Both the position numbers and the translations under genes were made by a program. From IMG/VR virus record IMGVR_UViG_3300007735_000753, positions 1 to 52,330 of that record: a stretch of DNA of 52,330 nt. The stretch is one strand, 5' to 3'. How positions within the stretch are numbered: position 1 is the first letter of the stretch; each line of letters opens with the position of its first letter. This document shows, one piece after another, positions 1 to 52,330 of this stretch. Under the pieces are notes generated by a model. It made no database searches, had not been told where the DNA came from, and was given only the letters and a program-made list of their open reading frames with translations. The stretch is from a virus.

Positions 1-127
1 AGGTACTCGACCTTTTTTCAGGCATAGGCGGCTTTAGCCTTGGACTAGGGCGCGCAGGAATGCAGACGGTTGCATTCTGTGAAATCGACCCGTTTTGCAG
101 GCAAGTCCTGAAAAAGCATTGGCCCCA
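1..127. repeat. Terminal direct repeat, left copy
   Basis: Bases 1-127 are identical to 52204-52330. A perfect repeat of exactly 127 bp at contig ends is what de Bruijn assemblers leave when a circular or circularly permuted molecule is cut at an arbitrary point. It lies inside the methyltransferase gene, so it is unlikely to be a biological terminal repeat. Confidence 0.95.
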
Positions 128-729
128 TGTGAAGCAATACGACGATGTGAGGACACTAACTGGTGAGCAAGTTACGCGAGAAGTTGGACCCATATCAGTG
201 TGCGTTGGGGGATATCCTTGCCAGCCATTCTCTACAGCCGGGAAGCGAGGAGGCGCGGAAGATGACCGTCACCTCTGGCCTGAGATGCGTCGGCTTGTCG
301 AAGAACTCCGGCCCTCTTGGGTCATTGGAGAAAATGTTGCTGGGCACATCAGTCTGGGCCTCGACCAAGTGCTTTTTGACCTGGACGCACTCGGCTACGC
401 CTCAAGGGCGCTTGTTATTCCGGCTGTCGCCGTCAACGCCCCACACAGACGAGACAGAGTGTGGGTTGTTGCCAACGCCTCAAGCCTCGGACTGGAAAAA
501 CAGGGGGGGGGTGGGGAAATGCGAGCGTTCAACGCAGGAAGGAAATCGGCAAGCAAATCATGCTGTCGATGGTTGCCGGTGGCCCGCTGAACCCCGTGTG
601 GGTCGAGTGGCTCCAAGGCTTCCCCAGCGGGTGGACAGACTTAAAGCCCTCGGAAATTCCGTAGTCCCCCAGGTTGTTGAACTTATCGGACGCGCAATAA
701 TGGAGGCACAGCGTGAGCAAGACAGTTGA
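3..729 (+). CDS. DNA cytosine-5 methyltransferase (Dcm-like), frame broken at a G9 tract
   Basis: C5-methyltransferase acting on phage or host DNA. The gene starts at GTG 52200, before the contig join, and continues here. Visible motifs: MKVLDLFSGIGG (I, across the join), GGYPCQPF with catalytic Cys about 75 (IV), GENV (VI), and APHRRDRVW (VIII). The frame through 590 ends out of register with the C-terminal half. Motif IX/X-like RVDRLKALGNSVVPQVV sits in the next frame and ends at 729. Reading eight instead of nine G at 503-511 joins both parts into a protein of about 244 residues. The gene follows a small membrane protein in the rightward early operon and overlaps the next gene by 17 bases. 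The break may be an assembly error, phase variation or a true mutation. Confidence 0.8.
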
Positions 730-934
730 TGATTTGATTGCGGTGTTTGAAAAGGCCCGCGCTGAAGCCGCGCCGTTTCCGCAGCATCACGAGGACGGCT
801 TGTACGCAGGCGTCACCGCTATTGTACGGGCGCTGCGGGATGAGTTCGCCGATGCCTACGAGCGTGGCTATGCTACGCACGATTTACGAAGACGATTATT
901 TGCAGTCGAAGTTCAGCAAAGCACTGGGAGGTGA
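713..934 (+). CDS. Small early protein, unknown
   Basis: A 73-residue acidic protein starting MSKTVDDLIAVFEKARAEAA, overlapping the methyltransferase end by 17 bases. I do not recognise the family. The last 16 residues are arginine-rich and look less protein-like than the next frame over the same DNA, which ends EDDYLQSKFSKALGGDA with a stop forming an ATGA overlap with the next gene at 938. A one-base error near 870-890 would join the two, so the true C-terminus is uncertain. Confidence 0.55.
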   Translation: MSKTVDDLIAVFEKARAEAAPFPQHHEDGLYAGVTAIVRALRDEFADAYERGYATHDLRRRLFAVEVQQSTGR

Positions 935-937
935 CGC

Positions 938-1234
938 ATGAGCGCCAGGGATGTGATTGCAGAAGTTATCTGCGGGAAATACCTAAGCCCCAGCGAGGGG
1001 ACGTATGACAAGGCTGACGACATGTTACGCGCCCTAGACGCTGCGGGGTATGCGGTGGTGCCGACAGTGGCGACAGATGCGATGGTAGCCGCTTGTTGTG
1101 AAACGGCTGCGGTCACGATGACAACAATGTCGATGTCGTGGACGCGTGAAGACGCAATGATGAGCATAATAGGAAATTTTGACGAAGCCGCAGTATGGGC
1201 CGCAATGCTCACAGCATCGAAGGAAACCCCATGA
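938..1234 (+). CDS. Small early protein, unknown
   Basis: A 98-residue protein with GGGAGG just upstream of ATG 938. It contains a short alpha-helical segment around ADDMLRALDAAGYAVVPT, a composition common in small accessory proteins of alphaproteobacterial phages and prophages, and a methionine/threonine-rich middle. No catalytic motif is visible. Its stop overlaps the next start as ATGA, which implies coupled translation within the rightward early operon. Confidence 0.6.
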   Translation: MSARDVIAEVICGKYLSPSEGTYDKADDMLRALDAAGYAVVPTVATDAMVAACCETAAVTMTTMSMSWTREDAMMSIIGNFDEAAVWAAMLTASKETP

Positions 1235-1416
1235 GCGAGTTAGTCGAGAAGGTGGCGAGGGCAATGAATGAGGGTGAGGATGGCGACCTATCACCCACCG
1301 ACAAATGGCTCGCCCGCGCCGCCATCGCTGCCGTGGCTGAGTGGTTCGATACTCAGGGTGACGAGCAGTGGTATCCGGGCGAGAGATTGCGCGAACAATT
1401 GGAGGGAATGAAATGA
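1231..1416 (+). CDS. Small early protein, unknown
   Basis: A 61-residue protein beginning MSELVEKVARAMNEG. The start is taken from the ATGA overlap with the upstream gene rather than a longer in-frame start at 1195. It holds the helical stretch KWLARAAIAAVAEWF. Similar short proteins with a 'KVARAM...ARAAIAAV' look are frequent in phages of Hyphomicrobiales, but I cannot assign a function. It overlaps the next gene by four bases. Confidence 0.6.
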   Translation: MSELVEKVARAMNEGEDGDLSPTDKWLARAAIAAVAEWFDTQGDEQWYPGERLREQLEGMK

Positions 1417-1685
1417 CAAACCCAATACTCTTAGGAATGGCGTGCGAGTACACGCGGAAACTGGAGCCATGTTCAGACTTGAGCGGGTTTGACCAGACCA
1501 GCGCAATGAAAGCCGCCCTTCTCTACCTCGCCGACAACGTGAGCGACGAGATGAGCATTGCGGCTGTCGTTGATTGGCAGAACGACAAAAGCGGGGAGAC
1601 GCTGCAGGAGTGGTTACAGTCCGCCATCTCCGCCGCCCTTCGCGCTGCTGCGGGTTCTACCCCAACCCCACCGGAGGTGAAGTGA
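1413..1685 (+). CDS. Small early protein, unknown
   Basis: A 90-residue protein with ATG 1413 in an ATGA overlap with the preceding stop and GGAGGG upstream. It is mixed in composition with helical segments and an alanine-rich end. No known domain is recognised. It belongs to a run of six tightly coupled small genes, which suggests one polycistronic early message. Confidence 0.6.
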   Translation: MTNPILLGMACEYTRKLEPCSDLSGFDQTSAMKAALLYLADNVSDEMSIAAVVDWQNDKSGETLQEWLQSAISAALRAAAGSTPTPPEVK

Positions 1686-1921
1686 TGAGTGATTATTACA
1701 AACTCTATCAAAAGTACGCGGACGAGGCTGACAGGCTGGCGTTGCTAGTGAGGGATCGGGACAGGCTTGTGTCAGAACTTGAGGCCGAAGCGGAGAGGCT
1801 GAAGGGGGTGCTGGCCCTGATTGCAGTTGTCGATCAGGGATGCGGCGGGAACTTGACGCCAACTGAAATGGCCACAAGCGCAATGCGTCAGGCCCGTTCA
1901 GCCCTTGAGGCAAAGCCATGA
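1685..1921 (+). CDS. Small coiled-coil protein, unknown
   Basis: A 78-residue protein starting MSDYYKLYQKYADEADRLAL. GGAGGTGA precedes ATG 1685, which overlaps the upstream TGA. Residues about 8-45 (EADRLALLVRDRDRLVSELEAEAERL) form a likely coiled coil. It may be a small adaptor or accessory protein; no function is assignable. The stop forms an ATGA overlap with the next gene. Confidence 0.6.
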   Translation: MSDYYKLYQKYADEADRLALLVRDRDRLVSELEAEAERLKGVLALIAVVDQGCGGNLTPTEMATSAMRQARSALEAKP

Positions 1922-2226
1922 GCGTTACAGAAGTAGCCAACGACTTAGTTAAGCGGTTGCGCGACGAAAGCGGCGGATGGGCGTCTGACCACGCACTTGA
2001 GGCTGCACACGCCATTGAGTTGCTAGTGTCCCGAGTAGCCGCACAAGAGATACTAATCAGCCACCTGAGAGGGCGCGGCGAAAGGTTCCGGCAGAGATTG
2101 ATAGAGCACTTCGATGACGGCAACCATATCCTCATCAGGAGAAAGCGGCGCGGGGATGACTACACAGTGGTGGACATAGGGGCAATCATAGCAGAGGCCA
2201 TCCGCTTAGCGGATGTGAGCGAATAA
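1918..2226 (+). CDS. Small early protein, unknown
   Basis: A 102-residue protein beginning MSVTEVANDLVKRLRDESGG, followed by a mostly helical segment and a basic patch RRKRRGDD. The N-terminus resembles short phage proteins of the 'VANDLVKRLR' type known in Rhizobiales phages, with no proven role. It is coupled to both neighbours by overlapping stop and start codons. Confidence 0.6.
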   Translation: MSVTEVANDLVKRLRDESGGWASDHALEAAHAIELLVSRVAAQEILISHLRGRGERFRQRLIEHFDDGNHILIRRKRRGDDYTVVDIGAIIAEAIRLADVSE

Positions 2227-2390
2227 TGAGCGGGGAACCATATCCATATCACCCCAATTGGAACGCCTTTATCTACCCAACAGCGGGTAGGTCTGCGTGG
2301 CAGTGCCCGGGATGCAAGACGTGGCACGCGCCGCACGCTGACAAGTGCGAGTGCCAGAAGGTGGCCAAGCAGCCGGAAACAAAGCCATGA
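2226..2390 (+). CDS. Small zinc-ribbon-like protein
   Basis: A 54-residue protein whose ATG (2226-2228) overlaps the upstream TAA. It carries CPGC followed about 14 residues later by CEC, with histidines between, which suggests a structural metal site. Aromatic and proline residues dominate the N-terminus. Function is unknown; the tight overlaps on both sides support a real gene. Confidence 0.5.
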   Translation: MSGEPYPYHPNWNAFIYPTAGRSAWQCPGCKTWHAPHADKCECQKVAKQPETKP

Positions 2391-2437
2391 GCGCCCCCTA
2401 CTCAGTCGCCACGCTAGCCGCCAGGTGGGGGTGTTAG
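2387..2437 (+). pseudogene. Truncated excisionase/MerR-like HTH N-terminus (16 codons)
   Basis: ATG 2387 overlaps the upstream TGA as ATGA and opens a reading frame of only 16 codons, MSAPYSVATLAARWGC, then TAG. This matches the usual first 15 or so residues of phage excisionase-type DNA-binding proteins, which continue with a recognition helix and a wing. Everything after the first helix is missing, although the gene sits where an excisionase is expected, just upstream of the integrase. I infer a remnant after internal deletion; a chance peptide is the alternative. Confidence 0.45.
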
Positions 2438-2605
2438 ATGGACAACTTGTCTAAAGCCCTTCTTGGGCTGACGCTGGCGCTTTTGGTCGCCCGGACAGCA
2501 TCCGCTGAGAGTTTATTTGGCCTGCTTGGCGATCTCGTGCTGTCGCTAAGTTGGGTCGGTTACGGTGTCTTTCACCTTGGCAGAGATCACGGGTGGTGGA
2601 GATAA
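2438..2605 (+). CDS. Small membrane protein
   Basis: A 55-residue protein starting directly after the TAG of the truncated HTH frame. Residues about 6-24 are hydrophobic (ALLGLTLALLVARTASA) and could be a signal anchor or a cleavable leader. A second hydrophobic stretch follows (LFGLLGDLVLSLSWVGYG). The stop overlaps the next ATG (TAATG). Function unknown; small membrane proteins here could act in exclusion or lysis timing. Confidence 0.5.
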   Translation: MDNLSKALLGLTLALLVARTASAESLFGLLGDLVLSLSWVGYGVFHLGRDHGWWR

Positions 2606-2772
2606 TGCAACGCCGCCCCTCATACTCTGAAGCCGACCTTCGCAGGGCCATGAGGGCCGCGCGGAAAGAAGGCTTTCAGGTGGTGGAGTTGACGCCCACG
2701 CCGGAGGGGTTGAAGATAGTCGCCCGCGTTCAGGATGGGGACGAGCGCGAGGAAGTGGGGAAGCTGGATTGA
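2605..2772 (+). CDS. Small basic protein upstream of integrase
   Basis: A 55-residue protein beginning MQRRPSYSEADLRRAMRAAR, basic and helical in the first half, followed by a beta-rich acidic end. It starts in a TAATG overlap and its stop overlaps the integrase ATG (TGATG). Short proteins of this kind often precede integrases in alphaproteobacterial prophages. It could be a small DNA-binding partner of the integrase, but that is inference from position and charge. Confidence 0.55.
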   Translation: MQRRPSYSEADLRRAMRAARKEGFQVVELTPTPEGLKIVARVQDGDEREEVGKLD

Positions 2773-3791
2773 TGCCACGCCGTTCATTCAAGAACGTGTC
2801 GAAGTTCACGGACATTCGGGGGAAGGTGCGCTGGAGGTTTCGGCGCAAGGGGCAGAAGGCGGTGTATCTGCCGGGGGGCTATGGCTCACCTGAGTTCATC
2901 AGGGCCTATGAGGACGCGGTTGCGAACAGGCCCGCCCATGCGTCACAGCGGGTATTGCCGGGGACCATTGCCGAGCTGGTGCAGGGCTACCTGTCCAGTT
3001 CCGACTATCGGCTATTGGCTGACAATACAAAGCGAACCTACCGCTACCACCTGGAACGCTTCAAGAGGGCGAACGGGGAGAAGTCCAGCAAGCAAATCAC
3101 GCCCCACAGCCTGCGGGACAAGCTGGACGGGATGGCAGACAAGCCAGCCACGGCCAACATATTCCTGAAGGTCATGAAAGCCATGTGCCGGTATGGGACC
3201 GAGCGTGGCTTGCTGAAGGTAAACCCAACCACGGGCGTCAAGCGCTTGAAGGACAAGACGGACGGGATAGCTACGTGGTCAGATGTGCAGATAGCGCAGT
3301 TCGAAAAGCGCCATTCGGTCGGGACCAAGGCTAACCTTGCCTTGCGGCTCCTGCTCTACACCGCACAGCGCAGGTCTGACGTGGTGAGGTTGGGCAGGCA
3401 GCATGAGAAGGCCGGAGCCATCCACATGAGGCAACACAAGACCGGGGCTTGGCTCATATTGCCCATTGTGCCTGAACTGCGGGAAGCATTGGACAAGACC
3501 ACAAGCGAGGGGTTGACCTACCTTGTGACGGAGTTCGGCAGACCCTTCAGTCTGGCAGGGTTCGGGAACTGGTTCAGGGACCGATGCAACGAGGCAGGGC
3601 TAAGGGGCCTCAGCGCCCACGGCTTGAGAAAGGCCGCTGCACGGCGCATGGCCGAGGCTCAAAAATCAACGCACGAAATCATGGCGATTACGGGCCACAG
3701 GTCGCTTGCCGAGGTCGAGCGATACACGCGCGCCGCAAGCCAAGAAGCCCTTGCCAAGACCGCCGCCACGGGCCTGAAGCGGGAACAATAG
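2772..3791 (+). CDS. int: Tyrosine-type site-specific integrase
   Basis: Phage integrase of 339 residues, catalysing recombination between attP and a bacterial attB. ATG 2772, overlapping the upstream TGA, is preferred to TTG 2769. It has a basic arm-binding-like N-terminus, a core-binding region at about residues 65-160, and a catalytic domain with the tetrad visible: AQRRSDVV (Arg about 200), HGLRKAAA (His283, Arg286), GHR (His309) and the nucleophile Tyr318 in VERYT. QHKTG supplies the usual beta-hairpin Lys. It lies beside a repeat-rich region at 3792-3970 that looks like attP arm sites. The gene shows the phage is temperate. Confidence 0.95.
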   Translation: MPRRSFKNVSKFTDIRGKVRWRFRRKGQKAVYLPGGYGSPEFIRAYEDAVANRPAHASQRVLPGTIAELVQGYLSSSDYRLLADNTKRTYRYHLERFKRANGEKSSKQITPHSLRDKLDGMADKPATANIFLKVMKAMCRYGTERGLLKVNPTTGVKRLKDKTDGIATWSDVQIAQFEKRHSVGTKANLALRLLLYTAQRRSDVVRLGRQHEKAGAIHMRQHKTGAWLILPIVPELREALDKTTSEGLTYLVTEFGRPFSLAGFGNWFRDRCNEAGLRGLSAHGLRKAAARRMAEAQKSTHEIMAITGHRSLAEVERYTRAASQEALAKTAATGLKREQ

Positions 3792-3819
3792 TTGGCTAAC
3801 AAATGAGCCTGTTAGCCAA
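3792..3819 (+). terminator. 10-bp perfect inverted repeat after integrase
   Basis: TTGGCTAACA and TGTTAGCCAA flank an 8-nt loop immediately after the integrase stop. It may act as a terminator, although only TTCTTC follows. The same TGGCTAAC word recurs at 3913 and 3963, so it is more likely a pair of inverted integrase or accessory-factor binding sites. Confidence 0.5.
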
Positions 3820-3970
3820 TTCTTCACCTAAGCCACTGAAATCACGAACATATATTTTAGGTTGGTGAGCCCAGATGTAAGCGACTTGTCGTTGTGCATC
3901 AACGGCTTACGCTGGCTAACACGAAATCTCAGGGCCTTGAGTTCATTGGCAGAATTCAGGAATGGCTAAC
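3792..3970 (+). promoter_or_regulatory. Putative attP arm-site region
   Basis: TGGCTAAC occurs at about 3793-3800, inverted at 3811-3818, and again at 3913-3920 and 3963-3970. Spaced direct and inverted copies of a short word next to an integrase gene are the usual layout of arm-type integrase sites. The core crossover sequence cannot be identified without a bacterial junction. Confidence 0.5.
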
Positions 3971-4036
3971 GTGTTGGGCGCATGATGCCCGTGCTTCAAA
4001 CGAAGCGACCGCGCGAGGGATTGCAGTCCCAACACG
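3970..4036 (+). other. Strongly structured non-coding segment
   Basis: An outer 9-bp inverted repeat (CGTGTTGGG at 3970, CCCAACACG at 4028) encloses smaller hairpins: GCATGATGC, GCTTC-AAAC-GAAGC, and GGGA-TTGCAG-TCCC (the last competes with the outer stem). It sits between the integrase and two tiny membrane-protein genes. It could be part of attP, a leader structure or a small RNA; nothing more can be said from sequence. Confidence 0.35.
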
Positions 4037-4066
4037 CGGTCTAACGCACACACGAGGGTCTAGCTC

Positions 4067-4171
4067 ATGCGTAACGCTGCGCTTTGCTTATTCATTTTTT
4101 CCGCCGCCATCAACACCGTCATGGTCCTGTTGGGCCTGGTGCTTATCGCGATCTGGGGGACCACCCCATGA
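4067..4171 (+). CDS. Tiny single-pass membrane protein
   Basis: A 34-residue protein almost entirely hydrophobic from Ala4 to Trp30 (ALCLFIFSAAINTVMVLLGL, then VLIAIW). The stop overlaps the next start in an ATGA, which supports translation. A GAGGG lies about 11 bases upstream of ATG 4067. Function is unknown; peptides of this size can be toxins, exclusion factors or lysis modulators. Confidence 0.45.
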   Translation: MRNAALCLFIFSAAINTVMVLLGLVLIAIWGTTP

Positions 4172-4323
4172 GCCGGGTCATCAAGCGCCCCGCGAATGGC
4201 TGGGACCGTAAGCCCAATCACCTGCTGCCCGACCTGTTCTGGTTCGTCGGGTTCGGGTTCGGGTGGGCTTGCTTCTTCAATTGGATGGCGGCTGCGCTTG
4301 ATGTCGTAGTGTCAGCGGTGTAA
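4168..4323 (+). CDS. Small membrane protein, unknown
   Basis: A 51-residue protein. ATG 4168 is chosen because it overlaps the upstream stop; a longer in-frame start at 4084 would run through the upstream gene. It has a short basic N-terminus (MSRVIKRPANGWDRKPN) and then a hydrophobic aromatic segment (LFWFVGFGFGWACFFNWMAA). Its last codons and stop lie in a 46-bp sequence that recurs at 4676-4721 on the other side of the tRNA gene. Confidence 0.5.
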   Translation: MSRVIKRPANGWDRKPNHLLPDLFWFVGFGFGWACFFNWMAAALDVVVSAV

Positions 4324-4325
4324 TC
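4280..4325 (+). repeat. 46-bp imperfect direct repeat, copy A
   Basis: Begins ATTGGATGGCGGCTGC and ends GTGTAATC. It matches 4676-4721 with roughly 85% identity and no gaps. It contains the 3' end of the small membrane-protein gene. Confidence 0.75.
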
Positions 4326-4496
4326 TTTAACCGTGGCTATGACGGTGGCGCTCACGCTTAGCGCGTGGGTGCAAGCCGAGAATATCAAGACCTGCCGACC
4401 AGCGGCCACGCGCCCGACAGGCAGTCCGGGTTGATCGCCGGGCTTTGACAACCCCCAAGACCCCGTCACTGCTTGCATACGGACTTGGAATATAGA

Positions 4497-4528
4497 CCCC
4501 AGCGACAGCCGAAAGGTCCTCGCTGGGG
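4497..4528 (+). other. 9-bp hairpin upstream of tRNA
   Basis: CCCCAGCGA and TCGCTGGGG form a perfect stem around a 14-nt loop, 10 bases before the tRNA 5' end. It may be a processing signal or a terminator for the rightward operon, but no U-run follows. The rest of 4324-4538 holds no gene I can support. Confidence 0.4.
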
Positions 4529-4538
4529 TTGCCAGTTT

Positions 4539-4614
4539 GGCGTCATAGCTCAATGGATAGAGCACGGAGATTCTACCTCCGGTGTTGTGGGTTCAAGTCC
4601 TGCTGACGCTGCCA
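4539..4614 (+). tRNA. tRNA-Arg (anticodon UCU)
   Basis: A 76-nt cloverleaf. Acceptor GGCGTCA pairs with TGACGCT (one G-U), the D stem is GCTC/GAGC, the anticodon stem is CGGAG/CTCCG with loop ATTCTAC giving UCU (reads AGA), the T stem is GTGGG/CCTGC with two wobble pairs around TTCAAGT, and CCA is encoded. AGA is rare in GC-rich alphaproteobacteria, so it may supplement phage translation. A tRNA gene near the integrase could also preserve the attachment target. Confidence 0.9.
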
Positions 4615-4628
4615 TATCGCCGATATCG

Positions 4629-4670
4629 GGCCGCTTCTCCACTTTCGACGGGAGAGAAGCGGCCTTTCCG
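4629..4670 (+). terminator. Intrinsic terminator-like hairpin after tRNA
   Basis: GGCCGCTTCTC (4629-4639) and GAGAAGCGGCC (4654-4664) form an 11-bp perfect stem, followed by TTT. It lies 14 bases after the tRNA CCA and probably ends the rightward early transcript. Confidence 0.6.
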
Positions 4671-4675
4671 ATTCG

Positions 4676-4721
4676 ATTGGATGGCGGCTGCACTTGATGT
4701 GCTGATGGCGGGGGTGTAATC
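4676..4721 (+). repeat. 46-bp imperfect direct repeat, copy B
   Basis: Second copy of the element at 4280-4325, here without the upstream coding part of the membrane-protein gene. The two copies bracket the hairpin, tRNA and terminator, which suggests that the 350-bp tRNA segment arrived by insertion or duplication. Confidence 0.7.
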
Positions 4722-4754
4722 TCTGCATCGCCTGTGCAAACGGCCTACCAAGCC

Positions 4755-4784
4755 GAAGCCGTCACTCGAAAGGGTGGCGGCTTC
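4755..4784 (+). terminator. Hairpin between convergent operons
   Basis: GAAGCCGTCAC and GTGGCGGCTTC form an 11-bp stem with one wobble pair around TCGAAAGG, followed by AGTCCGTTTTA on the plus strand. It overlaps the stop of the leftward o-spanin gene, so it probably separates the convergent early and late transcripts. Confidence 0.5.
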
Positions 4785-5052
4785 AGTCCGTTTTAGGGGC
4801 GCACTGCTCCAGCCACCAGCCTTGGAGCGCCGTGTGACGGCTTCTCAGGGCCTCAAAGCGTCCTATGTCTTGGGCATAGGCTTCGACCAGTACAGGGAGC
4901 GGTATAGGCTCTGGCAGGCTTCTAGATGCATCAAGGGGCGGCTCTGCCAGTAGCAGGCTGGGTGGCGGCTGCTGGCATGGCACCCGCTCGGAGGTCACGC
5001 AGCCCGTTAGAGACAGGAGCAGCAATGCGGCAGTCAGGCTTGTCTTGTACAT
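4783..5052 (-). CDS. Rz1-like outer-membrane lipoprotein (o-spanin)
   Basis: An 89-residue lipoprotein starting MYKTSLTAALLLLSLTGC, a signal peptide with lipobox LTGC, followed by proline-rich CQQPPPSLLLAEPP. It would sit in the outer membrane and bind the i-spanin to disrupt the outer membrane at lysis. Start 5052 is chosen because only it gives the signal peptide. The first 122 bases lie inside the Rz-like gene in another frame, the classical nested Rz/Rz1 layout. It extends past the Rz stop and is longer than typical Rz1, with a folded-looking C-terminal part. Confidence 0.85.
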   Translation of the reverse strand: MYKTSLTAALLLLSLTGCVTSERVPCQQPPPSLLLAEPPLDASRSLPEPIPLPVLVEAYAQDIGRFEALRSRHTALQGWWLEQCAPKTD

Positions 5053-5299
5053 ATTCGCGTACAGTCTTGGTGACAATTCGCACGCCGGTTCCGATGCGTG
5101 CCTCGGCTTCTGATAACTTGACTTGGAGGGCAAGGCGGTCAGCGTCCGCCCTGACCCGTCTCTGCAACTCGTTACGCAGCTCGAGTTGCAGCACTTCTGC
5201 TTGGGCGGCACGAATGCGCCACCCATTGGCATTCCACCCCAGAATGAGCAGGGACGCAGCCACGAGGCCCATCCCTGCTATCTTGAGATAGGTGAGCAT
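4931..5299 (-). CDS. Rz-like inner-membrane spanin (i-spanin)
   Basis: A 122-residue protein with one N-terminal transmembrane segment (residues about 5-23, LKIAGMGLVAASLLILGW), then a periplasmic coiled coil rich in Gln, Glu and Arg up to about residue 70 and an alanine/proline-rich end. It spans the periplasm with the nested lipoprotein to complete host lysis. ATG 5299 overlaps the last base of the holin stop. It belongs to the lysis cassette at the end of the late operon. Confidence 0.85.
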   Translation of the reverse strand: MLTYLKIAGMGLVAASLLILGWNANGWRIRAAQAEVLQLELRNELQRRVRADADRLALQVKLSEAEARIGTGVRIVTKTVREYVQDKPDCRIAAPVSNGLRDLRAGAMPAAATQPATGRAAP

Positions 5300-5535
5300 T
5301 ACTTCTTGGCCGCGATATTCGCCGGCTGGTTAGCCGCGCCAATACCGAGGGCCGCGAGAACCGTCGCATTCACCCAGTCCGGGATCGTGATGATGAAATC
5401 AACGCCGAGAGTGGGAGCCGCCGAGTTCCAGGCAGCGACGATGGCCAAGAGCAAAGCAGCAACAGCCGCCGCCTTGGTCTTCACGCCCGGGAACCAGTTC
5501 ATGGCCTGAATGATGATGTTGAGGTAGGCTTGCAT
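5299..5535 (-). CDS. Putative holin
   Basis: A 78-residue protein with AGGAG nine bases before ATG 5535. A hydrophobic segment at about 21-37 (KAAAVAALLLAIVAAWNSA) and a weaker one at about 50-70 (DWVNATVLAALGIGAANQPA) suggest a two-pass class II-like holin with a lysine-ended tail. It lies directly before the spanin pair, which supports a role in membrane permeabilisation. The assignment rests on position, size and hydropathy. Confidence 0.65.
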   Translation of the reverse strand: MQAYLNIIIQAMNWFPGVKTKAAAVAALLLAIVAAWNSAAPTLGVDFIITIPDWVNATVLAALGIGAANQPANIAAKK

Positions 5536-5550
5536 GTGTTTCTCCTGTCA

Positions 5551-5581
5551 AAAGGGAAAGGGGAGCAGTCGCCCGCTCCCC
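5551..5581 (-). terminator. Intrinsic terminator before the holin gene
   Basis: On the minus strand GGGGAGC and GCTCCCC form a 7-bp stem around an 8-nt loop, followed by TTTCCCTTTT. It would reduce read-through from the upstream genes into the holin/spanin cassette and may help time lysis. Confidence 0.6.
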
Positions 5582-5609
5582 ACCCGTCAATTAAAGGCCC
5601 CTAGTCGGA

Positions 5610-5930
5610 TCACTCCGTTGTAGGAGTACCGACTACGACTGAGGCTGCTTCAGGGGAGGCGAGACCGTCGAAGTCACCCAGCGAGAACGCCAGTTCCTTC
5701 ACGCCTTCGCCGAGATCCACATCCGCCGTGCCCGAGACAGAGGCCAGACCCACGCCGCCAATGTCGAGCAGGGCGGAGAAGCCATCGGCGCCGTCCGATA
5801 CCACTTCGACAATAGTACCAAGCGTGGTGGTGATGACCGGGAGACCATCGACCTTTGCTGCATTGCCGGCGTTGTCCTTGAACGAGAACGGAACGCGGGC
5901 CTTCTTTCCAAACGGAACTTCGAATGCCAT
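5610..5930 (-). CDS. Small beta-rich protein, possibly Ig-like
   Basis: A 106-residue protein. ATG 5930 is chosen over 5993 because AGGAG lies nine bases upstream. The alternation of hydrophobic and small residues (LGTIVEVVSDGADGFSALLD and VGLASVSGTADVDLGEG) resembles a single immunoglobulin-like or BIG2-type domain, as found on phage virions. There is no signal peptide. Inverted repeats at 5961-5991 and 6018-6044 lie in the leader. Function is unknown; a minor virion decoration is plausible. Confidence 0.55.
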   Translation of the reverse strand: MAFEVPFGKKARVPFSFKDNAGNAAKVDGLPVITTTLGTIVEVVSDGADGFSALLDIGGVGLASVSGTADVDLGEGVKELAFSLGDFDGLASPEAASVVVGTPTTE

Positions 5931-6062
5931 GTGAGTACACTCCTTGCTTTTAGGATTGGGGGCGCATTCATTCGCACGGAGCGTGTGCGCCATTCGCTCC
6001 GGGTAAGGTAATCTCTTGGCGTCAACTGTTTGTGAAATGACGCCGGGTGAAGTTTGAAACTT

Positions 6063-6572
6063 CTATGATCTGCGGTTGTAACGAGGGCCGACAGCCACGC
6101 CCCACCGTCTATAGATCCTGCCGCTGGTCTCTATGTCGCGCCAGCTAGCTATGAACTTGTCAGCGTCTAGCCACCGTCGCTGCCGCCGAGAAGAAGGGTC
6201 CACGAGGCAAATACGAGCATCGCGAATACCAACAACCACACTATAGTGACCATGGTCCCACGATCTCCCTAGATCCGTTTCTGATGGCTTGTGAGGCCAT
6301 GCCTGATAGGCAACGATAACGGGCCATCCCCTCTCAAGATAAGACTTGAGGAGGCTGAGTGTCATGCGCTGCTGCTGCTTGTGTGAGTATCTGGACTTCC
6401 TGAGAAACTTCGCAATTCCAGATGGGCTCAGTCCGTCTTCAGGTGTTGTCCCTGTCCTTCGGATGAGTGTCTGCTCATCCAATGTTTTCCCGTGAAACTG
6501 TAGCACCATTGAGATGCAAGCGGGGCCACACGAATAATTTGTTGTCTGCCGGATGTGCGTGACATCCAGCAT
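6063..6572 (-). CDS. C39-like papain-fold cysteine peptidase
   Basis: A 169-residue protein with the C39 signature TNYSCGPACISM (Cys15), the GWPVIVAY strand, HGHYSVVVGI (His109) and LVDPSS (Asp125), which is a complete Cys-His-Asp triad. The family cleaves peptides, usually double-glycine leaders in bacteriocin exporters, but stand-alone versions occur in phages and may cleave host or virion proteins. There is no signal peptide or ABC partner. ATG 6572 follows one base after the upstream stop. It sits in the late operon between the phosphoesterase and lysis genes. Confidence 0.75.
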   Translation of the reverse strand: MLDVTHIRQTTNYSCGPACISMVLQFHGKTLDEQTLIRRTGTTPEDGLSPSGIAKFLRKSRYSHKQQQRMTLSLLKSYLERGWPVIVAYQAWPHKPSETDLGRSWDHGHYSVVVGIRDARICLVDPSSRRQRRWLDADKFIASWRDIETSGRIYRRWGVAVGPRYNRRS

Positions 6573-6573
6573 G

Positions 6574-6774
6574 TCACTCGCCTTGCATCAGTTTTGAGGC
6601 AGCGACTCCAATTTCGTAGAGATGGCCGTCTAGCTCCGAGCCAGTCTTTCCCCTCGCAGTGACAAATACCTCAAAAGGTATTGTCCAATTCCCGAGGTGG
6701 TCCTGCTTGAACCCAACAGAGACGGCAAATGGTCCAATCTGCTCGGTCACCGTAAAGCGACGATCCGGGATCAT
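6574..6774 (-). CDS. Small late protein, unknown
   Basis: A 66-residue protein starting MIPDRRFTVTEQIGPFAVSV. The first half is beta-rich, then a short helix carries charged residues. ATG 6774 overlaps the upstream stop (ATGA). I do not recognise the family. Tight coupling on both sides supports expression with the C39-like peptidase. Confidence 0.55.
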   Translation of the reverse strand: MIPDRRFTVTEQIGPFAVSVGFKQDHLGNWTIPFEVFVTARGKTGSELDGHLYEIGVAASKLMQGE

Positions 6775-7004
6775 TTCACCACCCTCACTGCACCCTTCGG
6801 CGCTTCTCCCGTCTCGAGGAGGGTGGCTAGACCAGCAATATACGTCAGGGTGGAATCCACGAGGGGAACGCTTTCCCCGTTATGGACCAGTTGAGCCGCC
6901 AGGATGCGGCAGGCTCTGGCTGAGAGGTCACCCCCTGCAGTCAAAGCAAACGGCATCGGTTCGGTCTGCAGCGTGTATGTCACGTTCATATCTTCATCAA
7001 TCAT
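6771..7004 (-). CDS. Small late protein, unknown
   Basis: A 77-residue protein, beginning either at Met1 (7004) or at Met6 (MNVTYTLQTEPMPF). It overlaps the end of the phosphoesterase gene by eight bases. A helical stretch SARACRILAAQLVHN is visible, with no recognisable domain. It is probably translationally coupled to its neighbours. Confidence 0.5.
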   Translation of the reverse strand: MIDEDMNVTYTLQTEPMPFALTAGGDLSARACRILAAQLVHNGESVPLVDSTLTYIAGLATLLETGEAPKGAVRVVK

Positions 7005-8271
7005 GATCGACCCTTATCCGCCTGATTGTCGTGAGGCCCCATCGCGGGTGTGTCCACCACATGGTCTGGGTGGGAGGTTCCGGCTCGGCACGTAACTCGC
7101 TTTTGGCGTACTCGCTGAAGCCGGCAAGACATCCATTTGCAATTCCGTTTGGAAGTTGCATGGCAACGTGGAAATGCCCTGTGAGAACGTAATCCACTGG
7201 GCGGCCCATGCGCGCTAGCTGGGCACGACATTTATGGATGCCCCGCGCTATGGTGCCCGAGCTTCCTATGAACCCCTGCCCCCCTCTGGAGCCGATGCGA
7301 TCTCCATGGGTCAGGAGGTAGTGTGTGTTGAAGATGCTGAAGTAGGCATCGCCTGATGCTGGGGCGCAAAACGTGATGCGGGTTTCCCCTTTGGCCTTGA
7401 AGTAACTCTCAATTGCCCAGATCGCGAGGTAGTCATAGGAGAGGGCTACAAATCTCTTGGCCCTTGGCTTGAATGTAGTCCTGTCATGATTGCCCGGGAC
7501 TGAGTAGACAGTGATTTTAGGCACTACCTTAAGCAGTTCCTCCAATCCCCTGATCTCTTCCTCAGCCACCATTTGGGTCTGTTCGGTCGGGACCGTGTCT
7601 TGGGTTTCTGATAGGTCGGCGTGAATGTCGCCGGATACAGCATCCCCTCCCCGAAGATAAATGAACCCAGGATAGTCCATCTTCGGGTTCTCGCGCTCCA
7701 TCAGTTTGATGCTTGTCTTGATGAGGCGGCGGTATCTTTCCCGGAATATGGTCGGGTTGTAATCGTTCGGGAAATCAATCTCACTTGAGCGGATGACCTC
7801 CCCGGCTTGAAAGTCAGAGGTAAACAGGGTCGGGATTTCAGGTTGGGATTTACCGTTTGATTTCGGCACCTGCCATTGGGGGATGGATAGCTTGTCAGGC
7901 TGCAGGTTAAACACCGACTTCCTGATGTCTTCCAACTTCGACGCATACTCGAGTGCATCGGTAAGTCGTTTCTGGAGGTCCGCGACTTGGTTCCTGGTCC
8001 TGACCGTATCGGGCGTCTGCTCGGATATTTTAGCGGCTTTAGACCCCTGATAGAGTTTCCAGTTTGGAGGTGGAAAACCTAGAACCTTAGCCCTATTGAC
8101 CGAGTTCTGGAGGCTTGCGGGACCGATCTTGAGAGCAGCAGCAGCAGCGGCAATCGCTCCTTTGATATGTTGCCCCCCGGTTCCCGGAGGCGGGTGGCCT
8201 TTTCTTAAAGCGTCTTCAATAACAGCCTTTCGGCGCTTCCATTCCGTCAGATTGAGCGGAGGCGTTGGCAC
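6997..8271 (-). CDS. Calcineurin-like metallophosphoesterase with HTH-like N-terminus
   Basis: A 424-residue protein from GTG 8271 with AAAGGTG upstream. Residues about 8-65 look like a homeodomain-type helix-turn-helix (RRKAVIEDALRKG, then AIAAAAAALKIGPASL). A coiled coil lies at about 90-120. The phosphoesterase motifs follow in order: SDFQAGE (Asp153; Gln155 in place of the usual His), GGD (208-210), GNHD (260-263), THGD (His322) and GHFH (365-368). It would hydrolyse phosphodiesters or phosphoproteins with two metals. Phage homologues are known without firm roles. Its place beside lysis genes does not reveal the substrate. Confidence 0.85.
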   Translation of the reverse strand: MPTPPLNLTEWKRRKAVIEDALRKGHPPPGTGGQHIKGAIAAAAAALKIGPASLQNSVNRAKVLGFPPPNWKLYQGSKAAKISEQTPDTVRTRNQVADLQKRLTDALEYASKLEDIRKSVFNLQPDKLSIPQWQVPKSNGKSQPEIPTLFTSDFQAGEVIRSSEIDFPNDYNPTIFRERYRRLIKTSIKLMERENPKMDYPGFIYLRGGDAVSGDIHADLSETQDTVPTEQTQMVAEEEIRGLEELLKVVPKITVYSVPGNHDRTTFKPRAKRFVALSYDYLAIWAIESYFKAKGETRITFCAPASGDAYFSIFNTHYLLTHGDRIGSRGGQGFIGSSGTIARGIHKCRAQLARMGRPVDYVLTGHFHVAMQLPNGIANGCLAGFSEYAKSELRAEPEPPTQTMWWTHPRWGLTTIRRIRVDHD

Positions 8272-8304
8272 GATTTCACCTTTTACCGTTCGGGGTAATT
8301 GGGG

Positions 8305-8469
8305 CTATGTAAGGGAGAGAAGCTTGTAAAATAGCGCGAGCGGGAAAAACGCGAGGATGCAGAAAACGAGACTTGGTGCAGTCCAAAGCCAGTCCATCTG
8401 CCAGAGGTCCCAGTTTTCTATTTTTCTATAGAATATGCGCTCGCTAGCCTTCTTGGTGTTTCTGGGCAC
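8305..8469 (-). CDS. Small membrane protein
   Basis: About 54 residues if read from GTG 8469, one base after the upstream stop; ATG 8397 would give 30 residues. A hydrophobic segment spans the C-terminal part (TAPSLVFCILAFFPLALFYK). It follows the XhlA-like gene and could be an antiholin or second holin component. The start is uncertain because no good ribosome-binding site is present. Confidence 0.5.
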   Translation of the reverse strand: MPRNTKKASERIFYRKIENWDLWQMDWLWTAPSLVFCILAFFPLALFYKLLSLT

Positions 8470-8470
8470 G

Positions 8471-8695
8471 TCACTGGCCCAGTGTAAGTTTGACGCCAAA
8501 GTATCCCGCCATGGCGCCCAGCACGCCCACGACGCTCGGCAGGATGACGATGAGCCACTTGGCTCCCTTACCCTGGTTCAATATCGCCGTGAGCATTTCG
8601 ACTTGCTCCCGGAGTTTTGTTACCTCGTTACTCAGGGCCGTTACAGTGCCCCTCAGTTCGCCTACGTCTCTGTGAAGATCTGCCGCTTCAGTCAT
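8471..8695 (-). CDS. XhlA-like coiled-coil membrane protein
   Basis: A 74-residue protein with an N-terminal coiled coil (LHRDVGELRGTVTALSNEVT, then KLREQVEMLTAIL), a short basic turn and one C-terminal transmembrane segment (WLIVILPSVVGVLGAMAGYF). This order is typical of the haemolysin XhlA family, which works with holins and endolysins. It is placed directly after the endolysin gene, so a role in lysis is likely. ATG 8695 is chosen over the adjacent TTG. Confidence 0.7.
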   Translation of the reverse strand: MTEAADLHRDVGELRGTVTALSNEVTKLREQVEMLTAILNQGKGAKWLIVILPSVVGVLGAMAGYFGVKLTLGQ

Positions 8696-8716
8696 CAAGA
8701 TAAGTCCCTGAGTTCG

Positions 8717-9226
8717 CTACGCTTCGGATGTGGAGATTGGGGAGGAATTTACGGGAGGGATTGGCCCCACCCATTCAGGCTGGATGAGTTGGGACGTGGG
8801 CCAGCGATAGGCCACGACGCGGTCCATGGAGAATGAGGCGACGGACACGCTATCGGATTGATTTCCCCCGATGACTTGAATCAGGCGCTTGGCTCTGTCA
8901 GTCGCGAGATAGAACGCAACGTGCCCTTGCCATGCCGTGGGAGGTCGAGAGAAGACAACCACGCACCCAAGAATGGGAGAGTTCAATTTCCTTCCCCATG
9001 CTTCATAGGACCGGGCATTTGCTTTTCCTGAGTTGGGGACGTTTGCACGCTTGAGCATGGCTCCAACAAACGCAGCGCACCATGGGACTTCGTCCTGTCC
9101 GTCTGCGACCGAGGCTAACCCGGCATCATTCCAATACTTGATGATACGCGGGTTGTCTCCGTCCCCGGACACTTCCTTCACTCCCAGTTCGCCGCGTGCG
9201 TGACTGAGCCAGATTGGATCGACCAT
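8717..9226 (-). CDS. Endolysin-like peptidase/amidase (TIGR02594 family)
   Basis: A 169-residue protein with family hallmarks: WLSHARGELGVKE near the N-terminus, PWCAAFVGAML with Cys50, GHVAFYL with His102, and VIGGNQSDSVSV. This is an NlpC/P60 or CHAP-like fold that cleaves peptidoglycan peptide bonds. It has no signal peptide, so release depends on the holin. It lies between tail-fibre genes and the XhlA-like gene, as expected for a lysis module. Its C-terminus lacks a separate wall-binding domain. Confidence 0.85.
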   Translation of the reverse strand: MVDPIWLSHARGELGVKEVSGDGDNPRIIKYWNDAGLASVADGQDEVPWCAAFVGAMLKRANVPNSGKANARSYEAWGRKLNSPILGCVVVFSRPPTAWQGHVAFYLATDRAKRLIQVIGGNQSDSVSVASFSMDRVVAYRWPTSQLIQPEWVGPIPPVNSSPISTSEA

Positions 9227-9237
9227 GTTCTGTTGCC

Positions 9238-9879
9238 TTACGTATAAGCAAATGTGATGCGCCCATTGGCGCCGTTGCCGCCAACATTGGACCCGCCGCC
9301 GCCACCACCGCCGGGTGCTGTTCCGGCCCCACCATCCCCACCACCACTGCCGCCCGTGCCGCCACCGCCACCGTTAGGAGCATTTCCACCATTGCCGCTA
9401 TTGCCCCCACCCGATCCATTTGCACCGCTCCCGCCTGCGGTGTTTGTGTCACCACCCGACGCCCCGCCACCCGCGCCGCCCGTCGCTGTCTGCGTTGCAG
9501 TGCCGCCGTTGGCGTTAAGGCTAATCGCGCCGCCGCCCACCGTCCCCGTAACGGTTGATGATGTGCCGTTTGTGGCGTCGCTGGCCGTTGCGCCACTTTC
9601 ACCATTGCCGGCATTTCCGACGCTATAAGCGAGGTTGTTTCCCCATTCGGAAGAGTTGATGGTTTTGGTGATGATGACATAACCACCAGACCCGCCGCCG
9701 CCGCCGCCAACACCAACAGCACCGCCACCGCCACCGCCACCCCAGCAGGTGATAACGACCTGTGTGGAGTTGGTCGGGATTGCATCATTCCCCGATCCGC
9801 TGTTGTAGGTGTTGGTTACAGGCGTGAACGAAACACCACCCGCAGCAAACCCGATTAGTTGATTGACTTGGAGGCTCAT
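9238..9879 (-). CDS. Glycine-rich tail/adhesin protein
   Basis: A 213-residue protein beginning MSLQVNQLIGFAAGGVSFTP. From about residue 45 it has long polyglycine and Gly-Ala-Asn-Ser tracts interrupted by short beta segments (YVIITKTINSSEWGNNLAY), ending GANGRITFAYT. This is typical of glycine-rich virion adhesins, in which polyglycine helices pack into a sandwich. It lies three bases downstream of the tail-fibre gene and probably forms the receptor-binding tip. Composition rather than homology supports the call. Confidence 0.65.
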   Translation of the reverse strand: MSLQVNQLIGFAAGGVSFTPVTNTYNSGSGNDAIPTNSTQVVITCWGGGGGGGAVGVGGGGGGSGGYVIITKTINSSEWGNNLAYSVGNAGNGESGATASDATNGTSSTVTGTVGGGAISLNANGGTATQTATGGAGGGASGGDTNTAGGSGANGSGGGNSGNGGNAPNGGGGGTGGSGGGDGGAGTAPGGGGGGGSNVGGNGANGRITFAYT

Positions 9880-9882
9880 GGA

Positions 9883-11412
9883 TCAATCATCCACATTCGA
9901 GTCTATGGTGTAGAGAAGCTGGATGCCGATCAGCTTGGCATCAACGCCAAGCGTATCCCCGCCATCCGACACCGTGCGATTGATCTGGAAGTAGCAGATG
10001 TCGCCAACTGCGGGGGTTCCAGCAATTGTGATTGCCGAACTCTCAGGGCCTACGTGAACATCAAGCGCAGCGATGAGTGTGTCGCTCGAGGTCTGGGCAG
10101 TTCCAAACGCAGTATCAATCGCGTCATCGTTTGAAAGGGCGACGCCCTGAAGGCCCCACACCACACCACCCGAACCAGAAGCAGCAGTCCAGAAGGGGAT
10201 GAAGGTTACAGTCCCTTCGTTCCATCCCTTTGGAAAGGCCACCGTGAACTGGGCGAATTCCTGGGTGGTGGTGTCGAAGTCGAGAGTTTTATTCATCACC
10301 TTGTTGGTGGTCGATTCCGTAGTCCCTGATGCAGCGCCGTTTGTCGTGCGCGCTGTCATCGCCCCTGCCGGAACCCACACGGTCTGCTTGCCAATGCCGA
10401 TACGGTCGAGGCGAACTTTCTTGTAGGCAGATGCAGAGGCATCAAGGGTGGCAAGGTAGTCTGTAGAAGCTACGGGGGACGTGTCCTCAGTCGCGTTGTT
10501 GATTGCGTTGTACCAGAGGTCTGAAACAGTGACCTTGTTCCCCGCGTTGCTTTCCGAAGCATCGGCAAATGGAATGAGGTCTGCAATAGCGCCACCGCTA
10601 GTATCCGTCGTGAGAAGTTGAAGCCCATTGATGAGGAGGTTATCGACCGTCACCGTCTGCGCCGCGTTGCTCTCGCTGGCATCCGAGAAGATGAGTTTAT
10701 CCCCCGTTGCCCCGCCTGTTGTATCCGCAGTCAGATTGGCAAGGACATTGGTGAACAGGTCTTGAACTGTGACCTTGTTGGAGGCGTTGCTATCCGAGGC
10801 ATCTACGAAGGGGATGAAGTCTGCAACCGCTCCGCCCGTAGCATCAGTCGTGAGGCTGTTCAGGTCGGTGGCGTAGAGTTTGGGGTTTATGTATTCGAAG
10901 TAGGTTCCATCGTAGACAAGCCAGAGCGTATCCCCTGATGTAATGTCTCCCGCCGCCAACGCAGCCTGATGCTTGCGGATGGTTTTGGCCCCAAGCGCGT
11001 TGATATTGATAGTTGGATTGGTGACTGTATTTGTACCCGGTGCAATGATCTGAACCACCATCCCCGCTGTGTAGGCAGAGGGTGCAGGTGTAACTGTCCC
11101 CGTCATCGCATCGCCCGTTCCGCCGGGAGATGCGGCCTTCCAGATGGTTCCGTCCTGGATCTCCGCTACCCGCCCGTAATGGCTGCGAGACGTAGCAGCG
11201 CCTACGTTTGTGTGCCGGAATGTCCCCATGGGAAGGTTGGCCGAAGGCGTGGTCTGCCCATCAAGGGTGACGCAGTTCTCCAGACCGTCCACAATTCCGT
11301 CAAATTCGGCGTCCATCTCTGTAGCGCCGATAATATTTGTGGGAGGACCCGCGTCGCGACGTGCTACCCACGAGTAAAGACGGGTGAAAACACCACTACC
11401 GTTCCAAGGAAT
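9883..11412 (-). CDS. Tail fibre protein with tandem repeats, non-ATG start
   Basis: From ATG 11316 the protein has 477 residues, but the frame stays open upstream and encodes a typical fibre N-terminus (VFTRLYSWVARRDAGPPTN, then IIGATEMDAEFDGI). GAGGAG lies eight bases before ATT 11412, which would give about 509 residues; ACG 11418 is an alternative. Residues LDGQTTPSANLPMGTFRHTN are a common fibre motif. The middle has about four repeats of roughly 43 residues (LTTDATGGAVADFIPFVDAS, LTADTTGGATGDKLIFSDAS, LTTDTSGGAIADLIPFADAS and a diverged copy), and a beta-rich end follows. It attaches to the tail by the N-terminus and carries the glycine-rich tip protein or binds the receptor. Confidence 0.8.
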   Translation of the reverse strand: MPWNGSGVFTRLYSWVARRDAGPPTNIIGATEMDAEFDGIVDGLENCVTLDGQTTPSANLPMGTFRHTNVGAATSRSHYGRVAEIQDGTIWKAASPGGTGDAMTGTVTPAPSAYTAGMVVQIIAPGTNTVTNPTININALGAKTIRKHQAALAAGDITSGDTLWLVYDGTYFEYINPKLYATDLNSLTTDATGGAVADFIPFVDASDSNASNKVTVQDLFTNVLANLTADTTGGATGDKLIFSDASESNAAQTVTVDNLLINGLQLLTTDTSGGAIADLIPFADASESNAGNKVTVSDLWYNAINNATEDTSPVASTDYLATLDASASAYKKVRLDRIGIGKQTVWVPAGAMTARTTNGAASGTTESTTNKVMNKTLDFDTTTQEFAQFTVAFPKGWNEGTVTFIPFWTAASGSGGVVWGLQGVALSNDDAIDTAFGTAQTSSDTLIAALDVHVGPESSAITIAGTPAVGDICYFQINRTVSDGGDTLGVDAKLIGIQLLYTIDSNVDD

Positions 11413-11469
11413 GGCCGTAACTCCTCTATACTGGATTATGTTTTTTGGAAGATCGACAGGGAGAACCGC

Positions 11470-11715
11470 ATGTCGAAACGAGAGATTTACTCAGCGTGCA
11501 TCTACGGATGCCTGAGCCTTCTGGCTCTTGCATTCGGTGGTCTATGGGGGCTGATCCTGATGAACGCGGGGTTCTGGATCAGTGCAATAGATCTGGGATG
11601 GATTGACGATTACTTCGACCGAAAGCCGGAAGAGGCAATCGAGCCCGAACCCAAGGAAGAGCTACCGCCCAATGTGGTGAGGCTGCCCGTCCGTGAGTTC
11701 AAGAAGACAGCCTAG
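11470..11715 (+). CDS. Two-pass small membrane protein, moron-like
   Basis: An 81-residue plus-strand protein inside the leftward late block. AGGGAGAA lies seven bases before ATG 11470. Residues about 5-45 contain two hydrophobic segments (CIYGCLSLLALAFGGLWGLI and LMNAGFWISAIDLGW), and the rest is a charged Glu/Pro/Lys tail. TATACT at 11427-11432 could be a -10 box. Its stop lies in CTAG, shared on the other strand with the 771-residue ejection-type protein. The opposite orientation and own leader suggest independent, perhaps lysogenic, expression, for example in superinfection exclusion. The role is inference. Confidence 0.6.
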   Translation: MSKREIYSACIYGCLSLLALAFGGLWGLILMNAGFWISAIDLGWIDDYFDRKPEEAIEPEPKEELPPNVVRLPVREFKKTA

Positions 11716-14027
11716 AGGCCGGGAACGTATGGGGCTGCTGCTTGACCCGCAGCTTGCGTTCCAGTGACCACGGCGCCACCGCCATAGGTTCTGGTATTCT
11801 CGTTCCCCGCTCCTGCTGCGCCTACTCCCTGCTGGATCTTCTGCATCCTTTGAGCGGCGGCGTAGTGCTTGTTCAGTAGTGCGAGACCAGCCTTCACCTC
11901 TGCCGGGTCTGTAGAGAAGAGGAGGCGGACAATCTCCGCCCGCGTCTTTTCTCCGATCCCATTGAGCGCCCCCATGAACCGGTTCCACCCGATGGCGTTG
12001 AGAAGAGGAGTAATGGAACCACTTGCCATTGACCTTCCCAGACCCGTAGCAGCCTCGGGAGACATGGCCGCAATTCCCTCATTCAGATCCGCCTGAGCCG
12101 CTGTTCGTTGTGCTGTGGGTGAGCCCACATTCACATCCCCATACGTCTCATACATCTTGTTCTCGATGTCGTATTTCTTGGCGAGTTCGTTGTACTTGTC
12201 TTCACCCAAGACCTGCTTCATGCGGTCGCGCTTTGCCTTGGTGCCAAAGATGCGATTGACCACGTTGCCCTTGTCGGGCGCACTCTCAATCTGCTCCTGC
12301 ACCTTCTGCATGTAGCCTTGGCGGTAGAACTCCTGCTCTGATTTGGAGAGGCCGGCGAGGTCTTTCTGAATCTGATCCGGGTGGGCGTTGACGGCCTTGC
12401 GTCCGTTCTCGAGCGCCCGCTGATTGGAGGCGTGCCCGGCGTAAATCTTTCTCCCCGTGGCATAGTCAGGGGAAAGGTTATCCATCTCCCGGAGCCACTG
12501 GTTCTTGAGGGTGGTGAGGTTTCGCGCTGCTTGGTTGTTTCCAGACCTGACCGCGCTATCGATCATGTCATCCAAGGCCATCTTTCCATAATGCATGGCC
12601 TTCATCGTGTAGCCGATGACATTCCCCTTGGCATCCGTGATGACCAACTCGGACATGGGAATGCCCTCGTCCTGCGCCATCTTCAGGCCCTGATTGATTG
12701 CCTGCTTTCCAGAGGGGCGGTTCGTAAGCTCGACCACCTTCTTCCCTGTGACCGGCTTGTTTCCTGAGAACGCCTTGTCGTAGTGGGGTTTTGCCTCTGC
12801 CGCTCGTTGAGCCGCAATCTCATCCGCTGTCTGAACGAATGAGCCGGGTGGTTTACCCAGCGCCTCCTGCATATCATCAGACACACGAGACCCCATCGCC
12901 TCCTGCCTGTTCTTGAGGAACTCTTGTGCCCTGTCCCGACCAGAGCCTGGCATCCGTGCTGCAGCCGTTCCCGCGTCCTTTACCGAAGTAGGTGCGATAT
13001 CGACGGGGGCGACTGGCTTCCCCCCAGCAGCGGCTCCTGCATACTCATCTGCAAACTCGTCGATTGTCTTTCCCGAGGCTAGGAACTTCTCAGCCAGATA
13101 CCGCGCGGCCTTGTCTTCAGGCTTGCGGAAGAGGTTGAGGAGTTTCTGCCCGCCCTTGGTAGCAGCGGGGCCTGCTACACCAATGGCAGTGCCCAAGACA
13201 GTGTTAAGAGCCAAGCGACCCATATCGTCGCCAATAACCCCCACCCTCTTCCCAAGCCCGCCCGTTGCATCGCCAGATGCGGCAATCTCTCCAGCAAGAC
13301 CGCCTGTAATGCCAAGGGCACCTATGGTTTCGACTGTCTTGCCAATGTTTGAGGTGGGGGCGGCTGCGATTACTCCCGCCACGCCCTTTGGTGCCGTCTT
13401 GCCGGCAGCCTCAGCCACAACCCTGGCGCTTGGCGCTCCGAGTGCCGCTCGCCCACCCCGGATAAGCCCTTGTGCGCCCTTGTAGAGCCCCGTGAAGAGG
13501 GGAGTGCCCCCAGCGAAACCAGCCGCACCAGATCCGATATTTGCGGCGGACCAATCGTCCTCGAGATCGCGATAACGCTGGTGCTTCTTTTCTGCATCGG
13601 CGAGTTTCTTCTCGTAGTCACCGTCAAAGAGGGCGCCACCACCAGCCACAACCTCATCGCCATAGCCAAACAGCATATTGTCGAGAAGGTTCAGGGCGTA
13701 CCCCTGCCGCCTCTCACCAAGATCACGGTCATCCCCGGGGCGGTCATATCGCTTCCGGTTAGTCTCGACCGTCTTCATGTTCTCGTCGTATGAGCCTTCT
13801 CCCATGAGAACGCCGCCGGCTGCTAGAACTTCGTCTGGAACCATGCCCCCAATGGTATCCCGCCCCCACTCGGCCCATGTGCGCTCTGGCCGCTCTATAT
13901 CCGGGTCCATCATCATGAGGTCTTCATCGGACAGGGCGGTAGACTGGATGAGTTCATCATCCGACATGGCCTTTGCCGTGCGCTTGGCGTTTGCGGCTTT
14001 CTGCTCTTTCGTGGGGATGTAGGGCAT
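11712..14027 (-). CDS. Large putative internal virion (DNA ejection) protein
   Basis: A 771-residue protein. ATG 14027 (MPYIPTKEQKAANAKRTAKA) is preferred over 14042 because its A overlaps the upstream TAA and MPY starts recur nearby. The N-terminal third resembles the 366-residue protein at 20601-21701: both have DEVVAG-x-GALF followed by a GG-P-[LI]-F-x-G-x-x-KGA-x-x-LI-x-GGR-x-LG stretch. The middle is Ala/Gly-rich and amphipathic, and the C-terminal half is helical and charged. Large helical proteins downstream of tail genes in short-tailed phages usually enter the host with the DNA. No lytic motif is visible. Confidence 0.6.
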   Translation of the reverse strand: MPYIPTKEQKAANAKRTAKAMSDDELIQSTALSDEDLMMMDPDIERPERTWAEWGRDTIGGMVPDEVLAAGGVLMGEGSYDENMKTVETNRKRYDRPGDDRDLGERRQGYALNLLDNMLFGYGDEVVAGGGALFDGDYEKKLADAEKKHQRYRDLEDDWSAANIGSGAAGFAGGTPLFTGLYKGAQGLIRGGRAALGAPSARVVAEAAGKTAPKGVAGVIAAAPTSNIGKTVETIGALGITGGLAGEIAASGDATGGLGKRVGVIGDDMGRLALNTVLGTAIGVAGPAATKGGQKLLNLFRKPEDKAARYLAEKFLASGKTIDEFADEYAGAAAGGKPVAPVDIAPTSVKDAGTAAARMPGSGRDRAQEFLKNRQEAMGSRVSDDMQEALGKPPGSFVQTADEIAAQRAAEAKPHYDKAFSGNKPVTGKKVVELTNRPSGKQAINQGLKMAQDEGIPMSELVITDAKGNVIGYTMKAMHYGKMALDDMIDSAVRSGNNQAARNLTTLKNQWLREMDNLSPDYATGRKIYAGHASNQRALENGRKAVNAHPDQIQKDLAGLSKSEQEFYRQGYMQKVQEQIESAPDKGNVVNRIFGTKAKRDRMKQVLGEDKYNELAKKYDIENKMYETYGDVNVGSPTAQRTAAQADLNEGIAAMSPEAATGLGRSMASGSITPLLNAIGWNRFMGALNGIGEKTRAEIVRLLFSTDPAEVKAGLALLNKHYAAAQRMQKIQQGVGAAGAGNENTRTYGGGAVVTGTQAAGQAAAPYVPGL

Positions 14028-15688
14028 TACTTCGGAATCCATCCTACCTTGCCTGAAGCATCCCTGCCCCAGACGAATGATTGACCGTTAGGCGCCTTGT
14101 ATTCTGTCTTTCCAATGATGCGCTTTTCCTTGGGGGGAAGAGCGACCTTGGTCCCTGATGGGCGTGGGGTGGAAGGTGCAGAGGGATTCGATCCCTTGCC
14201 ACCCGAGGGTGACGGCTCCTCTCCGCCCAATGTTGCCGGCGCTCCAAATGGCTCCGGCGTCTCGCCTCTCGCCTTGGCCTGACGCACATATTCTTCGTAG
14301 TAAATCCGCGCCTGACGCTGCTTGCGTGTGTAAAGATCACCAAGGATCTTCTTCATGACTTCTGGGTTTTGAAGTGCAGAACCAGGATCGCCACCCAACG
14401 CCTTCAGCACGCGCACCGCGTCATACTCGGTCATGACACCGGGGCCAACGATGGTGGTTCTGAACAGACCGAGCAGGGCTTGGATCTGATTGTCGGCGGA
14501 GAGTTTGTTGAATTCGTCTGGCGTGAGGGTCTTCCCACCCCAAATGATCTGTTTGGCCTTGGCGGCGACATCAATGGCCCAACGATTGACGCCCGTTGGA
14601 ATGTCTTTCACCGTCTGGAAGTATGTATTCAATGCTTCCATGCCGTTGACTTCGTTCTGATAGTCCTGCCGCAGCTTGACGTACTGCGAGGGTGTCATCA
14701 GTTTTGGAGCAGGGCCGCTTGCCTTGCTCACCCGCTTCCACCCACCATCGACCTGATAGTACAGTTGGCGGTCGTTAGGATTGAAGTAGGTGGAGACGGG
14801 CTGTCCGTCGGGACCTGCAATCGTAGGTCCTGGCTTTACCTGCCACTTTCCTCCGGGGCCGGGAGTCTTGTACACGGGATCTGGCGCACCGCCTTCAGGA
14901 GCCGGAGCCTCACCAGAAGCAGGTGCGCCACTCTCAGGAGAAGGCCCGCCAGACACCTCGACAGGCTCTGGTGCTGCCGGATCGTACCCTGACCCATCAT
15001 CGGACCCTTTCCACCGTGGATACGGATCGCCCACGTTTTCCCATTGCTTTGTCTCTGCGTTCCATTGCTTGGTGACAGCCATCCCGCCTTCATAGAAGGT
15101 GCGGGTAGTGGGCGCGTCACCCCCATCAGCAGCCGCAGCAGCCTTCCGCAGTTTGTAGTCGAGTGCCTTGTCCACCAACTCAGGATCACCGGACTTCATC
15201 CACTCGTCCATCATGGCGTCGAAGTTGCCGCCTGATTTCTCGAACCCGCCCGACACCATATCCCGCCGGCGCTTCTCTACTTGGGCCTGTTCGTCATCGG
15301 CCTTCTTGTTCATCCACGCGCCCGCGATCTGGGAGACCGCATTTGCCACCGCCTGCATCGGATGGTTCACTTCCATCTGCTTGCCCATGAGGGCTTCGGC
15401 GAGTTTGCGCCTTCTTTCAATGGAAGATGCACTTGGAAAGTCCCCCTCCGGCTGGTTGGGTTGGGGTTGGGCGCCCCCTCCCCCACCATCACCACCGAAC
15501 ATGCCGCTCCCCGTTGCTTCGGCGGGGGTGAACATGGACTGGACTTGTTCAATAGGCTGGGGCGCACCTACGCCACCCACTCCCTGATTGGGAAGTTGGG
15601 TTGGTGTCTCCTGCCCCCATTCTTCAGGGGCTACAAATCCGGGCGGACGTGTAGGCTGAAGGAACGGGTTTTGCCATGTTACGACCAT
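14027..15688 (-). CDS. Putative internal virion protein, Pro/Gly-rich
   Basis: A 553-residue protein. It has a Gly/Pro/Gln-rich N-terminus, then a helical segment with SIERRRKLAEALMGKQ and QAVANAVSQIAGAWMNKKAD, a proline/alanine/glycine-rich linker at about 215-290, and a second helical domain at about 330-470. The ERRRKLAEALMGK stretch matches a short motif seen in four neighbouring small proteins. The end (KTEYKAPNGQSFVWGRD) resembles a small beta domain. It lies in the presumed ejection-protein cluster. No enzymatic motif is seen. Confidence 0.55.
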   Translation of the reverse strand: MVVTWQNPFLQPTRPPGFVAPEEWGQETPTQLPNQGVGGVGAPQPIEQVQSMFTPAEATGSGMFGGDGGGGGAQPQPNQPEGDFPSASSIERRRKLAEALMGKQMEVNHPMQAVANAVSQIAGAWMNKKADDEQAQVEKRRRDMVSGGFEKSGGNFDAMMDEWMKSGDPELVDKALDYKLRKAAAAADGGDAPTTRTFYEGGMAVTKQWNAETKQWENVGDPYPRWKGSDDGSGYDPAAPEPVEVSGGPSPESGAPASGEAPAPEGGAPDPVYKTPGPGGKWQVKPGPTIAGPDGQPVSTYFNPNDRQLYYQVDGGWKRVSKASGPAPKLMTPSQYVKLRQDYQNEVNGMEALNTYFQTVKDIPTGVNRWAIDVAAKAKQIIWGGKTLTPDEFNKLSADNQIQALLGLFRTTIVGPGVMTEYDAVRVLKALGGDPGSALQNPEVMKKILGDLYTRKQRQARIYYEEYVRQAKARGETPEPFGAPATLGGEEPSPSGGKGSNPSAPSTPRPSGTKVALPPKEKRIIGKTEYKAPNGQSFVWGRDASGKVGWIPK

Positions 15689-15703
15689 ATAGGGACTTCC
15701 TGA

Positions 15704-16072
15704 TTACTTGCGACGCTTCTTCGACACTTCGTTGCCAACAAGGCCCCCAGCCCCGCCTCCAGCCGCAGTCACTACAGCGTTGGCAGCCAGCCGACCGCGC
15801 CGCATCTTGCCCTCGTTTCTCCAAGCCACGGATGCGGCTCCGGGCCCATCGGGATCACCCCCGCGATAGCGTATGGACTCAAGCTGGTTATCAGCCTGAT
15901 CCGCTACCCTTCGATCTAAATTAGGGTCTGAAGAAAACCGCTCTTTGTACCTTCGGCCAAGGCGCCTTGCGATCAAGTTGGCTGCAATTGCCCCAGCAAC
16001 ACCGCCACCAAAAACATCGGGGTCTAGCGCCTTCTCAAACACGTCGCGGTTGTCTTCTTGTTTCTTGCTCAT
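15704..16072 (-). CDS. Small internal-type protein with DNRDVFEK motif
   Basis: A 122-residue protein starting MSKKQEDNRDVFEKALDPDV. The motif D-N-R-D-V-F-E-K at residues 7-14 is shared with four other small proteins in this genome. Two glycine-rich hydrophobic stretches (FGGGVAGAIAANLIA and LAANAVVTAAGGGAGGLVG) flank a basic, charged middle, and the protein ends KKRRK. This suggests a small protein able to touch membranes, perhaps carried in the virion. I do not recognise a database family. Confidence 0.55.
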   Translation of the reverse strand: MSKKQEDNRDVFEKALDPDVFGGGVAGAIAANLIARRLGRRYKERFSSDPNLDRRVADQADNQLESIRYRGGDPDGPGAASVAWRNEGKMRRGRLAANAVVTAAGGGAGGLVGNEVSKKRRK

Positions 16073-16075
16073 GGA

Positions 16076-16609
16076 CTAACCCCCGAACGCGCGCTTCATG
16101 ATGGCCTGAATGAGAACCTGACGCTTGCGCTCTTCTTCAGGATCTGAACTTGCAGAGACGGGGCCCTTCGGTCCCTGATTGACGCCCATGCCGCCCGGCT
16201 GTGCGCCTGGAGCATAAGGCATGTTCTCGACCGGAGGCTTGGACCCCGGCTGCGGGGGCTTCTCGGGCTTTACAAAGCCACGGGAGAACCCCTGACCGAA
16301 CCCATCCGGTTCCTGATAGGGAAGCTGCTCAATACCCGGAGCGGGCATCCCCTGAGACGAGCCCAAGTCCTGAATGCCCGTCGGCTGACCCGGCTGGAAC
16401 GCGCCCATGTTGAAGTCCGGCATCGGACCCGAGAACGGCATATTCTGCACGCCCGGAGCGCCGTCTGGACCGCCGAAGGAAGGACCGAGGTTCATCCCCG
16501 CGCCTACCCCGCCCTGACCACCCTGCGGCGGGGGCATACCCCCACCCTGCGGGCTCTGGAACATCTGCGCCATCAACTGCGCCTGCTGGTTGTTTCCGTA
16601 GAATGACAT
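16076..16609 (-). CDS. Gly/Pro/Gln-rich low-complexity virion-region protein
   Basis: A 177-residue protein, largely disordered (QSPQGGGMPPPQGGQGG and similar). It contains NMPFSGPMP and NMPYAPGAQ, matching the MPY word repeated in this cluster, and ends in an amphipathic helix EEERKRQVLIQAIMKRAFGG. That C-terminal helix is shared in pattern with the two following genes. Function unknown; a flexible linker or packaging partner is possible. Confidence 0.5.
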   Translation of the reverse strand: MSFYGNNQQAQLMAQMFQSPQGGGMPPPQGGQGGVGAGMNLGPSFGGPDGAPGVQNMPFSGPMPDFNMGAFQPGQPTGIQDLGSSQGMPAPGIEQLPYQEPDGFGQGFSRGFVKPEKPPQPGSKPPVENMPYAPGAQPGGMGVNQGPKGPVSASSDPEEERKRQVLIQAIMKRAFGG

Positions 16610-16615
16610 GAGTGC

Positions 16616-17029
16616 CTAACCTCCTGGCGGCTTGAACATTGGTGTGGTGCGTGGTGCAGGCTTTGCAGGGGGCGCCATGGGCCGTCCTGCGGGTGGCTTA
16701 TAGCTACCCATTCCCCCACCTGCCGGGCCGCCCGCGCGGGCCATCACGGAGCGGATGAGCGCCGTCCTGCCGGGTGACATGCCATTGCCCTGCGGAGCGC
16801 CACCCACGGGCGCCTGTGGGGCGGGTGGTTGGGTCTGTGGAGCCGGGGGCTGTGTCTGGGGCATCGGGGCCTGACCACCGGGGCCATACGCCATGATGGG
16901 CGGTGCCTTTGGGTCGGGGCCGTAGATGGTATTCATATTGGTCGGGGGCGGAGCGGGAGGGGAAACCCGTCCCAGCATCTGAGGCTGCTTTCCGCCCGGA
17001 GCGGTAAACATGGGGTTCATGGGGCTCAT
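16616..17029 (-). CDS. Proline-rich low-complexity virion-region protein
   Basis: A 137-residue protein dominated by Pro, Gly, Ala and Gln, with repeats such as QTQPPAPQTQPPAPQ. The only predicted helix is GMSPGRTALIRSVMARAGGP, which matches the R-x3-[LF]-x2-[AS]-x-M-x-[RK] pattern of its neighbours. It lies six bases from the preceding gene. There is no enzymatic feature. The disordered design suits a scaffold or ejection-associated peptide. Confidence 0.5.
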   Translation of the reverse strand: MSPMNPMFTAPGGKQPQMLGRVSPPAPPPTNMNTIYGPDPKAPPIMAYGPGGQAPMPQTQPPAPQTQPPAPQAPVGGAPQGNGMSPGRTALIRSVMARAGGPAGGGMGSYKPPAGRPMAPPAKPAPRTTPMFKPPGG

Positions 17030-17030
17030 T

Positions 17031-17327
17031 CTATTCCTCTACTCTCGATCTCATCATGGCGTTTACAAGTCTGACCCGTTCTTGGGGAACGGCTTCAACG
17101 GGTGGTACGGGAGGCTGTGTAATGACGGGGGGTGTTGTAGGCCCACCCGTCGTGGGTGTGGTTGGTGGAGTTGTTGGAGGTATAACGGGCGGGGTCACAA
17201 CCGTCGGACCGGGAGGCTGTGTGATGGGTATGAGGGGTGGCGTTGGCTTCAGCATCCCCGCCGTCTGATAGGTCGGGAACTGGGGCTGCATCGTGATGCC
17301 CTGATAAGACCCAGAGACTTTAGGCAT
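17031..17327 (-). CDS. Pro/Thr-rich low-complexity virion-region protein
   Basis: A 98-residue protein beginning MPKVSGSYQGITMQPQFP, followed by about 50 residues of PPTTPPTTPTTGG-like sequence and a C-terminal helix PQERVRLVNAMMRSRVEE. That helix repeats the pattern seen at the ends of the adjacent proteins. Its start overlaps the S74-type protein stop by eight bases. Probably a small structural component; the function is unknown. Confidence 0.5.
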   Translation of the reverse strand: MPKVSGSYQGITMQPQFPTYQTAGMLKPTPPLIPITQPPGPTVVTPPVIPPTTPPTTPTTGGPTTPPVITQPPVPPVEAVPQERVRLVNAMMRSRVEE

Positions 17328-18636
17328 TGCGGCGACCCTCCAACTTCTTGACCTTGCGGGCTAGTTGCTGGGTCGCGGCCATGTTGACGCCCACTGCATC
17401 GACCACGGGGATCTCAGATCCATTCCCAAGACCGAAGAAGCCCTTGAAGTCTTGCGCCATGGGGCCGACGTGGCGCTGTTGGCCTCCATCGGCAACACCA
17501 GGTTTATACTCCCATGACTTGATCGGGATTTTCTCCACGCCCTTCAGGATGGAATTGGCCGGTCTTACATTCTGCTTCTTGTTCTTGTCGGAGATAAGCG
17601 CCGAGCCAAGTGACCCCACAATCGAACCGATGCCCGACCACATCGAACTGTTCTGCTGCTGACGCTGGTTGTAGGCCTGAAGCTGGGCGTTATACGAGTT
17701 CCAGATGTTCCCTTGTACGTCGGGAGCCTGAACGCCCTGCGTATAGATGTTCCCACCCTGAACGGTCGGGGTCTTGGGGCTTGCACCTAGGAGAGTGGCT
17801 ACCCCCTGAGCGGGCGCATTGTACTGAAGCAAGGCCTCATTGGTCATCGCCTGACGTGCCTGCTGGGCCAACTGGGCGTTCTGGAGTTCCTCCGAGATGA
17901 TGCCCTGACGCGCCGTCTGCTGGACCTGACCCTGCTGGAGTTGTTCGGCTATCGCTCGCGCACGTGCATCGGTTCCCAATCCATACATACGGGATTGTTC
18001 TTGTGAGCCTGCTGCCAATGCATCCGCTGCAATGCGCGACATCTGCTCGTTCTGCGAACGGTTGAGACGGTCCATCTCACCGTTGTAGGCCTCACCCGTA
18101 ATGGGAAGGCCCCGATTAGCAAGCATCTGCTGGGTTGCCCGCGTCTGGTTTTCAAACTCAGGACGCAGGAGGCTCATGCCACGGTCGAACATGGTCTGCT
18201 GATAGGAGTCTCGATCAGCAGAGAAATCACCCGAACCCGGAGCGTTCGGAACATTCGACATGTTCAGCCCGTACATGTAGTCGGGCGCCCCGTTGAGATC
18301 CAACCCTGTCGTATAGCCTGGCAGATTGGTGGGAAGGCCAAAGGGGCCTGTAGGGACTGAAGCCGCAAGATTTGCAGCCGCATTGCTCAGGGTTCCCTGA
18401 AGCTGGGTCTGGGCGTCGAATGCGGCTTGCTGTTCAGGAGAGAGGCTCACCCTCTGTGCAATGGGTACTCCCTCGCTATCCTTATCAAACGTGATGTTCC
18501 CGTAGGGTGTGTACTGGGCGAGATTATTGAGCTTGGAGGATTCCTTCGCGGACTTGATATACGCATCCGCCTGCGCCTGGCTGGTCTTTACGGGATCGGG
18601 CGCTGCTGGAGCGCTGCCACCGGCCGACTTACCCAT
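17320..18636 (-). CDS. Virion protein with C-terminal S74-type chaperone domain
   Basis: A 438-residue protein. The N-terminal 300 residues are Gln/Ala-rich and helical (MLANRGLPITGEAYNGEMDR and similar). Residues about 340-438 match the peptidase S74 intramolecular chaperone: LISDKNKKQNV with the cleavage-site Ser-Asp, KSWEYKPG, HVGPMAQD and a C-terminal helix QQLARKVKKLEG. Such domains trimerise fibres and then cut themselves off. Here the passenger is helical rather than beta-helical, as in several short-tailed phages with a helical protein before the stabilisation gene. Confidence 0.75.
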   Translation of the reverse strand: MGKSAGGSAPAAPDPVKTSQAQADAYIKSAKESSKLNNLAQYTPYGNITFDKDSEGVPIAQRVSLSPEQQAAFDAQTQLQGTLSNAAANLAASVPTGPFGLPTNLPGYTTGLDLNGAPDYMYGLNMSNVPNAPGSGDFSADRDSYQQTMFDRGMSLLRPEFENQTRATQQMLANRGLPITGEAYNGEMDRLNRSQNEQMSRIAADALAAGSQEQSRMYGLGTDARARAIAEQLQQGQVQQTARQGIISEELQNAQLAQQARQAMTNEALLQYNAPAQGVATLLGASPKTPTVQGGNIYTQGVQAPDVQGNIWNSYNAQLQAYNQRQQQNSSMWSGIGSIVGSLGSALISDKNKKQNVRPANSILKGVEKIPIKSWEYKPGVADGGQQRHVGPMAQDFKGFFGLGNGSEIPVVDAVGVNMAATQQLARKVKKLEGRRNA

Positions 18637-18639
18637 GAG

Positions 18640-19062
18640 TTACTCCTTGATCCACTTGCACTCATCCCGGAGCATTCCAAGGACAAATGCGTCGTTAATT
18701 CCGTCGTATGCTTTGCGGGCGCAACCTTCGATCTTGAAGCCTAGCCCTGTATTCAACTTCAATGCTCTTTCATTATTTGCCCCGATGATGAGCGTCATCC
18801 GTTCCAGTCCCTGCTGGACAAACGGATAATGAAAGAGGGCGGAGAGAACTCCCTTCCTGCACCACTTCGGGCTAGAGGCTGCAAACGTCAGTTCGCAGTC
18901 AAACTTCCTCCAACGATGATAGACAGCCCCACCGATGAGCCTGTCATTCTCCGCAATGCCGATGGTGGTGTAAGGGCCGAACTCCTCGACGCCCATCTTC
19001 TGGGGAAGGAGCGTAACAACGAATTCCGCTACTTCCTGTTCTTTCCCGAATACAAGACTCAG
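18640..19062 (-). CDS. GNAT-family N-acetyltransferase-like protein, CTG start inferred
   Basis: About 140 residues. FVVTLLPQKMGVEEFGPYTT, GGAVYHRW, RKGVLSALFHYPF (acetyl-CoA loop region) and ERALKLNTGLGFKIEG (the N-x-x-A-x-x-x-x-x-x-x-G-F element) follow GNAT order. No ATG or GTG precedes conserved residue 1. CTG 19062 overlaps the upstream stop as CTGA, the equivalent of the ATGA overlaps used elsewhere, and gives SLVFGKEQEVAEFV. Phage relatives are commonly encoded next to tail stabilisation genes. The acetylated substrate is unknown. Confidence 0.7.
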   Translation of the reverse strand: MSLVFGKEQEVAEFVVTLLPQKMGVEEFGPYTTIGIAENDRLIGGAVYHRWRKFDCELTFAASSPKWCRKGVLSALFHYPFVQQGLERMTLIIGANNERALKLNTGLGFKIEGCARKAYDGINDAFVLGMLRDECKWIKE

Positions 19063-20597
19063 ACGAGGCCGGCGGGCTTCATCACCATGCTTGAGGATCG
19101 CCAGCTTACGCCTTGGCTGGTCAGCGAGACCCGCAACCGCATCGAAGCTGAGTAACCCAGCCCGTTCACGCCTTGCCACCCTCTTACCGACTGGCTCGCT
19201 CCGCCCCATACATCTACATCCCATATTGCTTCGTCCCAGATACCGCCGCTATCAACGGCAGCCGTGGAAACGCTTGAGGTTGGAACCGAAATATCAAAGT
19301 CCGTCCCGATTGAAATCAACGCACCGGGATCGCTGACGGCTGAGAAGATAACCCGAGCCATCGTGAAGTTCTTCAGTCGATCACTTGATCCGAAGAAATT
19401 CCATGCTGTCTGGGCATCTCCCACAATGGCGGACCCATTATCAGAGTACCCATCGTTACACTTGTAGACCTTCCCGTCCGTTCCCCCTCCGTAGAGGTTA
19501 TCGTTGAACAGACCGAAGATCGGGAAGTTCCATCCGGTGAACTTGCACCAGGATTGCGTGTCCGTATTCATCACGTGTTGGTCAAAGGCGGAGGTAGACC
19601 GTGGCACGTTGAAGATGAGCATTCGCCCACGGGGGTAGAATATGGCCTGCCAGCCCGTGTTGTCCCGGTAGAGGCGCATGGCCTCGGACACAGCAAGGGA
19701 TATCTTGTCTGAAAGGTCTAACTGGCTGGGCTGGGTACGACCGAAGGGGAGAACCTTCGTGAGTGGAGTGTATGACCCGTCTGTAATAGCAATCAGATCA
19801 GAGCCAAACTGAACGAGGCTGGAGTTGCCAATCGGAGGGCCAAGGTAGAACGTACCCACGCGAGACCAATCCGTAGACGATCCCGGATCAGACCCCTGAT
19901 AGATAATCACTTCACCCGACGAGAGGAAGAACGCGATCAGGTCATCCTGTCCCGTACCGCCATCGCTTGTGATTGTACCAATCGCCTTGAGCACACCACC
20001 GAATGAACCCGTGTACTTCAGCGGGAACTTGGTGAGGCTTCCCGAGATTGCTTGGAGTCCCGCATACCAGAAGTTCAGGGTGTTCTTTTCAATGAAGAAA
20101 AGACGTTCCTTGAAGACTGCTACATCGGAGAGATTGGTAACGGTAAGCCCCGACCCCGACCATGAGGTGGAGGTTAGAGTTGACCCATCATAATCTTGAG
20201 GGGCGTCCGTTCCATTGACAAGGAACAACCGCTCGGAGAAGTTCACCCACTTCCATCGGTTCTGGCTGAAGCCGGTTCCAATTGTGGAGGGTGTAGATGT
20301 GGAAACGTCGATAAGCTTCCCATTCACTGCTGCAACCAGCTTCCGACTAGTAGACGCCTTCCACTCAGCAAGGGTCTGGACTGAATAAGCACCCTCCCCC
20401 GTATTGCAATGGAGCGTGTGCCCCCCCCTGATGACCACATCACTCTGACGGGGGAACCAGTTCTCGAGGATGACGGCATCGCTCGGCTTCATGGAGTCTA
20501 GTGCGTCTCGTGCGTTCCACCCACCAACCGGAGGCGGCAAGGGGCGCTCAACCGCTGCGGGACCGCGACTGACCTGCCTGCCTCTGATCTGGAGCAT
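19059..20597 (-). CDS. Tail stabilisation protein, P22 gp10-like
   Basis: A 512-residue beta-rich protein. The start, with PLPPPVGGWNARDALDSMKP and AVILENWFP, is typical of phage proteins annotated as packaged-DNA stabilisation or gp10-like tail hub proteins. Numerous WD-like beta segments (WYAGLQAISGSLTKFPLKYT and others) suggest a propeller. In P22 such a protein closes the portal and anchors the tail needle and tailspikes. It lies between the GNAT-like gene and the ejection-type genes. Assignment is by family resemblance. Confidence 0.7.
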   Translation of the reverse strand: MLQIRGRQVSRGPAAVERPLPPPVGGWNARDALDSMKPSDAVILENWFPRQSDVVIRGGHTLHCNTGEGAYSVQTLAEWKASTSRKLVAAVNGKLIDVSTSTPSTIGTGFSQNRWKWVNFSERLFLVNGTDAPQDYDGSTLTSTSWSGSGLTVTNLSDVAVFKERLFFIEKNTLNFWYAGLQAISGSLTKFPLKYTGSFGGVLKAIGTITSDGGTGQDDLIAFFLSSGEVIIYQGSDPGSSTDWSRVGTFYLGPPIGNSSLVQFGSDLIAITDGSYTPLTKVLPFGRTQPSQLDLSDKISLAVSEAMRLYRDNTGWQAIFYPRGRMLIFNVPRSTSAFDQHVMNTDTQSWCKFTGWNFPIFGLFNDNLYGGGTDGKVYKCNDGYSDNGSAIVGDAQTAWNFFGSSDRLKNFTMARVIFSAVSDPGALISIGTDFDISVPTSSVSTAAVDSGGIWDEAIWDVDVWGGASQSVRGWQGVNGLGYSASMRLRVSLTSQGVSWRSSSMVMKPAGLV

Positions 20598-20600
20598 GGG

Positions 20601-21701
20601 CTACTTTCGACGCTTGGGCGCTTCTACGATTGCGGCTTCGATGTCATCCCGCACCGAGGCGGGTTTCGTTCCCTTGGGAAGGTCGAAGGGTCTCTTGGGC
20701 TTCTTTGGCCTCGGGTTCTCCCAAGGCTCGGGGGGCTTGCGTGGCATGACCTTCGCACCCGTGGCCTCTGCCGGCTTGGCAAACATGCGCTTGATGGCGC
20801 CGCCCGCCTTTGAAATCACTGGGGCCAAGATGCCACCTCCCACCGCTGTTGCCGCCGCGAACGGCGCTATTGATCCATCTTCTGTAACTGCATTGACGCG
20901 GTCGCCCACATCACCTTCCGCCTCACCCATATCCATGACGGCGAGTGTCCCCGCGCCAGAGGCACCGAGCCCAGCCGCTGCTTCCGCCGCCTTGCCCGCT
21001 CCCGTTGTTGCCTCGGGAGCAAACCCCAACAAGCGACGCCCGCCCTTGATGAGCATGTCAGCGCCCTTGTTGATGCCGGAGAAGATTGGCCCTCCAGAAA
21101 GAAGCCCGGCAGTTGTTCCCACGACACTGCGGGGCGAGAATGAAGGCTCGTAAGCCACATCCTCCTCCTTGATGCGACGGGCTTCCTTGACGTTCTCGTC
21201 GTAGGTGCCTTGTCCAAATAAGGCACCTGCCCCCGCAACCACCTCATCATCAAACCCGAACAGGGGCCATGAGAGGCCGTTCAGGATCATGGCTTGGTAT
21301 TTCTCATTCTCGGGGCGTGGGTCATTTTCCCCCGGCTCAAACAATTGCCACGGTTCCGGCATCTCAGGAAGAAACCACGACATGTCGGGGCTGCCTTCCC
21401 CGAGGCTCTTTTCCCACTTCTTTTTACGGTATTCGTATGATCCGCTATCGTCCGCGTAGGGGTCTTCGTACCCCATGCCCTCGAGCACATAGGACCACGT
21501 GGACCGGTTATCCTGGTCCGGGTTGTTGGCGTAGTACTCTTCCTTTCTTTCCTTCATGCTTGCCTGCGTGAAGGGAAGATCGCTGTCCTTGAGTGTGCCC
21601 GCCTTAGCCTTCTGATAGAGAGCGCGCGCCTCTTCCGGGTGCTGCTCTGCCCACTGGGCGATTTGCTCTTCGCGTGAAAGAGAAGGGGGCCGGTAGGGCA
21701 T
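20601..21701 (-). CDS. Putative internal virion protein, paralogue of the 771-residue protein
   Basis: A 366-residue protein starting MPYRPPSLSREEQIAQWAEQ. FGFDDEVVAGAGALFGQGTY and GPIFSGINKGADMLIKGGRR closely match the N-terminal region of the 11712-14027 protein. An Ala/Gly-rich segment follows (TGAGKAAEAAAGLGASGAGT), and the end ASVRDDIEAAIVEAPKRRK combines a VRDDI motif, also found in the 22599-23042 protein, with a basic tail. Likely a second ejection protein made by duplication and divergence. Confidence 0.55.
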   Translation of the reverse strand: MPYRPPSLSREEQIAQWAEQHPEEARALYQKAKAGTLKDSDLPFTQASMKERKEEYYANNPDQDNRSTWSYVLEGMGYEDPYADDSGSYEYRKKKWEKSLGEGSPDMSWFLPEMPEPWQLFEPGENDPRPENEKYQAMILNGLSWPLFGFDDEVVAGAGALFGQGTYDENVKEARRIKEEDVAYEPSFSPRSVVGTTAGLLSGGPIFSGINKGADMLIKGGRRLLGFAPEATTGAGKAAEAAAGLGASGAGTLAVMDMGEAEGDVGDRVNAVTEDGSIAPFAAATAVGGGILAPVISKAGGAIKRMFAKPAEATGAKVMPRKPPEPWENPRPKKPKRPFDLPKGTKPASVRDDIEAAIVEAPKRRK

Positions 21702-21714
21702 CTGTATCTACCCC

Positions 21715-22110
21715 TTAACGACGGCGCGGCTTCTTGCGGCGGGGCTGCTTGGGAATAACCAACTGGTAAGACCCGTCCTTGCGGATCTTGAAGATCACAC
21801 CATCATCCCGGCGCATATGCACGCGGCTGTTATAGGATGTCTGCCATGAGCCAGTTCTTTCATTCCACGTTACCGGCTCGTACCTGCGGCCTTCGCTATC
21901 GCGGTAGTACTTAACTTCTCTCTGTCCTGACGCCCTGTTTGGGAGGATCTCGCGCACAGGATAGATCTTGACTACCTTGGTCTTCATCTTGGGAGACTTT
22001 TTCTTTTTTCCCAAGCCAAAGAGTGACGATGGCCTCTTGGCCGCCGTGGCGCTCTTTGCCGTCGTAGCCTTGATGGCGCGATCAATCGCGAACCTTACCC
22101 CACTCGGCAT
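21715..22110 (-). CDS. Small strongly basic protein
   Basis: A 131-residue protein rich in Lys and Arg (LFGLGKKKKSPKMKTK), with a beta-rich middle (REVKYYRDSEGRRYEPVTW) and a C-terminus ending PRRKKPRRR. High charge suggests nucleic-acid binding, possibly DNA condensation or internal packaging. It lies between an ejection-type gene and the M23 peptidase. No family is recognised. Confidence 0.55.
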   Translation of the reverse strand: MPSGVRFAIDRAIKATTAKSATAAKRPSSLFGLGKKKKSPKMKTKVVKIYPVREILPNRASGQREVKYYRDSEGRRYEPVTWNERTGSWQTSYNSRVHMRRDDGVIFKIRKDGSYQLVIPKQPRRKKPRRR

Positions 22111-22113
22111 GTC

Positions 22114-22599
22114 TTAAACTCCTGAATAATCTTTGTAGAAGAACTGCTTGGGGTCCACGGAGCGGTTATCCTTCCTCATCCCGAAATGGAGATGGGGCCC
22201 GGTGCTTCTTCCCGTCGTTCCCACATAGCCGAGGATGTCACCCCGCTTGACCTCGCCCCCGCTCAATCCCTTCTTCGATACCTTGCTCATGTGCAGGTAG
22301 CGGGACTGATACCCGTCCGGGTGCTTGACCGTGACCTTGTACCCACCGACCGGGTCCGGGGTATTTCCATCAATCCACCCGTCTTCTGAGGCGTAGATGG
22401 GAGTGCCAGGTGCAGCGGCGTAATCAATCCCCTCGTGAAGCATTGGCTTCTTGAGGATGGGATGCTCGCGCATACCGTAGGGAGAGGAAACGAAGGATTC
22501 ATCCCTCAACGGAACATCCAGATCGGGAGACCCCTTCTTCATCATGGCGCGGACGAAACGCTCACGCGCCGCTCTGGCCTTGATGCCGTTGTAGGGCAT
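22114..22599 (-). CDS. M23-family peptidoglycan endopeptidase (virion-associated candidate)
   Basis: A 161-residue protein. The LytM/M23 zinc site is complete: HEGIDYAA (His55, Asp59) and HLHFG (His136, His138), with SPYGMREHP, YLHMS and GDILGYVGTTG in order. The first 25 residues (MPYNGIKARAARERFVRAMM) carry both the MPY word and the R-x3-F-x2-A-x-M helix of neighbouring proteins. It probably cuts cell-wall cross-links during DNA entry, because it is encoded among internal proteins and far from the lysis cassette. Its ATG overlaps the stop of the next gene upstream. Confidence 0.9.
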   Translation of the reverse strand: MPYNGIKARAARERFVRAMMKKGSPDLDVPLRDESFVSSPYGMREHPILKKPMLHEGIDYAAAPGTPIYASEDGWIDGNTPDPVGGYKVTVKHPDGYQSRYLHMSKVSKKGLSGGEVKRGDILGYVGTTGRSTGPHLHFGMRKDNRSVDPKQFFYKDYSGV

Positions 22600-23042
22600 T
22601 AGCGACCTCGCTTACCGCGAGATGCCCTGCCCTCTTCATAGGCGCGTCGCATGAGCTTACCCATCGGGGTCTGGCCATAGGGACCGTAGATGATTGGCTT
22701 GATGGCCGCATCATCTCCATTCACCCCCGCCTGATAGGCCCCACGGATCATGCGATCCGACTCTTCCGGGTCTTCATAGGCAGCGGGGAACCCCTCATCC
22801 GCACCTGGACCTTCCATCTGCTTCTTGCGGGCGAATTCGTCCACGTCGCTATCACCCGTCTCATAGGGCATACCCCGACGCATACGGCTTGCAGAGGCTG
22901 CCTGTGGGGCGAAGGATGGGCCCTGAGCGACATTAGCCGCCATCGGGTCCATGCCCATTTCCCCGCCCTCTCCACCCATCTCTGCGCCTTCTAGGACGGT
23001 ATAGATGTCATCACGCACGGTAGGCGGTCGCTTCATCTTCAT
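22599..23042 (-). CDS. Small acidic internal-type protein with VRDDI motif
   Basis: A 147-residue protein. ATG 23042 is chosen because GGAG lies six bases upstream and the preceding stop is at 23045. It begins MKMKRPPTVRDDIYTVLEGA, contains RRGMPYETGDSDVDEF and ends RASRGKRGR. Methionine, glycine and acidic residues are frequent. The VRDDI, MPY and basic-tail elements link it to the surrounding presumed internal proteins. Function unknown. Confidence 0.5.
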   Translation of the reverse strand: MKMKRPPTVRDDIYTVLEGAEMGGEGGEMGMDPMAANVAQGPSFAPQAASASRMRRGMPYETGDSDVDEFARKKQMEGPGADEGFPAAYEDPEESDRMIRGAYQAGVNGDDAAIKPIIYGPYGQTPMGKLMRRAYEEGRASRGKRGR

Positions 23043-23044
23043 GT

Positions 23045-23743
23045 CTAACTCCACGTTCCTTCAGGAATGCGACCACGACCCAGTCCCTGGAGCGTTGGCC
23101 CTGCAATGTTCAACTTCCGGCGTGTGCCATCCCGCGCGATGATTTTGGACTTCTCCCGCTCGTACTCGTCGTATCTCTGGGAGTAATCGAGTCCTTTGGC
23201 TTCCAGCCATCTCCACACGAGGGAAAGCGTGAGGAGGTGCTCGGGCAATCTCCCGGTATCACTATCCGCCGCCCATGCCGCCTGTGCCGTACCACCCGAA
23301 GACTGGCACCACTTGTTGGAGACGTACTCGTAGTAGATGGTCTGCCCTGCAGAAGGAGCCGGCATGAAATAGAACTGGTTTCCTCTAATCCGGTACTGAG
23401 ACCAGACGGTGGAGGTCACCTGCGCCTTCTGCGCCTGCCAGCTTTGGGCACTGAGAGGCCCATACACTGGGTCAGTCGTGGTCCGGTTCCACAGGGTCTC
23501 GCTGATGATGCGGTCGAGGTCTGTGGGGAGGGTGTGCCCGGATTGGACCTCAGTAGCCACAGTCGTGAACGATGTTTCCGTCACCAACGCCTGCCAGTCA
23601 TGTTCCCGCATGAGGACATCACCGGCAATGTTGCACAGGGCAAGTAACTGCTTTTGCGTTTCGCCCGTGTTGCTGTAGACGGTGGAAGTCACAGGCAGGT
23701 TGAGCATGGCCTGCGCGCGATTGGTGATCGTGAGCAAACTCAT
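23045..23743 (-). CDS. Head completion/tail adaptor protein (gp4-like)
   Basis: A 232-residue protein. The opening (ITNRAQAMLNLPVTSTVYSN, then LLALCNIAGDVLMREHDWQA) and YYEYVSNKWC, RLPEHLLTLSLVWRWLEAKG and YDEYEREKSKI are the usual signature of podovirus gp4-like or tail tubular A-like proteins that bind under the portal and extend the head exit. It is encoded downstream of portal and capsid, consistent with a head-tail connector. Its first codon overlaps the stop of the next gene in ATGA style. Confidence 0.75.
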   Translation of the reverse strand: MSLLTITNRAQAMLNLPVTSTVYSNTGETQKQLLALCNIAGDVLMREHDWQALVTETSFTTVATEVQSGHTLPTDLDRIISETLWNRTTTDPVYGPLSAQSWQAQKAQVTSTVWSQYRIRGNQFYFMPAPSAGQTIYYEYVSNKWCQSSGGTAQAAWAADSDTGRLPEHLLTLSLVWRWLEAKGLDYSQRYDEYEREKSKIIARDGTRRKLNIAGPTLQGLGRGRIPEGTWS

Positions 23744-23970
23744 TTCCTGCGCCTTCCGTCATTGAGGGAGGGATAGACCCCCGCCGTGTAACCAGCGCCC
23801 ATGCCGGCAAGTGTCACGAGATTCTTCCGTTTCGCGTGAAACTTCTTCAGCTTGGGGCTTTGCCAGACTTTCCGGTCATAGAGTTTCCTCGCCCCGACAC
23901 CACCGAGTGCGGCCCCTGCAATGGGAGCCACCTCCAGCGCCTTGTCGAAGATGTCCCGGTTGTCTGACAT
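23740..23970 (-). CDS. Small internal-type protein with DNRDIFDK motif
   Basis: A 76-residue protein starting MSDNRDIFDKALEVAPIAGA. The motif is at residues 3-10, followed by two glycine-rich hydrophobic segments (APIAGAALGGVGARKLYD and LVTLAGMGAGYTAGVYP) separated by a Lys/Arg-rich loop, and an end NDGRRRK. It has the same plan as the proteins at 15704-16072 and 24229-24498. Probably a small membrane-active virion protein; no database family is recognised. Confidence 0.55.
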   Translation of the reverse strand: MSDNRDIFDKALEVAPIAGAALGGVGARKLYDRKVWQSPKLKKFHAKRKNLVTLAGMGAGYTAGVYPSLNDGRRRK

Positions 23971-23971
23971 G

Positions 23972-24229
23972 CTAGCCCTTCCTGGACTTGGTCACGACCG
24001 GCTTCTGGATCGGATACTCAAACGCCTTCTCAAACACATCGCGCGTGTCGATGGAGTTGATGGCCTTCGCAGCCTTCGTCACCGGAGAGACCTGTTTGGC
24101 AGGGCGGTACGGCATTGTCTTTGCTGTGCCCGTCCCCGGTACATAGTTGGGAATGGGAACAGTCTTACCCGTCCCCGGCTTGTACGGCATCTTGGGAAAA
24201 GAGCCGTAGGGGTTCTTCTGGTTCGCCAT
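23972..24229 (-). CDS. Small basic protein with MPY repeats and DTRDVFEK motif
   Basis: An 85-residue protein. KMPYKPGTGKTVPIPNYVPG and TMPYRPAKQVSPVTKA give two MPY-x-P elements. DTRDVFEKAF occupies residues 61-70, and the end is KSRKG. The rest is proline-rich and likely extended. It combines all the short motifs that recur in this cluster in one small protein. Function unknown; the start overlaps the upstream stop by one base. Confidence 0.55.
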   Translation of the reverse strand: MANQKNPYGSFPKMPYKPGTGKTVPIPNYVPGTGTAKTMPYRPAKQVSPVTKAAKAINSIDTRDVFEKAFEYPIQKPVVTKSRKG

Positions 24230-24498
24230 TACTTGCGCCTCTCTTTCTTTTTGGCGTCGTTGTACTGACGGTTCAACGAATGTCCCATGCTGTAGGCGCC
24301 ACCAGCCAGACCGCCAGCCATAGCGCCTTTAAAACCTTCATCGCCAAGGCGCTTACGACCGACTGCCTTCTTTGCTTTCCCAAAAGCACGACCAGCCACG
24401 CCACCAGCGAGCATTCCGGCGATCATTGGGGCGGGGGATTCCATGACCTTGTCAAAGATGTCCCGGTTATCTTCAACTTCCTTGAATTTCTTTCCCAT
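24229..24498 (-). CDS. Small glycine-zipper protein with DNRDIFDK motif
   Basis: An 89-residue protein starting MGKKFKEVEDNRDIFDKVME. The motif is at 10-17. Two glycine-zipper-like segments follow (APMIAGMLAGGVAGRAFGK and GFKGAMAGGLAGGAYSMG), with a basic loop between, and the end is KKKERRK. AGGAGG lies seven bases upstream of ATG 24498. The architecture fits insertion into or crossing of a membrane during DNA delivery, but this is inference. Confidence 0.55.
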   Translation of the reverse strand: MGKKFKEVEDNRDIFDKVMESPAPMIAGMLAGGVAGRAFGKAKKAVGRKRLGDEGFKGAMAGGLAGGAYSMGHSLNRQYNDAKKKERRK

Positions 24499-24510
24499 GA
24501 GGACGCCTCC

Positions 24511-24864
24511 TTACGACGCTACAGTCGGAATCGTATGGCAGGCAGTGGCGCTCGTGAAGAACACCACAACGCTCTTGGCCGTGGCCATGGAGAGCGAGGT
24601 CGTGGCGTTGATCGTGGCACCCGTGGGCGGGTACAGGGTCAGGGTAGAGCCGCTCTCGTTCTTCACGAGGTAGGTATCACCCTTGTTGGAAGCAGGGAGA
24701 ATGGCCCCGCCTGAACCGGACGAAAGCAGGACGCATTCCGCCGTGATCTTCGCCGCATCCGTCGCGCTCGATCCCGCTGCTGCCAGCGACTGCGCTTCGC
24801 CCACAATAGCCTGGGCCTGAACTGCCGGCGTACCGGCGCTCATCAACTTTGTCTGTCGTGCCAT
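24511..24864 (-). CDS. Small beta-rich virion-region protein
   Basis: A 117-residue protein starting MARQTKLMSAGTPAVQAQAI. The N-terminal third is helical and alanine-rich. The remainder (GDTYLVKNESGSTLTLYPPT and SMATAKSVVVFFTSATAC) looks like a compact beta sandwich. A similar domain type is common in small phage proteins near capsid genes. It could be a decoration or minor head protein. No firm family. Confidence 0.5.
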   Translation of the reverse strand: MARQTKLMSAGTPAVQAQAIVGEAQSLAAAGSSATDAAKITAECVLLSSGSGGAILPASNKGDTYLVKNESGSTLTLYPPTGATINATTSLSMATAKSVVVFFTSATACHTIPTVAS

Positions 24865-24870
24865 TCGTAG

Positions 24871-25503
24871 TTACTCCTTTGCCTTCCTGGCTCTTGGTTC
24901 TGCGGCAGGTGTCTCGGTTTCCCGTTCCTTCACCGCGCTCAATAATTGGTCCATCTGGATCTGCATCAGGTCCAACTGACGCTTCAGTTCCCGGTTCTCG
25001 ACTTCCATCTTGGCGAGAGGGGCTGCACTCTTTGCGCTATCCATGAACGCCTTCGCCTTCTCGCGCATGTCACGCAGGCCAATGGCGCCCGGCTTTGAAA
25101 TTGCGCCGTCGCTCAACGCTGCCAACTGCTGCACCGTGAAGACGTTCATGTATTCGAGGGCCTTGGCCATCTCGGTCGGGATCAGCGGCCAGAGGGAGAG
25201 TGGAATCCCGTCTCCAATCATGTCCGGGTTAATTCTCTTTGACTTCCAGATGCCGTACTCGTTCGGAAACTGCTCCTTGATCGCCTGCGTCACGCGCTTG
25301 ACCGGGGAGTTGCCTTTGTCCCCTGCAATAAGCAGTTCAACAAACTCAACCGTGCGGAATACGGGGAGGCCGTTCGCATCGATTTCATTCGTGCGCTTTG
25401 TTTCCTCGAAGAAGCGCGGCGTGATGTGCGCCATGTTCTCTTTCTTCGGGATTTTCTGCTGCAAGGCGACGCGGTCGTGCATTTCCATGTTGTCAAAAGA
25501 CAT
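24871..25503 (-). CDS. Conserved-type phage protein with C-terminal coiled coil
   Basis: A 210-residue protein. The N-terminal domain includes HITPRFFEETKRTNEIDANG and QFPNEYGIWKSKRINPDMIG, a helix-hairpin-like region (VFTVQQLAALSDGAISKPGA) follows, and residues about 155-195 form a coiled coil (MEVENRELKRQLDLMQIQMD). Such proteins are common between capsid and tail genes of podovirus-like phages but lack an assigned role. The end is charged and ends RKAKE. Confidence 0.55.
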   Translation of the reverse strand: MSFDNMEMHDRVALQQKIPKKENMAHITPRFFEETKRTNEIDANGLPVFRTVEFVELLIAGDKGNSPVKRVTQAIKEQFPNEYGIWKSKRINPDMIGDGIPLSLWPLIPTEMAKALEYMNVFTVQQLAALSDGAISKPGAIGLRDMREKAKAFMDSAKSAAPLAKMEVENRELKRQLDLMQIQMDQLLSAVKERETETPAAEPRARKAKE

Positions 25504-25574
25504 TGGATCTTCCTTCTAGTCGTAAGACTTCCGCCGGAATTGGCGGAGTGGTCTTGAAAAAATGGAGTGGGGAC

Positions 25575-25754
25575 CTAACCCCCGAAGACCTTCTCGAACA
25601 CGTCGCGTGTGTCTTCAGTAGGAATAGCAAGCATCCTGCGCCTATCCCTCAAAATCTGGTCCGGGCCTGATTCAATGGGCGGGAGGGGCTTGGGTCTTGG
25701 GGTTGGTACAGGTCGCTTGGGTTGGGTCTGCGGCCTTGGCTTCTTGGGCGTCAT
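25575..25754 (-). CDS. Small Pro/Lys/Arg-rich protein ending in DTRDVFEK motif
   Basis: A 59-residue protein from ATG 25754 (GAGGGTT upstream; a TTG at 25760 is possible). Residues 1-30 are proline and basic (MTPKKPRPQTQPKRPVPTPR), then a helix, and DTRDVFEKVFGG forms the very C-terminus. The motif is the fifth copy in this genome and is almost the only structured part of this protein, which suggests that the motif itself is the functional element. Confidence 0.55.
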   Translation of the reverse strand: MTPKKPRPQTQPKRPVPTPRPKPLPPIESGPDQILRDRRRMLAIPTEDTRDVFEKVFGG

Positions 25755-25756
25755 GC

Positions 25757-25993
25757 TCAACCCTCAATCATCGGGGAGCCGACTACGGCCCCCGTTGCCT
25801 GCCGACGCTGCTTCCACTCACCGCACCAATCTTCGCTCTTGGTCCATGGCCACGAGCCCACCCACACATCACGCTTGGAGTCGATGCAGCGTGAGGATGT
25901 CTCTGGGCCTGATACACGGCACTTGGCCCATGTCCTCCCGCCAATATCCGCATTGTCCCGCCCCCAGAAGAAGCAGGTTGAGCAATCTTCCAT
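25757..25993 (-). CDS. Small cysteine/tryptophan-rich protein
   Basis: A 78-residue protein. ATG 25993 is chosen because AGGAG lies seven bases upstream. It has five cysteines, in DCSTCFFWGRDN, KCRV, RCID and WCGEW, and several tryptophans, which suggests a metal-binding or disulfide-stabilised fold. It overlaps the next small gene by no more than a few bases. No function is recognised. Confidence 0.55.
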   Translation of the reverse strand: MEDCSTCFFWGRDNADIGGRTWAKCRVSGPETSSRCIDSKRDVWVGSWPWTKSEDWCGEWKQRRQATGAVVGSPMIEG

Positions 25994-26003
25994 TGGTGAT
26001 CTC

Positions 26004-28079
26004 CTAGTGAGCCAGAACCCGCTCGGCTTCGTCCGCATGTTCAAGGGGGGCGAACACATCGTCCCGCATGAAGCGTGCTACCTTTCGATATCCATGTTCA
26101 GCCATGAACAGACTAAGCATCCCCTCAGTCCCGCTGATTTCATCAAGGCCCTTGTTCTCACAGACGATGAGGGGCCGGTTGGATTGAATTGTCTCAGAGG
26201 CGCCATAAAGAGCCGGTGCTTCCATCCCCTCAATATCAAGGTAGATGAGGTCCACGCTCTGGGGACCGAGTTTGTCGATGACCATGACGGGGATATTAGG
26301 CACACCGTTCAGGTCAATTCCAATTGAGCCCGTATTGTCCCGGTCCCGAACAGACAGAGCGATCTTCCCCTCCTCCTGCCCGATGGCTGCGTTATGAATG
26401 ACAACATTATCATGCCTCACATTACGCACGAGGCACTTGAAGTTGGTTGGGTCGGGCTCGAACGTCCAGACTTCGTCGAAGACGAGCGCCATTGCATTAG
26501 CGAAGATCCCCACATGACCGCCCGCCTGGATGGCTGTACGACGCTTCTTGCTTGGAATGGCCTCGATGACCTTCCCAATCTTCCATACTTCGTCAATTAC
26601 CGCAGGGACTGAAACCCGGTCCTCCAAAGGCCTCCAGAGGTTATCGTAATGGACGATATCCCCTTCGACCTCGTGCGGCTTGTTGCGCTCTTCGGCGATC
26701 TTCTGGGACACCCACCCCAACAGACCACCACAATGCACATTGATCTCGCACCCCAAGGACGCGAGTTCATCGCTCAGACCGATAAAGTCCTCAACCTGCC
26801 TGATCATCCAGCTTGCGGCTTTGAATTTTCGCCCCTCGACGTTCACATCGATCTGGGCGTCTTTATCGTTCTCGGGTTGGGCGTAGGAATGGTGTTTATC
26901 CTCTTCAAAGGAAGAGTCCATCCCATAGACGTGGATGTACCTGAACCCTTGTGCATAGGCCCCGCAGAGGGCTTTCATGCCTACCGTGGTGCCTCCTCCA
27001 ATGATGGTCACTGCCCTTCCCTTCGGGACAAACTCATCACACGTCGCTTCGTGCCAGAGAATGACCTTTCCCTCTGCCTTGGCAAAGAGTGAGGGGTGAC
27101 ATTGAGAAGCTAGATAATGAACCCAGTCCCCACCCACAAACCGCTCATTCACGTCACGCGCGTCCACAATCCATTGCGCGTCTACGTGAATATTGTTTTC
27201 AGTGAGATACTGAGCCGCCCCGTTCAGGGCCCATATAGTCTGGCCTGACAGGGAGCGGGCTTTGAGTTCAGGAAGGCTGGCCTTGAGGGAGGGACCTCCC
27301 CCTACAATGCAAACACTCTTCTCATTGGCCGGCAGTTGGATGAGTTCTGGTAAACCCAACGAGAGCGCGTGCTCTACATTGGCCTTGAGAACATCCAACT
27401 CGGTATTGCACCGAACGAGGATCTCGAGAGATCCAACGCCCCCAACCTTCCACACATCTGGAACCCACCCAAAATCTACTTCATGCGGTCTTGGATTCCC
27501 ATGAAACACCACAACCTTCGCACCCTTCGGCGGGTACTTCTGACAGTGAACCTTGTACGAAACAAAGTCTCCGGGAAACAGGTTCTGCCACGTAGCAGGA
27601 TACGTTCGCTTCTCGATCCAGGATTGATCCCCGCCCAGATCGTGGGTGGGATACCCTGCGCTAACGTATTCATTCCATAGGTGGTGCCCAAACCCGGACA
27701 CCCACGACATCACGGAGGATTGCTTGCCCCCGGGTCGGTAGAAGTCCTCAAGCATGATGAACTGTTCACTCGCCCTGACGATATCATCAAGTGGACCGAG
27801 GATCAGTGTGTCCAAGTCGAGGAAGAGGATTCTGTCTCCCTTGGGGAATAGCCCCTCGGAGAATAACCAGAGCTTATTCCACCAGCCCTCGAGACCTTCA
27901 GGAAGCGACCTTGTGACAATCGCCTCGTGATAGCCGAGGTTTGGCTCATCAGTGAAGCAAGCAAACTCGCCTTCGGTTCCTCCCTCAAGATTACGGGAGA
28001 CCATGTCGTGAAGGCGATTGACGTATTCAGCCCCCCGGCCAAGGTAGTTCCCCTTCTGCACGCATACGATGTGAAGCAT
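26004..28079 (-). CDS. Three-domain glycosyltransferase / MptE-like / FkbM methyltransferase fusion
   Basis: A 691-residue protein (ATG 28079; longer start 28130 possible). Residues 1-215 look like a GT8-type glycosyltransferase with LFLDLDTL as the DxD metal site (88-90). Residues about 250-460 match the DUF115/MptE-like domain of motility accessory factors (CIVGGGPSLKASLP, WALNGAAQYL, TIIGGGTTVGMKALCGAYAQ, HVYGMDSSF). Residues about 515-685 match FkbM methyltransferases (VWTFEPDPTNFKCLVRNV, HNAAIGQEEG, YLDIEGME). It probably builds or methylates a sugar on a protein or glycan. It lies between a decoration-type gene and the internal-protein cluster, so a virion protein is a plausible target. 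Confidence 0.8.
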   Translation of the reverse strand: MLHIVCVQKGNYLGRGAEYVNRLHDMVSRNLEGGTEGEFACFTDEPNLGYHEAIVTRSLPEGLEGWWNKLWLFSEGLFPKGDRILFLDLDTLILGPLDDIVRASEQFIMLEDFYRPGGKQSSVMSWVSGFGHHLWNEYVSAGYPTHDLGGDQSWIEKRTYPATWQNLFPGDFVSYKVHCQKYPPKGAKVVVFHGNPRPHEVDFGWVPDVWKVGGVGSLEILVRCNTELDVLKANVEHALSLGLPELIQLPANEKSVCIVGGGPSLKASLPELKARSLSGQTIWALNGAAQYLTENNIHVDAQWIVDARDVNERFVGGDWVHYLASQCHPSLFAKAEGKVILWHEATCDEFVPKGRAVTIIGGGTTVGMKALCGAYAQGFRYIHVYGMDSSFEEDKHHSYAQPENDKDAQIDVNVEGRKFKAASWMIRQVEDFIGLSDELASLGCEINVHCGGLLGWVSQKIAEERNKPHEVEGDIVHYDNLWRPLEDRVSVPAVIDEVWKIGKVIEAIPSKKRRTAIQAGGHVGIFANAMALVFDEVWTFEPDPTNFKCLVRNVRHDNVVIHNAAIGQEEGKIALSVRDRDNTGSIGIDLNGVPNIPVMVIDKLGPQSVDLIYLDIEGMEAPALYGASETIQSNRPLIVCENKGLDEISGTEGMLSLFMAEHGYRKVARFMRDDVFAPLEHADEAERVLAH

Positions 28080-28100
28080 TGGAAGTCTCGGTTGGGGGGA

Positions 28101-28133
28101 AGGAAGAAGGGGTGAGCCTTTGGAGCCCACCCC
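28101..28133 (-). terminator. Hairpin after the decoration-type gene
   Basis: On the minus strand GGGGTGGGC and GCTCACCCC form a 9-bp stem with one wobble around a 7-nt loop, followed by TTCTTCCTTCC. It may partly terminate after the abundant capsid messages and lower expression of the fusion protein gene downstream. Confidence 0.5.
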
Positions 28134-28148
28134 GGTAGTTACTTAGCC

Positions 28149-28655
28149 TTACGTGGCGGTCTCAATGGCCGGGCGGTTGATAAGAACCGTGACCGTTGAG
28201 GTAGCCGACGCAACCGTCGTCAGGTTGGCAGAGCGAGCGCCCACGATGCCCTTGCCCGAGGAGGCAGTGGTGTAGACGCGGCCCGCCGTGCCCGAGAGCC
28301 AGAGGCCAGTTGCCGGAGGCACAGACACCGCCGTCTTCTTGATGGAGGCCAGACCCTGGATCTGGTACCAGCCATACTGAGACGCAATGTTCGCCGACAT
28401 GGCAACCGCGAGCGGCGAACCGTCCGTGGTGGCGTTGGTCGGAGACAAGGTGGTCTGGAACGTCGTGGCGTTGTACGTCACGAGAGAGCCCACCACCGTC
28501 GAGGCAACGCCCAGAAGGTAGATGAACTCGCCGCCGCCGCCGCCCGTGTCCGTCTGGCGACCACGAACAATGGTCCCCAGCGGGTGGTTGGCGACAGTAT
28601 CGGTCGTGGCGATAGGCTGCCCGCCGATGTAGTTGTCAGTGATAATCCAAGGCAT
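28149..28655 (-). CDS. Putative capsid decoration protein
   Basis: A 168-residue beta-rich protein starting MPWIITDNYIGGQPIATTDT. GTIVRGRQTDTGGGGGEFIY, LVTYNATTFQTTLSPTNATT and YQIQGLASIKKTAVSVPPAT alternate as in small capsid-stabilising or head-fibre domains. It lies 14 bases downstream of the capsid gene, the usual position for a decoration protein. Assignment rests on position and fold impression. Confidence 0.55.
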   Translation of the reverse strand: MPWIITDNYIGGQPIATTDTVANHPLGTIVRGRQTDTGGGGGEFIYLLGVASTVVGSLVTYNATTFQTTLSPTNATTDGSPLAVAMSANIASQYGWYQIQGLASIKKTAVSVPPATGLWLSGTAGRVYTTASSGKGIVGARSANLTTVASATSTVTVLINRPAIETAT

Positions 28656-28669
28656 ATGTTGTCCCTCCT

Positions 28670-29635
28670 TTAAGCGACAATGACGCCCTGCAGCGAGCGA
28701 TTGCTGCAGGTGAGGTTGCCGGCCCAGCCGATGAGCTTGACCATGGCGTCCTGGTTGACCGAGAACCGATCCGGGTTCATCGGGACCATGTTGCGGTCAC
28801 GGTGAGGACGGAACTTGATGTAGTTGGTGTTCAGGAAGTACATGTGCGCGCTCGGCGCCGTACCCGAGAAACCACCATCATACACAACGTCCGCACCCAT
28901 GAACTTCAGGGTCTGGAAGCCGGCGGAAGCCATCTTGTCGTCAGTGACGCGCTGAATGGCCTGCAGGGATTTCCAGTAATAACCGAAGTAGGTGTTGTCC
29001 GCGACGATGAGGTCCGGCACATCCCGGTTGCGCGAGATGGACAGGTAGAGCGAGTTCATCGCGTCCTGAATCGTCAAAGCCGAAGCCGCGACGCCATTGG
29101 CGCTGAAGTCGTACACCGCGTTCTGCCAGAACGAGTAGGTCGAGGAGTTGATGCCTCCAACCGTACCCGTACCAGCGTCCGACACCAGAAGCTGCAGACC
29201 ACCGATCTGCTTGCCGCCCGTGCCCGTGCCGTCCGAGTAGACGCCCGTGCTGAGGTTGTTCAGCATCGTCTTTTCGGCGTTCTTGATGCGGGCTTCGAGG
29301 AGGTCGATGACCTTCTCACGGCCCGAGTTCTTCAGGAGTTCAAGACCATTGATCTTGACGGCAACGGCGGCCTGCTTCCACTCGTACTCGGCCGAGGTGA
29401 AGACATCCGAAGAGCCCACGTTCAGGGTTTCGTCGCCGCTGTAGTACATGAACGTGCTGTTTTCAGCGTATTCAAGTTCCTCAACGATGGAGCGACCGCC
29501 AGAGACGGGAGCGATGTTTTCCTTGTCCTGAAGACGGGACAGGAGAGCGATATTCTTGGACATGTTGTCACGCAGTTTTCCGCTGCGATAGCGGAGGGTC
29601 GTGGTGACGATTTCGTCCAAACCAGGACTTGGCAT
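28670..29635 (-). CDS. Major capsid protein (HK97-fold type)
   Basis: A 321-residue protein beginning MPSPGLDEIVTTTLRYRSGK. An N-arm helix, an E-loop-like stretch (GGRSIVEELEYAENSTFMYY), the spine-helix region (KVIDLLEARIKNAEKTMLNN), IQDAMNSLYLSISRNRDVPD and a C-terminal beta domain (SAHMYFLNTNYIKFRPHRDR) match the plan of phage capsid proteins annotated in the HK97 superfamily. It lies directly after an acidic scaffold-like gene and upstream of a decoration-type gene. There is no fused protease. Confidence 0.85.
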   Translation of the reverse strand: MPSPGLDEIVTTTLRYRSGKLRDNMSKNIALLSRLQDKENIAPVSGGRSIVEELEYAENSTFMYYSGDETLNVGSSDVFTSAEYEWKQAAVAVKINGLELLKNSGREKVIDLLEARIKNAEKTMLNNLSTGVYSDGTGTGGKQIGGLQLLVSDAGTGTVGGINSSTYSFWQNAVYDFSANGVAASALTIQDAMNSLYLSISRNRDVPDLIVADNTYFGYYWKSLQAIQRVTDDKMASAGFQTLKFMGADVVYDGGFSGTAPSAHMYFLNTNYIKFRPHRDRNMVPMNPDRFSVNQDAMVKLIGWAGNLTCSNRSLQGVIVA

Positions 29636-29663
29636 GGATTGTTACCTCATAAGTTTGTTGGGA

Positions 29664-30734
29664 TCAGAGAAGACCCGCAGAAGCGGCTTCAAGAAGCTGC
29701 CTCGTTGACATCCCCTCGGCTGATTGCTCGCCATACATGCCTGAAGCACCCGTGATGCTTGATGCTGCCATGCGGGCCTCCTCGGCTCTCATCCTCTGGG
29801 TGCGGTTTTCCCGTGCGCGGGACTGCGCCAGAAGTTTCGAGCGTGTGTAAGGATTGGCCCACTTGGCTCTCTCATAAGCCTCGTGGATGTTTGAAGCGCG
29901 TCCTGACTCGATTTCGATGGCCATATCTTCTTCAAGTTCATTGAAGTATGGATAGGCCGGCTTTCCATCTGGTCCGACTTGGCTTGCGAAATTCTCAATA
30001 GCATCGTTCGTTACGGTGAACGCCTGATGATACTGTTGCTGCTGTGCAGCTTGCTGCGCCTGCATCTGGACTTGCGCGGTTTGGTTCAGTTGAGCCTGAA
30101 CGCCGGCGAGTTGCTGACGCAGCACAGCGACTTGCGGATCGACATACTCTTCCTCTTGTGGGTTCACGAGAGAGTTGAGGTCGATGCCTCGCAAATTAGC
30201 GAAATACTTGAGGAACTCCTGGGGGGAGTTCGTGGCATATTCTGACAGGGCAATAAGCTGCTGCATGGCTTGGGCCGGGCCCATTCCATTCAGTGCCCAC
30301 TTCTGGACATGCGGGCTGATGACCCGCTCCATCTCCTGATAGCCCTGTCGGACCTTGGCGATTTCCTGTGTCTTGCGCGTGTAGTCCGCCATCATGTGGC
30401 GGGCGCGGTCGAGATAGGCGTGCTGAAGCTGGGGAGGGAGGTTCTTGAAGAACTCCTGCTCCTGCTGCGGCCAGTTGGCGGGTGGATCAATGGGGCCTAG
30501 TTCGTCTTCCCCTTCGTCCTCACCCTCTTCCTCGTCGCCCTCTTCGCCTTCGTCCTCTTCGGAAGCCTCGAGTTCTTCCTCGTCGCCTTCCGTGTCGGTC
30601 TCTAGTTCGTCCTCGTCAGTCTCGAAATCTTCATCATCTTCCGGGCCGTTGATGTCGGGGGTGAAGTCATCATCATCCCCTGCCATTACATCAACTTCTT
30701 CCGAGGCGTCGTAACTGTCGCGCGGGCCTGCCAT
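29664..30734 (-). CDS. Putative scaffold protein, very acidic N-terminus
   Basis: A 356-residue protein. ATG 30734 has GGAG six bases upstream; 30746 is an alternative. Residues about 15-85 are almost all Asp and Glu. A helical Gln-rich coiled coil follows (VAVLRQQLAGVQAQLNQTAQ and QMQAQQAAQQQQYH), with a basic helical C-terminus (RSKLLAQSRARENRTQRMRA). Acidic-helical proteins just upstream of the capsid gene are typical internal scaffolds, the basic tail binding the capsid. Assignment by composition and position. Confidence 0.75.
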   Translation of the reverse strand: MAGPRDSYDASEEVDVMAGDDDDFTPDINGPEDDEDFETDEDELETDTEGDEEELEASEEDEGEEGDEEEGEDEGEDELGPIDPPANWPQQEQEFFKNLPPQLQHAYLDRARHMMADYTRKTQEIAKVRQGYQEMERVISPHVQKWALNGMGPAQAMQQLIALSEYATNSPQEFLKYFANLRGIDLNSLVNPQEEEYVDPQVAVLRQQLAGVQAQLNQTAQVQMQAQQAAQQQQYHQAFTVTNDAIENFASQVGPDGKPAYPYFNELEEDMAIEIESGRASNIHEAYERAKWANPYTRSKLLAQSRARENRTQRMRAEEARMAASSITGASGMYGEQSAEGMSTRQLLEAASAGLL

Positions 30735-30801
30735 TGTAGTCTCCATGTCACGAGGTTTTGGTTACTCGGTTCCACGCCGCGTGTGCGGCACTCAAATCCA
30801 T

Positions 30802-31116
30802 TCAGCCTTTGTAGCGATGCTCTTCCATAGCGCGGCGAATGTCCGCGACCGGATCAGGCGGGGCTTGATACGTCTGCTTGACGCTCTCGTTGCCCACTTC
30901 CACCAGACCGCGCGCCCTGAGATGGTCGCGGTGCTGTTTTCTTCCACCAATGATCGAGCCATCGACCACTGACTTGTAAGGATCAATGTCCTTCATGATT
31001 TGAAGGCCGATCTTGTCCTCACCCTTGCGCTTTCTGTAGTGGTCAAGGCACTGGGTGGGCCAAGGCTCCTGCAGGTCGTGCCATCCGTTGCAAACATCGC
31101 AATGTCTGCTTGCCAT
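30802..31116 (-). CDS. Small zinc-finger-like protein
   Basis: A 104-residue protein. ATG 31116 is chosen because AAGGAG lies eight bases upstream and the longer frame would overlap the next gene. CDVCNGWHDLQEPWPTQCLD holds a C-x2-C ... H ... C site. Basic residues follow (HYRKRKGEDK and GGRKQHRDHL). It resembles short phage proteins between portal and scaffold genes. Function unknown. Confidence 0.55.
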   Translation of the reverse strand: MASRHCDVCNGWHDLQEPWPTQCLDHYRKRKGEDKIGLQIMKDIDPYKSVVDGSIIGGRKQHRDHLRARGLVEVGNESVKQTYQAPPDPVADIRRAMEEHRYKG

Positions 31117-31132
31117 TTCAGTCTCCTTCGGA

Positions 31133-31696
31133 TTACGCAGCGAGGAGAAGTATGGCCGTGATGGCTTCTTCCTCTTGCTGCTCAATCTTCCTCGCCTTCT
31201 CCTCGTAGTCCTGGAGAAGTTTGGTCAGTCTCTCGGCTGAGGCTTTGTCCTCCGCCGCTTTCAATTCATATGAAACGCGCACCAGTTGGATGCGCAGTTG
31301 CTCGAGAGGCGCGAGTTCAACCCGTACCGCTTCAGGAAACACCGGCCAGAAATCAAACTTGGGCCTGATAATCTCCGCGACCTTGCGAACGACCTTCTTC
31401 CGCTTCCTGCGGCTTGTCGCCGTGGAGAGGTCTTTAAGAGCCTGTCTAATCGTTCTTCGCAGTTCTCCCCGGTACTTGCCCCGGTACCAATAGGCAGCGC
31501 CCCCTCCACCCGTGGATTGGGTTGGGGCTTCAATAACCGGCTGGCTATGGTCGATGTAGGAGAGCGTTCCAACCAATGAGCCGGAGCCAGACAAGCTCGC
31601 GGACATTGCATTGGGATCTGCCGCCCCTCCCTGGAAATACCTCTCAGGGAAGTATCGTTCCGGAAAGTACCGGTCAGGGAAATGATCCCCCGCCAT
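31133..31696 (-). CDS. Virion-region protein with RYFPE repeats
   Basis: A 187-residue protein starting MAGDHFPDRYFPERYFPERY, three tandem RYFP-type repeats common at N-termini of minor phage structural proteins. SASLSGSGSLVGTLSYI matches the beta repeat of the next gene upstream. The second half is basic and helical (RRKRKKVVRKVAEIIR), then a coiled coil (LKAAEDKASAERLTKLLQDY). Probably a minor head or tail component; role unknown. Confidence 0.5.
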   Translation of the reverse strand: MAGDHFPDRYFPERYFPERYFQGGAADPNAMSASLSGSGSLVGTLSYIDHSQPVIEAPTQSTGGGGAAYWYRGKYRGELRRTIRQALKDLSTATSRRKRKKVVRKVAEIIRPKFDFWPVFPEAVRVELAPLEQLRIQLVRVSYELKAAEDKASAERLTKLLQDYEEKARKIEQQEEEAITAILLLAA

Positions 31697-31697
31697 G

Positions 31698-32522
31698 TCA
31701 GTCGCTCAGATCGTAGGTTAGAGCCGTTCTGTTTCCTTCACTCGTCACGGTGGCGACAATTCGATCCTTATCGTCCGCCACGGCGTTTCGAATGGTAATG
31801 GTTGTACTACCCGCCCCAGAGATTTCACCCGCCATGGCCGCTGCCATGAGGCGTAGGGCGTTTCTCACCGTAAGCCCCGTCTCCACATCCTCTTGGTCGA
31901 GGACGTAGGTGGAGAACTCAGCCGCTTCGAGCTGGGTGGGGGGTTCAATAGATGCACTCATATACCCGACCGCGTAACTGGTCAGGGTGAGCGTAGCAGC
32001 TCCTGACAAGGTAGCGGTCATGTAACCCACGGCGGTAGATGTGCCGACCAAATCGCCCGTTCCAGACAGGGCTGCGGAGGCGGCAAGGGCCGCTACCACA
32101 TTCCCCGTAAGCGTTCCGGTTCCTTCCAAAGCCGCAGAGCCGGAAACGACCAATTGGCCTGTACCGGAAAGGGTTCCAGTCCCATCAAGGGTGGCGCTTG
32201 CATTCTTGCCGCCTGCAGCATTGCCGGCCAGAGTGCCCGCGCCTGTCATCAGGTTGTGAACGGACAGCCCACCTGCTTTTGTAGGAAGCCCCCACGCCCC
32301 AGGCGGATAGTAGCCTTGGGGAAGTGCGGCAAACCTCAATGTGGTGGAGGGAGTGGACCTTTCTTGAAGGGAGAATTTTCTCCAGTCCGATTCCCGGTTC
32401 GTGGCAGCCCTTGTCTGAGGGTGGGTGCTTACCCCAACCCCCGATGCAAGAGACGTGGAATTACCAGCAAGCCACTTGTTTGGCGCCTTGTTTAGAACGC
32501 TGTAGTTCCCAATGAGCGCCAC
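31698..32522 (-). CDS. Repeat-containing virion protein
   Basis: A 274-residue protein. The first 90 residues include HPQTRAATNRESDWRKFSLQ and GYYPPGAWGLP. Residues about 90-200 are a run of about eight short A-x-L-x-G-x-G-x-L-x-G units (SATLDGTGTLSGTGQL, SAALEGTGTLTGNVV, SAALSGTGDLVGTST), likely a beta-strand fibre or sheet. The C-terminal 70 residues (ALRLMAAAMAGEISGAGSTT) resemble a conserved phage minor-protein domain. Located in the minor head-protein set. Confidence 0.55.
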   Translation of the reverse strand: MALIGNYSVLNKAPNKWLAGNSTSLASGVGVSTHPQTRAATNRESDWRKFSLQERSTPSTTLRFAALPQGYYPPGAWGLPTKAGGLSVHNLMTGAGTLAGNAAGGKNASATLDGTGTLSGTGQLVVSGSAALEGTGTLTGNVVAALAASAALSGTGDLVGTSTAVGYMTATLSGAATLTLTSYAVGYMSASIEPPTQLEAAEFSTYVLDQEDVETGLTVRNALRLMAAAMAGEISGAGSTTITIRNAVADDKDRIVATVTSEGNRTALTYDLSD

Positions 32523-32528
32523 GCAAAT

Positions 32529-33695
32529 CTAGCTCCAACCAAAGTCAACGCGCCCGTAAAACGCGGAGTTGGCGGGCGTTGCCGCGCCTGAGTAAATAAG
32601 CCAGTAGAGAGCCGCGCCATCAAACACACGCGGGAAGCTCGGAAGTTGAGACCCAAACTCACGCTCGCCGGCCACACCAAGCGTGGTGAGCGGGATGTCC
32701 AGGATTGGCTTGCATACAGCGACCGAGTACTCACCCGATACATAGCTGGTAGAATTCTGGATCTGGGCGATGGATTGAATTCCAGCATCACCCGCCTGAA
32801 GCGGGATGAACGGCCCGAACTTTCCGGCACCCGTCGCTCCTGAATAGAGGATGTGGCTGTTTGTTGCAGCGGTCTTTCCAATGGGGGGGCTTGGGGATGA
32901 TGGCGTTGCCCTACTGGCTGTTCCCGCCGCATTTGTATAGGACGGCAGTGTAAGGTTCGGCGTACCAGCGCCCAAGGCAGTCGCGTTGCTGTTGAAGAAG
33001 AAAGCCTGAACACCAGCACCGTCCGTATATCGCGGCCAGCGGAGGGTGACCGTGTGAGTACCAGTACCCGCATCGGTAAATGCAATGGCCGTACCCGCAA
33101 TGGCATTGGCATATGTAGTGGCGACCCTTGCCGTGGTCGCTGAAACACGGATGAGCCAGTAGTCGGTGCCCGCTGTAAGACCGGTCGGAAGCGCACCGCC
33201 CGAGTTCGTAAACCTTACCTTCGACAGATTGTTGAAATCGTTGGTGTAGGTCAGGAGAAGCCCTGAAGAGGACGAGGCTGTGAACGTATTGGAATTGATG
33301 GCGCTCTGGGCTGTGGTGGTTGTGACCGCAGTGACCCGGTAAAAGGCAAGGACGTCCACAAGCATCAGCACGCATGGCATGGTGGTCGCTGCCGCCGAGA
33401 ACGCCGCCGCATTCAAAGCCACCTTGAACCCATCACCCGCCGAAGCGACGTTGCCCCCATGCGGCATGGAACCGCCTGAGGTCGTGACATCGAATACCTG
33501 CTGCTGAACCAAGGCCGTACCAGCGTTGAATATGGCATCGGCAGCCGGATTTCCCGAACCCCTCGCAAGGGAGTGCCATTCACCCGCAACGGCGGCAGCG
33601 GTCGGGTTCATCAACTTGTTCCAGTCGGAACGGAAGAACTTCCCGTTCGTCGTGATCTGGTTGATGAGATCGTCTTGAGACGTAAATCCTGCCAA
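32529..33695 (-). CDS. Virion protein, paralogue of the next upstream gene
   Basis: A 388-residue protein starting MAGFTSQDDLINQITTNGKF. A beta-rich insert (SGLLLTYTNDFNNLSKVRFT and TDYWLIRVSATTARVATTYA) interrupts a domain shared with the 283-residue protein upstream: both contain [LP]-RYTDG-[AV]-GV, GPFIPL-x-GD-[AS]-G-[IV]-x-SI-x-Q and similar C-termini. Such proteins are frequent between portal and scaffold genes of podovirus-like phages with unknown role, perhaps forming head fibres. Confidence 0.55.
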   Translation of the reverse strand: MAGFTSQDDLINQITTNGKFFRSDWNKLMNPTAAAVAGEWHSLARGSGNPAADAIFNAGTALVQQQVFDVTTSGGSMPHGGNVASAGDGFKVALNAAAFSAAATTMPCVLMLVDVLAFYRVTAVTTTTAQSAINSNTFTASSSSGLLLTYTNDFNNLSKVRFTNSGGALPTGLTAGTDYWLIRVSATTARVATTYANAIAGTAIAFTDAGTGTHTVTLRWPRYTDGAGVQAFFFNSNATALGAGTPNLTLPSYTNAAGTASRATPSSPSPPIGKTAATNSHILYSGATGAGKFGPFIPLQAGDAGIQSIAQIQNSTSYVSGEYSVAVCKPILDIPLTTLGVAGEREFGSQLPSFPRVFDGAALYWLIYSGAATPANSAFYGRVDFGWS

Positions 33696-33699
33696 GGGG

Positions 33700-34551
33700 C
33701 TAGCTCCAGGCTGTTTCGATCATGCCATTGAATGGGGCGCTCGCCAGCGTTCCCGAGGGGTGGCAGATCATGTTCAAATAAGCATCGTCCTTGATGATCG
33801 GGACGATGTTCTGGTCGATGAGATAATCCACTTCCACCGGCGCCGTGATGTCGTAGATGGAAATGGACGCAATGGGCTTTACCAAAACAAGCGAGATCAG
33901 ACCCACGTCACCCGTGAGGAACTCAACCTGCTGAATTGATCTGACGCCGGAGTCTCCGTCCGCCAGCGGGATGAATGGACCTGCACATCCTGCCGTGGTT
34001 GGGGCGCTCGTGATAATCGTCCCGTTCACCACTTGCGTGTTGCACGTCACCGTCGGAGATACCCTTCCCGATACGCCGGCTGAGTTTGTGTAAGTGACCC
34101 TGAACTGGGCCCCGCCAACCTGCGATGCTACCTCAACCGCCATGATATCAACCCCGACGCCATCCGTGTAACGCGTGAGAGAGTTGGTATTTGTAAGGTC
34201 CTGAGTTCCCACGTCCATCGTGACGAAGGAGTAGTACATCAGGTAGTCAAGGATGTAGATCGGGAGAGGGACTGCCGTTGTTGTCTGCGTCATCGCCATG
34301 AAGCGGCGAAGGTATTTCGTTGATGGGCTCACATTGGGCCCGTGGTCTATCCCGCCATCCGTCGATCTTGCGAGTACAGTGGCTGCGAGAGGTGTGGCGG
34401 CATAATACTGAGGAACCGGGTTTCCCGGCGACATGCTCAGGTCGAACCATATGCCGCTTGCCGTTGTCTGCGTCGGAACCTTGCGCCATGTGCGGATGAG
34501 GTACTGCCCCGCGTCATAGGCATTGACGATCTCGCGGACGTTACTCGCCAT
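33700..34551 (-). CDS. Virion protein, family shared with downstream paralogue
   Basis: A 283-residue protein starting MASNVREIVNAYDAGQYLIR. GIWFDLSMSPGNPVPQYYAA, SLTRYTDGVGVDIMAVEVAS, GPFIPLADGDSGVRSIQQVE and LVLVKPIASISIYDI define the domain. It lacks the roughly 90-residue insert of the paralogue. ATG 34551 overlaps the end of a small zinc-ribbon gene by 11 bases. Likely a minor structural protein. Confidence 0.55.
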   Translation of the reverse strand: MASNVREIVNAYDAGQYLIRTWRKVPTQTTASGIWFDLSMSPGNPVPQYYAATPLAATVLARSTDGGIDHGPNVSPSTKYLRRFMAMTQTTTAVPLPIYILDYLMYYSFVTMDVGTQDLTNTNSLTRYTDGVGVDIMAVEVASQVGGAQFRVTYTNSAGVSGRVSPTVTCNTQVVNGTIITSAPTTAGCAGPFIPLADGDSGVRSIQQVEFLTGDVGLISLVLVKPIASISIYDITAPVEVDYLIDQNIVPIIKDDAYLNMICHPSGTLASAPFNGMIETAWS

Positions 34552-34684
34552 CCGCCTGAGCCCCTTCCTCGTCCTCGTTCACGATTTCATGTGGAACGCG
34601 ACATGCGCATGCACGATAGTCTTGACCCTCTTCAACCCGCGTCACCAATCCGCATTGAGTGCAGGTGTAACGGAGGATGGCCAT
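34541..34684 (-). CDS. Tiny zinc-ribbon-like protein
   Basis: A 47-residue protein, MAILRYTCTQCGLVTRVEEG onward. C-x2-C (CTQC) and CAC form a probable metal site, and the C-terminus is acidic (NEDEEGAQADGE). It starts two bases after the upstream stop and its end overlaps the next start. Small zinc ribbons between structural genes are frequent in phages; the function is unknown. Confidence 0.55.
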   Translation of the reverse strand: MAILRYTCTQCGLVTRVEEGQDYRACACRVPHEIVNEDEEGAQADGE

Positions 34685-34686
34685 TA

Positions 34687-35097
34687 TCAATCCAGCGTGA
34701 AGTCAAGCTCGCCCGCAGAGAACTGGGGCTGGATGCCTGAAGACACCGACAGGGACGCGCTAAGCGCCCCCGATGCAATGATCTGCCCCGTACCGCTTGT
34801 TGCAGTGCCAATCGCAACGTGCGTGATGGTGTTGGTTCCTCCGGTACACTGGGGAAACTGAATGAGGGCCGTGTTTGTTGCCGTGTTGCTCGAAACTGTC
34901 CACCCTGAGCTGTTTCGCGATACCGTGACGCGGGCATAGGATGTGTAACTGGCTTCGTTAGTGGTCTGGCTACCAGCCTCGCCCGGGTCGGATGTGTGCA
35001 AACTCACGTAAAGGCTGGAGTTTGCATTCCAACTCAGCGCTGTCGCATTAAACAGCAAAAGGCAGATATCATTTTCAGTCGTATTGCCGATTGACAT
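34687..35097 (-). CDS. Phage tail-fibre-like beta protein
   Basis: A 136-residue protein. SLYVSLHTSDPGEAGSQTTN followed by ASYTSYARVTVSRNSSGW is a very common phage protein signature, and HVAIGTATSGTGQIIASGAL continues a beta sandwich typical of small fibre or baseplate-attachment domains. It lies immediately downstream of the portal gene. Likely a virion component; the exact site is unknown. Confidence 0.65.
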   Translation of the reverse strand: MSIGNTTENDICLLLFNATALSWNANSSLYVSLHTSDPGEAGSQTTNEASYTSYARVTVSRNSSGWTVSSNTATNTALIQFPQCTGGTNTITHVAIGTATSGTGQIIASGALSASLSVSSGIQPQFSAGELDFTLD

Positions 35098-35100
35098 TGG

Positions 35101-37653
35101 CTAACCCTTTATCTTTGCACCCGCCAGAACACCGTTCTGGTCGCGCACGAAACTGACTTCCCGCTCTGCAGGTGCCTTTGGCTCTTCCTTGGGGGCTTCG
35201 TTAAGTCCCAACACATCATCGGGTGACATCGTTCCCTTGAGCGCATCCTGGAACCCACCCATTGCCTCGGCCTTCTTCCTGAGTTCAGCCAAGGCCAAGT
35301 CCATCTTCTGGATTTCAAACTGGGCTTTCTTGTAATCAGCCTTGAGTTTGGCCCGCTCGGAGATCACCCGCGCTGGTTCGTTCGGGTCTTCGTCCTCGGT
35401 CGAAACAGGGTCTTGGGGCTTTGGCTGGTTGGCCTGCCCGATCTGCATTTCCTTGAGGCGGATGGAGGCTTCCAGTTCTCGGATACGGAGTTGGTTCTCG
35501 GTGCGACGGAACTCGATCTCCTCCGTCAGCTTCATCATGTTCTGCTGGAACTTCTGCCGGGCCTCGTTTGCACGAGCCTGCATGTCCGCCATCTTCATAT
35601 CGGCCTGAGCCTTGGCATACATTGCATCCGCCTGCGTCTTCTGGACCTCGCCGGCGGTCTTCTGCTGGAGGGCATGAGCGTCTGCGGCCAGCTTCTGCGC
35701 TTCAGCCTCGGCCTTCGGGTCTGGAGGAGGCTGCTGGGGCTGTTCCTGCGCTTGCTTCTGCATGCTCTCGGCGAGAACAATCGTTTCTTCGATGGCGCTC
35801 TCGAGCGTTCTACCCGCTCTAAACCCACGGATACCGAACTCCAGCATCTTCATCAGGAGCGGGACCAACTGCGGCGCCATCTGACCCACCTGGGCCGACT
35901 TTTCGAGGAACGGAGACACAGCCGTGAGGAACTCAACCCGGGCTTCCTTTTCCTTCTGCTGGTCAGGGGCAACGGTGGCGTCCGTTTCAATGTCAACGCG
36001 GAAGGTGCGGAGCTTGTCGGACTGAACCAACTTCACCGCTTCCATGAACTTGGCCTCCCGCGCCTGAAGTTTGGCCTGATACTCTGCCATGGCTTGGGGG
36101 TTTTGCTGTTCTTCCGGGCTCGGAGGCTGGACCCTGAATTCCTCCATCTCCGCAATGCCCGACATTTCAATGAGAGCCTCAGGCGAATAATGCTCGGACT
36201 GAATTTCCGCCATGATCTTCAGCGTGTCGCGTGCGAAACGCGCCATTTCCGCCTGACGGTCGGTAAGTCTCAGGTTTCCGAAATTTGCTTTTATCTGCTG
36301 AGCGGTGGCCGTCTCGCTTGGAGCGGATGAGCCACGAATAATGTCCGAGATTCCCGTGACCTCGTACAGATCCTGCTTGAGTTGGGCGCGGGCGTTGAAC
36401 AAACCCGTCAACACATTCTGGATCTGCTCGATCGGGAGCCAGTCGATGTTGGTCTTTAGGCCTCCCGACTGGGCAAACGCCATCCAGTTCTCGACCGGGA
36501 GCATCTCGTTCTCGTCCGTTTCGGATAGAAGGCGAGAAAGGTCCGCAGTCTCGGCGTTATACATCCCCACCACGCGCAGCGCCTTGATGAGAAGGCGGAT
36601 GCGATCCGTGATCGTATCAATCTGCTGCGCCTGGTCTTGGTAGAGGGCGTAGTCAGGGACGGGGATGAGGCTATCAGTCGTCGTCGTTCCAAAGATGGGC
36701 CTTGGAAAGGGGAAGAAGCTGGTGAGTTTGAGGGGGTCTTTTAGTCTCTTAACTGGACCTTCCTCAAATCCATCGGTGACCCAGATGACTTCGCGCTTGG
36801 ACTTGTCCCAGATTTCCCAGACTTCAGCGCAATCCGCCTTCTTCTTCGTATCCGAAGACGTATCGTCCGCTTCCTTCCCGCTGAACGTCTTGTTCAACTT
36901 GATCTTGCGGCCCATCTCGTCGCCAAAGGCCTTGATGAGTTGTGGCCGGCGCATAAGAACGCGCTTTGCACCCCACGTGACCTTGGACCAATCGTTCACA
37001 GGCTCGTGCAGGAAGTCCGACCATACCACGTGGTCGAGGGCTAACCCGTAAGCGAGGATCTGCTCCTCTGGATCGGTCTCGAAATAGAGCCCTTCCTCGT
37101 CTTCCTTGACCTTGTCAGCGGGGATCTCTTCCCCACCCTTCATGGGGCGGAAGATTGCCTGCCCCGTACCCTCAAGTTCAATCTTGGTGACGGGCTCGCG
37201 CATGGGGGCAAGGCCAATCTCAGGCGAGAAGCGCACCCAATCCACGCCACGCGCGCAGAGGAGATAATCATCCCTCACCCGCTTCATGACGTAGTCGAAG
37301 TCGCATAGTTCTTGAGCGGTTTGAAGATTACGCTCCAGGATCATTGCTGCGGTACGGCTCGTCTCATCACGATCCAGAAACCGCCGCGAGACGTTCGGCC
37401 TCGGAGTCTGGGAGTAGATGGCCGGCTGCAGGGTCTGGATATTGGACCAAAGAATATTGAGCTTGTGGCTCTGCTTGGCCTCGTCGAACGCTTCGGTTCT
37501 TTTCCTGTCGTCCTTGTAGACCTTCAGGATCTTCTTGCAGCGGTCGGAATACTCGCGGAATACCTTCTTCGCCGCGTCGAGCTCGCCCATCCATCGCTTG
37601 TAGATGGAGGCGTCTTCTTCGGACTGTCGGTTGGGCTTCTGGTTGGGGGCCAT
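35101..37653 (-). CDS. Portal protein (P22-like, long form)
   Basis: An 850-residue protein. KVFREYSDRCKKILKVYKDD, LNILWSNIQTLQPAIYSQTP, VRDDYLLCARGVDWVRF, ALYQDQAQQIDTITDRIRLL and DLYEVTGISDIIRGSSAPSE (then TATAQQIKANFGNLR) are typical of P22-like portals, which form the dodecameric DNA channel. Residues about 640-760 form a long Gln/Ala/Lys-rich helical extension, as in barrel-containing portals. It lies two genes from the terminase with one small virion gene between. The length is above average for the family because of the C-terminal extension. Confidence 0.9.
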   Translation of the reverse strand: MAPNQKPNRQSEEDASIYKRWMGELDAAKKVFREYSDRCKKILKVYKDDRKRTEAFDEAKQSHKLNILWSNIQTLQPAIYSQTPRPNVSRRFLDRDETSRTAAMILERNLQTAQELCDFDYVMKRVRDDYLLCARGVDWVRFSPEIGLAPMREPVTKIELEGTGQAIFRPMKGGEEIPADKVKEDEEGLYFETDPEEQILAYGLALDHVVWSDFLHEPVNDWSKVTWGAKRVLMRRPQLIKAFGDEMGRKIKLNKTFSGKEADDTSSDTKKKADCAEVWEIWDKSKREVIWVTDGFEEGPVKRLKDPLKLTSFFPFPRPIFGTTTTDSLIPVPDYALYQDQAQQIDTITDRIRLLIKALRVVGMYNAETADLSRLLSETDENEMLPVENWMAFAQSGGLKTNIDWLPIEQIQNVLTGLFNARAQLKQDLYEVTGISDIIRGSSAPSETATAQQIKANFGNLRLTDRQAEMARFARDTLKIMAEIQSEHYSPEALIEMSGIAEMEEFRVQPPSPEEQQNPQAMAEYQAKLQAREAKFMEAVKLVQSDKLRTFRVDIETDATVAPDQQKEKEARVEFLTAVSPFLEKSAQVGQMAPQLVPLLMKMLEFGIRGFRAGRTLESAIEETIVLAESMQKQAQEQPQQPPPDPKAEAEAQKLAADAHALQQKTAGEVQKTQADAMYAKAQADMKMADMQARANEARQKFQQNMMKLTEEIEFRRTENQLRIRELEASIRLKEMQIGQANQPKPQDPVSTEDEDPNEPARVISERAKLKADYKKAQFEIQKMDLALAELRKKAEAMGGFQDALKGTMSPDDVLGLNEAPKEEPKAPAEREVSFVRDQNGVLAGAKIKG

Positions 37654-38171
37654 TAGTCAGTGCGGATCAATTCGACCAAATACGATTCCAGCGTGAGGGT
37701 ATCGCCCGTATTGGCTAATTGCCCTGTAAGCACCACCTCGCACGCACTCGTTGTGGTGATGGAGGACGTAGCCCATGCAACAGCCGCAGGAGACCACCCA
37801 CCCGCGCCGTTTCCTGTGTCACCGATCTGGGATGATGCGGAATTTCGATTGGCGATCTGCGTATGCGTCTTCCAGTTCGTATTCGTGGATTGCACGATGG
37901 CAGTAAAAAGCGAGCCACTCGTACCAGCGCCACTTGCGCCAAAACGCACCCGGGCCGTTTTGCTGTTTCCGCTGTTGTTGTTTGCCCAGTACGCCCAAAC
38001 GCGGATGATGCCATTCAACCCCATCATGCCAGCAGGAATAGGTATGGTGGCCAAAGCAGTCTCTGAAACCGTATTTGTCACCGACCGTCCGGTAGACGCA
38101 GATGCCCCCAACACAAGATGGGTCTGCTCGTAGGGGCCGCGCCCTCCCGCAATCGTGGTTACTGCTGTCAT
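37653..38171 (-). CDS. Small beta-rich virion-region protein
   Basis: A 172-residue protein starting MTAVTTIAGGRGPYEQTHLV. IPAGMMGLNGIIRVWAYWAN, SKTARVRFGASGAGTSGSLF and ACEVVLTGQLANTGDTLTLE suggest a jelly-roll-like virion domain of the kind often found beside portal genes. GAGGTAG lies nine bases upstream of ATG 38171. The stop overlaps the portal ATG by one base. Function unknown. Confidence 0.5.
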   Translation of the reverse strand: MTAVTTIAGGRGPYEQTHLVLGASASTGRSVTNTVSETALATIPIPAGMMGLNGIIRVWAYWANNNSGNSKTARVRFGASGAGTSGSLFTAIVQSTNTNWKTHTQIANRNSASSQIGDTGNGAGGWSPAAVAWATSSITTTSACEVVLTGQLANTGDTLTLESYLVELIRTD

Positions 38172-38335
38172 GTTTCACTACCTCGTTCAGTTGCGACGGC
38201 GGCTGTCAGGAAAAGTGGGAAAACCCTTCACTGATTGTCGTTCCTGCGCTTCACGCCGCCGCAATTCGGTCAAAATTGGAGTATGTTAATTCCCTCACCG
38301 CAGCCCCTCACCGGGCCAGACAGGAGGAAATAGAG

Positions 38336-38524
38336 ATGAAGAAACTTGTTCTCGCTGCCATCGCAGCCTCAGCCATCACCGCCCCCGCTTGGGCAGCGAC
38401 TGCATTCCTGGTGCGCGAATACACGACCGGACAGACCAAGACGTGCATCTATCAATTTCTTGGAAGCGAATACGCCCGCACCATCAAGGCGTATCAGATG
38501 TGCCCGTATTCGATTAAGGTCTAG
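38336..38524 (+). CDS. Small secreted protein, moron-like
   Basis: A 62-residue plus-strand protein with a perfect AGGAGG eight bases upstream of ATG 38336. Residues 1-21 form a classical Sec signal peptide (KKLVLAAIAASAITAPAWAA) with an AWA cleavage site, giving a mature peptide of about 41 residues with two cysteines (TCIYQFLG, MCPYSIKV). It lies in reverse orientation between portal and terminase genes, and its TAG shares CTAG with the terminase stop. It may be expressed in lysogens, acting in the periplasm. Function unknown. Confidence 0.65.
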   Translation: MKKLVLAAIAASAITAPAWAATAFLVREYTTGQTKTCIYQFLGSEYARTIKAYQMCPYSIKV

Positions 38525-39978
38525 AGCCGGCTGTCGGGCTTCGCTTGCTTCTTCCAAAGCTGGTTGAGCGACATGCTGTCTAGCCCCTTCAATGGGACAT
38601 CACCCTTCGGCACCGGCTTGGTCCATGGACGAGACGCACACGCATAACGTGTCTCGTCACAGGCGTGGTCTTCACTGTTGGTGTCGAGGTCTTCTACCCT
38701 TGCCGCCTCGTGCTGAACCAATGGCCTGGTGCGAATCGTATCCCGGCACGTATCAAAGAAAACAATCATGGGCCGATCTGGAGCCTCACCATCAAGTCGA
38801 TGGCGCACCAGATCCCAGCCAGCAATATGTCCAAGAGAGCCAACACGCTTATTGTCTGCGGGTCGGAAGGATATCTCATAGGGCTTGTACCTAAGCCGCT
38901 CGGCTATGGAGGGACCACCATCATGGGCAAAGGCGGCGGGGTCTAGTACCCCGTAGTCAATCCGGTCTAGTGCTTCACGCTCTGAAATACCTCGAGCAAC
39001 GTCTTGTGCTGTAAGTTTAAGACCGACGTTTGGACTGCTTGCACCGTACCATTCTCGATATTTAACAAGTCCACCACGAGGCAACGTCCTTCCGTCGCCA
39101 AGAGGATAGTCGTCTGAAGCCACAGCGTACCATCCGACACAGAAAGGCGCGGCTGATCCCCAATCCATTGATCTGAAGCGAGTCCACTGACGGGGCACTT
39201 CGAACGGTCTGACAATGTGCCTCGCTGTGCTGAAGTTGTCGAAGAACGCGCCCTCGATGACCGCCCAGTCACCCTCCAGCCAGGCTCTGACTAATTCCTT
39301 CGAGCCGGAGAGTTTCAATCTCTCGACGTACTCGGGGTCATTAGTGATGAGAGCCGTGTTGTCCGTCACCCGTGCAGGGATGAATAGTCTCTCTTTACGC
39401 CCCGCCTCATCCTCAATTGGGATCATGCCTTGGGGCGCGGGGTCGATGTATCTGTGCTTGACCCAGTGATGACCGGGCCCGCCCGGATTGGCCGTGGCTC
39501 TGAACCCCACCGGCACGCCGGCAGCAGACCTGAGCGTCGCCTTCATTTTGTCCGGGGCTCGAGGGCTTGGCCAGTTGGTCAGCTCTTCGAGATACACTCT
39601 TGAAAAGAACTGCCCCTGATATTTCTCAGCGTCCCGATCTTCTTCCAGAGGGCGAAATCGCAGGATCGAACCGTTCGGGCTCGTCCATTGCCGCTCCATC
39701 TTGTGGAACGACCAGCCCATGGGGCCGAAGATCTGGTGGCTGCGGTCGATTAAGGAATCGGCCTGTGGCATTTCACGACGCATAAAAACGCCGCGCGCGT
39801 TCGGGCCGTAGTCCTTGGCGTGCAAGGCGAATTCGCCCAAGCAAGCGTCAGTCTTGCCCCCACCTCGAGCGCCGCCTAGCAATATGTCGAAGAAGAACTT
39901 TGCGTTTACAAAGGCTTCTTGAGGACCAGCCTGGGGGCGCCAAGCGTATTCCTCAATCTTCTCTGGCTTGGGGGCCAT
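38521..39978 (-). CDS. terL: Terminase large subunit
   Basis: A 485-residue packaging motor. Walker A GGARGGGKT at 35-43, Walker B VYLEEL at about 128-133, the coupling-motif region RATANPGGPGHHW, and a nuclease domain with FRSMDWGSAAPF as the first acidic site and DPAAF and ETRYACASRP downstream. It cuts and pumps phage DNA through the portal. Its start overlaps the small subunit end by 26 bases, as is common. Its stop shares CTAG with the plus-strand signal-peptide gene. Confidence 0.95.
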   Translation of the reverse strand: MAPKPEKIEEYAWRPQAGPQEAFVNAKFFFDILLGGARGGGKTDACLGEFALHAKDYGPNARGVFMRREMPQADSLIDRSHQIFGPMGWSFHKMERQWTSPNGSILRFRPLEEDRDAEKYQGQFFSRVYLEELTNWPSPRAPDKMKATLRSAAGVPVGFRATANPGGPGHHWVKHRYIDPAPQGMIPIEDEAGRKERLFIPARVTDNTALITNDPEYVERLKLSGSKELVRAWLEGDWAVIEGAFFDNFSTARHIVRPFEVPRQWTRFRSMDWGSAAPFCVGWYAVASDDYPLGDGRTLPRGGLVKYREWYGASSPNVGLKLTAQDVARGISEREALDRIDYGVLDPAAFAHDGGPSIAERLRYKPYEISFRPADNKRVGSLGHIAGWDLVRHRLDGEAPDRPMIVFFDTCRDTIRTRPLVQHEAARVEDLDTNSEDHACDETRYACASRPWTKPVPKGDVPLKGLDSMSLNQLWKKQAKPDSRL

Positions 39979-40426
39979 TGCCGAACTGCGCCATCCAGCG
40001 AGCCTGTTCCTCTTCCTTCGTCAGTGGCTTGTCAGTGACGGTCTTGAACGTGTTCGTCTGGTTGACGTTGATCTGGTCGCCGTACTTGCGGGGAGCGCGA
40101 CGCGCTGCGACCCACTTGTGAATGTCTGCCATCACTCGGGCGCGGTCTGCGCTCAGGACTTCGTTGCGTACATCCTCGCCGATATCGGACAGGTAATCCG
40201 CCGAATAGTCGCCCTGATATTCACGCGCCGCTACGTATTTGTTTCTAAATTCCTCGATGTTGAGGATCCAGCGGTAGATGGCGACGCGCTTTGGCATGCC
40301 TGCCATCTGGCAAATCTTGTTCAGAGACATACCGTCCATCAATAGCTCGCAGATCGTTTCAGCAAGCTCGGGCGTGTAATCGGTTGGGCGACCAACCTTT
40401 CTCTTCTCTGGTGTTTCGGTAGTCAT
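39953..40426 (-). CDS. terS: Terminase small subunit
   Basis: A 157-residue protein. KVGRPTDYTPELAETICELL and GMSLNKICQMAGMPKRVAIY form an HTH-type DNA-recognition domain, followed by the oligomerisation helices and AARRAPRKYGDQINVNQTNT, the typical terminase small-subunit tail that contacts the large subunit. It recognises the packaging start site. GGGAAGA lies upstream of ATG 40426. First gene of the late operon. Confidence 0.9.
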   Translation of the reverse strand: MTTETPEKRKVGRPTDYTPELAETICELLMDGMSLNKICQMAGMPKRVAIYRWILNIEEFRNKYVAAREYQGDYSADYLSDIGEDVRNEVLSADRARVMADIHKWVAARRAPRKYGDQINVNQTNTFKTVTDKPLTKEEEQARWMAQFGNGPQARED

Positions 40427-40732
40427 AGTCTTCCCTCTTGGCTTGCACGCGGTGGTGTGCCGTTCGGTTATTGGTCTGTAGGGGGATTGAGTTGGGGGGC
40501 TGGGTTAGCAGCCTTTCCCTTTCTTCTTCTTTGCCATTTGCTGTCCCTCGAACACGAAAAAAGCCCCGATCTTTCGACCAGGGCCTGAAGTTTATTTGGG
40601 AGGAAACGCCTAGTTGATACGAACTAGACCGACGTGCGAACCGATTTGAGACGCAAATCGAGCACTACCGAAAAAGTACCATAGAGCATTTTGTAGTTAC
40701 AATAGCGCAATCGTTAAACGGAATAAGTTCCG
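40427..40732 (-). other. Gap between early and late leftward operons
   Basis: About 306 bases without a clear gene. It holds a terminator (40557-40584), a possible 10-codon ORF at 40505-40537 encoding MAKKKKGKGC after GAGGG, and an inverted repeat ACGGAA-TAAG-TTCCGT near 40719. A late promoter and the packaging initiation site may lie here, next to the small terminase gene, but no consensus is recognisable. Confidence 0.4.
40557..40584 (-). terminator. Rho-independent terminator, end of the leftward early operon
   Basis: On the minus strand GCCCTGGTC-GAAA-GATCGGGGC forms a 9-bp stem with two G-U pairs and a GAAA tetraloop, followed by six T. This is the strongest intrinsic terminator seen in the window and separates the replication genes from the terminase and head operon. 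Confidence 0.85.
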
Positions 40733-41254
40733 TCATCGCATCAACCCGTAATGCTTGGCGAGTGCTTCCGTGCATTTGGATAGGAGCACGAGTGCGTCAT
40801 TGGGAGAGCCATATCCTTCGTGCATGAAGTATCTCCCGGCCGGTCTTCCATCAACAGCAACCGCATCCACCAGCTTGACGGAGTAGCGTCCGGTCTTGGA
40901 GAGGAAGTCAATCGCATGGGTTCTCCTTGCTTGGGCGGCTAGTCTCAAGTCGCTGATCTCGGACTGACCACCCGTTACCTGCTGGGCATAGGACCCAATA
41001 CAAGCCGGCATGATCCCGCTCAGATACGCATCCGCCTGCCACTTGCGAAGCGCATCTGCTTGGGTGCGGGAGAGGTAGTGCCGTCTGACATACCACTCCA
41101 GATTATCCTCGATCCTTACCCTTTTCGACGCGCGGTTGTTCGGGTCGGTTTGCTCGATAACGTGGAACGCTTGGCGCCTGGCTTCCGGGGTGCCGAAGTC
41201 TGGCGTGACGGTTTCGACTGCTTCCTGCTCTTCCGGTTTCTTTCTGCCAGCCAC
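40733..41254 (-). CDS. Unknown early protein (DUF6456-like?)
   Basis: A 173-residue protein from GTG 41254 with AAGGAG eight bases upstream. VRIEDNLEWYVRRHYLSRTQ, DALRKWQADAYLSGIMP and KSCTEALAKHYGL-like helices suggest a small helical domain that recalls alphaproteobacterial DUF6456-type proteins; that match is tentative. Its first 139 bases overlap the DUF1508-like gene in another frame. It may regulate the late genes, given its place at the end of the early operon. Confidence 0.55.
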   Translation of the reverse strand: MAGRKKPEEQEAVETVTPDFGTPEARRQAFHVIEQTDPNNRASKRVRIEDNLEWYVRRHYLSRTQADALRKWQADAYLSGIMPACIGSYAQQVTGGQSEISDLRLAAQARRTHAIDFLSKTGRYSVKLVDAVAVDGRPAGRYFMHEGYGSPNDALVLLSKCTEALAKHYGLMR

Positions 41255-41412
41255 GAATTGAACTCCTTCGCTGTCGCTTCCGCGCCTTGAGTTGCTTTCT
41301 GTCGGGTTGAGTAGAGTTCTGCACTGTCCGAAATCACCTCCCCATTGGAGGCCCTACACGTCCAGAACCATTTCCCGTTTGGTGTCTTCCAGACATCAAC
41401 CGGCATGGCCAC
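41116..41412 (-). CDS. DUF1508-like small protein with basic tail
   Basis: A 98-residue protein. WKTPNGKWFWTCRASNGEVI followed by SDSAELYSTRQKATQGAEA matches the DUF1508/YegP-type unit (G-x-W-x-[WF]-x-x-x-A-x-N-G-E-x-I-x-x-S-E-x-Y). The last 40 residues are Lys/Arg/Ser/Thr-rich and lie within the overlap with the downstream gene. Function of the family is unknown. Confidence 0.65.
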   Translation of the reverse strand: MAMPVDVWKTPNGKWFWTCRASNGEVISDSAELYSTRQKATQGAEATAKEFNSWLAERNRKSRKQSKPSRQTSAPRKPGAKRSTLSSKPTRTTARRKG

Positions 41413-41635
41413 TTCCGTTCATGAGAGGTAAGTCGCTGGAATTGGTCGAGCCGTTTAAATGCGTTTCTAGGGCAGTTTGTGTCCGAGCCTTCCTCGGGGT
41501 GCTGACTTTAGGTTTCGCCCGTGTGGAGTCAATTTTGACCCCATTACCGGCGAGTAGCGCGTGGAGGTTGGCCGCCTTCTGATACGGCGTGAGGGAGTGG
41601 TCCTGAACAATGTTAAGAATGTCTTCAAAAACCAT
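41396..41635 (-). CDS. Small unknown early protein
   Basis: A 79-residue protein starting MVFEDILNIVQDHSLTPYQK. An N-terminal helical part (KAANLHALLAGNGVKID) is followed by a Thr/Ser/Arg-rich tail. It overlaps the DUF1508-like gene by 17 bases. No family is recognised. It may be a minor accessory protein of the replication operon. Confidence 0.5.
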   Translation of the reverse strand: MVFEDILNIVQDHSLTPYQKAANLHALLAGNGVKIDSTRAKPKVSTPRKARTQTALETHLNGSTNSSDLPLMNGSGHAG

Positions 41636-41675
41636 TGATTATATTCCTTCTGGTTGCTCGGTGGGGTGGTTGCAA

Positions 41676-42395
41676 TTACGCAGGCTGGAGGCCAGTCCGC
41701 GCGGTGTAGTCCTCGAGGTACTGGCGGTACTCGGGGGAGTTCGAAATCTCGGTGAAGTTCCCAAGCTGGAACCCGCCGTACTTGGCCCCAATCTCGGAGA
41801 TGCGCTTGAGCCCCTCGCGGTCCTGGGTCCAGTCCCGCCTCTTGCGCGGCATCGGCATCACGACGGTCTGTGGTCCCTTGGGGGCTTCCCACCCTGATGC
41901 CTCGTGCGGGTAGCAGACCTTGCGCCCCCTGCCCTCGCTCGTCGGGGTCATGGCCTTGTCAGCCGCCCGGAGCAAATTCTCGATCCGCTCCCAGTCCTTG
42001 AACTCGGGGGCTGCACCTGCCTGCTCGGCAATCACAGATTCCCAGCCCGGGTTGTGCATCACGGAACGAATGAGCCTCGAGATCATTACCTTGTCGCCGG
42101 GATGCTGTGACTTGTAGATTTCACTCAAGCCCAACTCGGACAGGATGGTTTCTTCCGTGCCACTCGCAACCGACGCTTTGGGTTTTCCCGCTTTGGCTTT
42201 CGCGGCCTTGAGGGTCTTGATGTCAATGGACCGGGCCCCGCTCATGCCGTTGGTGAGCGAGTTCACAACCTCGGACCGCTCGTCGTGGGTCCATGAATCC
42301 AATTCCTCGAGAACCAGCGGCCTCCAGGTTTCGCGTGGGGTGAATGATTTCGGCCAGAGGCCAACCAGTTTGGAAAATGCTTCAAGCGTGTCCAT
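41676..42395 (-). CDS. Unknown protein downstream of the replication initiator
   Basis: A 239-residue protein. ATG 42395 (MDTLEAFSKLVGLWPKSFTP) is preferred because it overlaps the initiator end by 14 bases and the longer frame starts further inside that gene. A helical N-terminus is followed by a loop rich in Lys and Ala, and by a Trp-containing segment KDWERIENLLRAADK. Position after an initiator suggests a helicase-loading or replication accessory role, as for DnaC-like partners, but it has no Walker motif. Confidence 0.55.
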   Translation of the reverse strand: MDTLEAFSKLVGLWPKSFTPRETWRPLVLEELDSWTHDERSEVVNSLTNGMSGARSIDIKTLKAAKAKAGKPKASVASGTEETILSELGLSEIYKSQHPGDKVMISRLIRSVMHNPGWESVIAEQAGAAPEFKDWERIENLLRAADKAMTPTSEGRGRKVCYPHEASGWEAPKGPQTVVMPMPRKRRDWTQDREGLKRISEIGAKYGGFQLGNFTEISNSPEYRQYLEDYTARTGLQPA

Positions 42396-43323
42396 TGGCG
42401 TTGCTCCGCTCGTAGGTCTGTTCAATCACTTTGGAAAAATTGGAGGGCTTGATGAACCAGTCGAAGTTGGCCCTCCACTGCCGGTCATTTCGGCCCGTGA
42501 GGAAGGGCTGGGCCCTGATGGCATTCACCGCCGCGAACCACTCCCCGAGGGAGCCAATCTCCCTGAGCCTTGCCGACAGGTGCTTGGATCTCTCCCGGGT
42601 CAAAGCCCTGACTTCAGGCAGGCCAAGCTCGCCGGCTGCCTTGTCATTCCAGAACCTGGCCGCAATCTGGAGATCAACCGACTTGGGCCAGCCATCAGTC
42701 TCGGTGGGGTCTGTAGGGGTCAGGTCAATCCAGTTGGTCCCGATGGGCTCAATCTGATCATCGGCCTGTTTTGATTTCGAGGGGGATGGTTGAGCTTGCT
42801 CAACGACTACTCCCTCTTCTCCTTTCCTTTCCCCTTCCTTTCCTTTCCTTTCCGGGAAGTAGCCCTCCCGTAGGGGTGTGGGAGTGGTGGTGTAGTTGTC
42901 ATTGACTGAGTCAGAAAACTCAGCGTAGTTCACACCCATGCGTGACGAGTAAGTGCTTGGATTATCACCCAATTTCCAACCCGGGATCACAGGCTTGGAT
43001 GGCTTGTTAATGACCTGGTGCTTGGCAAAATTGGTGATGAACAGATACTGCCTCGGGTCATCATCGTTGGGCGCGTAACTGAAGATTGACACCAGTCCAC
43101 GAGGGAGCAATTCCTCCACCAGACAATTCTTTACTGTTCCGGTAGTGGTGTCGGAGTGATACGGGAGTATCTTGGCGCGCCATTCGACGGGGCTGAATTC
43201 CAGCACGCCGTAGTCATCGGAGTGGTTCAGCAAACCGAGCAGTAGGCACTTGGAGGTCTCAGTCAGAGTTCCCGTCTTGGCATCCGTCCAGAACTCCGGC
43301 TTGATGGTTCTAATTCGCGCCAC
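42382..43323 (-). CDS. Replication initiator/organiser-like protein
   Basis: A 313-residue protein from GTG 43323 (AGGGGGT upstream). RIRTIKPEFWTDAKTGTLTE followed by LLLGLLNHSDDYGVLEFSPV is a winged-helix domain typical of phage replication-organiser proteins. The linker (residues about 160-185) is encoded by a CCTTT pentamer array and is rich in Glu, Lys and Gly. The C-terminal part (LPEVRALTRERSKHLSARLR, FDWFIKPSNFSKVIEQTYER) resembles DnaD/O-type C-termini. It would recruit host replication proteins, since no polymerase or primase is encoded. Confidence 0.75.
   Translation of the reverse strand: MARIRTIKPEFWTDAKTGTLTETSKCLLLGLLNHSDDYGVLEFSPVEWRAKILPYHSDTTTGTVKNCLVEELLPRGLVSIFSYAPNDDDPRQYLFITNFAKHQVINKPSKPVIPGWKLGDNPSTYSSRMGVNYAEFSDSVNDNYTTTPTPLREGYFPERKGKEGERKGEEGVVVEQAQPSPSKSKQADDQIEPIGTNWIDLTPTDPTETDGWPKSVDLQIAARFWNDKAAGELGLPEVRALTRERSKHLSARLREIGSLGEWFAAVNAIRAQPFLTGRNDRQWRANFDWFIKPSNFSKVIEQTYERSNANGHA
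42821..42853. repeat. CCTTT pentanucleotide tandem repeat
   Basis: Two CCTTT units, a variant unit CCCCTT, and three more CCTTT units lie inside the initiator linker. Each unit is five bases, so loss or gain of one unit would shift the frame between the DNA-binding and C-terminal domains. Confidence 0.7.
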
Positions 43324-43636
43324 TGATACCCCCTGACTTGAACTTGGAAACCATGGAGTAGCCAATGCCGTGATGGGTCCTGATTTCCCATCCCGGGAGG
43401 AGTTTTCTCAGATGGCAGATGTGGGTCTTAACCACGTCTTGAGTTGGCCAATGGCGCTCATCCCTTTCGCCATACAGCGTGTCCCAAATCACCCGATGGG
43501 TAACGATCCGCTCATTGGCATTCTTGAGCAGCCAGAACATGGCTCTGTGGGTCATGGTGAGCTTCCCCTCAGAGCCTGGGATGTCGGCCATCAGGGTTTC
43601 GAATTCAGGCAATGTAGCGACGGCTGTCTCACGCAT
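43310..43636 (-). CDS. OmpR/PhoB-type winged-helix DNA-binding protein
   Basis: A 108-residue protein from ATG 43636 (eight-base overlap with the methyltransferase stop). LTMTHRAMFWLLKNANERIV, WDTLYGERDERHWPTQDVVK and THICHLRKLLPGWEIRTHHG (then IGYSM) match the C-terminal transcriptional-regulator domain, with recognition helix and wing. There is no receiver domain. It probably controls phage or host promoters, perhaps the switch to late genes. Confidence 0.8.
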   Translation of the reverse strand: MRETAVATLPEFETLMADIPGSEGKLTMTHRAMFWLLKNANERIVTHRVIWDTLYGERDERHWPTQDVVKTHICHLRKLLPGWEIRTHHGIGYSMVSKFKSGGISGAN

Positions 43637-44525
43637 GGGCAGCCACCCCGGAGAACAGGTCCCCCCCAATCGCCTCGCGCTGCTGCAGGTGTCGGCAAGC
43701 GTGCTTCCAGTAGTTTTCCTTAAGCTCAATACCCATGAACTTGCGGCCAAGCTTCAGGCTGCACACGCCCTCTGATCCAATGCCGAGGAACGGGCTCAAT
43801 ACGTGGTCGCCGGGGTTGGACCACATCACGAGAGCGCGCTCGATGAGATCCAACTGGAGCGGGCACATGTGGCGCTCGTCCTGGCTTTCCCTTGCCATTG
43901 CCACATTCAGCGTATTGGTCTGCTTGATATCCATCCAGACCGGGCTCGCCCACTTCTGCCACTGCTCGACCGGGAACTCTGCCGGCTTGTGGCCTACGGG
44001 GCGGTCATTGTCTCCAGGCGCCCTGAACACACACAGATAGTCAGGCATCCCCATGCGGGACCGGCAGCTATCCTTCTGCAATTGCTTGTAAAGAAGACCA
44101 AGCGCCTTGGTCCTGGTCATCTCCACCACTGGATCACGCCAGATGGTAACGCGGGAGTGAAACACCCAACCGGCCTCGACGTGGGCGCGGATGATCTCGC
44201 CGGGGAAGTCCTTTAGCCCAATCACCCCGTCCTTCCACTTCGAAGATGGAAGCTCTGAGCAATGGACAGCACTAATCCTTCCCGGCCTTGTGATCCTGAG
44301 CTTCTCCTTGATGAGAAATCGATAGTGCTCAAAGAACTCATCGTTCGATGCGCAGTTCCCCATATCCGCCTCACTGTCCGAATAGACAAACAGATTGGCA
44401 AAGGGCGGGCTGTAGATTGAGAAGTCGATGCACTTGTCTGGGAGTTGACGTACGACATCGACGCAATCCCCGTTATAAGCAGTCCAGTTGTCACCGTGCA
44501 TTTCGTTCAAGCAGCGTATAGCCAT
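43629..44525 (-). CDS. DNA N4/N6 adenine- or cytosine-methyltransferase
   Basis: A 298-residue protein. WTAYNGDCVDVVRQLPDK and DFSIYSPPF (motif IV SPPF at 39-42) precede PGDHVLSPFLGIGSEGV (SAM-binding FxGxG at about 246-250) and KFMGIELKENYWKHA. This is beta-class motif order. SPPF rather than DPPY points to N4-cytosine or an unusual N6-adenine enzyme. It may protect phage DNA from host restriction. It overlaps the helicase gene by 19 bases and the winged-helix gene by eight. Confidence 0.85.
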   Translation of the reverse strand: MAIRCLNEMHGDNWTAYNGDCVDVVRQLPDKCIDFSIYSPPFANLFVYSDSEADMGNCASNDEFFEHYRFLIKEKLRITRPGRISAVHCSELPSSKWKDGVIGLKDFPGEIIRAHVEAGWVFHSRVTIWRDPVVEMTRTKALGLLYKQLQKDSCRSRMGMPDYLCVFRAPGDNDRPVGHKPAEFPVEQWQKWASPVWMDIKQTNTLNVAMARESQDERHMCPLQLDLIERALVMWSNPGDHVLSPFLGIGSEGVCSLKLGRKFMGIELKENYWKHACRHLQQREAIGGDLFSGVAAHA

Positions 44526-45943
44526 GACGGCAGTCTCCCGTTGTGTTTTGGTTGATATTTGACTTTGGTTGCAGCCTTTCGTCCGGCTGCACGACGCATC
44601 GCCTCTGACATGGCGCGCTTCATGGTCTGGTGATCCTGCGTCTTGCGCTCGATCACGCGCCCGATCTGGTCTTCACCCTCGGCAACGGCCAGATGCACAT
44701 TGACGGGGTTCTTTTGACCAAATCGCCAGCAACGACGCACAGCCTGATACCAACTCTCGTAGGAAAAGGACCGACCTACAAAAGCCATGTTGCTGACGTG
44801 TTGAAGGTTCAGGCCATACCCGCAGATACTCGGCTTGGTAATGAGAACGCGGGCATCTGAATTGACGAAAGAGAGAATGCCTTCCTCTTTCTGCTCGGGC
44901 TCCATTGACCCGCGCACTTCAACGGCATCGGGAATTACATCTGCTAGTGCATCGGCCTCATAGTCCGTGTCGCACCAGACGATCCACTGGTCCTTATTCT
45001 GGACCAATGCGCCGATGCACTCGGCCCTGGCTATCGCGGTCTCCCGCTTCACCCCGTGCATTTCCGTGGCTGAGTTGCTCCCCAAAGCAAACAGCCCGTC
45101 CTTGATGGGTTGTGCGCTTCCCTGCACCCGATGCCGGATGATGTTCATCGGGGGTAGGACGTATTCACTCGCATCATGGCCAAGGTCTGCCGGCGTCTCT
45201 GCCATGCGTGACCAAGACGACATCCAGTCCCAGAAGTCAGTCTGCGCGTGGCCCTTCAGTCTCCACGTCTGACTGGCTGTCTCTGTATCGTTCACAAACC
45301 AGCGCATGAGCATTTCGCTGGACTGCATGATGCTGAGAAACTCAGCGTGATTGCCAAGCTCCATGTGATCGTTTGGAGCTGGGGTGGCAGTAGCAGCGAG
45401 CCTGAACCGATAGTCCTTGAAGGAGTGGATCAGGGCTTGGGATGTCTTGCCCCCAAACGACTTGAGAATGCTGCTCTCGTCCAAGACGATCGTATCGAAC
45501 TTGTCGAGGTCCAGCTTTTCAAGCCGGTCATAGTTGCAGATGTTGATCCCGGCTTTGGCATCTTTCTGCTCACGGATAACCCGCGCGTCATAGCCAAACC
45601 GCTGCGCCTCACGCTCGATTTGCTTGGCCACTGCCAGTGGGGTCAGGATCAGGGCGCTCTTGTTTAGAGCGTGCTTGGCAAACTCCAACTCGCAAAAGGT
45701 CTTGCCCAATCCTGTGTCCAGGAACAGGCCCGCCCTTCCCTGCCTCAACGCAAAATCAACGCAGTCGCGCTGATGCGGCTTCAGGCTCTTGTGAAGATCA
45801 GGAACATTCTTCAAACCAACGGCATGGACCTTTGGCTGCTTCTTGGAAAGAAACTTGCGATAGTCGTCGTTTCTTATTGCCTTGATCGCAACCTCATACG
45901 ACTTCCGCGCGTTATCATCTGCGTCGTAGGAGTTATCCGACAT
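44507..45943 (-). CDS. SNF2/DEAD-type helicase
   Basis: A 478-residue superfamily 2 helicase. LKPHQRDCVDFALRQG (motif Q/N-terminal), LDTGLGKT (Walker A, 77-82), ICNYDRL, VLDESS (155-158, DEAD-box equivalent), AATATPAPND (motif III), ITKPSICGYGLNLQHVSNM (motif V) and QAVRRCWRFGQ (motif VI) are all present. Such phage proteins probably remodel DNA during replication or recombination. No nuclease domain is fused. Confidence 0.9.
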   Translation of the reverse strand: MSDNSYDADDNARKSYEVAIKAIRNDDYRKFLSKKQPKVHAVGLKNVPDLHKSLKPHQRDCVDFALRQGRAGLFLDTGLGKTFCELEFAKHALNKSALILTPLAVAKQIEREAQRFGYDARVIREQKDAKAGINICNYDRLEKLDLDKFDTIVLDESSILKSFGGKTSQALIHSFKDYRFRLAATATPAPNDHMELGNHAEFLSIMQSSEMLMRWFVNDTETASQTWRLKGHAQTDFWDWMSSWSRMAETPADLGHDASEYVLPPMNIIRHRVQGSAQPIKDGLFALGSNSATEMHGVKRETAIARAECIGALVQNKDQWIVWCDTDYEADALADVIPDAVEVRGSMEPEQKEEGILSFVNSDARVLITKPSICGYGLNLQHVSNMAFVGRSFSYESWYQAVRRCWRFGQKNPVNVHLAVAEGEDQIGRVIERKTQDHQTMKRAMSEAMRRAAGRKAATKVKYQPKHNGRLPSWLYAA

Positions 45944-46100
45944 TGGCAGCGTCCTCCTTCAGAAGAGCCGCGTGGGTCTTGAGCCACTTGCTGGCGTAGC
46001 GGTATCTATTGTACTGCCCATTGCGGAGGAACTTCTTCGACTGCTCCTTCACGCGCCGGATCTGCTGTCTCATCTGAACCTTCGTGGTTCTCTGGATCAC
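45933..46100 (-). CDS. Small basic early protein
   Basis: A 55-residue protein from GTG 46100, with GGGAG upstream and the previous stop overlapping. It is rich in Arg, Lys and Gln (VQMRQQIRRVKEQSKKFLRN) and helical. High charge suggests nucleic-acid or helicase binding. A longer start at 46121 would lie inside the DUF1064 gene. Unknown function. Confidence 0.5.
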   Translation of the reverse strand: MIQRTTKVQMRQQIRRVKEQSKKFLRNGQYNRYRYASKWLKTHAALLKEDAANVG

Positions 46101-46101
46101 G

Positions 46102-46488
46102 TCACATCTCCCGGATTTCAATGTTGTAAAATGCCTTCATGAGCTTGGCCTTCAGGCGGTAGACATCCGTCCTGAAACCCTTTGAATCAGCGACAACGCG
46201 CTGCCCGTTTTCGAAGTAGATGAAGTCGGCGCGGTACTTCGTAATGCGCACTCCATTGTGCTCAATCACGAAGTCCTTCTGCCTTTCCAAGCAGGTGATC
46301 TCGCCCGCCCTCTCCCTGATCTTCAGTTCCAGCCAGTGCTTGTATTCACGCTGGGAATCGAAGGTGCCTTCGTCGGTTACGACTTTCTTGTTCTTGTACT
46401 TGGAAGGGGTGGCCCGCATGGCGAACGGGGATACGCCACGCGGGCCGGCGCCGCCTGCCGAGGGAGAGGCTGGGGAGCGGCGGCGCAT
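46102..46488 (-). CDS. DUF1064 nuclease-like protein
   Basis: A 128-residue protein. KYKNKKVVTDEGTFDSQREY, HWLELKIRERAGEITCLERQ, YRADFIYFENGQRVVADSKG and FRTDVYRLKAKLMKAFY match DUF1064 (PF06356), a PD-(D/E)XK-like fold with the Asp of YRADF and D-S-K as probable active-site residues. It resembles Holliday-junction resolvases and is common in phage replication operons. ATG 46488 is chosen after the upstream stop; 46530 and 46419 are alternatives. Confidence 0.8.
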   Translation of the reverse strand: MRRRSPASPSAGGAGPRGVSPFAMRATPSKYKNKKVVTDEGTFDSQREYKHWLELKIRERAGEITCLERQKDFVIEHNGVRITKYRADFIYFENGQRVVADSKGFRTDVYRLKAKLMKAFYNIEIREM

Positions 46489-46492
46489 GGGT

Positions 46493-46711
46493 TCAACCCG
46501 CCTTGGCTGGGGCTGTGGGGGCAGGTGCAACGGTCTTAAGCGTCATGGCCTCGCTTTCTCGCTCAGCCGTCACGCATTCATTCCAGAAGCCAATGATGGC
46601 GTCGTTCTCGAGCTGCTCGATGGAGTAGACCCCCTTCCCGGCCCAAGGCTGGGCGCGGACGCGGGAGCGGATATCTGCGAGCATCTTTTCAGTAAGTGCA
46701 GGCCTTGCCAT
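46493..46711 (-). CDS. Small unknown early protein
   Basis: A 72-residue protein from ATG 46711 (AAAGGAAA about eight bases upstream); ATG 46771 would overlap the HNH gene by 32 bases. MARPALTEKMLADIRSRVRA and YSIEQLENDAIIGFWNECVT are helical and an Ala/Pro-rich tail follows. No family recognised. Confidence 0.5.
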   Translation of the reverse strand: MARPALTEKMLADIRSRVRAQPWAGKGVYSIEQLENDAIIGFWNECVTAERESEAMTLKTVAPAPTAPAKAG

Positions 46712-46739
46712 GGGTGTGGTTTCCTTTGCTTGGGTTTGG

Positions 46740-47519
46740 TTAGAGAACAGGCTGAGGAATTGGTTCTTCATGTGAGGGCGCCTTCTGCTTGGAAAATTTT
46801 GTGTTGGGCTGGACCGCCTGGATCACACCTGCATAGGCAAGGTTCGACGCGCGGTTGTTGTAGCGGTTGCCGTCCAAGTGGATGACGTTGCGGGACCAGT
46901 CCCACGGTCCAATGAAGGCTTCGGCAACCAAGATCCGCACAGCATGCGTCCGGTCGATGGAGCCAGCCCACCCATTGAAGACCACGTAGTAGTGGCCGTT
47001 CATGTCTCTGCGCTGGTTCAGCAGGATCTTGGATTTGAGGTTGCGCACTAAGCCGTTGGAAGAAATCTCATAAGTCGGGCGCTCGGCGCACATGCGCCAC
47101 TCAATGCCTTGCTCTTGAGCTAGGTGCTGGACCCGCTTGCGCTCGAACAATGTGATGGCTGAATTGGCCTTGGGAAGAAGGGCCGCATTCACAACCTCCT
47201 TCTTCTGGCAGTGATGGATCGCAGTAGTGTGATCTATCTTGAAAAACGACGCGATGTGCGGATAAGACCAGTTGAGGGTCTCTCTCAGTCGGCGAATACA
47301 ATCACCGCGCGCGAGGGCGATTTGCCTAGATCGGGTCTTGGAGAAGATGTCTTCGAGCGAAACATCGTTCCCCGTCTTGTTGTGCCACCAGATTACCTCA
47401 CGGCACAGGGCGCGTGCTTTCTCTCGTGGCAGGAGGTTGGCGTAACCACTACGGGCGCCGACCGTCACACTATTATCGCTAAACCTCTGATTAACATTGT
47501 CGTGTTGCATCGACTGCAT
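46740..47519 (-). CDS. DnaA domain IV-like / homing-type HNH endonuclease fusion
   Basis: A 259-residue protein from ATG 47519 (GAGGGA upstream). Residues about 25-108 resemble DnaA domain IV: KTRSRQIALARGDCIRRLRE, WSYPHIASFFKIDHTTAIHH contains the DHTT signature of the DnaA HTH. Residues about 149-230 match a NUMOD4/HNH module: YEISSNGLVRNLKSKILLNQ, HAVRILVAEAFIG, VIHLDGNRYNNRASNLAYA (His192, His214, Asn). Alone each type is known in phages. Together they suggest a nuclease with DnaA-box-like targeting, or an HNH invasion of a replication gene. Confidence 0.75.
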   Translation of the reverse strand: MQSMQHDNVNQRFSDNSVTVGARSGYANLLPREKARALCREVIWWHNKTGNDVSLEDIFSKTRSRQIALARGDCIRRLRETLNWSYPHIASFFKIDHTTAIHHCQKKEVVNAALLPKANSAITLFERKRVQHLAQEQGIEWRMCAERPTYEISSNGLVRNLKSKILLNQRRDMNGHYYVVFNGWAGSIDRTHAVRILVAEAFIGPWDWSRNVIHLDGNRYNNRASNLAYAGVIQAVQPNTKFSKQKAPSHEEPIPQPVL

Positions 47520-47547
47520 TTCACTATCCCTCGATTTTAGATGACCG

Positions 47548-47781
47548 CTATTGGTTGTTCTTTTTTTCCGGCTGCGGGTTGCCGTCCGAGAGGCTGAAGA
47601 AGTCATCCAGCCCCAGTTCGATATTCCGCTCCCGAGCTGCTTCGATGATCCTTGGGATGTGGCGCGCAGGGATTGACCCACGCGACTTCCAGCCCTGAGC
47701 GGTCGTCGGGTGCTTCATGTTCAGTGCGCGGGCCAACTTGGTGAGCCCGCCGAATTTATTGATGATGGTTTCTACTTGCAT
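47548..47781 (-). CDS. Cro-like HTH regulator
   Basis: A 77-residue protein starting MQVETIINKFGGLTKLARAL. LTKLARALNMKHPTTAQGWK followed by SRGSIPARHIPRIIEAA forms a Cro/Cdc13-like helix-turn-helix. It is the first gene of the leftward operon and opposes the repressor gene. The predicted promoter puts the transcript start at or next to the A of ATG, so the mRNA may be leaderless. It probably represses the early promoters, as Cro does. Confidence 0.8.
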   Translation of the reverse strand: MQVETIINKFGGLTKLARALNMKHPTTAQGWKSRGSIPARHIPRIIEAARERNIELGLDDFFSLSDGNPQPEKKNNQ

Positions 47782-47787
47782 ACGCTG

Positions 47788-47816
47788 ACCATACGCATGC
47801 TGCGTAAATGTGTCAA
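47788..47816 (-). promoter_or_regulatory. Leftward early promoter with operator
   Basis: On the minus strand TTGACA (47816-47811), a 17-base spacer and TATGGT (47793-47788). The spacer contains the perfect operator TACGCA-TGC-TGCGTA (47792-47806). Start of transcription is predicted near 47781, which is the first base of the Cro-like start codon. Confidence 0.75.
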
Positions 47817-47854
47817 CGTGGAAAGCGTAACCCTATTTTGGGTATTTCTCGGGC

Positions 47855-48577
47855 ATGGCAGAAAGGCAGAAGCAGACGGTTTCTCAGGCTCTGGAGGCGC
47901 TCCGGGAGCGATCCGGCCTTTCCCTGCGTTCCATAGCCATAGCCATGGGGTTCAAGGGTGCTTCGTCGGTCCAGAGGTATTTCGACGGGACCTATACGAA
48001 GGAGTTCATCCCCGTCCCCTTTGCCAGGCAGTTGTGTTCCGCCCTCGTGGGTAGGGGTAATCCCCCCATCAGAGAGGAGGACATCATGTTACTAGCCGGT
48101 ATGGCTACGCCCGATGCGCCATTGCCAAACGTGGCTGCCGTAACGACATTCCCGCCCCTCAGTACCATGCCTTTAGATGTGCCAATTCGGGGGACGGCCG
48201 TGGGTGGGAACGCTGGTGACTTCAGTCTTAATGGCGAGATTGTTGATTATGCACGCCGGCCACCCGGTATTCTGAGAAACTCGCAGGTATTCTGCGTCTT
48301 CCTCCGGGGAGACAGCATGGAACCCCGCCTTGAGCCCGGGGACCTTCTCTATGTGAACCCTGCCCGACCCGCCAAGCCCGGGGATGACGTGCTGGTGGAA
48401 ATGCTCCCCACTGAGCCGGGTGAGCCTGGACATGCCTATATAAAGCGCCTTGAGGGGCAGACCCCCACCAAGCTGATTGTCCGCCAGTTCAATCCTGCCA
48501 AACGATTCGAACTCCCCCTCAACAGGGTGGTGCGCGTGTCGCCGATTATGAGAACCGCCGAACTCCTCGGCCTCTGA
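47855..48577 (+). CDS. CI/LexA-like repressor (HTH plus S24 peptidase)
   Basis: A 240-residue lysogeny repressor. Residues about 6-45 are an HTH (ALEALRERSGLSLRSIAIAM and GASSVQRYFDG). Residues about 107-235 are the S24 self-cleavage and dimerisation domain with Ser154 in LRGDSMEP and Lys197 in YIKRLEG. A likely cleavage loop lies at GTAVGGNAG (113-121). DNA damage would trigger RecA-assisted self-cleavage and induction. It probably binds the TACGCA-N3-TGCGTA operators in the flanking promoters. There is no clear ribosome-binding site; the start could be leaderless or weak. Confidence 0.9.
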   Translation: MAERQKQTVSQALEALRERSGLSLRSIAIAMGFKGASSVQRYFDGTYTKEFIPVPFARQLCSALVGRGNPPIREEDIMLLAGMATPDAPLPNVAAVTTFPPLSTMPLDVPIRGTAVGGNAGDFSLNGEIVDYARRPPGILRNSQVFCVFLRGDSMEPRLEPGDLLYVNPARPAKPGDDVLVEMLPTEPGEPGHAYIKRLEGQTPTKLIVRQFNPAKRFELPLNRVVRVSPIMRTAELLGL

Positions 48578-48629
48578 TTCCCTTCCCCAGCCTGCCAAGC
48601 CACGCGCTACCCTGCGCGCGCAATATTCT

Positions 48630-48715
48630 TGCGTAAATTATTTTCGCCTTCTGCGTAAATTCATACGTTTCTCGCGTTGACACCGTACGCAATACGCGTA
48701 TAGTCATACGCATCA
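48630..48715 (+). promoter_or_regulatory. Rightward early promoter with operator array
   Basis: TTGACA (48677-48682), a 16-base spacer and TATAGT (48699-48704). The spacer holds TACGCA-ATA-CGCGTA (48686-48700), the same operator with one mismatch. Half-sites TGCGTAAAT begin at 48630 and 48652, 22 bases apart, and TACGCA at 48707. The rightward early operon begins at 48732. The whole gap 48578-48731 has no gene and seems devoted to this control region. Confidence 0.75.
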
Positions 48716-48731
48716 ACGCGAGAGCAACACC

Positions 48732-49040
48732 ATGCAGACCACAGCCAACGTCATCGCCGAAGCTTGCAGCGCCAAGAGTGTGCGCGTCCATGCGGATGGG
48801 GATCGTGAGTGGGTCTATGTCAACACCCAGACCGACTCCGAAGAAGCCGCCCTTGAGTTTCTCCAGAACACGAGAAACTACCTCCGCTCCTGCGGGTGGC
48901 AGGTCTGCGCCTTCTCTAACGGGTTCTTCTTTGTAGGGACACAGAAGATCCACACGGCTGGCATTGATGCCATGCGAGGCTCGGGACCGCGCACTGCGTG
49001 GGAGCAGAAGATGATCTCTACCTGCACGGGGTGGGATTGA
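48732..49040 (+). CDS. First gene of rightward early operon, unknown
   Basis: A 102-residue protein starting MQTTANVIAEACSAKSVRVH. It contains two short alpha/beta segments (YVNTQTDSEEAALEFLQNTR and GWQVCAFSNGFFFVGTQKI). It is directly under control of the repressor operator, so it is among the earliest expressed products. No family is recognised. Only four bases separate it from the next gene. Confidence 0.55.
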   Translation: MQTTANVIAEACSAKSVRVHADGDREWVYVNTQTDSEEAALEFLQNTRNYLRSCGWQVCAFSNGFFFVGTQKIHTAGIDAMRGSGPRTAWEQKMISTCTGWD

Positions 49041-49044
49041 GCCC

Positions 49045-49260
49045 ATGCAGATCGAAACCAACATCAACGAGCTGGTGCAACTCAGGGAGCGTCTCGGACT
49101 GAGGGATGTTTCGTTTCCAGCGTCAATCACATGCCACGGGCCAGGATACTGGACCGTGCAGGTTTCCGAGGTCGGCGCCTGGTTCGGAAAGACCAGCGAG
49201 GACGCACTGTCATCCGCAAGGGGTGGCCTTCTCAACATGCTGAACAACAGGAGCAGGTGA
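49045..49260 (+). CDS. Small unknown early protein
   Basis: A 71-residue protein starting MQIETNINELVQLRERLGLR. An N-terminal helix is followed by a beta hairpin (GYWTVQVSEVGAWFGK) and a second helix ending NNRSR. It may be a small DNA- or protein-binding accessory factor. It lies one base before the next gene's ATG. Confidence 0.5.
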   Translation: MQIETNINELVQLRERLGLRDVSFPASITCHGPGYWTVQVSEVGAWFGKTSEDALSSARGGLLNMLNNRSR

Positions 49261-49261
49261 C

Positions 49262-49516
49262 ATGAACATTTATGTAACTACAGAAACATCCATGACGCCT
49301 GTTGAGCGTGCGGAGGCTTTGGTGGCGGGCATCTTCTCCAGTGTGAAGGCTCTGGAAGACTTCATGCGGTCTTACCCGCTGGTGGACTTCAGGGAGATTG
49401 AGAAAGACCTGATGGACATTCAGGATCGGGTGGTGGGCCTTGCAGTCAAGGCTGACAAGTTCCGCCGCAATGAGGAACTGGACGCAGTGATCGACGCAGG
49501 GGGGATTTCCATATGA
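49262..49516 (+). CDS. Small unknown early protein
   Basis: An 84-residue acidic helical protein starting MNIYVTTETSMTPVERAEAL. YPLVDFREIEKDLMDIQDRV and VKADKFRRNEELDAVID suggest a coiled-coil dimer. Its stop overlaps the start of the small membrane protein in an ATGA. No function recognised. Confidence 0.5.
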   Translation: MNIYVTTETSMTPVERAEALVAGIFSSVKALEDFMRSYPLVDFREIEKDLMDIQDRVVGLAVKADKFRRNEELDAVIDAGGISI

Positions 49517-49689
49517 CCCCCGGACAAGCAAGTGCAACTGCCGTTGCCTGCGCCCTCGTCTTCTGGAGCATGATTGTTTGCTTCAATATTGGAAGGGCTA
49601 ACCCAGCGACACAACTTCGCTCGGCTTGTGATGTTGCCGACCGCGCTGACCTCAAGGCTGGCTACTATAAGCCGGCACGGGGGCAGTGA
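49513..49689 (+). CDS. Small single-pass membrane protein
   Basis: A 58-residue protein, MTPGQASATAVACALVFWSM onward. A hydrophobic segment at about 8-28 is followed by a polar tail (RANPATQLRSACDVADRADL). It starts in an ATGA overlap and ends in a TGATG overlap, which supports translation. Could be an early exclusion or regulatory membrane peptide; the role is unknown. Confidence 0.5.
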   Translation: MTPGQASATAVACALVFWSMIVCFNIGRANPATQLRSACDVADRADLKAGYYKPARGQ

Positions 49690-49916
49690 TGGGTGACGAT
49701 AACATCGTGCGGTTTTCTCCCCCCTCAAAGAAGCCCAACCCCGAATATCTTCTCAGCGAAGAGGAGAACAAGCGTGAGGCACGGTCGAACCTGGCCGCTG
49801 CCATTGCCATGCTGCAGAAGCCTTACGGGGAAGAGGACTTGGAGAAAACCCTCCAGCTTATCAACGAAGCGTGGGGAATTGTCTGCGGGATTTTCATCAT
49901 GAGGCCCGACCGGTGA
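49689..49916 (+). CDS. Small unknown early protein
   Basis: A 75-residue protein starting MGDDNIVRFSPPSKKPNPEY (GTG 49686 is an alternative). A helical second half (REARSNLAAAIAMLQKPYGE, then DLEKTLQLINEAWG) suggests a small helical bundle. The stop overlaps the HNH gene's GTG by four bases. Confidence 0.5.
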   Translation: MGDDNIVRFSPPSKKPNPEYLLSEEENKREARSNLAAAIAMLQKPYGEEDLEKTLQLINEAWGIVCGIFIMRPDR

Positions 49917-50332
49917 CCAAGCGCCCGCATATCTCAAACAAGGTTTTGGTCCAGATCGCCATCCAGCAATCCATGAACGGGTGGATCTCCTGCCCCCTGT
50001 GCCACGCCCCGCTCTTCCCGGAAGAGCCGCGCATCCTCGAGCACATGGTCCCTCATGAACTGGGTGGGTCATCCGATGCTGAGAACCTTCGCTTCGTTCA
50101 TAAGGACTGCGCCTCCCGGAAGACAAACGGAAGCAAGGCAACATCTGCCGGCGGAGACCTTCACAAGATCGCAAAGGGCAAGCGCCTGGAGCGGGCAAGG
50201 CTGGCTCATGAAGCAGCGGTGCTGGGAAAGACCTTCAAGCCGGAAGAGCCCTACACATTCGTCAAGCGCAAATCGCGTCCCATTCCCTCCCGTCCATTTC
50301 CAACAAGGAAGCCACGCAATGGCCACGCCTAA
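49913..50332 (+). CDS. HNH endonuclease
   Basis: A 139-residue protein. GTG 49913 is chosen because it overlaps the upstream TGA; ATG 49871 lies inside that gene. CPLCHAPLF supplies two metal cysteines. EHMVPHELGGSSDAENLRFV and HKDCASRKTNGSKA provide the H-N-H residues and a second zinc pair. The last part is basic. HNH proteins of this size often act in phage recombination or packaging; early placement favours recombination. Confidence 0.8.
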   Translation: MTKRPHISNKVLVQIAIQQSMNGWISCPLCHAPLFPEEPRILEHMVPHELGGSSDAENLRFVHKDCASRKTNGSKATSAGGDLHKIAKGKRLERARLAHEAAVLGKTFKPEEPYTFVKRKSRPIPSRPFPTRKPRNGHA

Positions 50333-50960
50333 GAAGGGTTACTTCACGCAGGACGGGACGAAGGTTCCTTCTGTCACCACGATTTTATCAAGGTTCAAGG
50401 AAAGTGGGGGGCTTCTTCACTGGGCGTGGAAGCTTGGCACGGAGGGGAAGGACTATCGCTCTGTACGGGATCAAGCAGCAGATGCTGGAACCCTCGCCCA
50501 CGAGATGATCGACGCCTACATCCATAAGCAGCCGATGACGGTTGAGGGGGATGGTGAAGTTGTTCGTCAGGCAAGGAATGCGTTCCAGGCTTACTGCAAC
50601 TGGGAAGCATCGTCTGGCATCAAGATTGAGTGGACCGAAAGGCAGTTGATATCCGAGCAGCACAAGTTCGGTGGAACGCCAGATGCGTTTGGCATCATTG
50701 ATAACAAGCCGATCCTATTGGACTGGAAGACAAGCAACAGCGTCTATTCCGACTACCTGATCCAGCTGGCGGCCTATGCCCTGCTCATCAAGGAGAATTA
50801 CGGAGTGGACGTTCAGGGGCACTACCTCTGCCGCTTCTCCAAGGAAAATGGGGACTTCAGCGTCCACCACTACCCTGATCTTTCCGAGGCGACGAAGATG
50901 TTTCTTCTCCTGCGAGAAGCATACGACCTCGACAAAATCATTCGCAAACGCGCGGCTTAA
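50319..50960 (+). CDS. PD-(D/E)XK exonuclease (Cas4/RecB-like)
   Basis: A 213-residue protein. VPSVTTILSRFKESGGLLHW, DAGTLAHEMIDAYI (motif His and Glu), FGGTPDAFGIIDNKPILLDWKTSN (in pieces: GTPDAFG and LLDWKTS carry the D and D-x-K residues) and QLAAYALLIKENYGVD (motif QxxxY) are the usual RecB-family nuclease elements. It overlaps the HNH gene by 14 bases. With the following OB-type gene it may form a phage recombination pair. Confidence 0.85.
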   Translation: MATPKKGYFTQDGTKVPSVTTILSRFKESGGLLHWAWKLGTEGKDYRSVRDQAADAGTLAHEMIDAYIHKQPMTVEGDGEVVRQARNAFQAYCNWEASSGIKIEWTERQLISEQHKFGGTPDAFGIIDNKPILLDWKTSNSVYSDYLIQLAAYALLIKENYGVDVQGHYLCRFSKENGDFSVHHYPDLSEATKMFLLLREAYDLDKIIRKRAA

Positions 50961-50980
50961 TTCGAAGAAGGAGACTGAAC

Positions 50981-51415
50981 ATGCAGATCGAAATCACCAA
51001 TATCTACCCCCCAAAGAAGCCAGGATGGAGCGCCTCCATCAAGGGCAAGGATGGGAACTATTACGGGGTGAAGGAGAATGTGGCGAATACCCTCGCAACG
51101 GGTCAGGTCATCACCGCTGACGTTGCCACTAAGGAAAAGGACGGGAAGACCTACAGGGACATCATCAAGATCCACGATGCCGGTCCGTCTGGTTCACCCG
51201 CTCCATCTGCACAGCCAGCAGCGCACATTCCATCCGTTCTACGCTATGGGAACACCGACGAAAGCACGGCGGAGCGCATCTTCGTGTGCGGGTTCGTGAA
51301 CGCGGTATCGCCCAAGATCTACGAGAAGATGGGCAATGTGAACTCGGAGCAGTTGACTGCTCTGGTTCAGGTTGCACGTGTCACGTGGGCTGAGACGTTC
51401 GGGAAGAAGGGGTAG
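50981..51415 (+). CDS. Putative ssDNA-binding/recombination partner protein
   Basis: A 144-residue protein starting MQIEITNIYPPKKPGWSASI. The first 70 residues are beta-rich (NYYGVKENVANTLATGQVIT, then KTYRDIIKI) like an OB fold. A Pro/Ala/Ser linker and a helical end (NSEQLTALVQVARVTWAETF) follow. GAAGGAGA lies seven bases upstream. Position next to the exonuclease suggests a single-strand-binding role, but homology is not certain. Confidence 0.55.
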   Translation: MQIEITNIYPPKKPGWSASIKGKDGNYYGVKENVANTLATGQVITADVATKEKDGKTYRDIIKIHDAGPSGSPAPSAQPAAHIPSVLRYGNTDESTAERIFVCGFVNAVSPKIYEKMGNVNSEQLTALVQVARVTWAETFGKKG

Positions 51416-51419
51416 CCCG

Positions 51420-51485
51420 ATGAACAAGGTCATGTATGGGATGGCTAAGGCAGCGTGCATCGTTCAGCAAGAGGAGCGCGGCTGA
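51420..51485 (+). CDS. Possible 21-residue peptide
   Basis: An ORF of 21 codons (MNKVMYGMAKAACIVQQEER onward) fills the gap between its neighbours, and its stop is directly followed by the next ATG. There is no clear Shine-Dalgarno sequence. It could be a leader peptide or chance. Confidence 0.25.
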   Translation: MNKVMYGMAKAACIVQQEERG

Positions 51486-51668
51486 ATGAGCGACTACAGC
51501 GACCCGTTTGAAAGCCCTTACCTCAAGCGCCTGCGCGTGTGGAAAGACCGCGCGCGGGAGGCTGAGAGACTGAGGACGCAGGCAGAACTGCAATGGAAAA
51601 TAATTGACGCAATGAACGAAGCAGAGAGCCGTGGATGGGTAACAACGGGTCAGGGCAAAGCAACATGA
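51486..51668 (+). CDS. Small unknown early protein
   Basis: A 60-residue protein starting MSDYSDPFESPYLKRLRVWK, charged and helical (DRAREAERLRTQAELQWKII). GAGGAG lies in the upstream coding end. Its stop overlaps the next ATG (ATGA). Likely a small coiled-coil adaptor. Unknown. Confidence 0.5.
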   Translation: MSDYSDPFESPYLKRLRVWKDRAREAERLRTQAELQWKIIDAMNEAESRGWVTTGQGKAT

Positions 51669-52000
51669 GCAACCGCCGCCCCCAAAGCGAAATCTACCAA
51701 GAAGCCTATGAGCGGTTTGTTTCACTCGACGCTAAAGCCCGGCTTCTCGAAGACACCAAGTCGATATTCTTCGCACAACTCTGCACGGACTTTGCTGGAG
51801 ACTTTCCAGGCTACAGCGTCAGCAAGGTCGAGATGAAGGTGAAGGCATCCGACCGCTACGAGCAGTTTGTCCGCTCTATGGTCGATGCACGCACCGAAGC
51901 CAACAAGGCCAAGGTCGCGGTTGAAGTGGCCCGCATGAAATATTGGGAGAACAGCCAAGATCGTGCTGACGAGAGGTTCACGGCGAGAGGTGCGACATGA
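51665..52000 (+). CDS. Unknown early helical protein
   Basis: A 111-residue protein starting MSNRRPQSEIYQEAYERFVS. ATG 51665 is chosen from the ATGA overlap. It is almost wholly helical (SMVDARTEANKAKVAVEVAR) with central aromatic residues. Similar helical proteins occur in early operons of alphaproteobacterial phages, without a role. It ends in an ATGA overlap with the membrane-protein gene. Confidence 0.5.
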   Translation: MSNRRPQSEIYQEAYERFVSLDAKARLLEDTKSIFFAQLCTDFAGDFPGYSVSKVEMKVKASDRYEQFVRSMVDARTEANKAKVAVEVARMKYWENSQDRADERFTARGAT

Positions 52001-52195
52001 GCGTTCTGCTGACACTGTACTTGGCTGGGATGCCACTCGCAGCCGCGCTCATGCTGTGGTCGCTCGTTGGGATAGACGAGCGAAGACTGGCGCGAGCTTT
52101 GCACACTTCCGGGGATGGCTGCGCTGGTGGTGTTTGTCGTGCTGTGGCCTGTGTTTTTAGCCATCAGCGTTTATGAAGTTTGGTCGGAGAGGTAG
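51997..52195 (+). CDS. Two-pass membrane protein, apparently frameshifted at a G4 run
   Basis: The first frame encodes MSVLLTLYLAGMPLAAALML and further residues to about 39 and stops at 52176. The next frame, from ATG 52115, encodes MAALVVFVVLWPVFLAISVY and ends at 52195. Reading three instead of four G at 52111-52114 joins them into a protein of about 65 residues with two transmembrane segments. Either two coupled tiny genes or a one-base error exists. It directly precedes the methyltransferase GTG at 52200. Confidence 0.5.
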
Positions 52196-52199
52196 CCGC

Positions 52200-52330
52200 G
52201 TGAAGGTACTCGACCTTTTTTCAGGCATAGGCGGCTTTAGCCTTGGACTAGGGCGCGCAGGAATGCAGACGGTTGCATTCTGTGAAATCGACCCGTTTTG
52301 CAGGCAAGTCCTGAAAAAGCATTGGCCCCA
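52200..52330 (+). CDS. 5' end of the Dcm-like methyltransferase (continues at base 1)
   Basis: GTG 52200 with GGAGAGG nine bases upstream starts MKVLDLFSGIGGFSLGLGRA, motif I of C5-methyltransferases. The sequence from 52204 repeats bases 1-127, so the complete gene is read across the join into the feature at 3-729. Presented here as the true start. Confidence 0.85.
   Translation, partial: MKVLDLFSGIGGFSLGLGRAGMQTVAFCEIDPFCRQVLKKHWP
52204..52330. repeat. Terminal direct repeat, right copy
   Basis: Identical to 1-127. It shows that the contig ends overlap and the assembled molecule is circular or circularly permuted, 52203 bp in unique length. Confidence 0.95.

Follow-up and report, generated by a model that had tools for sequence, protein, structure and literature searches.

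A capped terminal helix shared by small virion-module proteins and scaffold ends in a group of P22-like phages

Results

Genes of the virion module and the class-1 motif

The window analysed here is the whole 52,330-nucleotide stretch of IMG/VR virus record IMGVR_UViG_3300007735_000753. Table 1 lists the proteins of its virion module with which we are concerned. A first-pass annotation had pointed to a D[NT]RD[VI]F[ED]K motif, here called class 1, in five small proteins, and its coordinates and residues are correct: exactly five copies occur in the 52 kb, all on the minus strand. A six-frame search of the window with D.RD.F[ED]K returns these five as its only matches, and a degenerate DNA pattern of the motif recovers the same sites but has no match in 100 dinucleotide-preserving shuffles of the window. 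Searched across all viral sequences of IMG/VR, the class-1 pattern is found in just 19 stretches, 18 of which belong to relatives of the window phage; the exception, a terminase (L081), is a chance match. This search leads us to reject class 1 as a widespread phage element, as it is confined to the lineage of the window phage.

Table 1. Coordinates of the virion-module proteins and of their terminal segments in the window.
Gene	Strand	Protein	Segment	Residues	Segment (nt)
15704..16072	-	glycine-zipper protein, 122 aa, KKRRK end	class 1, DNRDVFEKAL	7-16	16025-16054
16076..16609	-	Pro/Gly-rich protein, 177 aa	class 3, RQVLIQAIMK, C-terminal		16094-16123
16616..17029	-	Pro-rich protein, 137 aa	class 3, RTALIRSVMA		16739-16768
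17031..17327	-	Pro-rich protein, 98 aa	class 3, RVRLVNAMMR, terminal		17049-17078
20601..21701	-	366-aa protein	class 2, SVRDDIEAAI, near C-terminus, then KRRK	349-358	20628-20657
21715..22110	-	basic protein, 131 aa	class 2, GVRFAIDRAI	4-13	22072-22101
22114..22599	-	M23 peptidase, 161 aa (PF01551, E=2e-28)	class 3, RERFVRAMMK	12-21	22537-22566
22599..23054	-	151-aa protein	class 2, TVRDDIYTVL	12-21	22992-23021
23740..23970	-	glycine-rich protein, 76 aa, RRRK end	class 1, DNRDIFDKAL	3-12	23935-23964
23972..24229	-	Pro-rich basic protein, 85 aa	class 1, DTRDVFEKAF, near C-terminus	61-70	24020-24049
24229..24498	-	glycine-zipper protein, 89 aa, ERRK end	class 1, DNRDIFDKVM	10-19	24442-24471
25575..25754	-	Pro/Lys-rich protein, 59 aa	class 1, DTRDVFEKVF-GG, terminal	48-57	25584-25613
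28670..29635	-	major coat protein (phrog_9953, E=2e-112)	untagged
29664..30746	-	scaffold-position protein, 360 aa	weak variant, STRQLLEAAS, C-terminal	347-356	29679-29708
30802..31185	-	127-aa protein directly upstream of scaffold	scaffold-like VADIRRAM, C-terminal; 10-mer DPVADIRRAM	111-120	30826-30855

The class-1 copies lie at either end of differing proteins (three N-terminal, two C-terminal), and the class-2 copy of the 366-aa protein is also C-terminal. To call the carriers otherwise unrelated goes too far, since the N-terminal ones (15704, 23740 and 24229) share one architecture, in which the motif is followed by two glycine-rich helices (a glycine zipper) and an RRK C-terminus; they align with about 20 similar proteins in relatives. 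The 15704-16072 protein resembles the Pfam glycine zipper 2TM family (PF05433) weakly, its 18.0 bits falling below the gathering cut-off of 24.2, and searches of PHROGs and Pfam gave no useful family for the glycine-zipper, Pro-rich and scaffold proteins. An AF2 model of the 24229..24498 protein, of low confidence (pLDDT 61) and illustrative only, has a helix at residues 14-20 and then two long helices. The 366-aa protein is a paralogue of the N-terminal half of a 776-aa protein (11712-14042). The largest two of the putative internal proteins, of 776 and 553 aa, carry neither a clear class-1 nor a clear class-2 tag.

When the class-1 copies are compared in pairs, third codon positions disagree in 54% of cases and positions 1 and 2 in 13%, with identity of just 16-40% across the 45-nt flanks. 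The copies are thus not recent DNA duplications, and on this synonymous divergence we reject a DNA-level repeat as their explanation.

A broader capped helix

Rather than a single mobile ten-mer, the class-1 motif is one form of an N-capped amphipathic helix, [DST]-x-[RE]-[DEG]-x-phi-x-x-A-phi. Five was accordingly an undercount: three more module proteins bear the same helix in another form (class 2), and the end of the scaffold-position protein is a weaker variant besides. The pattern, which was defined once the window had been seen, occurs at the termini of 8/31 virion-module proteins in the window compared to 1.33 in shuffles (p=0.0005); outside the module it shows no enrichment (1/37 proteins). 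In the relative G001 it is present in 6/29 module proteins (p=0.004) and 1/49 outside.

Four further proteins bear another segment, class 3, which is clear across four orthologous families and is conserved in orthologues of the M23 peptidase. In distant phages its matches are near chance (38 compared to 18.5 expected, half of them from the training families), and its kinship to classes 1 and 2 is unproven.

Conservation and exchange of forms in relatives

Copy number differs among relatives, and one sister phage carries eight motif copies. Between the window proteins and their G001 counterparts, identity is 7-10/10 within the motif and 36-71% elsewhere, the motif being higher in all five pairs; the orthologue of 23972..24229 keeps 9/10 motif residues with 53% identity elsewhere, and that of 25575..25754 keeps 10/10 with 71%. 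Loss of the motif from otherwise conserved surroundings, named beforehand as a finding that would refute a docking tag, was looked for in relatives, and the reverse was seen, the motif being better conserved than the remainder of the protein.

The forms also change places. GVRFAIDRAI of the window's 21715 protein aligns with class-1 DNRDVWEKAL in the L015/L190 orthologue (41% identity, E=1e-26), and the L005 orthologue of 21715..22110 has class-1 DSRDVWEKAL in the motif slot. In the orthologues of 22599, class-2 or class-1-like forms occupy the same slot. Class 1 and class 2 replace each other in the orthologues of both genes. A G003 protein (12905) carries the two in tandem, and in the distant phages L123 and L128 non-scaffold proteins bear the form of their own scaffold (SVRGDILAAI next to SIRGDLMRAM).

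The same helix at scaffold ends

The 29664..30746 gene lies directly upstream of the coat gene. We call its product the scaffold on the strength of its position, its length, a helical model and its homology; it has no database match, and its model matched nothing in the PDB by profile/sequence or by fold. In the model, the C-terminal variant forms a separate single short helix (348-356) after a flexible linker. An N-terminal copy is not clear in the window scaffold, and its C-terminal variant is weak. Across the wider group, scaffold-position proteins have the helix at the C-terminus and frequently at the N-terminus too, many scaffolds of distant relatives being two-ended (e.g., DMEDDIRAAM ... 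SIEDDIRAAF). N-terminal scores reach 23, with the 99.9% null at 11.9. In the cultured phages Mx8, Mx9, ppBjS10J-1 and BUCT555, which lie outside the training set, all 8/8 scaffold ends reach p<=0.012. The N- and C-terminal copies co-vary: the two within one phage are more alike than copies taken from different phages (p=0.00002, 14 lineages).

A matrix whose training set comprised only scaffold C-termini from other phages (coat identity <64%) gives 18.5 bits at the C-terminus of 20601-21701 (shuffle p=0.001) and p=0.035 at the 22599..23054 site. Class-1 sites score -9.6 to 0.9 with it, and p<0.05 is reached in only 1/5 (DTRDVFEKAF, p=0.03). Against a class-2 matrix, they score best in exactly the motif register (mean 8.2; other offsets <= -3.7). 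Because the scaffold-trained matrix alone misses class 1, its link to scaffold ends runs via class 2, the register and the orthologue swaps. A matrix that includes near scaffolds yields 22 non-scaffold matches of at least 14 bits over all loci compared to 3.8 expected, among which L186 resembles a scaffold fragment and L086/L090 are probably spurious ORFs. The end segment of 30802..31185 scores as scaffold-like in two analyses (p=0.03 and p=0.045), and its syntenic counterparts, Mx8 p46 and Mx9 p79, end in QDIARAI (p ~0.06).

Discussion

A candidate procapsid-docking tag

We favor the reading, at a probability of roughly 55%, that the helix is a tag for procapsid docking that was borrowed from the scaffold and brings small proteins of this short-tailed phage into the growing head. 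The first-pass annotation had proposed a docking or packaging tag, and motif conservation, placement at either end and the scaffold end-helix in relatives support that part indirectly. A gp4-like protein, which it had listed among the possible partners, is unlikely, as we found no link between the tag and gp4.

In P22, the scaffold C-terminus binds coat (PMC12005531), scaffold is required for packaging of the ejection proteins (PMC8402733), and cargo fused to scaffold residues 141-303 or 238-303 gets packaged (PMC9962691). In the wider group, the helix would be the end-helix of the scaffolding protein, by which the scaffold most likely holds the coat lattice on its inner side. In the window lineage, small proteins of several kinds would have acquired it at their ends: those with glycine zippers, those rich in proline, and a paralogue of a putative ejection protein. 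During assembly, these proteins would dock at sites of the kind that the scaffold uses, become enclosed together with it in the procapsid, be retained on scaffold exit and then be delivered with the DNA. Coat as the docking partner, the presence of the carriers inside virions and their ejection are what we infer. Several observations weigh against this reading: the scaffold-trained matrix alone misses class 1, the window scaffold has a weak C-terminal variant and lacks a clear N-terminal copy, the 776-aa and 553-aa proteins are without a clear tag, P22 gp8, gp7, gp16 and gp20 fail to score, and the terminal pattern was defined once the window had been seen.

A partner other than coat is possible, if distinctly less probable: the helix could pair with itself or with scaffold, so that scaffold ends bind mutually and tagged proteins join a scaffold core. 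Co-variation of the two scaffold copies is what one expects of mutual partners, and the scaffold requirement of P22 ejection proteins fits as well. However, in the window lineage it is the small-protein tags that are strong, the scaffold copies being weak or having been lost, which would make the scaffold end a poor partner, and the near-lineage coat is 93-98% conserved. We consider it somewhat less probable still that paralogy alone is at work, a small glycine-zipper gene having been duplicated several times and its N-terminus recombined onto two Pro-rich proteins, with the helix serving the folding or membrane insertion of the protein that bears it and no docking. The single architecture of the three N-terminal carriers and the variable copy number agree with this; yet the C-terminal copies are on Pro-rich, non-membrane proteins, class 1 and class 2 exchange at the same slot among orthologues, the same helix is found at scaffold ends, and motif identity exceeds that of the rest of the protein in 5/5 class-1 comparisons.

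That the helix holds the small proteins together in an ejection conduit after delivery seems improbable to us. The carriers do resemble membrane-hairpin, spacer and basic parts, and an M23 peptidase lies in their midst, but the scaffold, which in P22 is not ejected, bears the helix in phages where no tagged small proteins were detected. We give hardly any credence to a DNA or RNA element (a recombination site or regulatory repeat) translated by accident: several repeats do lie within one gene cluster, but synonymous positions vary and the flanks are unrelated, so the codon pattern contradicts it, and the likeness to scaffold ends was found at the protein level.

Returning to the docking tag, it is tempting to speculate, at slightly less than even odds, that one capped helix is a common head-interior docking code of this P22-like group, two-ended on the scaffold and copied in one lineage onto small internal proteins, roughly a dozen of them. 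If so, this would be natural cargo loading via scaffold mimicry by a modular tag exchanged between forms and ends, and carrying the tag would decide packaging.

How P22-like phages choose the ejection proteins to be packaged is an open question beyond the scaffold requirement, and no targeting signal for it is established in the literature searched. The open-licence literature likewise yielded no description of a scaffold motif at both ends, nor of a tag of this kind in P22-like phages. A portable end-helix common to scaffold and small proteins would make packaging selection directly testable, would allow sequence-based prediction of internal virion proteins across a large group of uncultured phages, and would give a ten-residue cargo handle in place of the P22 scaffold portion of at least 66 residues that engineers currently fuse. 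In the cultured phages Mx8 and Mx9, the motif at both scaffold ends is immediately testable.

Comparison with known systems

That the motif has no described equivalent is too strong a statement, given an artificial precedent in cargo fusion to the P22 scaffold C-terminus (PMC9962691) and a functional one in the T4 capsid-targeting sequence (CTS; PMC5694885). The coat-binding hook of P22 gp8 (268-303) is likewise a helical scaffold C-terminus connected with the body through a flexible stretch, and cargo fused to it packages (PMC12005531, PMC9962691). It is a helix-turn-helix, whereas our scaffold model has a single short helix and so does not match the hook. As members of the helix family, P22 gp8, gp7, gp16 and gp20 were rejected by score (gp8 p=0.4; gp7, gp16 and gp20 without the tag).

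Closer parallels are found in the Myxococcus phages, where Mx8 p47 and Mx9 p80 occupy the homologous position by a related coat gene and have the capped helix at both ends (SLRESLAAAA / SVRGSLEAAW in p47; SLRGSLEAAM / SLRGTIEAAW in p80). The terminal form of this Mx8-like group, R/E-[DEG]-x-phi-x-x-A-phi, is also that of 20601-21701 and 22599. Unlike the window phage, Mx8 and Mx9 show no tagged small proteins save for a weak segment at the C-terminus encoded by the adjacent upstream gene. Both p47 and p80 are annotated merely as hypothetical in their records.

Encapsulin cargo-loading peptides resemble the proposed tag in that they are short, terminal and bind to the inside of an HK97-fold shell, but encapsulins are non-viral shells without a scaffold and use another peptide.

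The T4 CTS is, like the window tag, a short end-sequence common to several differing proteins, and brings the internal proteins and Alt into the prohead core (PMC5694885). It differs in being an N-terminal propeptide of 10-20 residues cut off by the prohead protease; the window tags are at either end, 2/5 class-1 copies and that of the 366-aa protein being C-terminal, and no prohead protease was recognised among the virion-module proteins annotated and searched. A further difference is that the window tag has the form seen at the scaffold ends of relatives. The best reading is that the tag works like the T4 CTS without being a CTS member.

Five motif copies and the proteins that carry them

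A six-frame search of the window, itself a virus record of 52,330 bases, recovered the five D[NT]RD[VI]F[ED]K copies (class 1) listed by the first-pass annotation and no others. A degenerate DNA pattern hit the same five sites in the window and none in 100 shuffles. At the DNA level these copies differ at synonymous sites and their flanks are unrelated, which argues that selection acts on the protein. PHROG matches in the window include coat, portal, terminase, gp4-like and gp10-like tail genes.

The carriers had been described as otherwise unrelated. This holds between the N-terminal and C-terminal groups, but the three N-terminal carriers form one family: aligned with about 20 proteins of relatives, they follow a common plan, in which a start rich in Lys leads to E-D-N-R-D-I-F-E-K-A-L-D, then to a pair of glycine-rich stretches, and the protein closes with K-R-R-K. 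Both C-terminal carriers are rich in Pro, without a glycine zipper. Nearly all glycine-zipper proteins, and 20601-21701, end in K/R-R-R-K, which may serve as another common tag or bind DNA.

Queries with the tail-hub and coat proteins gathered 79 and 80 viral loci, respectively. Scanning all of IMG/VR for class 1 gave 19 stretches, all on contigs with homologues of the window phage except for a terminase on locus L081. The related genome G001 (51,991 bases) has eight copies and other near relatives have one to four. Between the window and G001, the motifs of the five class-1 proteins are identical at 7-10 of 10 residues and the remainder at 36-71%, with two of the five pairs perhaps paralogues rather than orthologues. 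Locus L094 carries three class-1 proteins in tandem (1484-2640) adjoining the large terminase gene on its upstream side, so the family occurs outside the ejection cluster too.

A broader capped helix

A second form, class 2, reads [ST]-[VI]-R-[DGKR]-[DA]-I-x-[KRA]-A-[IL] and sits on further proteins of the cluster. The two classes share an N-cap for the helix (position 1 is mostly D/S/T, position 4 mostly D/E), hydrophobic residues at 6 and 10, and A at 9.

Proteins of the window with a class 1, 2 or 3 segment (named by coordinates)
Protein	Form	End
15704	class 1	N-terminus
23740	class 1	N-terminus
24229	class 1	N-terminus
23972	class 1	C-terminus
25575	class 1	C-terminus
20601-21701	class 2	C-terminus
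22599-23054	class 2	N-terminus
21715-22110	class 2	N-terminus
16076	class 3	
16616	class 3	
17031	class 3	
22114-22599 (M23 peptidase)	class 3	N-terminus

The two forms replace each other among orthologues. Starts of the 21715 protein read GVRFAIDRAI (window), GVRFALERAI (G001), SVRTAILKAL (L013) and GVRKAIYKAI (L121) on the class-2 side, and DNRDVWEKAL (L015/L190) and DSRDVWEKAL (L005) on the class-1 side; one slot of the 22599 family holds TVRDDIYTVL, SIRSDIERAA, GRDIWDRVNG or YDIWDKIRG. Two related genomes have class 2 replacing class 1 in the glycine-zipper/KRRK plan (G002 30029-30340, G003 21936-22262), and G003 12905-13285 has both in tandem. Scored with a class-2 matrix, class-1 sites reach their maximum in the register that aligns both forms; motif instances for the matrices were picked by eye. 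A loose pattern covering both, written post hoc, finds terminal copies in 8 of 31 proteins of the virion gene cluster against 1.33 expected, and no excess of terminal copies outside it.

Class 3, R-x-x-[LF]-[IV]-x-[AS]-phi-[LM], may be related to these. The M23 peptidase gene among its carriers lies within the head/tail gene cluster. The 366-aa product of 20601-21701 is paralogous to the N-terminal half of 11712-14042 (31% identity, E=1e-22); the latter, 776 aa long, shares phrog_5880 with Mx8 p57.

The helix on scaffold ends

Directly upstream of the coat gene, nearly all relatives encode a 300-400-aa protein, which we name scaffold from where it lies, its size, its helical model and its homology; that label for it is absent from all databases searched. 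Its C-terminal segment is conserved in relatives (e.g., SIEDDIRAAF, SIRGDLMRAF, SIRDDLISAF, TLREELIHAY), and many distant scaffolds have this helix N-terminally as well (e.g., DMEDDIRAAM, DLRGDLAKAF, SLRDTIENAI). With a matrix trained on these C-termini in phages whose coat is less than 64% identical, the 20601-21701 C-terminus reaches 18.5 bits (p=0.001); class 1 by itself is not recognized by this matrix. The held-out cultured phages Mx8, Mx9, ppBjS10J-1 and BUCT555 have the helix at both scaffold ends (8 ends, p 0.002-0.012), and a fifth record, ctMlz233, shows it just weakly at the C-terminus.

N- and C-terminal scaffold copies are more alike within than across lineages (14 lineages; p=0.00002, which is optimistic because lineages share ancestry). 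In two distant phages a non-scaffold protein has the form of the scaffold: L123 (TVRGDLMAAV, scaffold SIREDLLAAV) and L128 (SVRGDILAAI, scaffold SIRGDLMRAM). The window scaffold retains no more than a weak C-terminal variant, STRQLLEAAS, modeled as a separate helix (348-356) after a long helical body and a flexible stretch. A scaffold-like DIxxA[MI] end, weakly supported in several groups, is seen on 30802-31185, Mx8 p46 and Mx9 p79, encoded just upstream of the scaffold.

Coat genes themselves are split after codon 84 in several near relatives, G002 (40881-42725), L082 and L007, the pieces lying about 860 nt apart; the insert looks like an intron or intein, and in G002 the gap holds a homing-endonuclease-like ORF (41637-42350). 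Those of L003 and L121 are interrupted too.

A proposed docking tag for the procapsid

On the most economical reading, the helix is a tag that docks proteins inside the procapsid. The window lineage would have placed this tag on many small proteins whose place is in that interior; its partner would be coat, and the carriers would be packaged and later ejected. The tag is missing from proteins that would be expected outside or in the shell, namely coat, gp4-like, tail hub, the S74-domain protein and the glycosyltransferase/methyltransferase fusion; it is likewise missing from portal and from the 776-aa and 553-aa proteins. The S74 chaperone domain ends 17320-18636, a virion protein encoded after the tail hub, and the fusion (26004-28130, 708 aa), encoded in the virion gene cluster, joins a glycosyltransferase-like part and a methyltransferase-like one.

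In P22, scaffold binds coat through a hook at its C-terminus (PMC12005531), ejection proteins stay unpackaged without scaffold (PMC8402733), and fusing cargo to this C-terminus gets the cargo packaged (PMC9962691).
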